NCBI GenBank assembly: GCA_001314715.1
Contig: LJSV01000020.1
Span: 1 to 40,782 of the forward strand
Source: Rhodobacteraceae bacterium HLUCCA12
GTDB lineage: Bacteria > Pseudomonadota > Alphaproteobacteria > Rhodobacterales > Rhodobacteraceae
Reading direction: 5' to 3'
Length of the DNA stretch: 40,782 nt
Shown: one piece after another, positions 1 to 40,782 of the stretch
Layout of the letters: every line of letters starts with the position of its first letter
Numbering within the stretch: the first letter of the stretch is position 1
Notes under the pieces: generated by a model
What the model was told of the DNA's origin: nothing
What the model saw: the letters and a program-made list of their open reading frames with translations, nothing else
Databases searched by the model: none
Program-made: the position numbers and the translations under genes

Positions 1-74
1 ATGTGGCATATCCTTTTCTCAGCAGAGAATTGACGGCGACTCGACACCGCCTTGATATGCCGCCCCTCAGGGCA

Positions 75-1961
75 TCACCAACTTTCGCGCGTTTCTCGGG
101 CAAGGCGCAGCCAGCGCTGGGTGGTGATCTCGTCCACCTGGCCGTCGCCCAGGCCCAGAAGTTCATTGAGATAGCTGTTCACGACCTCGGTGCCGGTGGT
201 CAGATCCAGTTCCCAGGTGCCGACGCGCGCGCCGCGGATGATGTCGTTCAGGCGCTGTTCGGCACGGCGGATGGCGGTGATGTCGGTGCGCAGGCCGACA
301 TGGTTGCCGTCGGGCATGCGCGTGGCGCGCACGCCGATGACGCGGCCATTGCGGTAATGCAGCTCGCCCGAGAAATCGCGGTCGTCGATCGCGTGGATCA
401 GCCGGTCGGCCTGTTCGCGCGCCTGGCTTCCGTCGGCCAGATAGACCCCGCGTTCGGTCGCGGTGCGGATGATCTCGGGCAAGGTGACGCCGGGGCGAAT
501 GATGTCGTCGATCTCGGCGTTGATCTCGCGGTATTTGGAATTGCACATCAGCAGCTTGTTGTCGCGATCGAACAGGACGAAGCCGTCCTGCATCGATTCG
601 ATTGCGCCATGCAGGCGGGCATGGGCGGCCGCGGTCTCATCAGCCATGCGTTTCAGCTCGGCCTCGTGACGCTTGCGTTCGGTAATGTCGGTGCCGATGA
701 TCAGATACCCCTGGAACGCGCCATCGCGTCCGGGCAGGGGCTGCATGGCGATGTCGCCCCAATACCGCTCGCCCGCCTGGTTGCGCAGTTCCAGCTCGAT
801 CTGGACGGTTTCATGGGCGTCGATCGCGGCCATGATCCGGTCGATCGTGGCGCGCGCCACGCCCTGGATGGCAAAGGCCTCGTCGAGGGGCATGCCGCGA
901 ATATCGTCGAGCGTGAGCCCGGTGCGCTGTTCGAAGGCGGGGTTGGCCCAATGGATGCGGCAGTCGCGGTTCAGCACCAGCGCCCGGTTGGTCATGCGCC
1001 GCGTCACCTGGATCAGCAGGTCGTTTTCAGCCTCGCGCGCGCGCTCGTCGGTCACATCGCGGATGCGAAAGACATAGCGTGTGCGCCCGCCGCTGTCGGG
1101 GGCGACGCGGGCAACGGTGAGGCGGTACCAATGGCCGTCGATCTCATAATCAGGCGGATGCGACACGCCCGCGTCCAGCGCCTCGGCCATGGCGGCGCGC
1201 TGCAAGCGCGCCACGGAGGGCGGCAGCGTTTCTTCCAGCGTGCGGTTCAGAATCGCCTCGGGCTCGCCGGCAAGCAGTTCGGGCGCGGAACAATGATAAT
1301 CGATGCAGCGGCCGTCCTCGTCGAATTCCAGCATCAGTTCGGGCATCGCTGCCAGCGTGGCGCGCAGACGTTCCAGCGTCTCGGTCTGGCGCGTGCGCAT
1401 CTTGGACAGGGCGCGCTCGACGCGCTGGCGCCCGACCGCCGACAGCAGGCCATCGGTCAGCGCCCAGAGCATTCCGGCCTCGGCCCCGGTGAAAAGGTCA
1501 CCCTCGCCAACCCGGTCGAACCCCAGAAAGCCATAGAACACCCCGTCGCGCAGGACCGGCACACACTGGATCGAATGGATCTGCTGGCTGAGCAGGAAGC
1601 TGCGCAAGGCCGATCCGGGCAGGGCGGTGACATCGCGGATGAACAACCCCTTTCCCTGAGCCAGGACCGTGGCCATGGCCTCGTGTTCGTCCAGCGCGAC
1701 GCCTTGCAGGTGATCCTTGACCGGGTCGATCCCGTCTGCGCACCATTCATGGGTGTTGAACCAGCGCCCGTCCTGGCGGACAAACAGATAGGCCCGGTCG
1801 GCACCGCTGGCATCGCCAAGCCGGCTCAGCACGTCGTCAATGGCGTCGTCGAGTTCCTCGGGGGATGCGCGCAACAGCGTGCTGAGCGCGCCGACCACCA
1901 GCGGATAGTGCGCGGTTTCGGGCGGGCGCGGCGCCAGTTCGATAGCGGTTTCAAAATGCAT
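75..1961 (-). pseudogene. GAF/multi-PAS sensor protein, disrupted near its 3' side
   Basis: The 628-residue frame reads a GAF domain (about residues 20-180), then three PAS domains (about 210-310, 320-430 and 445-560, the last with the PAS motif MQDGFVLFDRDNKLLMCN), and the start of a fourth PAS domain from about 575. It stops at 75-77 in mid-domain (last residues RETRESW). Two other frames continue the PAS pattern: the +1 frame gives ALPEKRAKVGDALRG at about 107-63, and the original frame then resumes with RHIKAVSSRRQFSAEKRICH at about 62-3. So two compensating frameshifts appear to break the gene, and its output domain (GGDEF, kinase or other) would lie left of the window. The start was placed at the Met of MHFETAIEL; an upstream Met at 2039 is possible but its extension looks non-coding. 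Cytoplasmic sensing is inferred, as no membrane segment is seen. A sequencing error cannot be excluded. Confidence 0.7.
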
Positions 1962-2107
1962 CTTTTCGCGTGATCCGAAGCTTGGCAATCTAATCAACAG
2001 CCTATGCACAAGACTTGCGGTCGATAATGGTAATTTCATGGCGCGCTCTGGGCGCGACGTTGATCTCTCAGACGCCCGCCGCGCAGCAACAGAAGCGAGA
2101 CCAGATC

Positions 2108-2959
2108 ATGACCCCAGCCCCCGCCGACGCCGATGCCCGCCGTGCCGTTGCCCCGGTCATCTGCTATCCGACCGACGCGCTGCCCGCGCCGGATCTGGCG
2201 CGATACGACCGGGCACTGGAACGCGCGCGGGTCACGGCGCAGATCGTGGTCGCCCCGCGCGAGGCCGCGACCTTTCGCCTGCGCGCGGGCACGTTCTTTC
2301 GCATCAGCTGCCCCGAGGGGTCGCAGGTCGGCGATCTGAACCTGTTCGACGCGGACAACCCCGATGAGCGGTTCTTTTCCGGCAAGACCCGTGCGCTGCA
2401 CGGCACCCATGTCAGCACCGGGGCGCGGCTGTGGTCGTGCCTGCCGTATCTGCGCCCGATGGCGACCATCGTGCGCGACACGCTGGACTGGTATGGCACC
2501 GATCCGCATGGCGGGCGGGTACATGACGTGATCGGCACCCGCTGCGACCCCCATACCCATTATCTGCTGTCGCACGGGGGGCAGTACCACCATTGCTGTC
2601 ATTCCAACCTGACCCGCGCGCTGGTCGGCGAAGGCCACCCGCCCGCGATCGCCGAGCGCATGGTGCATGACGTGCTCAACGTGTTCATGTGCACGGGGTT
2701 CACCGCTGATACGGGGCAGTATTTCATGAAGGCAAGCCCCGCGCGGCGGGGCGACGCGCTGACCCTGTTCGCCGAGATCGATCTTCTGGGCGTGCTGTCG
2801 GCCTGTCCGGGCGGCGATTGCGGTGCCGAGCACTCATCGGATGCGGCGCAGTGTCACCCGCTGCTGGTCGAGGTGCTGACCCCGCCCGCCGATGCCCTGG
2901 AGGGCTGGTCGCCCCCCGCGCCCAACGGATACGACGGCAGCCACGGCTTGCCGGGGTAG
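2108..2959 (+). CDS. Urea carboxylase-associated family protein (DUF1989)
   Basis: A 283-residue soluble protein recognised as the DUF1989 / urea carboxylase-associated family. The family core is visible: GDLNLFDADN (about residue 80), the run of His and Cys around HYLLSHGGQYHHCCHSNL (about 158-175), NVFMCTGF and a Cys-rich stretch near the C terminus (CPGGDCG). Family members usually sit near urea or allophanate degradation genes, but none is present here, so the substrate is unknown. It is divergent from the PAS sensor gene, with 146 bp between the starts. The Met of MTPAPADAD was preferred because the in-frame extension upstream lacks family similarity. The 3' end runs into a double-hairpin element shared with the convergent HNH gene. 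Confidence 0.85.
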   Translation: MTPAPADADARRAVAPVICYPTDALPAPDLARYDRALERARVTAQIVVAPREAATFRLRAGTFFRISCPEGSQVGDLNLFDADNPDERFFSGKTRALHGTHVSTGARLWSCLPYLRPMATIVRDTLDWYGTDPHGGRVHDVIGTRCDPHTHYLLSHGGQYHHCCHSNLTRALVGEGHPPAIAERMVHDVLNVFMCTGFTADTGQYFMKASPARRGDALTLFAEIDLLGVLSACPGGDCGAEHSSDAAQCHPLLVEVLTPPADALEGWSPPAPNGYDGSHGLPG

Positions 2960-3030
2960 GGGGCGTTCCGCCCCCTCTTCGGCTGCGCCGAATTCACCCC
3001 CGAGCGTATTTTGGGCAAGATGAAAGGCCG
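2960..3030 (-). repeat. REP-like double-hairpin element, copy 1, probable two-way terminator
   Basis: Read on the minus strand the segment runs CTTTCATCTTGCCCAAAATA, then GGGGGTGAATT, a hairpin GGCGCAGCC-like stem, then AGAGGGGGCGGAACGCCCCC. The same architecture recurs at about 40501-40573 on the plus strand. Both copies lie between convergent genes. The G/C hairpin GGGGGCGTTCCGCCCCC at the gene 3' end would act as a terminator. Confidence 0.6.
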
Positions 3031-3072
3031 GGGGTGCGGACGAACGGGCGCGCGGCGTCGCGTGTAGCGGTC

Positions 3073-3657
3073 TCAGGCCTCCAGTTCGGCATCCCAATAG
3101 AGAAAGTCGATCCAGCTGTCATGCAGGTGGTTGGGCGGAAAGCGCCGGCCGATGTCCAGCAGCTCCGGCGCGCCCGGCCGGCGCGGGACACGGCGTAGCC
3201 GCAGCCCGGCCTGGCGCAGGGTTTTCGATCCTTTTTTCAGGTTGCAGGGCGCGCAGGCGGCAACCACGTTTTCCCAACTGGTCACGCCACCCAGCGCGCG
3301 CGGGATGACGTGATCGAAGGTCAGGTCATGGCGTGCGCCGCAATACTGGCAGGCGAATTCGTCGCGCAGGAAAAGATTGAAGCGCGTGAAGGCCACGCGC
3401 TTCCTGGGTTTGACATAGTCTTTCAGAACCACGACCGAGGGTATTCGGATCTCGATGCGCTGGCTGCGCACCGTCGCCTCGTATTCGGCGACGATATCGA
3501 CGCGGTCCAGCCAGACCGCCTTGATCGCCTCTTGCCAGGGCCAGAGCGAGAGCGGGAAATACGACAGCGGCCGATAATCGGCATTCAGAACCAGCGCCGG
3601 AAACCGTTTGAGCGTCGCCGGTTCGTGCACGAATGCCTGCCTGAAATCGCCGTCCAT
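3073..3657 (-). CDS. HNH endonuclease family protein (chromosomal)
   Basis: A 194-residue protein with a C-terminal HNH module: CQYCG (zinc-binding pair), LTFDHVIPRALGG (catalytic His region) and ENVVAACAPCNLKKG (second Cys pair and Asn). The N-terminal half, with VLNADYRPLSYFPLSLWPWQ, is the conserved lead of a widespread bacterial HNH family of unknown physiological role. It is not associated with any phage gene here, unlike the second HNH gene at 30274. The Met of MDGDFRQAF was chosen because GGGGAG lies about 9-14 bases upstream; a Met nine codons earlier exists. DNA cleavage or nicking is inferred from the fold. Confidence 0.85.
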   Translation of the reverse strand: MDGDFRQAFVHEPATLKRFPALVLNADYRPLSYFPLSLWPWQEAIKAVWLDRVDIVAEYEATVRSQRIEIRIPSVVVLKDYVKPRKRVAFTRFNLFLRDEFACQYCGARHDLTFDHVIPRALGGVTSWENVVAACAPCNLKKGSKTLRQAGLRLRRVPRRPGAPELLDIGRRFPPNHLHDSWIDFLYWDAELEA

Positions 3658-3790
3658 AAGCCGTTGCTCCCCATGTTCTTGCAACGCTGCCCGGGCCTTC
3701 TGCGATCAGACTATATCCAGCGTTCGCGCCCTGACAAGCCTCTTGATATAGCGGTCTGCCAGCCTTGGGTAACAGTTGCGCGACAGCCGG

Positions 3791-4453
3791 TCATTGCGGC
3801 AGGTGGCGATGCAGGAAGCCCAGCGCCAGCGAAAGGCCGTCGGGGGCGATGCCGTGGCCGGTGCCCTTTGAGACATGCGCATAGGTTTCGAAACCCGCCG
3901 CCACCAGCGCGTCGCCGGCCTCGGACAGGGCGGAAACGGGAACCATCTCGTCGGCATCGCCATGGATCAGCAGAACCGGAAAGCGCGAGACCACCTCGCC
4001 GGCCAGGGCCTGGGGGTTCAGAAGCCGGCCGGAAAAGCCCACCACACAGGCCAGCGGGCGCGCGCGCCGCGGGGCGACGTGCAGGCTCATCATCGTGCCT
4101 TGCGAGAACCCCACCAGTGCCAGCGCCTCGGGGTCCAGCCCTTCGTCGGCCAGGACCGCGTCGATATAGGCATTCAGATCCGCGACCGACTGGCGCATAC
4201 CGGCCTCGGCGGCCTCCTGGCTGGAGCCGTCGAGCCAGGGGATCGAAAACCACTGGAAACCGAACGGGTTGTTGGCGCAACGCTCGGGCGCGTTGGGCGC
4301 ATGAAAGGCGGTGTGCGGCAGGTGCGGCGCCATCGCATCCGCAAGCCCCAGCAGGTCCGCGCCATCGGCGCCATAGCCGTGCAGGAAGATGACGGCCGAG
4401 CGAGCGGTGCCACGTGCCACACCCTTGCGGGCGGTTTCGAGTGTGCGCGCCAT
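3791..4453 (-). CDS. Alpha/beta hydrolase, phospholipase/carboxylesterase family
   Basis: A 220-residue cytoplasmic alpha/beta hydrolase of the YpfH / carboxylesterase type. The oxyanion-hole segment [13 protein letters not shown] is near residue 22, the nucleophile elbow GFSQGTMM holds the catalytic Ser, [12 protein letters not shown] carries the acid and KGTGHGIAP the catalytic His. Length is normal for the family. The start Met is preceded by GGAGGAAG. It lies 10 bp downstream of the DNA glycosylase gene on the same strand, so the two are probably co-transcribed. The natural ester substrate cannot be predicted. Confidence 0.88.
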
Positions 4454-4463
4454 TCTTCCTCCG

Positions 4464-5096
4464 TCAGGCGATGCCTTCGCGATCCTTGGCCACCCGGTAA
4501 TAGGCCCACAAAAGCCCCGCCGCAACCGTGCGCCAGGGCGACCAGTCCTCGGCCATGCGCCGCAGCGCGGCTTCGCGCGGGCGGTCGGGCAGGTCGAACA
4601 ACATCCGCGCCGATTCCTGAAGCGCGAGATCGTTCGGCGCAAAGACATCGGCCCGGCCCAGGCTGAACATGGCGTATATCTCGGCGGTCCAGCGCCCGAT
4701 GCCGGGCACCACGATCAACCGCTCGACGATTTCGGCATCGGGTTCGTGGCGCAAGGCATCGAAGTCGATTCCGGCGGCGGCCAGCGCCCGGATATAGCGG
4801 ATCTTCTGGCGCGACAGCCCGCCGGCGCGCAACGCGTCGTCATCGGCGGCGGCGATGGCCTCGGGCGTCGTCAGGCCGGCGCCTTCGAGCCGCGCCCAGA
4901 TCGCGCGCGCGGCGGCCACGGATACCTGCTGACTGACGATCGCGCCCATCAGGGCCTCGAACCCGTCGGGGCGCCGGCGCAGGGGCGGCGGGCCGCACAG
5001 ATCCAGCGCATGGGCAAAGCGGGGCTCGCGCGCGCCCAGCCAGGCCGCGCCCTCTTTCATGCAGTCTTCGCTGTGCAGGATGCGTCCGATGATCAT
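4464..5096 (-). CDS. DNA-3-methyladenine glycosylase II-like (HhH-GPD family)
   Basis: A 210-residue base-excision glycosylase of the AlkA/HhH-GPD superfamily. AIVSQQVSV marks the start of the conserved domain (about residue 51), [16 protein letters not shown] is the helix-hairpin-helix plus GPD region, and [10 protein letters not shown] supplies the expected catalytic Asp. It lacks the N-terminal AlkA domain of the E. coli enzyme, as is usual for the short alphaproteobacterial form. It would remove alkylated purines from DNA. It starts divergently from pgi and is followed by the esterase gene. The frame stays open far upstream, antisense to pgi, but only the part from MIIGRIL is family-like. 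Confidence 0.88.
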
Positions 5097-5252
5097 GTAG
5101 GCATGGTGCACCCTGGCGGGGACGACCACAAGAGGTGGGGTGTTGCACATGCACGGCACCCGCGCCGATGCCGGTGTCGCCGGGCTGCTTTTGCTCTGTG
5201 CAAGGGGCGCGCTTGCTGGCATGAAGGGGGCAGGGGAACAGCAGGGATTGCC

Positions 5253-6875
5253 ATGGACATCTGGACCGCACTCGCTGCGCGGCACGATACCGTTTCGAAC
5301 CGGACCATCGCATCGCTTTTCGCCGATCCCGGACGCGCAGCCGATTTCAGTCTGGCATTGGCCGATCCGGCATTTGGCGAGATCCTTTTCGACTATTCCA
5401 AAACCAACCTCGATGCCGAGACGCGCGATCTGTTGCTTGAGCTGGCGCAGGCGGCGGGGCTGGAGGCGCGGCGCGAGGCCATGTTCACCGGCGCGCGCAT
5501 CAACGAGACCGAGGGGCGCGCGGTCCTGCATACGGCCCTGCGCGACCTGGATGGCCGGGTGGAGCTGGACGGACAGGATGTCATGCCCGGCGTGCGCGCG
5601 ACCCTGGCCCGGATGGAGGTCTTTGCGCGCGATCTGCGCGACGGGCGCATTCGCGGGGTCGGCGGGCGGATCAGCGATGTGGTGAATATCGGCATCGGCG
5701 GTTCCGACCTGGGCCCGGCGATGGCGGTGCAGGCGCTGGCCCCCTATCATGACGGGCCACGTTGCCATTTCGTGTCGAATGTGGACGGCGCGCATATCCA
5801 TGACGTGCTGGACCCGCTGAACCCCGAAACCACGCTGGTGATCGTGGCGTCCAAGACGTTTACGACGCAGGAAACCATGACCAACGCCCTGACCGCGCGC
5901 GACTGGATGGCGCGTGGGCTCAGCGATCCCACGCGTCAGTTCGTGGCGCTGTCCTCGGCGCTGGAAAAGACCGGGGCATTCGGCATCGACCCGGCGCGCG
6001 TCTTCGGTTTCGAGGATTGGGTCGGCGGCCGGTTCTCGGTCTGGGGGCCGATCGGGCTGAGCCTGATGATCGCAATCGGCCCCGACCAGTTCCGCGCGTT
6101 TCTGGGCGGCGCGGCGGCGATGGACCACCATTTCCGCAACGCGCCGCTGGCGCGCAACATGCCGGTATTGCTGGCGCTGACGGGGCTTTGGCATCATCAG
6201 GTCTGCGGTTATCCGACCCGCGCCGTCATCCCTTACGACCAGCGTCTGGCGCGGCTGCCGGCCTATCTTCAGCAGCTTGAGATGGAATCGAACGGCAAGC
6301 GGGTGGCGATGGACGGCAGCGATCTGGCGCATCCCTCGGCGCCGGTCGTCTGGGGCGAGCCGGGAACCAACGGGCAACATGCGTTCTTTCAGATGATCCA
6401 CCAGGGAACCATGCCGGTACCCTGCGAATTCCTGCTGGCCGCGAACGGGCATGAGCCGGCGCTGGGCCATCACCAGCGGATGCTGGTCGCCAACTGCCTG
6501 GCCCAGGCCGAGGCATTGATGCGAGGGCGGTCCTTGAAAGAGGCGCGCGCGCTGATGAAGGCGCGGGGCCTGAGCGGCAAGGAACTGGAACGGCAGGCCC
6601 GCCACCGGGTCTTTCCCGGCAATCGGCCGTCGGTGATGCTGCTGTATCCGCGCCTGAACCCGGCGACGTTGGGCGCCGTTCTGGCGCTTTATGAACACCG
6701 CGTCTTTGTCGAAGGTGTCGTGTTGGGGATCAATTCGTTCGATCAGTGGGGCGTTGAACTGGGCAAGGAACTTGCCCAACAGCTCCTGCCGATCCTGGAA
6801 GGGCAGGGTGACGCGGACGCCCGCGACGGTTCGACGCGCGGGCTGATCGATGCGGTCATGCGCATGGCCGAGTGA
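5253..6875 (+). CDS. pgi: Glucose-6-phosphate isomerase
   Basis: A 540-residue enzyme interconverting glucose 6-phosphate and fructose 6-phosphate in the cytoplasm. Both family signatures are present: [16 protein letters not shown] (about residue 250) and the C-terminal block around [19 protein letters not shown]. Active-site elements include the Glu in LEMESNGKR, the His in [13 protein letters not shown] and the Lys in ELGKELA. Length matches the standard bacterial form. The start has AGGGA upstream. It is monocistronic and convergent with purB, with a perfect 10-bp hairpin in between. Confidence 0.97.
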
Positions 6876-6911
6876 GCTTGCGCGCAACGCGGGTTCGACC
6901 TGCACAGCGTT

Positions 6912-6936
6912 ACGCGGCACGGGTTGCGTGCCGCGT
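6912..6936. terminator. 10-bp stem hairpin between convergent pgi and purB
   Basis: ACGCGGCACG (6912-6921), a 5-base loop GGTTG, and CGTGCCGCGT (6927-6936) form a perfect stem. There is no T-run on either side. Its position 37 bp past the pgi stop and 36 bp past the purB stop suggests a shared two-way terminator. Confidence 0.6.
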
Positions 6937-6971
6937 GATCGGTTCAAGGCCGGGGCGTCGGGCCGTGCCGA

Positions 6972-8279
6972 TCAGCCTTGGCCAAAGACGCGCGCGAAGA
7001 TCGTGTCGACATGCTTGGTATGATAGCCCAGATCGAACTTTTCCTCGATCTCGGCGGGTTTGAGCACGGCGGTGACCTCGGGGTCGGCCAGAAGCTCGGT
7101 CTTGAAATCCTTGCCTTGTTCCCAGACCTTCATCGCGTTGCGCTGGACCAGCCGATAGGCATCCTCGCGCGTGACCCCGGCCTGGGTCAGCGCCAGCAGG
7201 ACACGCTGGCTCATCACCAGGCCACGGAACTTGTGCATGTTGGCCAGCATGTTGTCGGGGTAGACCACCAGCTTTTCGATCACCCCGGCCAGCCGGTGCA
7301 GGGCGAAATCCAGCGTCACGGTGGTGTCGGGGCCGATCATCCGCTCGACCGAGGAATGCGAGATGTCGCGTTCATGCCAGAGCGCCACGTTTTCCAGCGC
7401 CGGCACCACGGCCATGCGGACCAGCCGCGCAAGCCCCGTCAGGTTTTCGGTCAGAACCGGGTTGCGCTTGTGCGGCATCGCCGACGACCCCTTTTGCCCG
7501 GCGCTGAAGAATTCCTCGGCCTCCAGCACCTCGGTTCGCTGCATGTGCCGGATCTCGATCGCGATATTCTCGATCGACGCGGCGACGACACCCAGCGCGG
7601 CAAAGAAGGCCGCGTGGCGGTCGCGCGGGATGACCTGGGTGCTGATCGGTTCGGGCTCAAGGCCCAACTGTGCGCAGACATGTTCCTCGACGCGCGGGTC
7701 GATATTGGCAAACGTGCCCACGGCACCCGAAATCGCGCCCGTCGCCACCTCGGCGCGTGCAACCTCCAGGCGGCGGCGGTTGCGCGCCATCTCTGCGTAA
7801 AACCGTGCGAAGGTCAGGCCCATGGTGGTGGGTTCGGCGTGAATGCCATGGCTGCGACCGATGCGCACCGTGTCCTTGTGCTCATACGCGCGCGCCTTCA
7901 GGGCTGCGAGAACCCGGTCGATCCCGGCCAGCAGCAGATCGGCCGCGCGCACCAGTTGCACGTTGTAGGTGGTGTCCAGAACGTCCGAACTGGTCATGCC
8001 CTGATGGACGAAACGTGCCGCGTCACTGCCCACGATCTCGGCCAGATGGGTCAGAAAGGCGATCACGTCATGCTTGGTCACCGCCTCGATCGCGTCGATC
8101 CGTTCCACGTCGAACTCGACATCCTTTGCCTTCCACACCGCTTGCGCATTCTCGTGCGGGATCACGCCCAGATCGGCCATCGCGTCGCAGGCATGGGCCT
8201 CGATCTCGAACCAGATGCGAAACTTGGTCTGTGGCGACCAGATGGCGACCATCTCGGGGCGGGAATAGCGGGGGATCAT
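6972..8279 (-). CDS. purB: Adenylosuccinate lyase
   Basis: A 435-residue member of the fumarase/aspartase superfamily, catalysing two steps of purine synthesis (SAICAR to AICAR, adenylosuccinate to AMP). The superfamily signature GSSAMPHKRNP is present (about residue 263), with the catalytic Ser in GSS. SHGIHAEPTTMG carries the general-acid His, and HQGMTSSDVLDT is the conserved N-terminal block. The start MIPRYSRPEM is typical for the family. Upstream on the same strand are a cupin gene and a lipoprotein gene, with a 66-bp gap to the cupin. Confidence 0.96.
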   Translation of the reverse strand: MIPRYSRPEMVAIWSPQTKFRIWFEIEAHACDAMADLGVIPHENAQAVWKAKDVEFDVERIDAIEAVTKHDVIAFLTHLAEIVGSDAARFVHQGMTSSDVLDTTYNVQLVRAADLLLAGIDRVLAALKARAYEHKDTVRIGRSHGIHAEPTTMGLTFARFYAEMARNRRRLEVARAEVATGAISGAVGTFANIDPRVEEHVCAQLGLEPEPISTQVIPRDRHAAFFAALGVVAASIENIAIEIRHMQRTEVLEAEEFFSAGQKGSSAMPHKRNPVLTENLTGLARLVRMAVVPALENVALWHERDISHSSVERMIGPDTTVTLDFALHRLAGVIEKLVVYPDNMLANMHKFRGLVMSQRVLLALTQAGVTREDAYRLVQRNAMKVWEQGKDFKTELLADPEVTAVLKPAEIEEKFDLGYHTKHVDTIFARVFGQG

Positions 8280-8345
8280 GGCACATCCTTGGTTGGCAGG
8301 GATGGCGCCTGATAGACCGCACCCGGTTTCGGCGCAAGGCCGCGC

Positions 8346-8777
8346 TCAGGCAGTGGGGATGTCAAAGCCGGGCGGTGCCAGTTCGAAATGCTCGAACCGG
8401 AATGCGGGCGAGACCATGCAACTGACCAGCGTCCAGTCGCCAAGGCTGCGCGCGGCCTGCCAGTGGCGCGCGGGCACGATCACCTGCGGATGATCGCCCG
8501 CGCCGGGATCGCCGCCCAGCCGCCAGTCATGGGCCGGACCCTCGGTCGTGGCGGCGATCGACAATGCCAGTGGCGCCCCGGCGTTGAAAAGCCAGATCTC
8601 GTCCACGTCGATGCGGTGCCAGTGGCTGCGCTCCTGCGCCTGCAACAGGAACAGGATGCAACTGCCCGCCGGGCGCTGGCCGTCGGGCGCCGGGGCCAGC
8701 CAGGTCTGCCGGAACCATCCGCCCTCGGGATGGGGTTCAAGATCGAAACGCGCGATCACATCGGCGGCGCCGGTCAC
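8346..8777 (-). CDS. Cupin superfamily protein (DUF985)
   Basis: A 143-residue single-domain cupin of the DUF985 type. The family pattern is clear: an N-terminal LEPHPEGGWFRQTW, a central SHWHRIDVDEIWLFNAG and a C-terminal WQAARSLGDWTLVSCMVSPAF followed by FEHFEL. Biochemical function is not established for the family; metal binding through the His/Glu cluster is likely but unproven. It sits between the lipoprotein gene (24 bp upstream) and purB, all on one strand. Confidence 0.85.
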   Translation of the reverse strand: MTGAADVIARFDLEPHPEGGWFRQTWLAPAPDGQRPAGSCILFLLQAQERSHWHRIDVDEIWLFNAGAPLALSIAATTEGPAHDWRLGGDPGAGDHPQVIVPARHWQAARSLGDWTLVSCMVSPAFRFEHFELAPPGFDIPTA

Positions 8778-8801
8778 GGTGCAGCCCTTTCGAACACGGT
8801 C

Positions 8802-9248
8802 TCAGTCATCCGCATACACAGTCAGCGTCGCAAGCTCGGACAGCGGCAGCTCCAACGCCCGCAGCGCCGCAAGCGAGATGTGACTGCCAGCCCCCGGTTC
8901 GCGGCCCGAGGGGCGCAGCTCTACCGAGACCGATGCGCCGTTTTCCGCGACCACCCGGCCTTGCGCGGGCGCGTCGACAAGGCCGGTGCGCAACCAGCGG
9001 CCCGATTCGCCGGGCGAGCCAAGCCCGGCCAGGGTCTCGCCCAATTCCGTGCCGTCACCGTCGGATGCGGTGTTCTCGGTCTCGTCGCCGCGCCTGCCGG
9101 GGCGTTCCTCGGGGCGCGTGACATCGTCATCAGGCGCGACCGTCACGGCGACATCGGGTTCGGCCGGATCGGCCGCATCGGATTGCCATGGCAACCCGCC
9201 GGAACAGGCGGGTAGCAGCAAAAGGGTGGAGATCAGGATCATGCGCAT
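8802..9248 (-). CDS. Predicted lipoprotein, function unknown
   Basis: A 148-residue exported protein. The N terminus MRMILISTLLLLPACSG is a lipoprotein signal peptide with lipobox LPAC, so the mature chain would start at Cys15. An acidic, Pro-rich linker (about 25-65) is followed by a compact C-terminal region (about 68-148) containing GETLAGLGSPGESGRWLRTG and SVELRPSGREPGAGSHISL. I recall similar Rhodobacterales proteins with misleading enzyme names in databases; nothing in this sequence supports an enzymatic role. It is divergent from moaA. Confidence 0.75.
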   Translation of the reverse strand: MRMILISTLLLLPACSGGLPWQSDAADPAEPDVAVTVAPDDDVTRPEERPGRRGDETENTASDGDGTELGETLAGLGSPGESGRWLRTGLVDAPAQGRVVAENGASVSVELRPSGREPGAGSHISLAALRALELPLSELATLTVYADD

Positions 9249-9344
9249 GGTTCAAACCTACCCGTGCGGGCAACGACTGGCAACGCCCTCTCTTGCCAGC
9301 CCCCCGGCTTGTCACTAGCTTGTCAGTCAACCTAGGAGGCCATC

Positions 9345-10349
9345 ATGAACGCGCCCTTGATCGACCCTTTCCAGCGACCGATCAGCTATCTGCGGGTCTC
9401 GGTCACGGATCGCTGCGATTTCCGCTGCACCTATTGCATGGCCGAACACATGACGTTCCTGCCCAAGAAGGAGCTGCTGAGCCTGGAGGAACTGGACAGG
9501 CTGTGTTCGGCCTTTGTCGGGCTGGGGGTCGAGAAATTGCGCATCACCGGCGGCGAGCCGCTGGTGCGCAAAGGCATCATGACCTTTTTCGAGGCCATGG
9601 CCCGGCATTTGCAATCGGGGGCGCTGAAGGAACTGACCCTGACGACCAACGGCTCGCAACTGGCGCGCTTTGCCCCCGATCTGGCGGCGCTGGGGGTGCG
9701 GCGGGTCAATGTGTCGCTGGACACGCTTGACGACCGCAAATTCGCCGAGATCACGCGCTGGGGCCGGTTGCCGCAGGTGCGCAAGGGGCTGGATGCCGCC
9801 CGCGATGCCGGCTTGCGTGTCAAGATCAACACCGTCGCCCTCAAGGGTTTCAACGAGGACGAACTGTTCGATCTGGTCGACTGGTGCGCGCATGAGGACC
9901 ACGACCTGACCTTCATCGAGGTCATGCCGATGGGCGAGATGGGCGAGGAGATGCGCCTGGATCAGTACTGGCCGCTGAAGGATCTGCGCGCGCGCCTGTC
10001 CGAACGCTACACGCTGACCGACCTGGCCGAGCGCACGGGTGGCCCGGCCCGCTACGTCCGGCTGGAAGAAACCGGCCAGAAGATCGGTTTCATCACGCCC
10101 TTGACGCATAATTTCTGCGAAAGCTGCAACCGGGTGCGACTGACCTGCACGGGCGAACTTTACATGTGCCTGGGCCAGGAAGACATGGCCGATCTGCGCG
10201 CGCCGCTCAGGGCCAGCGCGGACGATGCGGTTCTGGAATCGGCAATTCGCGCGGCCATCGCCCGCAAGCCCAAGGGGCATGATTTCGACTATTCGCGCCA
10301 GGGCGTTTCCGGGCAGATGAGCCGACACATGAGCCATACGGGCGGCTGA
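9345..10349 (+). CDS. moaA: GTP 3',8-cyclase (molybdenum cofactor biosynthesis)
   Basis: A 334-residue radical SAM enzyme making 3',8-cyclo-GTP, the first step of molybdopterin synthesis. The N-terminal cluster is Cys24, Cys28, Cys31 (CDFRCTYC), and LRITGGEPL is the SAM-binding GGE motif. The C-terminal cluster is [14 protein letters not shown] with its third Cys. The protein ends in the conserved Gly-Gly (HTGG) required in MoaA. A strong AGGAGG lies 5 bases before the start. No moaC or mobA is adjacent. The 95-bp leader is too short for a molybdenum-cofactor riboswitch and I see none. Confidence 0.96.
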
Positions 10350-10449
10350 GACCGAACCTTTGTCGCGCGACGGTCGCGGCCCTGACATGGCGTAGCGCTC
10401 GTCCGCGTGTTTCCCGCGAATGGCAGATGTGCCGGCAAGGCGCGGATCA

Positions 10450-11487
10450 TCACTCCTGCTCGCCTTGCTGGTCCGGGGTGCGTGCCGCGAACCAGTCTGC
10501 CAGTTGCATGATCTGGGTATCGCTCAGGTCGCGCGCCGCCGCCTGCATCCGGGGCGACCCGGTGCGCACACCATCGCGCCAGAGCATCAGTTGCGCGGCG
10601 ATATAGGCCGCGTTCTGGCCCGCGATCGCCGGGGCGCGTTCCGGGCGTTCCTGCGCGCCAGGGCCATGGCACGCAGTGCAGGCGGGAACGTCGTCGGTGC
10701 CGCGTGTCGCCAGTGCCTCGGCCCCGTCGGCGGATTCCGGCGGCTCCTGGCTGCGCCGGGGCGTCATTTCGGCGAAATGATCGGCAAGTTCCTCGAAACT
10801 GGATTCGTCGATCAGGCTTGCGGCGTGCTGCATGATGCCGCTGGGGCGTCGGCCATCGGCATAGGCGCGAAGCTGGGTTTCGATATAGTCGGCATCCAGA
10901 AGGCTGAGTTGCGGCACCGGACCGGCGACCGCCCCGTGACAGCTTGTGCAATAGGCGACGGGCTCGTCGGCACGCACGGGCGCCAGCGTGGTCGGGTCGG
11001 GCGCATCGTCGTCGGCCTCGGATCGGATCGCTTCCAGATAGGCGACGACGGCCCAGACCTCGTCGCCGCGCCCCTCGGCGGGCCAGCCGGGCATCCCGGT
11101 CATCTTGGCGCCGTTCTCGACGATCCAGTGCAGGTGATTGGGTCGCCAGCCCTCGATGGCATCGCGGATATGGCGCGGTTCGGGCACCATCGCGCGAATC
11201 GTGGACGATCGCTGCGTGCCGGGTGCCGCATGACAGGACAGGCAAGCGGTGGCATAGTGCCATGCCCCCAGTGCCACAAGGTCGGGATCGGACAGGTCGG
11301 GCGCATCCTCCATCGACGGGGCGCGCAGGCGCACGGAGTTTCGAAAGATCGTGTGCAGCATCCAGCTGACGCCCGGCCAATGTCCCGCTTGCGCCGAGAC
11401 GTTGTAAAGCCCGATTGCCACGACCGATACGCCCGCTGCGAGAGCGAGGCCGGCAACGGCAACCAGGGTCAGCACAACCGTCCTCAT
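10450..11487 (-). CDS. Triheme cytochrome c, last gene of the caa3-type oxidase operon
   Basis: A 345-residue protein with an N-terminal signal/anchor (about residues 3-27) and three heme c motifs: CLSCH at 82-86, CTSCH at 180-184 and CTACH at 270-274. Candidate axial Met residues include those in KMTGMPGWP and GSPRMQAAARDL. The two C-terminal domains resemble cytochrome c4/c553-like modules, with the repeated pattern IETQLRAYADGRR and IAAQLMLWRDGVR. It would be periplasmic and probably anchored. Its start overlaps the stop of the CtaG-like gene by 4 bases, so it is likely translated with the operon and may feed electrons to the oxidase. That role is inference from context. Confidence 0.87.
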   Translation of the reverse strand: MRTVVLTLVAVAGLALAAGVSVVAIGLYNVSAQAGHWPGVSWMLHTIFRNSVRLRAPSMEDAPDLSDPDLVALGAWHYATACLSCHAAPGTQRSSTIRAMVPEPRHIRDAIEGWRPNHLHWIVENGAKMTGMPGWPAEGRGDEVWAVVAYLEAIRSEADDDAPDPTTLAPVRADEPVAYCTSCHGAVAGPVPQLSLLDADYIETQLRAYADGRRPSGIMQHAASLIDESSFEELADHFAEMTPRRSQEPPESADGAEALATRGTDDVPACTACHGPGAQERPERAPAIAGQNAAYIAAQLMLWRDGVRTGSPRMQAAARDLSDTQIMQLADWFAARTPDQQGEQE

Positions 11488-12056
11488 GGATCGACCCCCT
11501 GTTCCAGGGCGCGGCCAGACAGGGCGAGGCCCGCCACCAGGTAGATCGGCGTGCCGATGCCCAGCATCAGCATCCCCCCCAGTTGCTGTCCGGTCAGATC
11601 GGGCGGAGTGCCGCAAAGCTCGGAGTAAAGATCGCGCGGCGCCAGAATCAGAAGCGCGCCCAGAAGCGTCATGTGCATCGACGTTAGCAAAAGGCCCCCG
11701 GCGCCGACAAGCGGTTGTGCGGCTTGCAGGCAGCCCGCCCAGACCAGCAGCCCGGCCAGCAGAAAGCTGGCCTGTTCGGCCACGAAGCCCGGCGCCAGGG
11801 TGCGGCCCAGCGCGTGCGCGACCGGCAGGTGCCAGGCCCAGACCACGACGAATTCCACCGCCGCCGCAATCAGCGGCGAAATGGCGAATATCCCTGCCAG
11901 CCGGGGCAGCCCAAGCACCAGAAGCGGCGCGGCGACGGCGACCAGCCCCATGTGGCGCAGCATGTGCACCGGGAAGGCGGGCCACCAGTCATCCAGCGGG
12001 GCCAGCCACAGCAGGGCAAGGCAGGCCAGCGCAGGTATCAGGAATACCGGTCTCAT
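11484..12056 (-). CDS. ctaG: CtaG-like cytochrome c oxidase assembly membrane protein (Caa3_CtaG family)
   Basis: A 190-residue, very hydrophobic integral membrane protein with about six predicted helices. Conserved His/Met positions in HMLRHMGLVAVAAPLLVLG, VWAWHLPVAHALG and TSMHMTLLGALLI are typical of the Caa3_CtaG family, linked to copper delivery or assembly of caa3 oxidases. This is not the periplasmic Cox11-type CtaG. The start at MRPVFLIPA forms an ATGA overlap with the upstream stop; a Met two codons earlier also exists. Context between oxidase subunits and the cytochrome c fits an assembly role. Confidence 0.82.
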   Translation of the reverse strand: MRPVFLIPALACLALLWLAPLDDWWPAFPVHMLRHMGLVAVAAPLLVLGLPRLAGIFAISPLIAAAVEFVVVWAWHLPVAHALGRTLAPGFVAEQASFLLAGLLVWAGCLQAAQPLVGAGGLLLTSMHMTLLGALLILAPRDLYSELCGTPPDLTGQQLGGMLMLGIGTPIYLVAGLALSGRALEQGVDP

Positions 12057-12460
12057 TGGCATCCCCCGATGACCAGAAGCGGCATCGACACGAAGATCAC
12101 GCCCAGAAACGCGATCACCGACAGCAGGAAGGCGGCATGGCCAAGGAACCGGTGCCGGTTTTCAGGCGTCCCGCGCGGGTGCGTGATCTCGCCGGTCTTC
12201 AGCGCGCCCCACTGCCGCAAGCTGCGCAGTCCCAGCCCGACTATCGCGGCCAGGGCGGCCACACTGGCCGCGATCAGGACCAGCCGAACGGTGCCGGCCG
12301 GGAACAGATCCTTGGCGCAGGCCAGCGACATCAGGCCGTAGCACAACAGGAAATGCAGCGCCCAGATCGCGGGCGCGATCGTGATCTCCCAAAGGGTGTC
12401 GGCCTCTTCGGCGAATTCGCGGCGGTCTTCATCCGCTTGGGGGGCGTCGTCCTTGGTCAC
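12053..12460 (-). CDS. Small three-helix membrane protein in the oxidase operon, function unknown
   Basis: A 135-residue protein with a short acidic N terminus and three membrane segments at about 27-48, 58-78 and 106-132. The GTG start overlaps the stop of the subunit I+III gene (GTGA), and GAGGT lies 6-10 bases upstream. The frame stays open further upstream within the previous gene, but that part is not credible. I do not recognise a family from the sequence. Position between the catalytic subunit and the CtaG-like gene suggests a small accessory oxidase subunit or assembly factor; this is inference only. Confidence 0.75.
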   Translation of the reverse strand: MTKDDAPQADEDRREFAEEADTLWEITIAPAIWALHFLLCYGLMSLACAKDLFPAGTVRLVLIAASVAALAAIVGLGLRSLRQWGALKTGEITHPRGTPENRHRFLGHAAFLLSVIAFLGVIFVSMPLLVIGGCQ

Positions 12461-15033
12461 AGCAACCTCGGAGCAAGGCCGATCACCGCGCAGGCAACCA
12501 GCGAGGACAGCACGAAAAAGTGCCAGAACAGCGTGACGTTGCACAGATCCGCGTCATGGCGGGGCGTCAGCTTGCCGGCGATGCTGCCGGCAAGGCAGTA
12601 AAGCTGCATCACGAACCCCAGCGCCGCATGCGCGCCGATCCAAAGCGCGATGGCGCAGATCACGGCCGGGTAGACATGCGCTGCCGGCTCCAGCGGCAGG
12701 ACTGCCAGTGCCAGCGCGCCGCCCCCCAGCGCCGTGCACAGCGCCGCGGCCGACAGCGCGATGCGCGCCACGCCGATGCGTCCGGCGCGGTCGGAACCGC
12801 GTGCCAGAACGACCAGCGCCCAGGCGGCGGCCAGTGCAAGCGCGGCAAGGGCGGTTTCCCAGCCGCCGGCATGCAGCGCGTCATCGCGCGGGAAATCGTC
12901 TTGCGATGTCCAGTAAAAGAAGAAGCCGAAGATGATCGACGCAAAGGCCGTGGCATCGCCCAGCATGGTGATCCACATCGCCCACCAGCCCACACTATCG
13001 GACCCCGAGGCATAGGTCGGAAGCGACAGCCCAAGTCCTGCGTCCCTGTGGTCAGGCGTGGGCGCACGGGCGGTGCCGGCCCATAGCCAGACCAGGATTG
13101 CGATTGCGGCGGCGACGCCGCAGATGACGGCGGGCCAATACATCTGGAACGCCGGAAAGATGAAACATCCGCCGGTGAACACTGCGGCGATATGGGTGAT
13201 CCAGCCGGGCGTGTGCAGGCGCTGTATCTGCATCGGCCGGGCGTCGATCACGCTGGTGATCAGCGTCTCGCGCTGACCGTTCGGGGCGTCGGGCAGGTAA
13301 TAGCGCCCGTTGTCGATGCGTTCGACAAGGCCGGGCTGATCCCAGATCGGATAGCGGCTGGTAATATGCGGGATCGACCGGATACCCCAGTATTCCTGGG
13401 GGATCTGGTGGCTCCATTCCAGTGTGCCGGCATTCCACGGGTTGCGCGGGGGATCGGGTGCCTTGCCCTTGGGGCGAAACACGTCCCAGACAAAAACCGC
13501 GAATCCGGCCGCGATGATGAAGGCGCCCAGCGTCGAGATCAGGTTCAGACCGTCCCAGCCCAGCCCGGCCGGATAGGTATAGACCCGGCGCGGCATGCCC
13601 AGCAGGCCCGTCAGGTGCATGGGCAGAAAGCAGATGTTGAAGCCCGAAAAGATCAGCCAGAAGGCCCAGCGACCCAGCCGCGGGGACAGCGTCTTTTTGC
13701 GGATGACCGGGAAGAAATAGTAAACCCCCGCGATCACCGGAAAGATCATGCCGCCGAACAGGGTGTAGTGCAGGTGGGCCACGATGAAATAGGTATCGTG
13801 CACCTGAAAGTCGAACGGGGCGATGGCCAGCATCACGCCGGTCAGCCCGCCGATGGTGAACACCGCCAGCGCGCCCGCGATCCACAGCATCGGCAGGCTC
13901 ATGGTGACGTGCCCCACCAGCAGCGTCGCCAGAAACGCAAAGAGCTGGATGCCGGTCGGGATCACCACCGCCTCGGACGCGGCCGAGAAGAACCCCAGCG
14001 AGATCGCCGGCAACCCGGTCGTGAACATGTGGTGGACCCAGAGCCCGAAGCTGAAAAAGCCGGTGCCCACGGCCGACAAGACGATCCAGGAATAGCCGAC
14101 GATCGGGCGGCGCGCCGCGGTGGGGATGACCATGGCGGCGATGGCGATCGAGGGCAGAAAGATGATGTAGACCTCGGGGTGGCCGAAGATCCAGAACAGG
14201 TGCTGCCACAGCATCGGATCGCCGCCGCGCGCCGGGTCGAAGAACGGCCAGTCGAGGCTGCGCTCCAGTTCGAACAGATAATCGCCCGCAAGCAGCGGCG
14301 GAAAGGCGAACAGGATCATCCCGCCCACGACCAGCACATACCAGGCATAAAGCGGCATCAGGTTGACCCGCATGCCCGGCGCCCGGCATTTCAGGACGCC
14401 GACGATCAGCTCGACTGCCGCGATGATCGACGCGATTTCGATGAATGACAGGCCCAGAAGCCAGATGTCGCTGCCCGGCCCCTCGTCGTCGATGGCCAGC
14501 GGCGGATACATGAACCAGCCCGAGCGCGGCGCGATATTGAACAGGATCGAGCTGATCACGAACAGCCCGCCGATCAGGAAGCACCAGTAACCATAGGCCG
14601 ACAGGCGCGGAAACGGCATGTCGCGCGCGCCCAGGAAGCCCGGCAACAGCAAGATCGAGATGGCCTCGAACATCGGCACGGCGAACAGGAACATCATCAC
14701 CGTGCCATGCATCGTGAAAAGCTGGTTGAACCGGTCGGCCGATACCAGGTCGTTGTCGGGAACCGCCAGTTGCAGCCGGATGATCAGCGCCATGACCCCG
14801 GCGCACAGCATGAAGATCAGGGCCGTGGTCGCATACCACTTGCCGATCTGGATATTGTTGACCTCGGACCAGTAGCGCCAGCCCTTCGGCAGTTTCCATG
14901 CCGCGCGCAACCGGGTGGCCTGGGCGCGGCAGAGCTCGTCGGGGACGGGGGTGTCCAGTTCTGCCTGGTCGGGTGGGTAGGTGCCACGCGGTTCGCGGCC
15001 CCGGTCCTGCGGGGGATGGTTGCTCATGCTCAT
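12457..15033 (-). CDS. ctaD: Cytochrome c oxidase subunit I fused to subunit III (caa3 type)
   Basis: An 858-residue fusion. Residues about 50-560 are heme-copper oxidase subunit I: His109 (heme a), GHPEVY with His285 and Tyr289 (CuB and cross-link) and Glu287, HH at 334-335 (CuB), and His420/His422 in VAHLHY (hemes a3 and a). Residues about 660-858 are a subunit III-like domain (WWAMWITMLGDATAFASI, TLFWHFFVLSS). D-channel entrance Asp138 is present, but two usual Asn positions read Ile127 and Ser145. The K-channel Lys position reads Gln363 (IPTGIQ). The start overlaps the subunit II stop (ATGA) with GAGGT upstream. It resembles the alternative CoxMNOP-type oxidases of rhizobia more than the main aa3 enzyme, which is inferred from layout. 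Confidence 0.94.
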   Translation of the reverse strand: MSMSNHPPQDRGREPRGTYPPDQAELDTPVPDELCRAQATRLRAAWKLPKGWRYWSEVNNIQIGKWYATTALIFMLCAGVMALIIRLQLAVPDNDLVSADRFNQLFTMHGTVMMFLFAVPMFEAISILLLPGFLGARDMPFPRLSAYGYWCFLIGGLFVISSILFNIAPRSGWFMYPPLAIDDEGPGSDIWLLGLSFIEIASIIAAVELIVGVLKCRAPGMRVNLMPLYAWYVLVVGGMILFAFPPLLAGDYLFELERSLDWPFFDPARGGDPMLWQHLFWIFGHPEVYIIFLPSIAIAAMVIPTAARRPIVGYSWIVLSAVGTGFFSFGLWVHHMFTTGLPAISLGFFSAASEAVVIPTGIQLFAFLATLLVGHVTMSLPMLWIAGALAVFTIGGLTGVMLAIAPFDFQVHDTYFIVAHLHYTLFGGMIFPVIAGVYYFFPVIRKKTLSPRLGRWAFWLIFSGFNICFLPMHLTGLLGMPRRVYTYPAGLGWDGLNLISTLGAFIIAAGFAVFVWDVFRPKGKAPDPPRNPWNAGTLEWSHQIPQEYWGIRSIPHITSRYPIWDQPGLVERIDNGRYYLPDAPNGQRETLITSVIDARPMQIQRLHTPGWITHIAAVFTGGCFIFPAFQMYWPAVICGVAAAIAILVWLWAGTARAPTPDHRDAGLGLSLPTYASGSDSVGWWAMWITMLGDATAFASIIFGFFFYWTSQDDFPRDDALHAGGWETALAALALAAAWALVVLARGSDRAGRIGVARIALSAAALCTALGGGALALAVLPLEPAAHVYPAVICAIALWIGAHAALGFVMQLYCLAGSIAGKLTPRHDADLCNVTLFWHFFVLSSLVACAVIGLAPRLL

Positions 15034-16043
15034 TCGAGACCTCGCAGATACCGGGCGAGATCGCTGATCTCGTCGTCGCTCAGGTGATCGAAGGGGGGCA
15101 TCTCGACCCCGGGTTTCAGCGCGTCGGGATGCGCGATCCAGTCCTGAAAGTCGGATTGCGACACGCCCAGCCGGCCCGCGGCCAGCGTCGTGCGGCTGCC
15201 GATATGCGTCAGATCGGGGCCGACAGTGCCGACATGGTCCGTCCCACGGATGGCGTGGCAGGCACCGCAGCCCTCGCGACCGAAGAGTTCGGCGCCGCGT
15301 TCGGCCGCAGCCGATGCGGGCGCGGCCGCATCCTCGGTCTGCGCCGCAAGCCAGTCGTCAAAGGCGTCGGGCTCCATCACATGCGCGTCGAAGGCCATCC
15401 AGGTATGGCTGGCGCCACAAAATTCGGCGCATTGCCCGCGAAAGGTTCCCGGCCGTGTCGGGCGCAGGCTCAGAAAGGTCTCGCGACCGGGGAACATGTC
15501 CATCTTGCCGCCAAGGGCGGGAATCCAGAACGAATGGATCACATGCGCAGACTCAAGAACCAGTTCGGTCCGTTCCCCGGCTGGAAAGCGGATTTCGTTG
15601 GCGGCGATCACCGGCTCGTCGGCGCCCTCGGGCCAGTATTCGACGCGCCACCACCATTGTTCGCCGGTGACATGGATGCGCAACCCGTCGCCGCCCTGAC
15701 GGTGATCGGGCAGGATCGACAGCCCCCATACCAGCAGGGTGCCGACAACGACGACCGGCAGCACAATCCCGCCCCCGATCATCAGCCAGCGCGCGACAGT
15801 CTCGGACTGGGCGTGGACGCGGATGCGGGTGAGATAGAAGAACAAGCCGTTCATCAGGGTGAACAGAACCACCGCGCCAATCAGCATGACCCAAAACAGC
15901 GTGGCCAGAACCGAGGCATCCTCGCCCGCCGGGGCCAGTGCCGACTGGACGCCATCGCACCCCGCCAGAACCGGCAAAAGCACAAACAGGGCCAGCCCTT
16001 GCGCCCGCACCGAAGAAGGCGGATCACACTGGTTCCGTTTCAC
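15030..16043 (-). CDS. coxB: Cytochrome c oxidase subunit II with C-terminal cytochrome c domain
   Basis: A 337-residue electron-entry subunit. It has a lipoprotein-type signal (VLLPVLAGC, Cys29), two membrane helices (about 47-70 and 87-110) and a periplasmic CuA domain with GEQWWWRVEYW, His170 and CAEFCGASHTWM (Cys205, Glu207, Cys209, His213, Met216). A heme c domain follows with CGACH at 259-263 and Met315 in MPPF. This makes the enzyme caa3 type. The GTG start was chosen because it gives a normal signal peptide; the upstream in-frame sequence is not family-like and no strong ribosome site is visible, so the start is uncertain. It is first in the oxidase operon, 83 bp after the beta-oxidation operon. 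Confidence 0.93.
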   Translation of the reverse strand: MKRNQCDPPSSVRAQGLALFVLLPVLAGCDGVQSALAPAGEDASVLATLFWVMLIGAVVLFTLMNGLFFYLTRIRVHAQSETVARWLMIGGGIVLPVVVVGTLLVWGLSILPDHRQGGDGLRIHVTGEQWWWRVEYWPEGADEPVIAANEIRFPAGERTELVLESAHVIHSFWIPALGGKMDMFPGRETFLSLRPTRPGTFRGQCAEFCGASHTWMAFDAHVMEPDAFDDWLAAQTEDAAAPASAAAERGAELFGREGCGACHAIRGTDHVGTVGPDLTHIGSRTTLAAGRLGVSQSDFQDWIAHPDALKPGVEMPPFDHLSDDEISDLARYLRGLE

Positions 16044-16126
16044 GGTCGAAGGCCCCCGTTCATGCCATATCAATGGCTGAACGCGTGAAAGGTTCCACGA
16101 TGCAAGGATTTGCACCGCGTTGGCGA

Positions 16127-18010
16127 TTACTCGCCGCGCGCGCTTGATGCCGTGCGGCGCAGGGCCCCTTTCAGGGCCCAGGCCTCGATCCGTTCGCGCA
16201 GGCCTGCGGGCGCGGCAAGGCCCATCCGCGTCATGCAGCCCTCGGACAGATCGCGCGTGGTCAGCCCCTGCCAGATCAGCCGGGCCATCCCGCGCCGATC
16301 CCCCTGTGTTTGCGACAACAGCTTCAACGCCGGTAGAAGCCGCCGTTCCGTCGCGTCGAAATCCGAACCGAAGGGAAAGGACGGCAGATCGAACGGGTCC
16401 AGCCAGTGCGCAACCGCGTCGGGGGTATTCGCGCGCCATTCGGGGGGCAGGGTGAAGGCGTCGGCGATCTTGCCGGCGGATTTGGCCTGATCCAGCAATT
16501 GCGGCTGGAACCGGCTGTCGACAATGCGCAGCATGGCCTTGACGACATCCTCGTCGCGCTTGCCGCGCAGATCGGCGATCCCGTATTCAGTGACGACGAT
16601 GTCGCGATAGGCCCGCGGCACGCTTTCGTGCGGATGTTCCCAGACGATGTTCGACGTGACCTTGCCCTTGCGGGTGCGCGTGGCGGGCAGGGTGATGACC
16701 GCGCGCGCGCCCTCCAGGGCGAAGGCCTGTTCGATGAAGTTGAACTGGCCGCCAATGCCGCTGACCTCGCGGCCGTCGGCGGTGGCGTCGCTGACGACGC
16801 CGCCCAGCAGCGTCGCTTTCATCGCGGCATTGACGAAGCGCGCATCGCGGCGCGCGTGGCGTTTGGCGGCCTCGTCGCCGTAAAGCTGGTTTGTGAACGA
16901 GACCGGCATCATGCGGATGCGCCGCAAATCGGCCGCCGGCAGCCGTCGCAGGCGTTCATAGAAATCGCGGCATTCGACGAAAAAGCCCGCATGGATCGCC
17001 GCACCCTCGACCTCGCGTTTGACGATGCCGGCTTCGAACAGGTGCAGGATGCCGTCGACCAGCATTTCGGTCACGCAGTAAAGGCCCGTATCGAACGATC
17101 CCGCTTCGGCAAAGCCATCGGGGGCAAAGGGCATGGCCTTGTGGATCGGCGCGATCTGATCGCGGTGTCGCAAGACAAGGGTATGTGCCACCGCATCGCC
17201 GATCGCGCCGATGCCGATCTGCAACGTGCCGCCGTCGCGGATCAACCGGGCGACATGCAGGCCGATGGCATGTTCAACCGCACCCACGGGCCGCTTGACG
17301 ACCGAAAAGAGATCGAAATCGGGCGGATCGTCCAGCAGATAGTTGATCTGGTCGCGGTCCAGCCGGGCCTCGGGGCCGGGCATGGCCGGCAGGTTCGCGT
17401 TGCATTCCGCGGCAAGCGTGAAGTCCAGCCGGCCGTTGTGCCGGTCGCGCAGCAGATCGGCGGTAATGTCGGTGTTGCACGACAGGCTGAAGGCCCCGTC
17501 GTCGCCCTGCGCGACCAGTTGCATCACCAGATTGGGTCGCCATGCGCGGACCACATCCAGGGCATGGGTATAGTTGGCGGCAATGTAGCGACGCTGCGCG
17601 GCCGGGACGTTCAGCCAGCGCCCGGCCAGCATGAAGAATTCGGACAGCTCAATATTCGGGGGCAGGGTGCCGTCGCGCAGCATGGTGGCATAGTCGGGAA
17701 CCGGGTAGTCCCCGAACAGGCGCTGTTTCGCCGGGCCAAGGAAGCGGCCGGCCATGCCCGTTTCGTTTTCTGGGGGTTCCAGCGTCAGGGCGGTCAGGAT
17801 GGAAAGGCGCACATCCGGGCGCCGCGCGACCGCGCGCGTCAGCGCATTGACCAGCGTGACCGGCTTGCCCAGACCCAGCGGCAGGGCAAGCCGGATGTCG
17901 CCGCCGGCCCGTTCGATGATCGCTTCCGCGATCGCGTCGGCCGAGGCGGTTTCGGGCCTCGGCTCAGGCAAGATCGGACCAGCCCGCGTCTGGAGTGAAG
18001 CGTGCGCCAT
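16127..18010 (-). CDS. Acetyl-CoA hydrolase/transferase family protein
   Basis: A 627-residue protein of the CoA-transferase superfamily. Visible blocks are LALPLGLGKPVTLVNAL near the N terminus, SIGIGAIGDAVAH-like LQIGIGAIGDAVAH in the middle, GIGGQFNFIEQAF and VTEYGIADLRGKRDEDV (about 490-510), with the C-terminal domain after. It would hydrolyse acyl-CoA or move CoA between acids. It is the last gene of the beta-oxidation operon, where it could clear acetyl-CoA or recycle CoA. The Met start overlaps the upstream fadB-like gene by 47 bp. A TTG at 17971 would instead give an 8-base overlap and fits the family N terminus better. Substrate specificity cannot be read from the sequence. Confidence 0.88.
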   Translation of the reverse strand: MAHASLQTRAGPILPEPRPETASADAIAEAIIERAGGDIRLALPLGLGKPVTLVNALTRAVARRPDVRLSILTALTLEPPENETGMAGRFLGPAKQRLFGDYPVPDYATMLRDGTLPPNIELSEFFMLAGRWLNVPAAQRRYIAANYTHALDVVRAWRPNLVMQLVAQGDDGAFSLSCNTDITADLLRDRHNGRLDFTLAAECNANLPAMPGPEARLDRDQINYLLDDPPDFDLFSVVKRPVGAVEHAIGLHVARLIRDGGTLQIGIGAIGDAVAHTLVLRHRDQIAPIHKAMPFAPDGFAEAGSFDTGLYCVTEMLVDGILHLFEAGIVKREVEGAAIHAGFFVECRDFYERLRRLPAADLRRIRMMPVSFTNQLYGDEAAKRHARRDARFVNAAMKATLLGGVVSDATADGREVSGIGGQFNFIEQAFALEGARAVITLPATRTRKGKVTSNIVWEHPHESVPRAYRDIVVTEYGIADLRGKRDEDVVKAMLRIVDSRFQPQLLDQAKSAGKIADAFTLPPEWRANTPDAVAHWLDPFDLPSFPFGSDFDATERRLLPALKLLSQTQGDRRGMARLIWQGLTTRDLSEGCMTRMGLAAPAGLRERIEAWALKGALRRTASSARGE

Positions 18011-20039
18011 GCTGGCGTGCCAGCGCCTCCAGCGCCTGCGGCACGTCGCCCCGCTGCCGGGCATACTGGATCGGGCCGCCCCGGAACGGCGCCCAGCCGG
18101 TGCCGAAGATCATGGCGGCATCAAGTTCGTCGGCAGTGGCGACCACACGTTCGCGCAGGCATTCCACGGCGGCGTTGCACATCGGCAGGATCAGCCGGTC
18201 GGTCAACCGCATGGCGACGTCGTCGCCCTGTCGCGCCGGGCCGGCCGACTGCGGCGGGGTGTCGCCTTGCCAGTCATAGAGCCCCTTGCCGGCCTTCTTG
18301 CCGGTCTCGCCCTTTTCGACCTTTTCGGCCAGCCATTCCGGCACCTTGGGCATCGCGTCCTCAAGCCCGTTCTGCAACGACCGGGCGACCTCAAGACAGA
18401 TGTTCAGCCCGACCTGGTCGGCCAGCGTGACCGGCCCCATCGGCATGCCGAAGGCCAGCGCGGCGCGGTCGATCTCGTGCTTGTCCATGCCTTCGTCCAG
18501 CATGGTCATGGCCTCCATCAGGTAGGGCGCCAGTATCCGGTTCACCGCAAAACCGGGATAGTCGCGCACCTGGACGGGCAATCTGTCAAGCTCGCCCACG
18601 AAAGCGGCCAGACGCTCAAGCGTGGCCTGTGCCACCGCCTCATGCGCGACCACTTCGACCAGGGGCATCTTTGACACCGGGTTGAAGAAGTGCAGCCCGG
18701 CAAAGCGCGCGGGATCGGGCGCGGCATCATAAAGCGATTGCAGCCGCAGGCTCGATGTGTTGGTGGCCAGGATCGCGCCATCCTTCATCGTGTCGACCAG
18801 GCTTGCAAAGATCTTTTCCTTCAGGTCGGCCTTTTCCGGCGCGGCCTCGATCACCAGATCGGCGCGCGCGCGGCCCAGCCCGGTCGGATCCGGCATCATC
18901 CGGTCAAGCGCATCGCGTGCGTCGATCGACTTAAGGTGCTTTCGCTTGTAGAGATCCACCGCATTCCTGACCGCCTGCCCCAAGGGTTCCAGCGCAACGT
19001 CCTCCAGCGTGACGCGCTTGCCGCGCAAGGCCGACCAGGCGGCGATTTCGGCGCCCATCGCGCCCGCGCCGATGACATGAACATGGGCGATGCCGGATGT
19101 TTCGCCCGCCCCGGACTTGAGGGACCGGCGCAGGAAGAAGACCCGGATCAGGTTCTGCGCCGCCGCGCTTTGCAACAACTCGGCAAACGAGGCGATCTCG
19201 GCCTTTTGCATCGCATCCGGGTCGCCGCCGTGGTCCTGCCACAGGTTGATCAGGGCAGTCGGTGCGGGATAGTGCTGCAACGGGGCTGATTTCTCGGCCT
19301 CCTGGCGCATTCGTGTGGCGGCAATGCTGCGCGCGGGGGCGGTGCGCAGCGCGCTGGCCTTGAGGTCGCGCTCAGTGCGCTCCAGTCGTCCGGCGATCGC
19401 AGCCTCGATCGCCGCATCGGCGTGGCGTTCGGGAACCAGCGCGTCGATCAGGCCCAGCCGTTTGGCCTTCTTGTCATGGATCGACTTGCCGGTCAGCATG
19501 GCCTGCATCGCCTCGACCGGGTCGATCAAGCCCGTCAGGCGGAAGGTGCCACCCAGACCGGGGTGCAGGCCAAGCTGGACTTCGGGAAAGCCCGCCTTGA
19601 CCCCGTCCAGCCCGATCCGGTGGTCGCAGGCCAGCGCCAGTTCAAGCCCGCCACCCAACGTGTTGCCGTGGATCACCGCAACGGTCGGGCAGCGCAACGC
19701 CGCCAGCTTGTCCAGCACCGCGTGGCCCTGATGCAGCAAGGTGAGCGCGGCATCGCGATCAAGCCCGGCAAAGGCGTCGATATCGGCCCCGGCGGCAAAG
19801 CCCGACGGCTTGGCCGAGCGCAGGACCAGCGCCCGCGCCTGCGCGGCAGCGGCATGGTCGATCAGGCCGTCGAGTTCGCGCAACACGGTATCGGAAATGA
19901 CATTCGTGCCGGTCCCCGGAACGTCGAGCCACAGGGTCACGACACCATCGATCTCTTCGCGCCTCCAGGTTGTTACCTCGGGCGGGCGGGGGGCATCGGT
20001 CATGCTATCGGGGGTGATTTCGTCCATAACGTCTGTCAT
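17964..20039 (-). CDS. fadJ: Fatty-acid oxidation multifunctional protein (enoyl-CoA hydratase / 3-hydroxyacyl-CoA dehydrogenase)
   Basis: A 691-residue bifunctional enzyme. The N-terminal crotonase domain (about 20-290) has GFAAGADIDAF (oxyanion hole) and the catalytic Glu residues in GNTLGGGLELALACDHR and GFPEVQLGLHPGLGG. The dehydrogenase part starts near 330 with the NAD-binding VHVIGAGAMGAEIA. It continues with ATNTSSLRLQ, the His in FAGLHFFNPVSKMPLVEV, and a second C-terminal dehydrogenase domain (MGPVTLADQVGLNICLEV). The start forms an ATGA overlap with the thiolase stop. FadJ versus FadB naming is uncertain; the pairing with a FadI-like thiolase and the length favour fadJ. Confidence 0.93.
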   Translation of the reverse strand: MTDVMDEITPDSMTDAPRPPEVTTWRREEIDGVVTLWLDVPGTGTNVISDTVLRELDGLIDHAAAAQARALVLRSAKPSGFAAGADIDAFAGLDRDAALTLLHQGHAVLDKLAALRCPTVAVIHGNTLGGGLELALACDHRIGLDGVKAGFPEVQLGLHPGLGGTFRLTGLIDPVEAMQAMLTGKSIHDKKAKRLGLIDALVPERHADAAIEAAIAGRLERTERDLKASALRTAPARSIAATRMRQEAEKSAPLQHYPAPTALINLWQDHGGDPDAMQKAEIASFAELLQSAAAQNLIRVFFLRRSLKSGAGETSGIAHVHVIGAGAMGAEIAAWSALRGKRVTLEDVALEPLGQAVRNAVDLYKRKHLKSIDARDALDRMMPDPTGLGRARADLVIEAAPEKADLKEKIFASLVDTMKDGAILATNTSSLRLQSLYDAAPDPARFAGLHFFNPVSKMPLVEVVAHEAVAQATLERLAAFVGELDRLPVQVRDYPGFAVNRILAPYLMEAMTMLDEGMDKHEIDRAALAFGMPMGPVTLADQVGLNICLEVARSLQNGLEDAMPKVPEWLAEKVEKGETGKKAGKGLYDWQGDTPPQSAGPARQGDDVAMRLTDRLILPMCNAAVECLRERVVATADELDAAMIFGTGWAPFRGGPIQYARQRGDVPQALEALARQHGARFTPDAGWSDLA

Positions 20040-21319
20040 GCAGCCTCCAGAAGCATGGCGCCGCCCTGCCCGCCGCCAATGCATTCGGTGGCGATGCCGC
20101 GGCGCTTGTTGTCGGCTTTCAGGGCGTTGGCGAGGTGCAGCACGATGCGGTTGCCGCTGGTGCCAACCGGGTGGCCAAGGCTGATCGCGCCGCCGTCGAC
20201 ATTGAGCCGGTCGCGGTCAACCCGGCCGAACGCGGCATCATAGCCCAGCACGTCGCGGCAGAAGTCATCGTCCTGCCAGGCCGCCAGACAGGCCAGCACC
20301 TGTGCCGCGAAGGCTTCGTTGATTTCCCAAAGGTCGATGTCGTCAACGTCGAGGCCGTGGCGCTGTGCCAGAGGCGTCGACGCCAGCACCGGCCCGAGCC
20401 CCATGATCGCCGGGTCCAGCGCGGCCCATTCGCTGTCGGTGATCCGTGCCAACGGGGTCAGGCCATGGGCCTCGACCGCGGTTTCCGATGCCAGCAGCAC
20501 CCAGGAGGCGCCATCGGTGATCTGGCTGGAATTGCCCGGTGTGACCTTGCCGAACGGTTTTTCAAAGGCTGGCGCCAGTTTGGCAAGCTTTTCGAGTGAG
20601 CTGTCCGGGCGCACACCGTCGTCTTGCGCGTGCACCTGTCCGTCGCGGTCGAAGGCCGGCATGACCTCGCCGGCCAGACGCCCGCTTTCCTGCGCCGCGG
20701 CAAGTCGCTTGTGACTGTCGACGGCATAGGCATCCGCCGTCGCGCGGTCGATGTTGAACCGATGCGCCAGCACTTCGGCGGTCTGGCCCATGTTCAGGTC
20801 GGTGATCGGGTCGGTCAGACCGCGCTCCAGCCCGATAATGGGTGAAAAGAAGCCTGGGCGAACCTCGGCCAGTTTCTGTGCCTTTTCGAAGGTTGATCCG
20901 GCCCGCGCCATGTCGCCGAACCATTCGGTCGCGGCGTGCCTGAAAACCAGCGGCGCATGACTCAATGCCTCGGTCCCGCCGGCCAGGATCATCTGGTGGC
21001 TGCCGTCACGGATATAGCGATAGGCCGTGTCGATGCTTTGCATCCCCGAGCCGCAATTGATCTGGACCGTGAACGCCACTGTCTGTTCGCCCAGTCCCAG
21101 CCGCAGGGCGGCGACCCGCGCGGGGTTCATCTCGTCCTGGATGACGTTGACGCACCCCAGGATCGCCAGGTCAATGGCCGAGGGCGCGAAAGGCTGGCGC
21201 ATCAAAAGCGGACGGCCGCATTGCACGGCCAGATCGACCGGGGTGAACGGGCCGGGCTTGCCGCGGGCTTTCAGGAACGGGGTGCGGGCGCCGTCAACGA
21301 TATAGACGGGTCGGCTCAT
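20036..21319 (-). CDS. fadI: Acetyl-CoA acyltransferase (thiolase), beta-oxidation
   Basis: A 427-residue thiolase that cleaves 3-ketoacyl-CoA to acetyl-CoA and a shortened acyl-CoA. The nucleophile is Cys89 in QINCGSGMQ. The His in SLGHPVGTSGNR and the C-terminal Cys in CIGGGQGGAMLLEA complete the site. The region EINEAFAAQVLACL is the usual NEAFA motif. Length and the GSGMQ variant point to the FadI type rather than FadA. Its ATG overlaps the fadE stop (ATGA), and its stop overlaps the next start in the same way, so it lies inside a translationally coupled operon. Confidence 0.94.
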   Translation of the reverse strand: MSRPVYIVDGARTPFLKARGKPGPFTPVDLAVQCGRPLLMRQPFAPSAIDLAILGCVNVIQDEMNPARVAALRLGLGEQTVAFTVQINCGSGMQSIDTAYRYIRDGSHQMILAGGTEALSHAPLVFRHAATEWFGDMARAGSTFEKAQKLAEVRPGFFSPIIGLERGLTDPITDLNMGQTAEVLAHRFNIDRATADAYAVDSHKRLAAAQESGRLAGEVMPAFDRDGQVHAQDDGVRPDSSLEKLAKLAPAFEKPFGKVTPGNSSQITDGASWVLLASETAVEAHGLTPLARITDSEWAALDPAIMGLGPVLASTPLAQRHGLDVDDIDLWEINEAFAAQVLACLAAWQDDDFCRDVLGYDAAFGRVDRDRLNVDGGAISLGHPVGTSGNRIVLHLANALKADNKRRGIATECIGGGQGGAMLLEAA

Positions 21320-23562
21320 TCGGCGGCCTCCTTGCCTGGGTCAGTTTCGGGCGGGGCGCTACCGGGGAACAGCCGCTGCAACGCCTCGGGGGTGTAGTCG
21401 TCGACGGCAATCACGCGTCGGGCGGCTTCCTCGGCCTCGGACAACTGGGCGCTGTCGGCATCCGACAGCACGCCCGCATGGCGTGCCGCGTCGGCGCTCT
21501 TGCCCAGATCGCGCAGGCGTTTTCGGATCGGCTCTACCGCGATGGCAAGGCGCCAGGCGCGCTCCAGCAGCCCCAGCCCGCTGTCAGGTGCCCCCGGATG
21601 CAGCGCGCCGATCAGCCGGTCGCGGGTTTCGCAGGGGTGATAGGTCAACATGGCCACTGCCTCGGTCAGATCGTGCGAGGGGCCGCGCGCATGCGATCCG
21701 GGGCGCACGACCAGGCGCAGGATCACGCGCGCCCAGGCGGCGGGCAGGTTGGCGATGGTTTCATCCAGCGCCCGGCCGATATCCCGAAACGATGTCTCGG
21801 CGACATACCGCACCAGCGGCAGATCGGCCTCGGGGCGGCCGTCGTCCTCCCAGCGTTTGAGGGTGGCGGCGACCAGAAACATTTCCGACAGCGCATCCCC
21901 CAGCCGGGCCGAGATCATTTCCTTGCGCTTGAGCGCGCCGCCAAGCGTCAGCAGGGCCAGATCGGCGGTGACGGCAAAGGCCGACGACCACCGCGACAGC
22001 CGCGCATAAAGATCCCTGATCTTGCCGGCATCCGCGGGCGCGTGGCCCCTGCCGGTCAGTGCCGCACCGAAGGCGCGAAAGACCGTCCTGGTCGAATGGC
22101 CGACATGCGCCCAGAAATGACGGTCGAATTCGGTCAGGGCCTTGTCGTGATCGTCCTCCTGCAGGGCCTGCATTTCCTTCAGAAGATACGGATGCGCCCG
22201 GATTGCCCCCTGGCCAAAGATGATCAGGTTGCGGGTGACGATGTTCGCGCCCTCGACCGTGATGCCGATGGGAATGGCGCGATAGACCGGCTGGAGATAG
22301 TTCAGCGGCCCATCGATCACCGACTTGCCCGAATGCACGTCCATCGCGTCGTTGACGCTGTCGCGCATGCGCTCGGTGGCGTGGTGTTTCATGATCGCTG
22401 AAACAACGGCCAGCTTGCTGCCCTGGTCCAGCGCGGCGGTCGTCAGGCGGCGGCCGGCATCGATCGCGTAGGCATTGGCGGCAATGCGCGCTATCGGCTT
22501 CTGCACACCGCCAAAGAGACCGATAGGCAGGCCGAACTGCGTGCGGATACGGGCATAGGCGCCGGTCGTATGGGCCGACAGCGCCGCCGCCGCCGCCGAC
22601 AGCGAGGGCAGCGAAATGCCGCGCCCGGCGGCCAGCGCGCTCATCAGCATCATCCAGCCGCGCCCGGCATAGTCCGGCCCGCCGATGATGTGGTCCAGCG
22701 GAATGAATACATCCTTGCCCTCGGTCGGGCCGTTCATGAACATCGTGCCCGATGGCAGGTGCCGCCGCCCGATATCGACCCCCGGCAGATCGGTGGGCAC
22801 CAGCGCGCAGGTGATGCCGATCTCGGTGGTGTCGCCCAAAAGCCCGTCTGGATCGCGCAGCTTGAAGGCCAGGCCCAGAACCGTGCAGACCGGGGCCAGC
22901 GTGATGTATCGCTTGGCCCAGTTCAGCCGGATGCCGGTGACTTCCTCGCCTTGCCACATCCCCTTGCAGACCACGCCGTCATCGACCATCGCCGAGGCGT
23001 CCGATCCGGCTTCTTCGCTGGTCAGGCCAAAGGCGGGGAGTTCCTTGCCGGAGGCCAGCCGCGGCAACCAGTGTCGCTTTTGTTGATCGGTTCCGAATTG
23101 CAGGATCAACTCGCCCGGTCCCAGCGAGTTGGGCACCATCACCGTCACCGCACCGACAACGGAGTGGCTGGAGATGTATCGCACCACCTCGGAATGCGCA
23201 TGGGCCGAGAACCCCAACCCGCCATGTTCCTTGGGGATGATCATGCCGAAAAAGCCGTGCGCGCGCATGTGCTGCCACGCCTGGGGCGGCAGATCGGCGG
23301 TGTGGCGATCTATGTCCCAACCGTCGAGCATGTTGCACAGCGCCCGGCAGGGGCCGTCGATGAAAGCCTGCTCTTCCCGGGTCAGTTCGGGCGCGGGGAC
23401 GGCGCGGAGCTTCGACCAATCGGGACGACCGGCAAACAACTCGCCCTCAAAATGCACGTCGCCAACGGCGATCGCCTCGGATTCGGTGTCGGACAGGCTG
23501 GGCAACGCAGCCCGCGCCCATGAGAAAATGCGACGCGTCACATGATCGCGGCGAAAGGTCAT
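21316..23562 (-). CDS. fadE: Acyl-CoA dehydrogenase, FadE type
   Basis: A 748-residue flavoenzyme for the first step of beta-oxidation, longer than ordinary acyl-CoA dehydrogenases and close to the E. coli FadE class. Visible parts are FGMIIPKEHGGLGFSAHAHS (about 133), AFGLTSEEAGSDASAM in the FAD/substrate region, GRGISLPSLSAAA, and ITVEGANIVTRNLIIFGQGA, which holds the expected catalytic Glu. A C-terminal extension of about 200 residues is the DUF1974-like FadE-specific part. AGGAGG precedes the start by 8 bases. It is the first gene of the four-gene operon and has a leader with a TTTGCGCAAA palindrome. Confidence 0.94.
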   Translation of the reverse strand: MTFRRDHVTRRIFSWARAALPSLSDTESEAIAVGDVHFEGELFAGRPDWSKLRAVPAPELTREEQAFIDGPCRALCNMLDGWDIDRHTADLPPQAWQHMRAHGFFGMIIPKEHGGLGFSAHAHSEVVRYISSHSVVGAVTVMVPNSLGPGELILQFGTDQQKRHWLPRLASGKELPAFGLTSEEAGSDASAMVDDGVVCKGMWQGEEVTGIRLNWAKRYITLAPVCTVLGLAFKLRDPDGLLGDTTEIGITCALVPTDLPGVDIGRRHLPSGTMFMNGPTEGKDVFIPLDHIIGGPDYAGRGWMMLMSALAAGRGISLPSLSAAAAALSAHTTGAYARIRTQFGLPIGLFGGVQKPIARIAANAYAIDAGRRLTTAALDQGSKLAVVSAIMKHHATERMRDSVNDAMDVHSGKSVIDGPLNYLQPVYRAIPIGITVEGANIVTRNLIIFGQGAIRAHPYLLKEMQALQEDDHDKALTEFDRHFWAHVGHSTRTVFRAFGAALTGRGHAPADAGKIRDLYARLSRWSSAFAVTADLALLTLGGALKRKEMISARLGDALSEMFLVAATLKRWEDDGRPEADLPLVRYVAETSFRDIGRALDETIANLPAAWARVILRLVVRPGSHARGPSHDLTEAVAMLTYHPCETRDRLIGALHPGAPDSGLGLLERAWRLAIAVEPIRKRLRDLGKSADAARHAGVLSDADSAQLSEAEEAARRVIAVDDYTPEALQRLFPGSAPPETDPGKEAAE

Positions 23563-23688
23563 GACGGTTCCTCCTGACGCACTCAACGCGTGGGAGGGTG
23601 TGGGGTTCCGTCAGCCGGGGGCTGGGTTGGTCCAGCGGGCGCGCGCAGCATGGCGCGGTCCATGATTTCGGGAGAGGTGGTTTGGGCG

Positions 23689-23698
23689 TTTGCGCAAA
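23689..23698. promoter_or_regulatory. TTTGCGCAAA palindrome in the fadE leader (candidate operator)
   Basis: A perfect 10-bp palindrome lies about 127 bp upstream of the fadE start. Its position suggests an operator for a regulator of the beta-oxidation operon. No regulator gene is adjacent, so the binding protein is unknown. Confidence 0.35.
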
Positions 23699-23834
23699 GC
23701 GAAAATGGCAGCTTTTCCCGAAACCAACGGCGCGGCGCCTTGACTGGAAATAATCAATAATACCGCTTTGAGCCTAGAGTGGGATGCTGGCAGGATTGGT
23801 GTCATGCCAATTATCCAAATTAAATTAATGGGTA

Positions 23835-23882
23835 TTGGCTCCGGCGGTAGGGATCGAACCTACGACCAATTGATTAACAGTC
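23835..23882. repeat. Left attachment site (attL), partial copy of the tRNA-Asn 3' part
   Basis: These 48 bp are identical to 33823-33870, which is the 3' part of the intact tRNA-Asn gene from the CCA end to the anticodon loop. Beyond 23882 the match stops and the tRNA 5' half is missing, so this copy is not a functional tRNA. With the right copy it defines an integrated element with a unit length of 9,988 bp. Confidence 0.93.
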
Positions 23883-23887
23883 GATTT

Positions 23888-23983
23888 TTGACAGCTATCA
23901 GCGCCAAACGATGTAAAACTATCGTCGCACACAAAGCACTGAAAATCAATATTTCTTGACGTTCTCGGCTATCATCGTCTAAC
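23888..23983 (+). promoter_or_regulatory. Two promoter-like sites upstream of the integrase
   Basis: TTGACA at 23888 with TGTAAA at 23912 (18-bp spacer), and TTGACG at 23956 with TCTAAC at 23978 (16-bp spacer). Both point toward the integrase. The second would give a leader of about 57 bases that contains the GTTCCCC repeats. Confidence 0.4.
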
Positions 23984-23985
23984 TT

Positions 23986-24034
23986 TGGGGAACGGCGGGT
24001 ATCCGCAACTCTGTTCCCCAGACTGTTCCCCAGA
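23986..24034. repeat. GTTCCCC repeat cluster, left end of the element
   Basis: An inverted TGGGGAAC (23986-23993) is followed by two tandem 12-bp copies of CTGTTCCCCAGA (24011-24022 and 24023-24034). Similar GTTCCCC copies stand near the other end at 33719-33756. Such repeats near both ends are what arm-type integrase sites look like. In RNA, TGGGGAAC could pair with either GTTCCCCA copy, enclosing a small GCGG/CCGC stem. Confidence 0.5.
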
Positions 24035-24047
24035 AGGGCAAATTGAC

Positions 24048-25280
24048 ATGAAGCTGAAGGCGGCGACGATTGAAACGCTACAGGCGACTGACAAGCGGCA
24101 GGAAATCCCCGACGACCTTTGCACCGGCCTTTACCTGGTGGTGCAGCCTACCGGCAAAAAGAGCTGGCAAGTGCGCTACAGGCACGGCGGGGTGCATCGG
24201 CGGATGACCCTTGCGAGCTTCCCGACTCTGACACTTGCGGCGGCGCGCGTTCGGGCGCGCGAAGTCATGGCAGCGGCCAGCGAAGGGCGCGACCCTGCCG
24301 AGGAAGTGAAGGCGGCGAAGGCACCGAAGCCCGAGGACGACCGCGACAAGATCAAGACCTTGATCGGCCAGTATGACAAGCGGCACCTCAAAGGGCTGAA
24401 ATCCGGCGACGTGGTGCGGCGCGAGCTTGACCGTTTCGTGGTCAAGGAATGGGGCGAGCGGGACATTCATTCGATCACCAGGCGCGATGTGATCGACCTC
24501 TTGGACGGCATCGCGGATAGCGGGCGCGTAGTGACGGCGAACCGGGTTCGGGCCTATCTCAACAAGTTCCTGAATTGGGCGGTGGAGCGGGATATCCTGC
24601 CCCTGTCACCGGCAACCGGCGTCAAGCCGGTGGCGAAAGAGGCCAGCCGAGACCGGGTGCTGACCGATGATGAAATCCGCTGGTTCTGGCAGGCTTGCGA
24701 GGCCGAGGGCTTCCCGTGGGGGCCTCTCGGCAAGGTGCTGCTGCTGACCGGGCAACGGTTGAACGAGGCGGCGCAGATCACCGAAGGCGAAATCCGGGGC
24801 GATCTGTGGCACCTCTCGGCAGACCGGACAAAGAACGGGCGGGCGCATGACGTGCCCTTGTCGGACGCGGTGCAAGCGGTTCTCGGCGCGGTGGAGCGGA
24901 TCGAGGGGAAACCGGGCTTCATCTTCACGACGACCGGCACAACCCCCGTTAGCGGGTTCTTCAAGGCGCGGGCACATCTGGCCGAGGCGATGGAGCGGCT
25001 TGCGGCAGAGGAACGCGGCGAGGCGGTGGAAATCCCGCGCTGGACCTTTCACGATCTGCGCAGGACGGCGGCAACCGGCATGGCCCGGCTTGGCATCCCG
25101 GTGCGCGTGACCGAGGCGGTTCTAAATCACATCTCGGGCACGGGCGGCGGGATCGTCGCGGTTTATCAGCGGCACGACTATGCGGACGAAAAACGGCAGG
25201 CGCTCGAGGCTTGGGGGCGGTTCGTTCTGTCGCTGGTGCAAGGCCAGCCCGACAACGTGGTGCGGCTTTCCCATGGCTGA
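24048..25280 (+). CDS. int: Tyrosine-type site-specific integrase of the element
   Basis: A 410-residue phage/island integrase. An N-terminal arm-binding domain of the DUF4102 type covers about residues 1-95 (DLCTGLYLVVQPTGKKSWQV). A core-binding SAM-like domain is at about 100-190, and the catalytic domain runs from about 200. The catalytic set is Arg237 (TGQRLNEA), Lys262 (RTKNG), His335 and Arg338 (FHDLRRT), His361 (LNHISG) and Tyr373 (AVYQRHDY). It lies 165 bp inside attL and would recombine the tRNA-Asn site. The Met of MKLKAATIET was chosen because AAGGG lies upstream and the family starts there; an earlier Met at 23985 would run through the repeats. Confidence 0.95.
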   Translation: MKLKAATIETLQATDKRQEIPDDLCTGLYLVVQPTGKKSWQVRYRHGGVHRRMTLASFPTLTLAAARVRAREVMAAASEGRDPAEEVKAAKAPKPEDDRDKIKTLIGQYDKRHLKGLKSGDVVRRELDRFVVKEWGERDIHSITRRDVIDLLDGIADSGRVVTANRVRAYLNKFLNWAVERDILPLSPATGVKPVAKEASRDRVLTDDEIRWFWQACEAEGFPWGPLGKVLLLTGQRLNEAAQITEGEIRGDLWHLSADRTKNGRAHDVPLSDAVQAVLGAVERIEGKPGFIFTTTGTTPVSGFFKARAHLAEAMERLAAEERGEAVEIPRWTFHDLRRTAATGMARLGIPVRVTEAVLNHISGTGGGIVAVYQRHDYADEKRQALEAWGRFVLSLVQGQPDNVVRLSHG

Positions 25281-25959
25281 CCTTTGTTCCATGGAGGAAA
25301 TCCGAAGCATTTGCGCCGAAGTGGCGGGCGTTGATCTAATATCATGCGATCAGCCGACGGCGCAGGAAATCAATCGTCAAGCATTTGCGATTTTTGGATC
25401 AGCACTGCCTTTAGCTTGGGAGAACCCGAGCAAGATCGAGACGGAAATAGACGGGATAATCCGTGATATTCGGAAACTTCGTCAACGCATTATCGCGCTT
25501 GATGGCTATGCGAAGTCACTGGCGAGGAAACATGCTGTAAGAGAAAAGGAACAGGAAATCCTCGATAGTATTGTGGCCTCGGCGGGCGACTCTGAAAAAA
25601 TGGCAGAGGCTGTCAGGCAATTCGACGAATTTAGCAAGCGACCTAAAGAGCTTTGGGTTGATATTGCGGCACTGTCGCACCTCGATGCCTTGGAGCAAGC
25701 GTTGACCGGACCCGCCGAAGTGGCAATCGCGGCTACTCCACCGGGTGCAGGCAGGCGACCAAACCGCCGCGCCTACCGGGTTGCCCTGGTAGCGGCTCGG
25801 GTTTTCCAAGATTTGACCGGCACTAATCCGACATTCTGGAACGGCGGCGAAACTCCATTCAGTAGGATGGTGGCCAAAATCTACAGATGTGCGGGGATCA
25901 AGGCTGACCTTCGCAAGCCTATCGAAGCGGCTATGCACGAATTGTCGGGTGCAAGCTGA
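25273..25959 (+). CDS. Unknown protein, accessory gene next to the integrase
   Basis: A 228-residue soluble protein I do not recognise. Residues about 40-85 look like a coiled coil (IETEIDGIIRDIRKLRQRII). A hinge rich in Ala, Pro and Gly (TPPGAGRRPNRRAYRV, about 155-170) leads to a C-terminal domain with FQDLTGTNPTFWNGGETPFS and KIYRCAGIKADL. Codon use is less GC-biased than in its neighbours, which suggests a separate origin. Its ATG overlaps the integrase stop by 8 bp, so it is expressed with or just after int. Position between integrase and regulator is typical for cargo genes of satellites, but no defence or other function can be assigned. Confidence 0.75.
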   Translation: MADLCSMEEIRSICAEVAGVDLISCDQPTAQEINRQAFAIFGSALPLAWENPSKIETEIDGIIRDIRKLRQRIIALDGYAKSLARKHAVREKEQEILDSIVASAGDSEKMAEAVRQFDEFSKRPKELWVDIAALSHLDALEQALTGPAEVAIAATPPGAGRRPNRRAYRVALVAARVFQDLTGTNPTFWNGGETPFSRMVAKIYRCAGIKADLRKPIEAAMHELSGAS

Positions 25960-26002
25960 ATTTGGGCATTTAGCTTTCGGCTCGGCCAATGGATTACTTG
26001 GG

Positions 26003-26028
26003 TATCACGTTCTAACAAGAGGCGTGAT
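26003..26028. promoter_or_regulatory. Inverted repeat TATCACG/CGTGATG before alpA (candidate operator)
   Basis: ATCACG (26004-26009) and CGTGAT (26023-26028) face each other just before the AlpA start, flanking the ribosome site AGAGG. TATCACGT here is the reverse complement of ACGTGATA at 27943-27950 upstream of the packaging genes, so both may be sites for one regulator. Confidence 0.4.
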
Positions 26029-26031
26029 GCT

Positions 26032-26232
26032 ATGGAAAACAAGCTGATATCCGCAAATGCGGTGCGCGACCTGTGCGGCGGTGTGTCTGACATGACCCTG
26101 TGGCGCTGGCTCAATGACTCCGATCTTGCCTTCCCGAAGGCGGTTTACATCGGGAAGCGGCGCTATTTCCGCGAGGCCGAAATCTCCGCCTGGATCGAGG
26201 CGCAGGCCGAGGCATCGCGGGGTGCCGCATAA
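26032..26232 (+). CDS. alpA: AlpA-family transcriptional regulator / excisionase
   Basis: A 66-residue winged helix-turn-helix protein of the AlpA/MerR-like type. The pattern SANAVRDLCGGVSDMTLWRW, then FPKAVYIGKRRYFREAEI and AWIEAQ, is the classic AlpA layout. In P4-like and PICI-type satellites, AlpA proteins control integrase/excision and the switch to replication. AGAGG lies upstream of the ATG. It overlaps the next gene by one base (TAATG). A role as excisionase here is inferred from family and context. Confidence 0.9.
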   Translation: MENKLISANAVRDLCGGVSDMTLWRWLNDSDLAFPKAVYIGKRRYFREAEISAWIEAQAEASRGAA

Positions 26233-26678
26233 TGACCTCGGAAAACGAAACCCCCGGCGCGGCTGGCACCGCGACCGAGGGCGAATTTGAAACCGGGCAG
26301 GTTCCGCCAATAGAATACCGTATCCGCAAGGAATGGGCAAACGCGGCGTGGTTCGCGCTCGACCATTGCGACCCGCAAGACGTGGCCCATATCTGCGCGA
26401 CCTGCCTTGCCGAGCTGGAAACCGGCGGGCCTGTCATGGGTGATCTGCTGGGCACCGTGACGGGGGATGCGCTATTCTGGGCAGACTGTGCCCCCCCGCA
26501 TGAGCTTGCGGCCTATGGCTGCGCGGCGCTGGACCGGCTGCGCGGCCTGGCGCTCGGATTGAACACCCGCAAGCGGCTGTTTGCCCGGCTCTGGGAAACC
26601 TTTGACCCGAAGGACCGGCAAGCCTTCCTGACGCGCGTTGATGCCGAGGGGCGGTTCCTGCGCAGGGGGGCGGCATGA
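26232..26678 (+). CDS. Unknown small protein of the element
   Basis: A 148-residue protein with a disordered acidic N terminus (about 1-25) and a predicted helical body (YRIRKEWANAAWFALDH to the end). It contains several Cys (HICATCLAEL, WADCAPPHELAAYGCAAL) without a clear zinc-finger spacing. I do not recognise a family. It is wedged between alpA and the ATPase gene with overlaps at both ends (TAATG and ATGA), so it belongs to the same transcript. It does not resemble a small terminase, although that activity has no other visible candidate. Confidence 0.7.
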   Translation: MTSENETPGAAGTATEGEFETGQVPPIEYRIRKEWANAAWFALDHCDPQDVAHICATCLAELETGGPVMGDLLGTVTGDALFWADCAPPHELAAYGCAALDRLRGLALGLNTRKRLFARLWETFDPKDRQAFLTRVDAEGRFLRRGAA

Positions 26679-27877
26679 ACGTGCATCACGACCCCTTCGC
26701 CGATCTGCCCCCGGCGGATGACATGCCCCCGGATGATCGGTTCGGCCCGGCCATGGAAGGCAATAACCGCGCCGCACCTGCCAAGCCCTTTCCCTTTGTT
26801 GCCGTGGGAGATCTGGAATACCACCCGCCCGAGTTTCTGATTGATGGCCTGATCGAAACCGACACGCTGGGCCTGATCTTCGGTGATCCGGGCTGCGGCA
26901 AATCCTTCATGGCAGTTGACCTTGCCCTGAGTGTCGCGTCCGGGGCCGAATTTCACGGGCGCGGCGTCAAGCAAGGCGCGGTGTTCTACATCGCAGGCGA
27001 GGGACACAACGGGCTTGTGCGGCGGTTCGTGGCGTGGGCCAAGCATCGAGGCCGGGGGCTGCAATCCGTGCCGATGTTCAAATCTGAGCGGGCGGCGCAG
27101 TTTCTCGACGGCGCATCGGCAATGGCTGTTGCGCATTCGGTGGATGCTCTGGCGGCGCAGCATGGTGCCCCTGTGCTGATCGTGGTGGACACGCTGGCGC
27201 GTAACTTCGGCCCGGGCGATGAAAACTCGACTTCCGAAATGGGGGCCTTTGTCGCTGCAATGGATGATCTGAAAGCGCGGTATCCCGGCTGCGTTCTGCT
27301 GATCGTTCACCATTCGGGACATGCCGAGAAACAGAGGGCGCGCGGGGCAATGGCCCTGAAAGGTGCGCTTGATTTTGAATACCGACTTGAAAAGGATGGC
27401 CCGTCCCTGACGCTGGCAAACACCAAAATGAAGGATGCCGAACCGCCTGCCGATCTGTTCTTTTCGCTGATCACCGTTGATCTGGACGGCAGCGTAACAA
27501 GTGCCGTGCTGACGGCGACAGATGCCCCCGAACGGCGCGAGAAAATAACCCCGGCGCAGCGAGTGGCCCTGTCCACCTATGAAGCCGCTGCGAAAGAACA
27601 TGGCGTCTGGGATGATGGCGCGTTTCGTGGCGTTCATCTTGACCACTGGCGGGATGCCTTCTACGCCAAGCACACCGGCGACACGACAGATGCAAAGAAG
27701 AAAGCCTTTCAGCGGGTGCGGGCTGATCTGGCCGAGGCCGGGCGCATCGAAGCCACTGACGACTTTTACCTGATCCGTGATTCTTCCATTCAGTTAGCAA
27801 TCGTTATGCATCGGGACAAGCGGGCCAAAGCGGGCCATGTCCCGGCCTGTCCCGGGCCAAGCGGGCCACACCCCTAA
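26675..27877 (+). CDS. RepA-like AAA ATPase, predicted replicative helicase of the element
   Basis: A 400-residue protein of the AAA_25/RepA class. The Walker A motif GDPGCGKS is at residues 70-77, Walker B is VLIVVDTLA with Asp172, and the KaiC/RecA-like core ends near VHHSGHAEKQRARG. The C-terminal 100 residues look like a winged-helix DNA-binding part. There is no primase domain. Its 3' end overlaps a set of short repeats and is followed by an AT-rich stretch, so it probably starts replication at a nearby origin. It overlaps the upstream gene by 4 bases. Confidence 0.85.
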   Translation: MNVHHDPFADLPPADDMPPDDRFGPAMEGNNRAAPAKPFPFVAVGDLEYHPPEFLIDGLIETDTLGLIFGDPGCGKSFMAVDLALSVASGAEFHGRGVKQGAVFYIAGEGHNGLVRRFVAWAKHRGRGLQSVPMFKSERAAQFLDGASAMAVAHSVDALAAQHGAPVLIVVDTLARNFGPGDENSTSEMGAFVAAMDDLKARYPGCVLLIVHHSGHAEKQRARGAMALKGALDFEYRLEKDGPSLTLANTKMKDAEPPADLFFSLITVDLDGSVTSAVLTATDAPERREKITPAQRVALSTYEAAAKEHGVWDDGAFRGVHLDHWRDAFYAKHTGDTTDAKKKAFQRVRADLAEAGRIEATDDFYLIRDSSIQLAIVMHRDKRAKAGHVPACPGPSGPHP

Positions 27878-27962
27878 GGGGTGGCCCGTGTCCCGGCAGG
27901 GTTTCAGCCGATTTGCCAATGTCCCGCTGCCCCTGTTAGGTAACGTGATAAAGTGATATAGT
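27812..27962. other. Candidate replication origin: iteron-like repeats plus AT-rich stretch
   Basis: TGTCCCG occurs at 27838, 27848, 27889 and 27920, and inverted as CGGGACA at 27812. GCGGGCC occurs at 27820, 27830 and 27861, and inverted at about 27883. An imperfect hairpin CGGGCCACACCCCT/AGGGGTGGCCCG spans the ATPase stop. An AT-rich segment (27941-27962) with two adjacent GTGATA copies follows. This repeat-plus-AT-rich layout next to a Rep-type gene is typical of origins. It could also include a terminator or operator. Confidence 0.5.
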
Positions 27963-27997
27963 TATCAACCATTTGCGCCTGATTTATCATGCGGCGC

Positions 27998-28303
27998 ATG
28001 GATGTGTTCGATCTTCTTTCCGATGCCAAGGCTCATGCGCGTGTCGATCATAACGACGACGACGCGGGCATTGCGCTGATGCTCTCGGCGGCGGCGGCTG
28101 ATGTGGCAGCGGCGGCAGAGTATGACTTGCCCGAGGATGCGGACGATCTGCCCGCCGATCTGCGCTTTGCGATCATCGACCAAGTGGCCCTGCTCTATGA
28201 TGCGCGCGGCGGTGACACTGACCGGCCCGTGGGCCTGTCGCTGGCCGCAAGCCGGATCGTCGCGCGATATCGCGGGGTGCGCATGTGTCCTGCCAATCCG
28301 TGA
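27998..28303 (+). CDS. Phage gp6-like head-tail connector protein
   Basis: A 101-residue protein with the layout of HK97 gp6/SPP1 gp15-type connectors. It is an all-helical chain beginning DLLSDAKAHARVDHNDDDAGIALMLSAAAADV and containing the DLRFAIIDQVALLYDARG helix that packs in the dodecameric ring. It would sit below the portal in the assembled head. It is the first gene of the packaging block and follows the candidate origin by about 35 bp. No strong ribosome site is seen; a Met three codons upstream is possible. Its stop overlaps a GTG start of the terminase gene. Confidence 0.82.
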   Translation: MDVFDLLSDAKAHARVDHNDDDAGIALMLSAAAADVAAAAEYDLPEDADDLPADLRFAIIDQVALLYDARGGDTDRPVGLSLAASRIVARYRGVRMCPANP

Positions 28304-29946
28304 CCGGCCTCGGGCATCGCATGATGCAGACCGACCTTTTCGGTTCTGGTCCCAATGCCCCCGGTTCAGGGTGGCAGGGGACCGACGGTCGGACTGTTGC
28401 TTTCTCTCTCCTGGAAAAAATCCGGGGGGAAATTGCGGCAGATCGGGCGATGGCCTTCCTCGAGCTGTTGCACATTCCCGAGGGCAAGAAAGCGGGCACC
28501 CCTCTGCGGCTGGCCGAGTTTCAGCGCAAATTCGTTCGCGGCGCTCTGGCCGATGGTGTCATGGTGGCCTGTCTGTCGATCGGGCGCGGCAACGCGAAAA
28601 CGGCGCTCTCGGCGGGGCTGGCGCTCGGCGCGCTTGTCGGCGTCTGGGACGATCAGCCCAAGCGGGAAATCTTGTTCGCAGCCCGGAACCGGGATCAGGC
28701 GAAAACCGCTTTCGGGTTTCTTGTCGGGTTCGTCGAGGGCTTGCCCGAGGAAGATCGGGCGCAATTCACGATCCGGCGCGGCTCAAAGCTCGAGGTGGAG
28801 TTTGAAGGCAACGGCGGCGGGCTGGCCCGCGTCATTGCGGCGGACGGCAAGTCGGTTCTGGGCGGTGCCCCGACGCTGGCCTTGATGGATGAACGGGCGG
28901 CATGGGAACGCGGCAAGGGCGACGACCTGGAAAACGCGATCCTCTCGGGCCTCGGCAAGCGCGATGGCCGGGCGCTGATTATCTCGACCTCGGCACCGGA
29001 CGACGCGAACACCTTTTCCCGATGGTTGGATGAACCCCCGCCGGGAACGTATGTGCAGGAACACCGGCCCGCGTTCGGGCTTCCCGCCGATGATCTGGCA
29101 TCACTACTCGAGGCCAACCCCGGCGCGACCGAAGGCATCGGCGCGACCCCTGACTGGCTGGTGGCGCAGGCTCGGCGCGCGATTGCGCGCGGCGGTTCGG
29201 CGCTCTCGAGCTTTCGCAACCTCAATCGGAATGAGCGGATCAGCTCCGAAGATCGTTCGGTGCTGGTGACGGTTGACGAATGGCTGTCGGCAGAGGTTTC
29301 CCCCGATCAGCTTCCCGAACGGGCCGGGCCTTGCGTCCTGGGCGTTGACCTCGGCGGTTCCCGTTCCATGAGTGCCGCGGCCTTCTATTGGCCCGACACT
29401 GGCAGGCTCGAGGCGCTAGGCACATTCCCGGCTATCCCGTCTCTTGCGGATCGTGGGGCGGCGGATGGCGTCTCTGACCGCTATGTGCAGATGAACGACC
29501 GGGGCGAGCTGTCTGTGATGGGCGAGGCAACCGTGCCCCCCGGCCCGTGGCTGGCTGAGATCGTGCGGCACCTGGACGGGGCCGAGGTGGCTTGCATCGT
29601 GGGCGACCGATTCCGCCATGCCGAGTTTTCCGAGGCCATGCAGGCTGCGGGCCTTGCGCGGGTTCCGTTCGTCTGGCGCGGGTTCGGGTGGAAGGACGGT
29701 TCCGAGGATATCGAGCGGTTCCGGCGGGCCTTGTTCGATGGCGAGATTGTTGTTGCCCCTTCCATGCTTCTGCGCTCGGCGTTCTCGGATGCGATCACGC
29801 TGGTTGACCCTGCGGGCAATCACAAGCTGGCGAAGGCGCGTTCTCTTGGCCGGATCGACGCGGCGGCGGCAACCGTGCTGGCCGTTGCGCAGGGTGCCCG
29901 GATGAAGGCGGCTCCGGCCCGAAAGGTCAGGATGGCATGGCTATGA
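28300..29946 (+). CDS. terL: Phage terminase large subunit
   Basis: A 548-residue DNA-packaging motor. The ATPase part has a deviant Walker A, SIGRGNAKTAL (about 93-103), and Walker B LALMDERAAW (Asp197, Glu198). SVLGGAPTLALMDE and LIISTSAPDDANTF are the usual neighbours. The nuclease part shows Asp residues in VLGVDLGGSRSM, CIVGDRFRHAEF and GRIDAAAATVLAV. The GTG at 28300 gives the 4-base overlap seen at other joints of this block; GTG at 28285 or ATG at 28321 are alternatives. It would translocate element DNA into heads formed by the capsid gene downstream. Confidence 0.92.
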   Translation: MTGLGHRMMQTDLFGSGPNAPGSGWQGTDGRTVAFSLLEKIRGEIAADRAMAFLELLHIPEGKKAGTPLRLAEFQRKFVRGALADGVMVACLSIGRGNAKTALSAGLALGALVGVWDDQPKREILFAARNRDQAKTAFGFLVGFVEGLPEEDRAQFTIRRGSKLEVEFEGNGGGLARVIAADGKSVLGGAPTLALMDERAAWERGKGDDLENAILSGLGKRDGRALIISTSAPDDANTFSRWLDEPPPGTYVQEHRPAFGLPADDLASLLEANPGATEGIGATPDWLVAQARRAIARGGSALSSFRNLNRNERISSEDRSVLVTVDEWLSAEVSPDQLPERAGPCVLGVDLGGSRSMSAAAFYWPDTGRLEALGTFPAIPSLADRGAADGVSDRYVQMNDRGELSVMGEATVPPGPWLAEIVRHLDGAEVACIVGDRFRHAEFSEAMQAAGLARVPFVWRGFGWKDGSEDIERFRRALFDGEIVVAPSMLLRSAFSDAITLVDPAGNHKLAKARSLGRIDAAAATVLAVAQGARMKAAPARKVRMAWL

Positions 29947-30281
29947 GCGGCGCAGCCAAACTTGATCGGCGGGTGCAATTCCAGCGGTTCACGCTGGTTG
30001 ATGACGGGTTCGGAATGACCGAGGTTTGGGCCGATCACGGTTCCCCCGTCTCGGCATTGCGCACCGATGTTTCGGACATGGAAAAGGCGACGGCGGGCAG
30101 TATCGAGGCCAGCCTGTTGTCGCGCTTCGTGGTGCGCTCGACCGGCTTCACCCGCGATCTGGACCCGAAAGACCGCCTGACCCAAGGCGGGCTGACCTGG
30201 AACATTCTCGGGATCAAGGAAGCCAAGGACGGGCGGCACCGCTTTCTCGAAATCACGGCGAGGGCGCGCACTGATGGCTAG
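29943..30281 (+). CDS. Phage head closure / head-tail joining protein
   Basis: A 112-residue beta-rich protein of the head-tail joining family (SPP1 gp16/HK97 gp7-like). The opening AAKLDRRVQFQRFTLVDDGFGMTEVW and the middle RFVVRSTGFTRDLDPKDRLTQGG with WNILGIKE are typical of this family. It would close the head below the connector and offer the surface on which a helper tail docks. The Met overlapping the terminase stop (ATGA) was taken; a Met two codons earlier exists. Its own stop overlaps the HNH start. Confidence 0.85.
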   Translation: MSGAAKLDRRVQFQRFTLVDDGFGMTEVWADHGSPVSALRTDVSDMEKATAGSIEASLLSRFVVRSTGFTRDLDPKDRLTQGGLTWNILGIKEAKDGRHRFLEITARARTDG

Positions 30282-30609
30282 AACCCGCAAGGACTTTGCC
30301 CGCTATTCGCGGCCCGTTCTGAAAACCCGGCGCTGGCAAGTGCTGCGGCACCAAATCCTCAAGCGTGACGGCTGGAAGTGCCGGTGCTGCGGCGAGCGGC
30401 GGCGGCTCGAGGTGGATCACGTCCAGCCGGTGCGCAATGCCCCGGAACGGGCGTTCGATCCGGCGAACCTGCAAGTTCTATGCGCGGGCTGTCACACCCG
30501 CAAAACCCGTATCGAGTGTGGGCACAAGCCCCCCGATCCAAAGCGCCAAGCGTGGCGCGAAGCTGTTGCCGATCTGGCGGCGGAAACCGAAACCCCGGCT
30601 ATGGAGTAA
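30274..30609 (+). CDS. HNH endonuclease of the packaging module
   Basis: A 111-residue HNH nuclease with CRCCGE and CAGCHTRKT as zinc-binding Cys pairs, LEVDHVQPVRNAP with the catalytic His, and an Asn in FDPANLQVLC. HNH proteins next to terminase genes in HK97-type phages assist cos cleavage by the terminase complex. Their presence suggests cos-type packaging. The ATG overlaps the previous stop by 8 bp. It is unrelated to the chromosomal HNH protein at 3073. Confidence 0.92.
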   Translation: MARTRKDFARYSRPVLKTRRWQVLRHQILKRDGWKCRCCGERRRLEVDHVQPVRNAPERAFDPANLQVLCAGCHTRKTRIECGHKPPDPKRQAWREAVADLAAETETPAME

Positions 30610-30612
30610 GAA

Positions 30613-31878
30613 ATGCTGGACTCTGTGAAGATTGCCAAACGGCAAAGCGAAATCCGCCAAGGGCTTGCGGCTCTGGCGGGCAAGGAAAAACCGACCGAGG
30701 ATGAAGTGCGCCAGATGGGCGACCTCGACCGGGAATATCAGACCAATGAAACCCGCTATCGCGCGGCGCTGGTGGCCGAGGATGGCGAGCGGCGCGAGGC
30801 GGGCCGGGATCTGGAAACCCGCTCCGATGTGCAATGGCGCGAGCTGGTGCAGGGCTTCGAGCTGCGGCAAGCGGTGCTGTCGCTGGACGAGGGCAAGGCG
30901 CTGTCGGGCAAGACCGCCGAAGTGGTGCAGGAATTGCGCAACGCGGGCGGATATCGCGGCATCCCGGTTCCGCTTCTGGCGCTCGAGCAACGGGCGGGCG
31001 AAACGATTGCCTCGGGCACCCCGGACCCGCTGCAAACCCGCCCGATCATTGATCGGCTGTTCCCTGCCTCTGTCGCGGCGCAGATGGGCGTTCAGCTCAT
31101 TACCGTGGGCAGCGGGGCGATTGAATGGCCGGTGACGACCTCGGCGGTGACGGCGGGCTGGGCCGATGGCGAGCTTGCCAATGTGGCCGGGCCGACCGTC
31201 TATGCGACGACCGACAAGGCGCTGAAACCGGAACAAACCCTCGGCATCCACATGCGGATCAGCCGCAAGGCCATGATGCAGTCGGGCGATGCTCTGGAAT
31301 CGGCAATCCGGCGCGACATGGCCGGGACCATGCAAGCCGAGCTGGACAAGGCGATTTTCCGAGGCACGGGTGCCGATGGGCAACCCCTTGGCGTCATTCC
31401 GGGCGTGGCGACCTACGGCATCACCTCGACCGATGCGGCGGGTTCCGCGTCCTGGGCGGCTCTGCGGGCGGCTGTGGTGCGGTTCATGACCGCCAATGCG
31501 GCGGCAGGGCCGGGCGCGGTGCGCGCACTGATCCGGCCCGAGCTGTGGAGCTTCCTTGATGGCTTGATGGTCGGTGATGGCGGGTTCAAGTTCGAGTTTG
31601 ACCGGCTGAAAGAAAATCTCGGCGGCATCGTCATGTCGTCCAATGCGCTTGCGGCGCCGGCTGGTGGCCCGCCGCTGGAAACCCAAGTGCTGCTGACGAC
31701 CAATGCGGGCGGCGTTGCCCCTGTCTTTGTCGGCATCTGGGGGGCGTTCGATCTGATCCGCGACGTCTATTCGGATGCGCAATCCGGCGGGCTGCGGCTG
31801 ACGGCATTGACGACCGCTGACGTGACCGTGGCGCGCGGTTCGCAGCTCGAGCTTGTGACCGGGCTGGAGCTGGCTTGA
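30613..31878 (+). CDS. Major capsid protein, HK97 fold
   Basis: A 421-residue capsid precursor. Residues about 1-105 form a charged, coiled-coil delta/scaffold part (KIAKRQSEIRQGLAALAGKE to RELVQGFELR). The capsid domain begins near TPDPLQTRPIIDRLFP. Typical blocks follow: ATTDKALKPEQTLGIHMRIS, ELDKAIFRGTGADGQPLGV, a P-domain region and a C-terminal GAFDLIRDVYSDAQSGGLRL. GGAG precedes the ATG. The protease gene downstream would remove the delta part. An element-encoded capsid is the strongest sign of a capsid-forming satellite rather than a capsid-stealing one. Confidence 0.93.
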   Translation: MLDSVKIAKRQSEIRQGLAALAGKEKPTEDEVRQMGDLDREYQTNETRYRAALVAEDGERREAGRDLETRSDVQWRELVQGFELRQAVLSLDEGKALSGKTAEVVQELRNAGGYRGIPVPLLALEQRAGETIASGTPDPLQTRPIIDRLFPASVAAQMGVQLITVGSGAIEWPVTTSAVTAGWADGELANVAGPTVYATTDKALKPEQTLGIHMRISRKAMMQSGDALESAIRRDMAGTMQAELDKAIFRGTGADGQPLGVIPGVATYGITSTDAAGSASWAALRAAVVRFMTANAAAGPGAVRALIRPELWSFLDGLMVGDGGFKFEFDRLKENLGGIVMSSNALAAPAGGPPLETQVLLTTNAGGVAPVFVGIWGAFDLIRDVYSDAQSGGLRLTALTTADVTVARGSQLELVTGLELA

Positions 31879-32432
31879 TGCTCTGGGGCGGTAATCTCGG
31901 CGCTCTGGACGTTCGCAGCGATGGCGGGGAAACCCGCCTTCGCGCGAGCTTCCCTTATGGTGCGCAAACCGAGCTGGCACCGGGGCGGCATGAGGTTATC
32001 GCCCCTCGGGCCTTCGCAGACCGGATCGACGCGGGCGAGGATATTCACCTGCTGTTCGGCCATAGCTTCGACAAGCCTCTGGCCTCGAGGGCGGCGGGCA
32101 CCCTGACCTTGGCCGACACTGACGCGGCGCTTGTCCTGGAAGCCCGGATCGACGGCGGCACGTCCTGGGCGCGCGATTTTCTGGCGGCTCATGCAAGCGG
32201 CCTGATCCGGGGCTTGTCGCCTGGGTTCCGCGTCCAGCCGGGCGGGGAACGGATCGAGCGGCGCGGCGCGGACTATCTGCGCACCGTCATGCGCGCGGCG
32301 CTGTTCGAGCTGTCGGCAGTCACCCGGCCCGCCTACAGCCAAGCGCAGATCGAGGCGCGATGCTGGGCTGAAAACAGTGGTGCCACAACTTGTGGCACGA
32401 CCGTTCACCCCCTGAAACGCTGGAGGCTTTGA
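31878..32432 (+). CDS. HK97-family prohead protease
   Basis: A 184-residue serine protease of the herpesvirus/HK97 assembly type. The catalytic His lies in LLFGHSFDKPLASR (about residue 56), the Ser in LIRGLSPGFRV, and an acidic partner probably in the ELSAVTRPAY region. The family block APRAFADRI is also present. It would cut the capsid precursor before head expansion. The ATG overlaps the capsid stop (TGATG). It lies after the capsid gene and before the portal gene, the reverse of the classical HK97 order. Confidence 0.9.
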   Translation: MLWGGNLGALDVRSDGGETRLRASFPYGAQTELAPGRHEVIAPRAFADRIDAGEDIHLLFGHSFDKPLASRAAGTLTLADTDAALVLEARIDGGTSWARDFLAAHASGLIRGLSPGFRVQPGGERIERRGADYLRTVMRAALFELSAVTRPAYSQAQIEARCWAENSGATTCGTTVHPLKRWRL

Positions 32433-32433
32433 C

Positions 32434-33516
32434 ATGGGCTTGATGGATATTTTCCGGCGCAGAACGTCGGAGCGCACCGACAATCCCGAAACCCGGTCAT
32501 CTGGCATGGGCTACACGGCGCAGATCATGGCGGCGCGGCAATCCTTCATCACCGGGGCCTCTGGCCTTGGCGAATTGACCTCGGCGGTTCAATCCTGCGT
32601 CACCCTCTGGGAAGGCGGCTTGTCGCTGGCCGATGTGAAGGGCACCGACCTGTTGACCCGGCGGGCACTGGCAATCACGGCCCGCGCTCTGGCCTTGCGG
32701 GGCGAGGCGGTGTTCCTGATCCGTGACAAGCTGATTCCGGCCTCTGACTGGGATGTGACGACCCGCAACGGCGATCCGCGATCCTACCGGCTGCAAATCT
32801 CCGAGGCGGGCGGCGGGCGATCCGAAATCGCGCTGGCCGGTGAAGTGCTGCACTTTCGTATCGGTTCCGATGCCGTGATGCCCTGGGCGGGTTCTGCCCC
32901 CCTGCGGCGTTCGCAGCTTTCGGCGCAACTGCTGGCCGAGGTGGAAACGGCGATCCGCGACGTGTTCCGCGATTCGCCCCTAGGCAGTCAAATCGTGCCC
33001 GTGCCCGAAGGCTCAGCGGATGACATGGACGGCTTGCGGCGTTCGTTCATCGGGCGGCGCGGCTCGGCAATCGTGATCGAGGGCGTGGCGCAAGCTGTCG
33101 GCGCGGGGATGCACCCGCAACTCGGCAAGGGGCCGGATCAGCTTTCCCCCGATCTGTCGCGGACCCTGGCCGACAAGTTCCTAACCGAAGCCAAGGGCGC
33201 GATCTATTCCGCGTTCGGCATCCTGCCCGGCCTGCAAAACCCGGCGACAACCGGGCCGATGGTGCGCGAGGCGCAGCGGCACCTTGCGCAGCTCATCTTG
33301 CAGCCGATTGCCGGGCAGATGGCCGAGGAAGCCTCGGAAAAGCTCGGCGGGCCTGTCCAGATTGACGTTGTGCGACCGATGCAGGCTTTCGACGCGGGCG
33401 GCAAGGCGCGGGCGCTGGCAACGATGGTGGCGGCGCTGGCGCAGGCCAAGGAAGCCGGGATCGAGGGCGCGACCCTGCAAGACGCGCTGGCCTTCATTGA
33501 TTGGGCGGATGAATGA
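32434..33516 (+). CDS. Phage portal protein, HK97 family
   Basis: A 360-residue portal subunit, slightly short for the family. Recognisable parts are the N-terminal MGLMDIFRRR, VQSCVTLWEGGLSLADV (clip/wing entry), the central VLHFRIGSDAVMPWAGSAPL and GAIYSAFGILPGLQNPATTGPMVREAQRHL, the conserved C-terminal stem/crown portion. The ring would form the DNA entry vertex bound by the terminase. It starts one base after the protease stop and its own stop overlaps the YodC-like gene (ATGA). Missing length at the C-terminal crown is possible. Confidence 0.9.
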   Translation: MGLMDIFRRRTSERTDNPETRSSGMGYTAQIMAARQSFITGASGLGELTSAVQSCVTLWEGGLSLADVKGTDLLTRRALAITARALALRGEAVFLIRDKLIPASDWDVTTRNGDPRSYRLQISEAGGGRSEIALAGEVLHFRIGSDAVMPWAGSAPLRRSQLSAQLLAEVETAIRDVFRDSPLGSQIVPVPEGSADDMDGLRRSFIGRRGSAIVIEGVAQAVGAGMHPQLGKGPDQLSPDLSRTLADKFLTEAKGAIYSAFGILPGLQNPATTGPMVREAQRHLAQLILQPIAGQMAEEASEKLGGPVQIDVVRPMQAFDAGGKARALATMVAALAQAKEAGIEGATLQDALAFIDWADE

Positions 33517-33692
33517 CCATGACCAAGAATGACCTGAAACCCGGCGACCTGGTGCAACTCAAGAGCGGCGGGCCGGTGATGACCTATGAGGGCGAAGCCT
33601 ACATGACCGGCGATGCGCTCTGCTGCTGGTTCGACGGCGGCAAGCGGATGCGCGAGGGCTTCACCTTCGCGGCCTTGAAGCGGGCAGAGTAG
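33513..33692 (+). CDS. YodC-family (DUF2158) small protein
   Basis: A 59-residue protein with the family pattern LKPGDLVQLKSGGPVMTYEG, then CCWFDGGKRMREGFTFAALK. DUF2158 proteins are small beta proteins without established function, found in chromosomes and mobile elements. Here the gene overlaps the portal stop by 4 bases and is the last gene of the capsid transcript. It may be cargo or a minor head factor; neither is shown. Confidence 0.8.
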   Translation: MTMTKNDLKPGDLVQLKSGGPVMTYEGEAYMTGDALCCWFDGGKRMREGFTFAALKRAE

Positions 33693-33718
33693 CCCGATTC
33701 ATCGGTGGCGCTGGGCGC

Positions 33719-33756
33719 GTTCCCCCGCTTTCGACCTGTTCCCCCCGTGTTCCCCA
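33719..33756. repeat. GTTCCCC repeat cluster, right end of the element
   Basis: Three copies of GTTCCCC lie at 33719, 33738 and 33749, 70-100 bp inside the right attachment repeat. They match the repeats beside the integrase at 23986-24034. This paired placement suggests arm-type integrase or excision-factor sites. Confidence 0.5.
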
Positions 33757-33771
33757 ATGCGCAAACGAGAA

Positions 33772-33791
33772 AAGCCCCCGCGAGGGGGCTT
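33772..33791 (-). terminator. Intrinsic terminator of tRNA-Asn, inside the element
   Basis: AAGCCCCC and GGGGGCTT form an 8-bp stem with a 4-base loop. On the minus strand it is followed by TTTTCTC, as expected for intrinsic termination downstream of the tRNA. On the plus strand it would also stop capsid-operon read-through. It belongs to the element side of the right junction. Confidence 0.75.
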
Positions 33792-33822
33792 GCTCTTAAA
33801 TCCTTGGTATTTCTGGGTTTTT

Positions 33823-33870
33823 TTGGCTCCGGCGGTAGGGATCGAACCTACGACCAATTGATTAACAGTC
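33823..33870. repeat. Right attachment site (attR), 48-bp direct repeat
   Basis: Identical to 23835-23882. It covers the CCA end, T arm and anticodon region of the intact tRNA-Asn. After integration the tRNA 5' half is chromosomal and the 3' half comes from the crossover region, so the tRNA gene stays whole. Confidence 0.93.
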
Positions 33871-33898
33871 AACTGCTCTACCGCTGAGCTACGCCGGA
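33824..33898 (-). tRNA. tRNA-Asn (anticodon GTT)
   Basis: Acceptor strands TCCGGCG and CGCCGGA pair over 7 bp, with discriminator G and an encoded CCA. The D arm is AGCTCAGCGGTAGAGC, the anticodon loop reads CTGTTAA with anticodon GTT, and the T arm holds GGTTCGATCC. This is the attachment gene of the integrated element and it is intact. Confidence 0.97.
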
Positions 33899-34015
33899 AC
33901 ACGGCCGCGATATAGCAAGGGCGAAATGCGGCGTCCAGAGGCAAAGCGAAATTTCTGGCGGCTTGGGGAAGGCTCTGGTCCGGCAGCCGCGCACGTGTCT
34001 GGGCGGCAGGCCGGA

Positions 34016-34420
34016 TCAGCCCGGCCCGGCCCGGTACTGGGTGTCGCTGACCGCCTCGGCCCAGTCCACCGAGACACCGTCCAGGGCTTCGGCGATGGCG
34101 ATATGGGTCATGGCGATAGTCGGGGTGGCGCCGTGCCAATGGCGCTCGCCCGGTGCGAACCAGACGATGTCGCCGGGGCGGATCTCGGTGATCGGGCCGC
34201 CCTCTTGCTGCGCCCAGCCCAGGCCCGCGGTCACGATCAGCGTCTGGCCCAGCGGATGGGTATGCCAATGCGTGCGCGCGCCGGGTTCGAACGTGATCAT
34301 GACACCACCGACGCGCGCCGGATCGGGCCGCGAAAAGCGCATGTCCATGCGCACCTGACCGGTGAAATGGGCCTCGGGGCCCGGCGTCGATGGCGTGGCG
34401 CCATTGCGCTGGATGTCCAT
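34016..34420 (-). CDS. Cupin-domain protein, mandelonitrile-lyase/TM1459-like
   Basis: A 134-residue single cupin. Metal ligands are visible as His51/His53/His55 with Gln59 (HWHTHPLGQ) and His94/His96 (ERHWHGATP). The sequence [20 protein letters not shown] is the second cupin strand block. Close families include manganese cupins with hydroxynitrile lyase activity and carboxymuconolactone-decarboxylase partners; the reaction here is unknown. GAGGAGG lies just upstream of the start. It is the first gene right of the tRNA. Confidence 0.85.
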
Positions 34421-34476
34421 GCCGTCCTCCTCTGTCCGGAAACGGTCGGGGCAGGATGACAGGCTCTGCGCTGAAA

Positions 34477-35451
34477 TCAAGCCCGGCGCGCGGGCAGCGC
34501 CGCGACCCGCGCTGACAAGGTGATGGCGCCGTCGAAGGCAACCCGGCCGCGCGCGGCGAGGTCGATCAGATGCGCCAGGACATTGCGCGCCGCGGCGGGC
34601 AGCAGGGCTGCGGGCACGTCGGTATAGACGGCATCGGTGATCGTCTGCACGGTGTCCGCCCCGTTCGCAAGCGCGTCCAGGATCGCGCCTTCGCGCCCCT
34701 TGCGATGCGCGCGCAGCGCCCGGATGCGCGCGGGCCCATCTGCCACGGGCGCGCCGTGTCCGGGATAAAGGCGGGTGGGCCCCTCGGCCTCCAGCCGGTC
34801 GAGGCTGGCCATGAAATCGGTCAGATCGCCATCGGGTGGCGAGACCAGGCTGGGGGCCCATCCCATCACCTGATCGCCGGTAAACAGCGCCTCGCCCCAG
34901 TGAAAACACAGGTGATTGCCCAGGTGCCCCGGTGTATGGATCGCGCGCAGCGCGCGCCCGCCGACATCGAGTTCGGTGCCGTCCGGCAACCGTTCGTCGG
35001 GGGCGAACCCCTGATCGATGCCCTCGCCCCCGCCGATGGACTGTCGCGACAGGCTGCGCATCCGATCCGACATGCCGGCATCGGCATCGCCAAAGGCGAG
35101 CACCGGCGCGCCGGTCTCATGCCCGAGCGGGCGTGCACCGGGGGCATGGTCGATATGGCTGTGGCTGACCAGGATGCGCCCGATTCGTTCGCCGGGGGCA
35201 AGGGCTGCAAGGATCGCGCGCAGATGAATGGGGTTGGCCGGGCCCGGATCCAGCACCGTGACCACGCCCGTGCCCAACAGGTACGTGTTGGTGCCGCGTT
35301 CGGTCATTGGCGACGGGTTGGGCGCCAGGACCAATCGCAGCCCCTCGTCCAGTTGCAGTGCGATGCCGGGGCGTGGATCGAAGGGCGGGGGGGTGGTCTG
35401 GGTCACGGCGGGTCTCGTCAAGGTTGGGGGCGCGGCGTAAGGTAAGCACAT
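34477..35451 (-). CDS. MBL-fold metallo-hydrolase
   Basis: A 324-residue metallo-beta-lactamase-fold hydrolase of the LACTB2/glyoxalase-II-like class. The metal site is [10 protein letters not shown] (His97, His99, Asp101, His102), [23 protein letters not shown] and [10 protein letters not shown]-terminal winged-helix tail (about 245-324, [10 protein letters not shown] to [12 protein letters not shown]) is typical of this subfamily. The family-conserved part begins near PFDPRPGIA, so the GTG at 35406 is a good alternative start. The Met start overlaps the divergent kinase start by two bases, which also favours the later start. Confidence 0.88.
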
Positions 35452-36814
35452 GTTGGCGCGAATGCTCAAATCGATAATGCCGCGGAGCCTGTATTGGCGG
35501 GCCGCACTGATCCTTTTCGTGCCGGTGGTGACGATCCTTCTGGTGGTTTCGGTGGTCTTTATCCAGCGTCACTACGAAGGTGTGACGCGCCAGATGACCG
35601 GCAACTTTGCCCACACCGTTGAGTACATTCGTTCAGAAATCGACGCGTTGCCGGACGCAGAGGCCGCGGGGGATCGCGCCGCGCAGATGGCGCGCGCCTT
35701 CGACATCGGTGTCAGTGTCTTGCCGGCACCAGCGCCGGAGCTGAGGGGCGACCGGATTCCGTTCTACGACCTGAACAGCCGCATCGTTCTGGCCCAGATG
35801 AACAGCACCCTGACGGGCATCGCCTTTGTCGGCGTGATCGACGGCGCGGTCTGGCTACGGCTTGACAGCGAACATGGCCTGCTGCAACTGATCTTCCCCT
35901 TGAATATGGTGTCCGCGCGCAATCCGCACCAGCTGCTGGTGGTGATGCTGTTCAGCGGCCTTCTGATGTCGCTTGTGGCGTTCGTGTTTCTCAAGAACCA
36001 GATGCGCCCGATCCGGCGTCTGGCCGCCGCCGCCGAGGCGTTCGGGCGCGGCGAGATCAAGCCTTATCACCCCTCGGGCGCGACCGAGGTGCGCGCCGCG
36101 GGGCAAGCTTTCCTGCAGATGCGCCGCCGGATCGAACGCCATATCGAGCAGCGCACCCTGATGCTGTCGGGGATCAGCCACGACCTGCGCACGCCGCTGA
36201 CCCGGATGACGCTGGGGCTGTCGATGATGGACCACGAACCCGAGGCCCGGGCGCTGTTGTCCGATGTGCGACAGATGGAATCACTGATCGACCGGTTCCT
36301 GGAGTTCGCGCGCGCCGATCTGGCCGAGGAGGCCAGCGCGGTGGACCTGAATGCGCTGGTCGATGAAAAGGTGGCCGAGTTTCGGCAGGCGGGGCTTGAT
36401 GTCGCTGTGGCGCCGGACCCTGGCGCCGAACAGCAGTCCCTGACGCTGATCCTGCGCCCGCAACTGTTCACCCGCGCACTGGACAACGTGCTGGCCAATG
36501 CGCATCGCTATGCGACGCGGGCGCGGGTTCGGCTGTGGCAAGAGGGCGACTCGATCATCGTGTCGGTCGAGGATGACGGCCCCGGCATTGCGCCCCGGCA
36601 GCGGGCCGAGGCGATGAAACCCTTTGTCCGGCTCGATGCGGCGCGCGGGGCCAGCGATCGTGCCGCGGGGGCCGGGCTGGGGTTGGCGATCGTCGCCGAT
36701 GCGCTGCGCAGCCACGGCGGCCGGCTTGAACTGGCGCAGGGGCAAAGCCCCGGCCTGGGCGGGCTTGAGGCGCGCCTTGTCCTGCCCGCCTCGTTGCGTG
36801 CCGCGCCCGATTGA
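35450..36814 (+). CDS. Membrane-bound sensor histidine kinase, EnvZ-like
   Basis: A 454-residue kinase. Membrane helices are at about 17-38 and 161-181, enclosing a periplasmic sensor of about 120 residues. HAMP follows (MRPIRRLAAAAEAFGRGEI). The HisKA domain has phospho-acceptor His244 in GISHDLRTPLTRM. The ATPase domain shows NVLANAHRYA (N box), VEDDGPGIAP (G1) and GAGLGLAIV (G2). No response regulator gene is adjacent, so its partner must be elsewhere. An alternative Met lies 4 codons downstream. A hairpin separates it from the convergent radical SAM gene. Confidence 0.92.
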   Translation: MLARMLKSIMPRSLYWRAALILFVPVVTILLVVSVVFIQRHYEGVTRQMTGNFAHTVEYIRSEIDALPDAEAAGDRAAQMARAFDIGVSVLPAPAPELRGDRIPFYDLNSRIVLAQMNSTLTGIAFVGVIDGAVWLRLDSEHGLLQLIFPLNMVSARNPHQLLVVMLFSGLLMSLVAFVFLKNQMRPIRRLAAAAEAFGRGEIKPYHPSGATEVRAAGQAFLQMRRRIERHIEQRTLMLSGISHDLRTPLTRMTLGLSMMDHEPEARALLSDVRQMESLIDRFLEFARADLAEEASAVDLNALVDEKVAEFRQAGLDVAVAPDPGAEQQSLTLILRPQLFTRALDNVLANAHRYATRARVRLWQEGDSIIVSVEDDGPGIAPRQRAEAMKPFVRLDAARGASDRAAGAGLGLAIVADALRSHGGRLELAQGQSPGLGGLEARLVLPASLRAAPD

Positions 36815-36836
36815 GCGGGCTCGCTCGCAGGGGGAT

Positions 36837-36866
36837 GGCGCGCGGTCGCACCTGCGGTTGCGCGCC
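36837..36866. terminator. Hairpin between convergent kinase and radical SAM genes
   Basis: GGCGCGC (36837-36843) pairs with GCGCGCC (36860-36866), with an inner CGCA/TGCG stem. It lies 23 bp after one stop and 9 bp before the other. No T-run follows, so a factor-aided or two-way role is inferred. Confidence 0.5.
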
Positions 36867-36875
36867 GGTTGCTGC

Positions 36876-37997
36876 TCAGAACAGCGAAAGCTGCCTTTCT
36901 GCCGGGCCGGTGCCGTCGGGTGGGCCGAATAAAGTGCAGTCGAGCGGTGGCAGATCCTTGGCATAGCCAAGGCGGCGACGGGCCAGGGCCACCCGCTGCG
37001 ACAGCAGCGAAGCGCGCGGCCCGATCCCGCGAAACCGGCTGCCGAAACGCGGATCGTTGGCACGTCCGCCCCGCATCTCGTGGATCTGGCGCAAGACGGC
37101 GGCGGCGTGATTCGGTCGATGGCGTTCAAGCCAGTCGTGAAACAGGGCGTGCACCTCGTGCGGCAGCCGGATCAGGCTGCTCCAGGCGACTTGCGCGCCG
37201 GCCTCGCGCGCGGCGGCCATGATCGGCTCGATCTCATGGTCGGTCAGGCCGGGGATGACCGGGGCAAGCATCAGGCGCACCGGCACCCCCGCCGCCCGCA
37301 GCGCGGCGATCGTTTGCAGACGGCGCGCCGGGGTGGGTGCGCGCGGCTCCATCGCGCGGGCCAGATCGGGGTCGAGCGTGGTAATCGAGATGCCGACCTC
37401 GGCCAGGTTCTGCGCGGCCATCTCGGCCAGAATGTCGGTGTCGCGCGTGATCAGCGCGCCGCGTGTCGTGATCGTCACCGGGTGGCGCCAGTCGCGCAGC
37501 ACTTCAAGCAGCGCACGGGTGATGCGGTGCTGCGCCTCGATCGGTTGCCACGGATCGGTATTCGACCCCAGCGCGAGCGGCGCCACGCGGTAGCCCTTGC
37601 GCCCGAATTCGCGCGCAAGCACCACGGGCGCATCAGGCCGCGCGATCAGCCGGGTCTCAAAATCGAGGCCGGGCGACAGACCCAGATAGGCATGGGTCGG
37701 GCGCGCGTAACAATAGATGCAGCCGTGTTCGCAACCGCGATAAGGGTTCACCGCCCGGTCGAACCCCAGATCGGGCGACTGGTTCCAGGCGATGGCCTTG
37801 CGCGGGCGCTCGACGGCAACCTCGCGCAGGCGGCTGTGGGTGTCTTCGGCGATGTCCCAGCCATCATGGTCCCAGACGCGGGCAAGGGGTTCGAACCGCC
37901 CGGCCGGCAGGGCGGTCGTCCCACGGGCCGCCGCGCGCATCATTGGATCGGGCGGAGCAAGGGCAGGCGCGGGGGGCGGATCGGATCGACGCGGCAT
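36876..37997 (-). CDS. PA0069-family radical SAM protein (SplB-like)
   Basis: A 373-residue radical SAM protein. The cluster motif CEHGCIYCYARP has Cys89, Cys93 and Cys96, and the family lead NPYRGCEHGC is intact. VTITTRGALITRD and GISITTLDPDLARAMEPRAP are typical of the PA0069/Rv2578c family, which is related to spore photoproduct lyase. The molecular substrate is unknown. The start MPRRSDPPP has no ribosome site, but a promoter and a LexA-type box sit directly upstream, pointing to SOS control and possibly a leaderless mRNA. A later Met at 37943 is an alternative start. Confidence 0.88.
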   Translation of the reverse strand: MPRRSDPPPAPALAPPDPMMRAAARGTTALPAGRFEPLARVWDHDGWDIAEDTHSRLREVAVERPRKAIAWNQSPDLGFDRAVNPYRGCEHGCIYCYARPTHAYLGLSPGLDFETRLIARPDAPVVLAREFGRKGYRVAPLALGSNTDPWQPIEAQHRITRALLEVLRDWRHPVTITTRGALITRDTDILAEMAAQNLAEVGISITTLDPDLARAMEPRAPTPARRLQTIAALRAAGVPVRLMLAPVIPGLTDHEIEPIMAAAREAGAQVAWSSLIRLPHEVHALFHDWLERHRPNHAAAVLRQIHEMRGGRANDPRFGSRFRGIGPRASLLSQRVALARRRLGYAKDLPPLDCTLFGPPDGTGPAERQLSLF

Positions 37998-38008
37998 ATC
38001 GCAAATAT

Positions 38009-38023
38009 GAACAAAAAGGGAAC
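38009..38023 (-). promoter_or_regulatory. LexA-type box (GTTC-N7-GTTC) within the radical SAM promoter
   Basis: On the minus strand the segment is GTTCCCTTTTTGTTC, a perfect match to the alphaproteobacterial LexA consensus GTTC-N7-GTTC. It falls in the 17-bp spacer between TTGCAA (-35) and CATATT (-10). The predicted start of transcription falls at or next to the ATG at 37997. Confidence 0.75.
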
Positions 38024-38150
38024 ATTTTGCAATGCCTCGTCGTGCGCCGGGCGGCCGCTGTCGCCTTTCTATCCATGCATGTCGCAATCCGGACAGTCGG
38101 CCCGCGCGTTATGGCGCATTGAGCGAGAGATAAACCCTGCGGAGCGCGCC

Positions 38151-38849
38151 ATGGCCGAAGACGACGAGATCATCCTGTCCGAGCTTGATGACGACGAGCT
38201 GGTGCAGCAGATGATGGATGACCTCTATGACGGTCTCAAGGAAGAGATCGAAGAGGGCGTGAATATCCTGCTCGAACGCGGCTGGACCCCGTATGACGTG
38301 CTGACCAAGGCGCTGGTGGCGGGCATGACCATCGTCGGTCACGACTTCCGCGATGGTATCCTGTTCGTCCCCGAGGTGCTTCTGGCGGCCAACGCGATGA
38401 AGGCGGGCATGGCGATTCTCAAGCCCCTTCTGGTGGAAACCGGCGCGCCGCGCATGGGCAAGATGGTGATCGGCACCGTCAAGGGCGATATCCATGATAT
38501 CGGCAAGAACCTTGTCGGCATGATGATGGAAGGCGCCGGGTTCGAGGTGGTCGATCTGGGCATCAACAACCCTGTCGAGAACTATCTCGAGGCGCTCGAG
38601 CGCGAAGATGCCGATATTCTGGGCATGTCGGCGCTTCTCACCACGACCATGCCCTACATGAAGGTCGTCATCGACACGATGAAGGAAAAGGGCATCCGCG
38701 AGGACTATATCGTGCTGGTCGGCGGCGCGCCCCTGAACGAGGAATTCGGCCGGGCCATCGGCGCCGACGCCTATTGCCGCGACGCCGCGGTCGCCGTCGA
38801 GACCGCCAAGCAGTTCGTGGCCCGCAAGCACAACCGCCTGAACGCCTGA
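38151..38849 (+). CDS. B12-binding corrinoid protein, likely part of a split methionine synthase
   Basis: A 232-residue cytoplasmic protein. A helical B12-binding cap domain (about 15-95) is followed by the Rossmann-like cobalamin domain with GDIHDIGKN (Asp113, His115, Gly118: the DxHxxG motif whose His ligates cobalt). The motifs MSALLTTTMPYMK and VLVGGAPLNEEF, the second conserved region, are also present. The methyltransferase and activation domains of MetH are absent. In some Rhodobacterales, methionine synthase is split into separate proteins encoded at distant loci, and this gene fits the B12-binding piece; a methylamine or betaine methyltransferase partner is the alternative. GGAG precedes the start. 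No cobalamin riboswitch is visible in the leader. Confidence 0.88.
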   Translation: MAEDDEIILSELDDDELVQQMMDDLYDGLKEEIEEGVNILLERGWTPYDVLTKALVAGMTIVGHDFRDGILFVPEVLLAANAMKAGMAILKPLLVETGAPRMGKMVIGTVKGDIHDIGKNLVGMMMEGAGFEVVDLGINNPVENYLEALEREDADILGMSALLTTTMPYMKVVIDTMKEKGIREDYIVLVGGAPLNEEFGRAIGADAYCRDAAVAVETAKQFVARKHNRLNA

Positions 38850-38971
38850 GCCGCAATCCCGCCGGGCTTTTTCGCGCCCTCCGGGACCGCGGTGGGAATT
38901 TACCGCCAGCCCCTTTCCTTTTCCCGGCCTCCCGTCCTATCGTCGCGCGCGACATTTGACAGGAGAATGCG

Positions 38972-40477
38972 ATGACCACGCTCAAGACCGCCGCCGATGT
39001 TCTGAACGCCTGCGGGCTGGACCCTGCCGCGCTGTCGGGCGGCAGCCTTGCGGTGCATTCGCCGATCGACGGGGCGCAGATCGCCGCGCTGAAGACGACC
39101 CCGCTGGAGGACATGCCCGCAATCCGTGCGCGTGCGCAACTGGCGTTCCAGACCTGGCGGGCGGTGCCGGCGCCGCGCCGGGGCGAACTCGTGCGTCTCT
39201 TGGGCGAAGAGTTGCGCGCCGCCAAGAAGGCGCTGGGGGCGCTGGTCACGCTTGAGGCGGGCAAGATCACCTCGGAAGGGTTGGGCGAAGTCCAGGAGAT
39301 GATCGACATCTGCGACTTCGCCGTGGGCCTGTCGCGCCAGCTCTACGGGCTGACCATCGCTTCGGAACGGCCGGGCCATGTGATGCGCGAGACCTGGCAT
39401 CCGCTGGGTCCGGCCGCAGTCATCACCGCCTTCAACTTCCCGGTCGCGGTGTGGTCGTGGAACACGGCGCTGGCGCTGGTCTGTGGCGATCCGGTGATCT
39501 GGAAGCCGTCCGACAAATCCCCGCTCACGGCAATGGCCTGCGAGGTGATCTTCAAGCGCGCGCTTGCCCGGTTCGGGGATGACGCGCCCGAGGGCCTCTT
39601 GCAACTGGTGATCGGCGGGGCCGAGCATGGCGACGCCCTCGCCACCGCGCCCGACATCCCGCTGGTGTCGGCCACGGGCTCCACCCGCATGGGGCGGGTC
39701 GTCGGTCCCAAGGTCGCGGCGCGGTTCGGCCGGTCGATCCTCGAACTCGGCGGCAACAATGCCATGATCGTGGCACCGTCGGCAGATCTGGAAATGGCGG
39801 TGCGGGCGATCGTCTTTTCCGCGGTCGGCACGGCGGGGCAGCGGTGCACCTCGTTGCGGCGGCTGATCGTGCATGACAGCATCGCCGACGACCTGGTCGC
39901 GCGGCTGGTCAAGGCCTATGCCAGCCTTCCGGTGGGCGATCCGCGCGAAGCCGGCACGCTTGTCGGCCCGCTGATCGATGCCGCGGCGCTCGATCGGATG
40001 CAGGCGGCGCTGGAACGCGCCCGCGCCCAGGGCGGCACCGTTCACGGCGGCGCCCCGGCACCCGGCGGGCCTGCGGGCGGCGCCTATGCCGCGCCGGCCC
40101 TGGTCGAGATGCCCGACCAGACCGACATCGTGCGCGAGGAAACCTTTGCACCGATCCTTTATGTGATGCGCTACAGCACCTTCGAGCAGGCGCTGGCGAT
40201 GCATAATGACGTGCCGCAGGGGTTGTCGTCATGCATCTTCACCCTTGACCTGCGCGAGGCCGAAAGCTTCCTGCAACACTCGGACTGTGGCATCACGAAT
40301 GTCAATATCGGCCCCTCGGGGGCCGAGATCGGCGGCGCGTTCGGCGGCGAAAAGGAAACCGGGGGCGGGCGCGAAAGCGGCTCGGACGCCTGGAAGGGTT
40401 ACATGCGGCGGGCCACCAACACGGTCAATTACTCGACCGAGCTGCCGCTGGCGCAGGGGGTTCGATTCGATATCTGA
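38972..40477 (+). CDS. amaB: Aldehyde dehydrogenase, ALDH7/AmaB type (L-piperidine-6-carboxylate dehydrogenase-like)
   Basis: A 501-residue NAD-dependent dehydrogenase. The catalytic Cys lies in AGQRCTSLRR, the general-base Glu in LELGGNNAMIV, and NAD-binding parts are ITAFNFPVAVW, WKPSDKSPLTA and SATGSTRMGR. The NFP/QRCTSLRR/GAEIGGAFGGEKETGGGRESGS blocks are those of the ALDH7 (antiquitin) class, which oxidises 2-aminoadipate semialdehyde/piperideine-6-carboxylate in lysine breakdown. AGGAG precedes the start by about 6 bases. No other lysine-catabolic gene is near, so the substrate is inferred from family only. Confidence 0.9.
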   Translation: MTTLKTAADVLNACGLDPAALSGGSLAVHSPIDGAQIAALKTTPLEDMPAIRARAQLAFQTWRAVPAPRRGELVRLLGEELRAAKKALGALVTLEAGKITSEGLGEVQEMIDICDFAVGLSRQLYGLTIASERPGHVMRETWHPLGPAAVITAFNFPVAVWSWNTALALVCGDPVIWKPSDKSPLTAMACEVIFKRALARFGDDAPEGLLQLVIGGAEHGDALATAPDIPLVSATGSTRMGRVVGPKVAARFGRSILELGGNNAMIVAPSADLEMAVRAIVFSAVGTAGQRCTSLRRLIVHDSIADDLVARLVKAYASLPVGDPREAGTLVGPLIDAAALDRMQAALERARAQGGTVHGGAPAPGGPAGGAYAAPALVEMPDQTDIVREETFAPILYVMRYSTFEQALAMHNDVPQGLSSCIFTLDLREAESFLQHSDCGITNVNIGPSGAEIGGAFGGEKETGGGRESGSDAWKGYMRRATNTVNYSTELPLAQGVRFDI

Positions 40478-40500
40478 CGTCGCGCCCGGTCACTGGCCCC

Positions 40501-40573
40501 CCTTTCATTTTCTGTCCGGAAATATCCTGGGGGTGAATGGGCGCGACCGCGCCCAGAGGGGGCAACGCCCCCT
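40501..40573 (+). repeat. REP-like double-hairpin element, copy 2, probable two-way terminator
   Basis: The segment reads CCTTTCATTTTCTGTCCGGA, AAATATCC, GGGGGTGAAT, a GGGCGC/GCGCCC hairpin, then AGGGGGC-AAC-GCCCCCT (7-bp stem, 40557-40573) followed by TTCCC. It parallels copy 1 at 2960-3030 and again separates convergent genes. Confidence 0.65.
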
Positions 40574-40605
40574 TTCCCGGCTCGCCGCCCGCGTGGCGGC
40601 GGGTT

Positions 40606-40782
40606 TCACCCCTCGTTGCGGATCAGCCGGGTGAGGGGGTCGAAGACCTGGGCATTGGCGGCGATGACCGCGCCCGTGTCCAGCGGGTCGTCGCCTGGGC
40701 GCACCGGGCCGATGAACCCGCCGGCCTCGCGCACCAGCAAGATGCCCGCGGCGATGTCCCAGGCACTCAGCCCGCGTTCCCA
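40606..40782 (-). CDS. suhB: Inositol monophosphatase family protein, C-terminal part only
   Basis: The last 58 residues of an inositol-monophosphatase/SuhB-type phosphatase; the rest lies right of the window. WERGLSAWDIAAGILLVREAGG is the second family signature, with the metal-binding Asp in AWDIAAG. The tail continues VIAANAQVFDPLTRLI. It is convergent with the aldehyde dehydrogenase gene, and a CGCCGCC/GGCGGCG hairpin lies just past its stop. Confidence 0.87.
   Translation of the reverse strand, partial: WERGLSAWDIAAGILLVREAGGFIGPVRPGDDPLDTGAVIAANAQVFDPLTRLIRNEG

Follow-up and report, generated by a model that had tools for sequence, protein, structure and literature searches.

Is the 10-kb unit that lies in a tRNA-Asn gene of Rhodobacteraceae bacterium HLUCCA12 a capsid-forming PICI (cf-PICI), as a preliminary description proposed, or some other element that carries the genes for a phage head? 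From sequence comparisons centred on the window (the whole stretch of 40,782 nucleotides analysed), we consider it to be, with a probability of about 0.8, an apparently complete, mobile phage satellite working like a cf-PICI. This reading is based on integration in tRNA-Asn, a circular junction in a close relative, the element's own replication and regulator genes, its head set, and the lack of recognised tail and lysis genes.

The element spans positions 23835 to 33870 (10,036 bp) and ends in two 48-bp direct repeats, attL at 23835..23882 and attR at 33823..33870, which are identical at 48/48 bp and spaced by 9,988 bp. The right repeat lies inside the tRNA-Asn (GTT) on the minus strand (33824..33898), the integration target, and the perfect repeats and the tRNA site given earlier were borne out; the 9,988 bp given there for the unit is the repeat spacing. 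An integrase with a specific att site and clean ends is also a feature of cf-PICIs. The same 48 bp recur exactly in 11 of 14 tRNA loci of the same genus, at seven of which at least 1.2 kb beyond the repeat was in view, and matches to element ends or proteins were found at 0/14. The window's left-hand neighbour gene adjoining the tRNA site was likewise found in 0/14. Because the left neighbour in these kin is a different one, they offer no clean before-and-after pair, and we do not claim them as pre-integration sites.

All genes of the element are read on the plus strand. The tyrosine integrase (410 aa, 24048..25280; phrog_1 1.9e-65; PF13356, PF00589, PF22022) probably starts at 24048, as placed by a simple gene finder, and not at 23985, from which it was scanned. 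Between int and alpA, at a variable position, lies a gene without assigned function (222 aa, 25291..25959, scanned from 25180) that gave only weak matches and is a singleton among the clustered loci. It is followed by an AlpA-type regulator/excisionase (66 aa, 26032..26232; HTH_17; phrog_66 7.2e-7), another cf-PICI feature, with 21.9 bits to PF05930 against a cut-off of 21. Next comes a conserved protein (148 aa, 26232..26678), characterised by sequence cluster, alignment and structure model; its cluster has members in 17 of the 39 loci, a count that includes the window and was made without dereplication, and the model is all-helical at low confidence (pLDDT 47). An AAA_25 ATPase, a RepA/helicase-like replication protein (26675..27877; PF13481 2.2e-36; phrog_906 6e-49), completes this side. 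Integrase, AlpA and ATPase all pass Pfam cut-offs, in agreement with their first identification.

A repeat-rich candidate origin had also been described. Short G+C-rich repeats of 10-11 bp, possible iterons, are indeed present at 27818..27859, but they are modest, and the adjoining AT-rich part is more likely linked to packaging. Relatives that have a different rep gene did not show repeats of this type. The AT-rich segment (about 27935..27997) opens the packaging block, is kept in relatives, and is a promoter/operator or cos candidate. Its 24-bp core is identical in five of them, of which L022 has the same rep gene as the window, L024 has a rep gene that lies off its contig, and L023, L026 and L094 have replication genes only 29-37% identical to the window's. 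Since the segment has been kept in these last three despite a different rep, a role in the packaging block is more likely than one in an origin.

The head and packaging block is contiguous and unbroken, as had been claimed. It begins with a short form of the head-tail adaptor Ad1 (101 aa, 27998..28303; phrog_40 2.1e-14; TIGR01560 1e-12; PF05135), the large terminase TerL (548 aa, 28300..29946; phrog_9 1.8e-55; PF03354, PF20441), the head closure protein Hc1 (29943..30281; phrog_25 4.2e-15; PF05521 1e-11) and an HNH endonuclease (30274..30609; phrog_144 2.9e-21; PF01844). These are followed by an HK97-type major capsid protein (30613..31878; PF05065 1.2e-12; phrog_617 2.9e-21), a prohead protease of the Peptidase S78 type (31878..32432; PF04586 3.6e-21; TIGR01543 over its cut-off), the portal protein (32434..33516) and a small DUF2158 protein (33513..33692; PF09926 7e-11). 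The adaptor, TerL, head closure, HNH, capsid and protease proteins exceed Pfam cut-offs. The portal taken alone does not (PF04860, 22.4 bits against 39.1) and had no match in a PDB profile search; its identity is settled by its relatives, since 29 of the 31 portals in the family reach E <=0.01 against PF04860 (best 3.6e-13). Judging from dN/dS values of 0.05-0.57 across the 47 gene pairs computed, the head and packaging genes are under purifying selection. The order TerL-HNH-capsid-protease-portal is constant in loci where all five are recognised. Another subtype has an extra 180-aa protein between protease and portal, for which sequence searches gave no useful match and whose model resembles a neck protein in weak Foldseek matches (best E 2.4e-4, TM 0.47).

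A small terminase (TerS) belongs to the published description of cf-PICIs, according to PMC10690885. None was recognised among the 13 window genes with PHROGs and Pfam (NCBIfam for 10 of 13), although one of them may encode a divergent TerS. A PDB sequence search did not find one (best E 0.36), and the fold of the 148-aa protein was modelled too poorly to tell. The sole TerS-named match among those listed, to a PHROG called terminase small subunit (2.7e-14), is made by the HNH protein with its HNH domain. It is conceivable, if somewhat doubtful, that the satellite packages without its own TerS or with a helper's, all else being as proposed here; the lack of a recognised TerS and the match of the HNH protein itself would fit this. 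However, TerS proteins diverge fast, and the 148-aa or the 222-aa gene could encode one.

No tail family was found among the window genes (13/13 scanned), as in cf-PICIs, and no lysis or repressor gene was recognised in the window, so this part of the preliminary description stands; the combination of tail, lysis and repressor genes in one unit that marks a complete temperate phage is not present. It had been reasoned that close relatives with the block continuous with tail and lysis genes would speak against a satellite. No such relative was seen within scans of representative accessory proteins, which covered 57 of 71 and 42 of 47 proteins and the best 25 of 50 and 25 of 63 matched families. 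Some of the 14 left out of the 71 resembled integrases, antisense frames or cut ends, and two of the 14 were scanned with Pfam; the five left out of the 47 were short. One relative, L079, carries a single tail gene, a tape measure, which matches a 218-aa protein of the strain's GTA-like cluster (48% over 83 aa); a search of viral contigs for further tape-measure satellites returned just L079 itself. Weak matches were found to PhageMin_Tail at L004:8046-8414 (17.9 bits against a cut-off of 33.2) and to a prophage tape measure in a protein of L171 (34% over 67 aa).

Of 394 genomes of the family, 40 (this strain's among them) hold a capsid relative at >=50% identity, and relatives are present also in a few other Alphaproteobacteria. 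The proposal that the same gene plan with att ends be sought in related genomes proved fruitful: a search for repeats spaced 8-16 kb apart, within stretches of about 20 kb, gave 41 distinct repeat-bounded relatives with a median span of 10,431 bp, 39 of them within 9.0-11.4 kb. In 11 of the 41 the terminal repeats are just 15-19 bp long and were accepted because they overlap a tRNA. The tail-less plan is kept even by L156-L158, at a capsid identity of about 30%. In L025, a 98%-identical contig, a single att copy stands directly between the element's right end and its left end (an attP-type junction), and these ends show 92% and 97% identity to the window. Terminal overlaps close L004 into a circle of 10,340 bp and L021 into one of 10,093 bp. 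An element contig of Gemmobacter serpentinus HB-1 has a coverage of 941x. The L025 junction and the circles of L004 and L021 show mobility. Circular forms in which no integrase was recognised were an unexpected observation among the relatives, as was the tape-measure gene of L079.

That family members keep so closely to about 10 kb suggests a genome length dictated by the capsid. HK97 has a 39.7 kb genome in a T=7 capsid, and volume scaling from it, an estimate rather than a measurement, gives about 11 kb for a T=3 shell and about 17 kb for T=4. Among 50,697 phage records there was no close match to the head module: TerL reaches about 30% identity among the best 25 of 66 records, the capsid, with 15 matching records, stays at or below 34% identity and 39% coverage, and the portal has no match.

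Under the satellite reading, growth of a tailed helper in the cell would trigger excision, and the element would replicate via its AAA_25 protein and build its own small procapsids. TerL and the HNH protein would package one 10-kb unit into these, and the adaptor and head-closure protein would close the neck, where a helper tail would dock. The helper would also lyse the cell.

Capsid-forming satellites are a recent discovery, mainly from enterobacteria and Gram-positive bacteria. EcCIEDL933 is reportedly an example of a cf-PICI, three radiations of cf-PICI capsids are known, and the integrase and AlpA of our element are features that cf-PICIs share. In PMC10690885, PMC10803314 and PMC11389934, cf-PICIs are described as having, like our element, their own capsid, protease, portal, connectors, TerL and HNH and no tail genes; they average 14 kb (PMC10803314), compared to 10 kb here. 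Further differences, on a comparison by description, are the lack of a recognised TerS and the relatives that are circular without a recognised integrase. The proposed class assignment is supported in part: the element is of satellite type, mobile, tail-less, head-encoding and apparently complete, but we stop short of calling it a cf-PICI, because no TerS is recognised, the likeness is one of description, and a helper is presumed.

Other satellites are described in PMC10690885. The Streptomyces phage satellites MulchRoom and MiniFlayer also bring genes for a head and for packaging and need a helper, as our element presumably does, but their genomes are linear with terminal repeats, their helpers are virulent, and no replicase is obvious in them; none of the 15 phage capsid matches is a Streptomyces record. 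P4-like satellites and classical PICIs/SaPIs are likewise small chromosomal islands with the helper dependence that we presume here, but P4 and SaPIs remodel a helper's capsid, whereas our element encodes its own.

The same observations bear on readings in which no satellite is involved. A siphovirus stripped of its tail, lysis and regulation genes would explain the HK97-type head, and any satellite must descend from a phage at some point. However, the clean att ends and open frames, the purifying selection, the 41 relatives of nearly one size with circular forms, and a phage collection holding no record with this head module make such decay very improbable, in line with the preliminary description. 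It is only slightly less improbable that the element is a self-sufficient virus infecting without a helper tail, even though its recognised structural genes are those of head and neck, both integrated and circular forms exist, and filamentous and tailless prophages below 16 kb reportedly abound in marine Vibrio (PMC11630473). No lysis gene is recognised, and the other subtype's 180-aa protein resembles phage neck proteins in its fold, at weak scores. Moreover, adaptor and head-closure proteins usually serve to join a tail, and the element has genes for both.

A domesticated, GTA-like particle maker that packages host DNA is a similarly remote prospect. GTAs have tails, lack integrase and att sites, and package host DNA. 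RcGTA-type GTAs and the element both have an HK97-type head, many relatives have a related adaptor of 173-195 aa, and head set and adaptor distantly resemble the strain's GTA-like cluster. Nevertheless, the element has an integrase and att sites and no recognised tail genes, its relatives include circular forms and are patchily distributed, and the genome already has this separate GTA-like cluster with its own portal and capsid.

As for the helper that a satellite would need, the strain also has two lambda-like prophage regions. Their type of tail terminator occurs in 16 of 40 satellite genomes (carriers tallied by hand) and 97 of 354 others (p=0.10, not significant), the strain's lambda-like tail lineage is absent from 24 of the 40 carriers, and co-occurrence across the 394 family genomes identified no helper phage. 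When family adaptors were compared to the three phage-like regions, 21 of 31 (not dereplicated) had their best match in the GTA-like cluster; neither lambda-like region held one. Together with the tape-measure match of L079, this raises the speculative and unlikely scenario of a deep alphaproteobacterial head-only lineage docking on RcGTA-type tails, perhaps with the resident GTA as an ever-present helper. This scenario is weakened by the window's own short adaptor, which has no match in the GTA-like cluster, and by the head-closure proteins of that type, of which only one of the 17 matches it, over 33 aa. If true, a domesticated GTA particle would serve satellites as a constantly present helper.

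The head-encoding satellite strategy appears to be present in about 10% of the species sampled from a major bacterial family, and in a small number of other Alphaproteobacteria as well; its capsid lineage lacks a close match in the phage collection searched. Packaging with no TerS recognised, circles with no integrase recognised and a satellite-borne tape measure provide handles on persistence and on the tails used. Likewise, the tight 10-kb size and the swappable replication modules may reveal how a minimal head-only element persists.

The element is bounded by 48-bp repeats (23835-23882 and 33823-33870) that are identical to each other, and the right copy forms the 3′ part of a tRNA-Asn gene on the minus strand (33824-33898), which bears out the perfect repeats and integration site of the preliminary description. 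Between them lie 13 genes, all on the plus strand, in the order tyrosine integrase, an unknown 222-aa gene, AlpA, a 148-aa unknown, AAA_25 ATPase, adaptor Ad1, TerL, head closure Hc1, HNH, HK97-type capsid, S78 protease, portal and DUF2158. The integrase, AlpA, replication ATPase and head and packaging block that had been proposed were recognised in PHROGs and Pfam scans; the portal scores under the Pfam cut-off when scanned alone, and was recognised through its family, in which 29 of 31 portals match PF04860. As had also been claimed, no tail, lysis or phage-repressor protein was recognised among the element genes (PHROGs and Pfam scans covered 13 of 13, NCBIfam 10 of 13). The same scans recognised no small terminase (TerS); one PHROG named terminase small subunit is matched by the HNH protein, over its HNH domain. 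The element's TerL has a single match in its own genome (3.73 Mb, 52 contigs), which is the element itself.

According to PMC10690885, capsid-forming PICIs (cf-PICIs) encode their own capsid, protease, portal, connectors, both terminases and HNH, and every gene in that list except a recognised TerS is present here. The element would thus work like a cf-PICI, but because no TerS was recognised we do not file it as one: of the class assignment originally proposed, the head and packaging set and the missing tail stand, and membership is withheld. The hosts of cf-PICIs are described in PMC10803314 as primarily enterobacterial and Gram-positive, Pasteurella included, with an average element size of 14 kb. 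Among the papers searched, no title or abstract opening described such elements in Rhodobacteraceae; an earlier mention may exist. The head module itself has no close counterpart in the phage records searched. TerL is approximately 30% identical to phage TerL (among the best 25 of 66 matching records), the capsid matched 15 phage records at no more than 34% identity over no more than 39% of its length, and the portal had no match among 50,697 phage records. The nearest capsid relatives found, in named genomes, viral contigs and family genomes, belong to other elements built on this plan.

These relatives are numerous. Capsid searches returned 20 loci in named genomes and 75 viral contigs; among 394 genomes of the family Rhodobacteraceae, 58 gave a match, and in 40 of these the identity is at least 50% (a hand count that includes the element's own genome and some partial-length matches). 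Flanking repeats, sought at spacings of 8-16 kb and with a length of at least 20 bp, or at least 13 bp when a tRNA overlaps, were found for 45 of the 63 loci tested. Removal of L004, whose repeat is an assembly overlap, leaves 44, and removal of three duplicates leaves 41 distinct repeat-bounded elements; the repeats are only 15-19 bp in 11 of these, and a few may be due to chance. Related genomes hold repeat-bounded elements of the kind that the preliminary description had proposed to look for, and we conclude that the element is one of a family, not a remnant. A tRNA gene is present at 36 of the 41, the types used being Asn, Cys, Glu, Gln, Leu, Lys, Arg, Thr, Pro, Phe, Ser and Ala. Among the 18 loci in which no repeat was found, many stop at a contig edge or close to one, and four full-length ones (L170, L171, L182 and L187) keep the same plan, with about 10 kb from orf4 or the adaptor to the integrase. 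Three loci with approximately 30% capsid identity (L156-L158) retain integrase, TerL, capsid, protease and portal, with no recognised tail module. L159 (G116:C5) is more divergent and perhaps another lineage: it encodes int, AlpA, capsid, protease and a portal-like protein with kinship to the portal of the GTA-like cluster described below, and the 18-bp repeat assigned to it is less secure. Across 47 gene pairs computed between six relatives and the window, dN/dS is 0.05-0.57. In the two closest relatives (L026 and L023), the lowest values belong to TerL and to HNH or the capsid, and the highest to head closure, which faces the tail.

Within the 8-16 kb spacings searched, the 41 elements have a median span of 10,431 bp, with 39 of them in 9.0-11.4 kb; for repeats of at least 20 bp, 28 of 30 fall in 9.3-11.4 kb. 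Because this range is narrow, there is little room for a tail module. One of the two oversized elements, L127, has two integrase genes and is perhaps one element nested in another; this 13.8-kb satellite resides on a 1.58-Mb replicon, Pseudorhodobacter turbinis plasmid NZ_CP039965.1. The other, L185, has a three-gene set that, judged by gene sizes, seems to be repeated outside the element and that we take for a transposon; transposase families occur among the scanned accessory proteins of relatives, in a listing that does not name the member carrying them. PHROGs scans covered two sets of accessory-protein representatives (57 of 71 and 42 of 47); of the matched families, the top 25 of 50 and 25 of 63 are considered here, and rare hits may lie beyond them. 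The E-values of the tail families among these coincide with those of a single protein, a tape measure of 569 aa that L079 (2846-4555) encodes between portal and DUF2158. Weak tail-like matches of L004:8046-8414, under the cut-off, and of an L171 protein (34% over 67 aa) are taken for coiled-coil similarity.

The packaging block common to the window, L023 and L026 is 86-99% identical, whereas the replication genes of L023 and L026 match the window's at only 29-37% identity. The segment 27935-27997, at the joint between the two, contains GTGATAAAGTGATATAGTTATCAA and stays with the packaging block, and its 24-bp core is identical in L022, L023, L024, L026 and L094, at least three of which have a different replication gene. 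This segment may be a late promoter or operator of the packaging block, or cos. The int-alpA slot is variable among relatives. In many of them (L003, L005, L006, L009, L012 and others) the integrase lies at the portal end, beside the tRNA or right repeat; the window's integrase, by contrast, lies at the far end from the portal.

Three regions of the resident genome are possible helpers only. Two are related lambda-like siphovirus prophage regions, on contigs C50 (approximately 83-112 kb; L135, L136) and C26 (approximately 10-33 kb; L137, L138), with 13 common proteins at 42-78% identity. The third, on C36 (approximately 101-114 kb; L134), has a portal, capsid, protease and adaptor, and from its gene order and sizes, beside portal, capsid and adaptor matches, we take it to be like a gene transfer agent (GTA). 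A lambda-like tail terminator occurs in 16 of 40 satellite carriers versus 97 of 354 other genomes (p=0.10). Published experience cautions against reading helper identity from residence: EcCIEDL933 was not mobilised at a detectable frequency by any of the 17 native prophages in PMC11389934. The GTA-like adaptor is related to the adaptors of many satellites: in a comparison with these three regions only, the best hit lies in the GTA-like cluster for 21 of 31 adaptors of the family (not dereplicated), and the L079 tape measure is 48% identical over 83 aa to a 218-aa protein of the cluster. Because of these matches, one could envision a head-only satellite lineage docking onto RcGTA-type tails, perhaps from a resident gene transfer agent, which we consider improbable; the window's own adaptor had no match in the cluster.

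The same 48 bp is present at the tRNA locus in 11 of 14 same-genus loci examined, and the element's ends and proteins had no match in any of the 14. The att site thus occurs without the element, yet these loci do not form a clean before/after pair, because the window's left neighbour gene is absent at all 14 and at least 1.2 kb beyond att is visible in only 7 of the 11. That neighbour is an acyl-CoA-dehydrogenase-like gene (21316-23586), and since it adjoins the tRNA-Asn site in none of these loci, the left flank may be rearranged or carry an older insertion. In a metagenomic viral contig (L025), with a capsid 98% identical to the window's, the right end of the element is followed by a single att copy and then by the left end (ends 92% and 97% identical); this is an attP junction, from a circle or a tandem. 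Circular permutation of L078 and L079, in which no terminal overlap is present, is compatible with a circular form, short of proof. Terminal overlaps close two relatives into circles: L004 (Gemmobacter serpentinus NODE_42; 10,340 bp, 96-bp overlap) and L021 (10,093 bp, 141-bp overlap). An integrase cluster member is missing from 5 of 39 loci (L004, L014, L021, L055 and L079), and no integrase was recognised in either circle among the part of the large unknown proteins scanned. L004, with an assembler coverage of 941 in its record title, is perhaps a high-copy episome. Further members were found in genomes labelled Citromicrobium (77% identity in the capsid) and Erythrobacter, both metagenome assemblies, and Mesorhizobium. 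Hence, the family seems to cross bacterial orders, and because L004 and L021 are circular and lack an integrase cluster member, some of its members may live as episomes.
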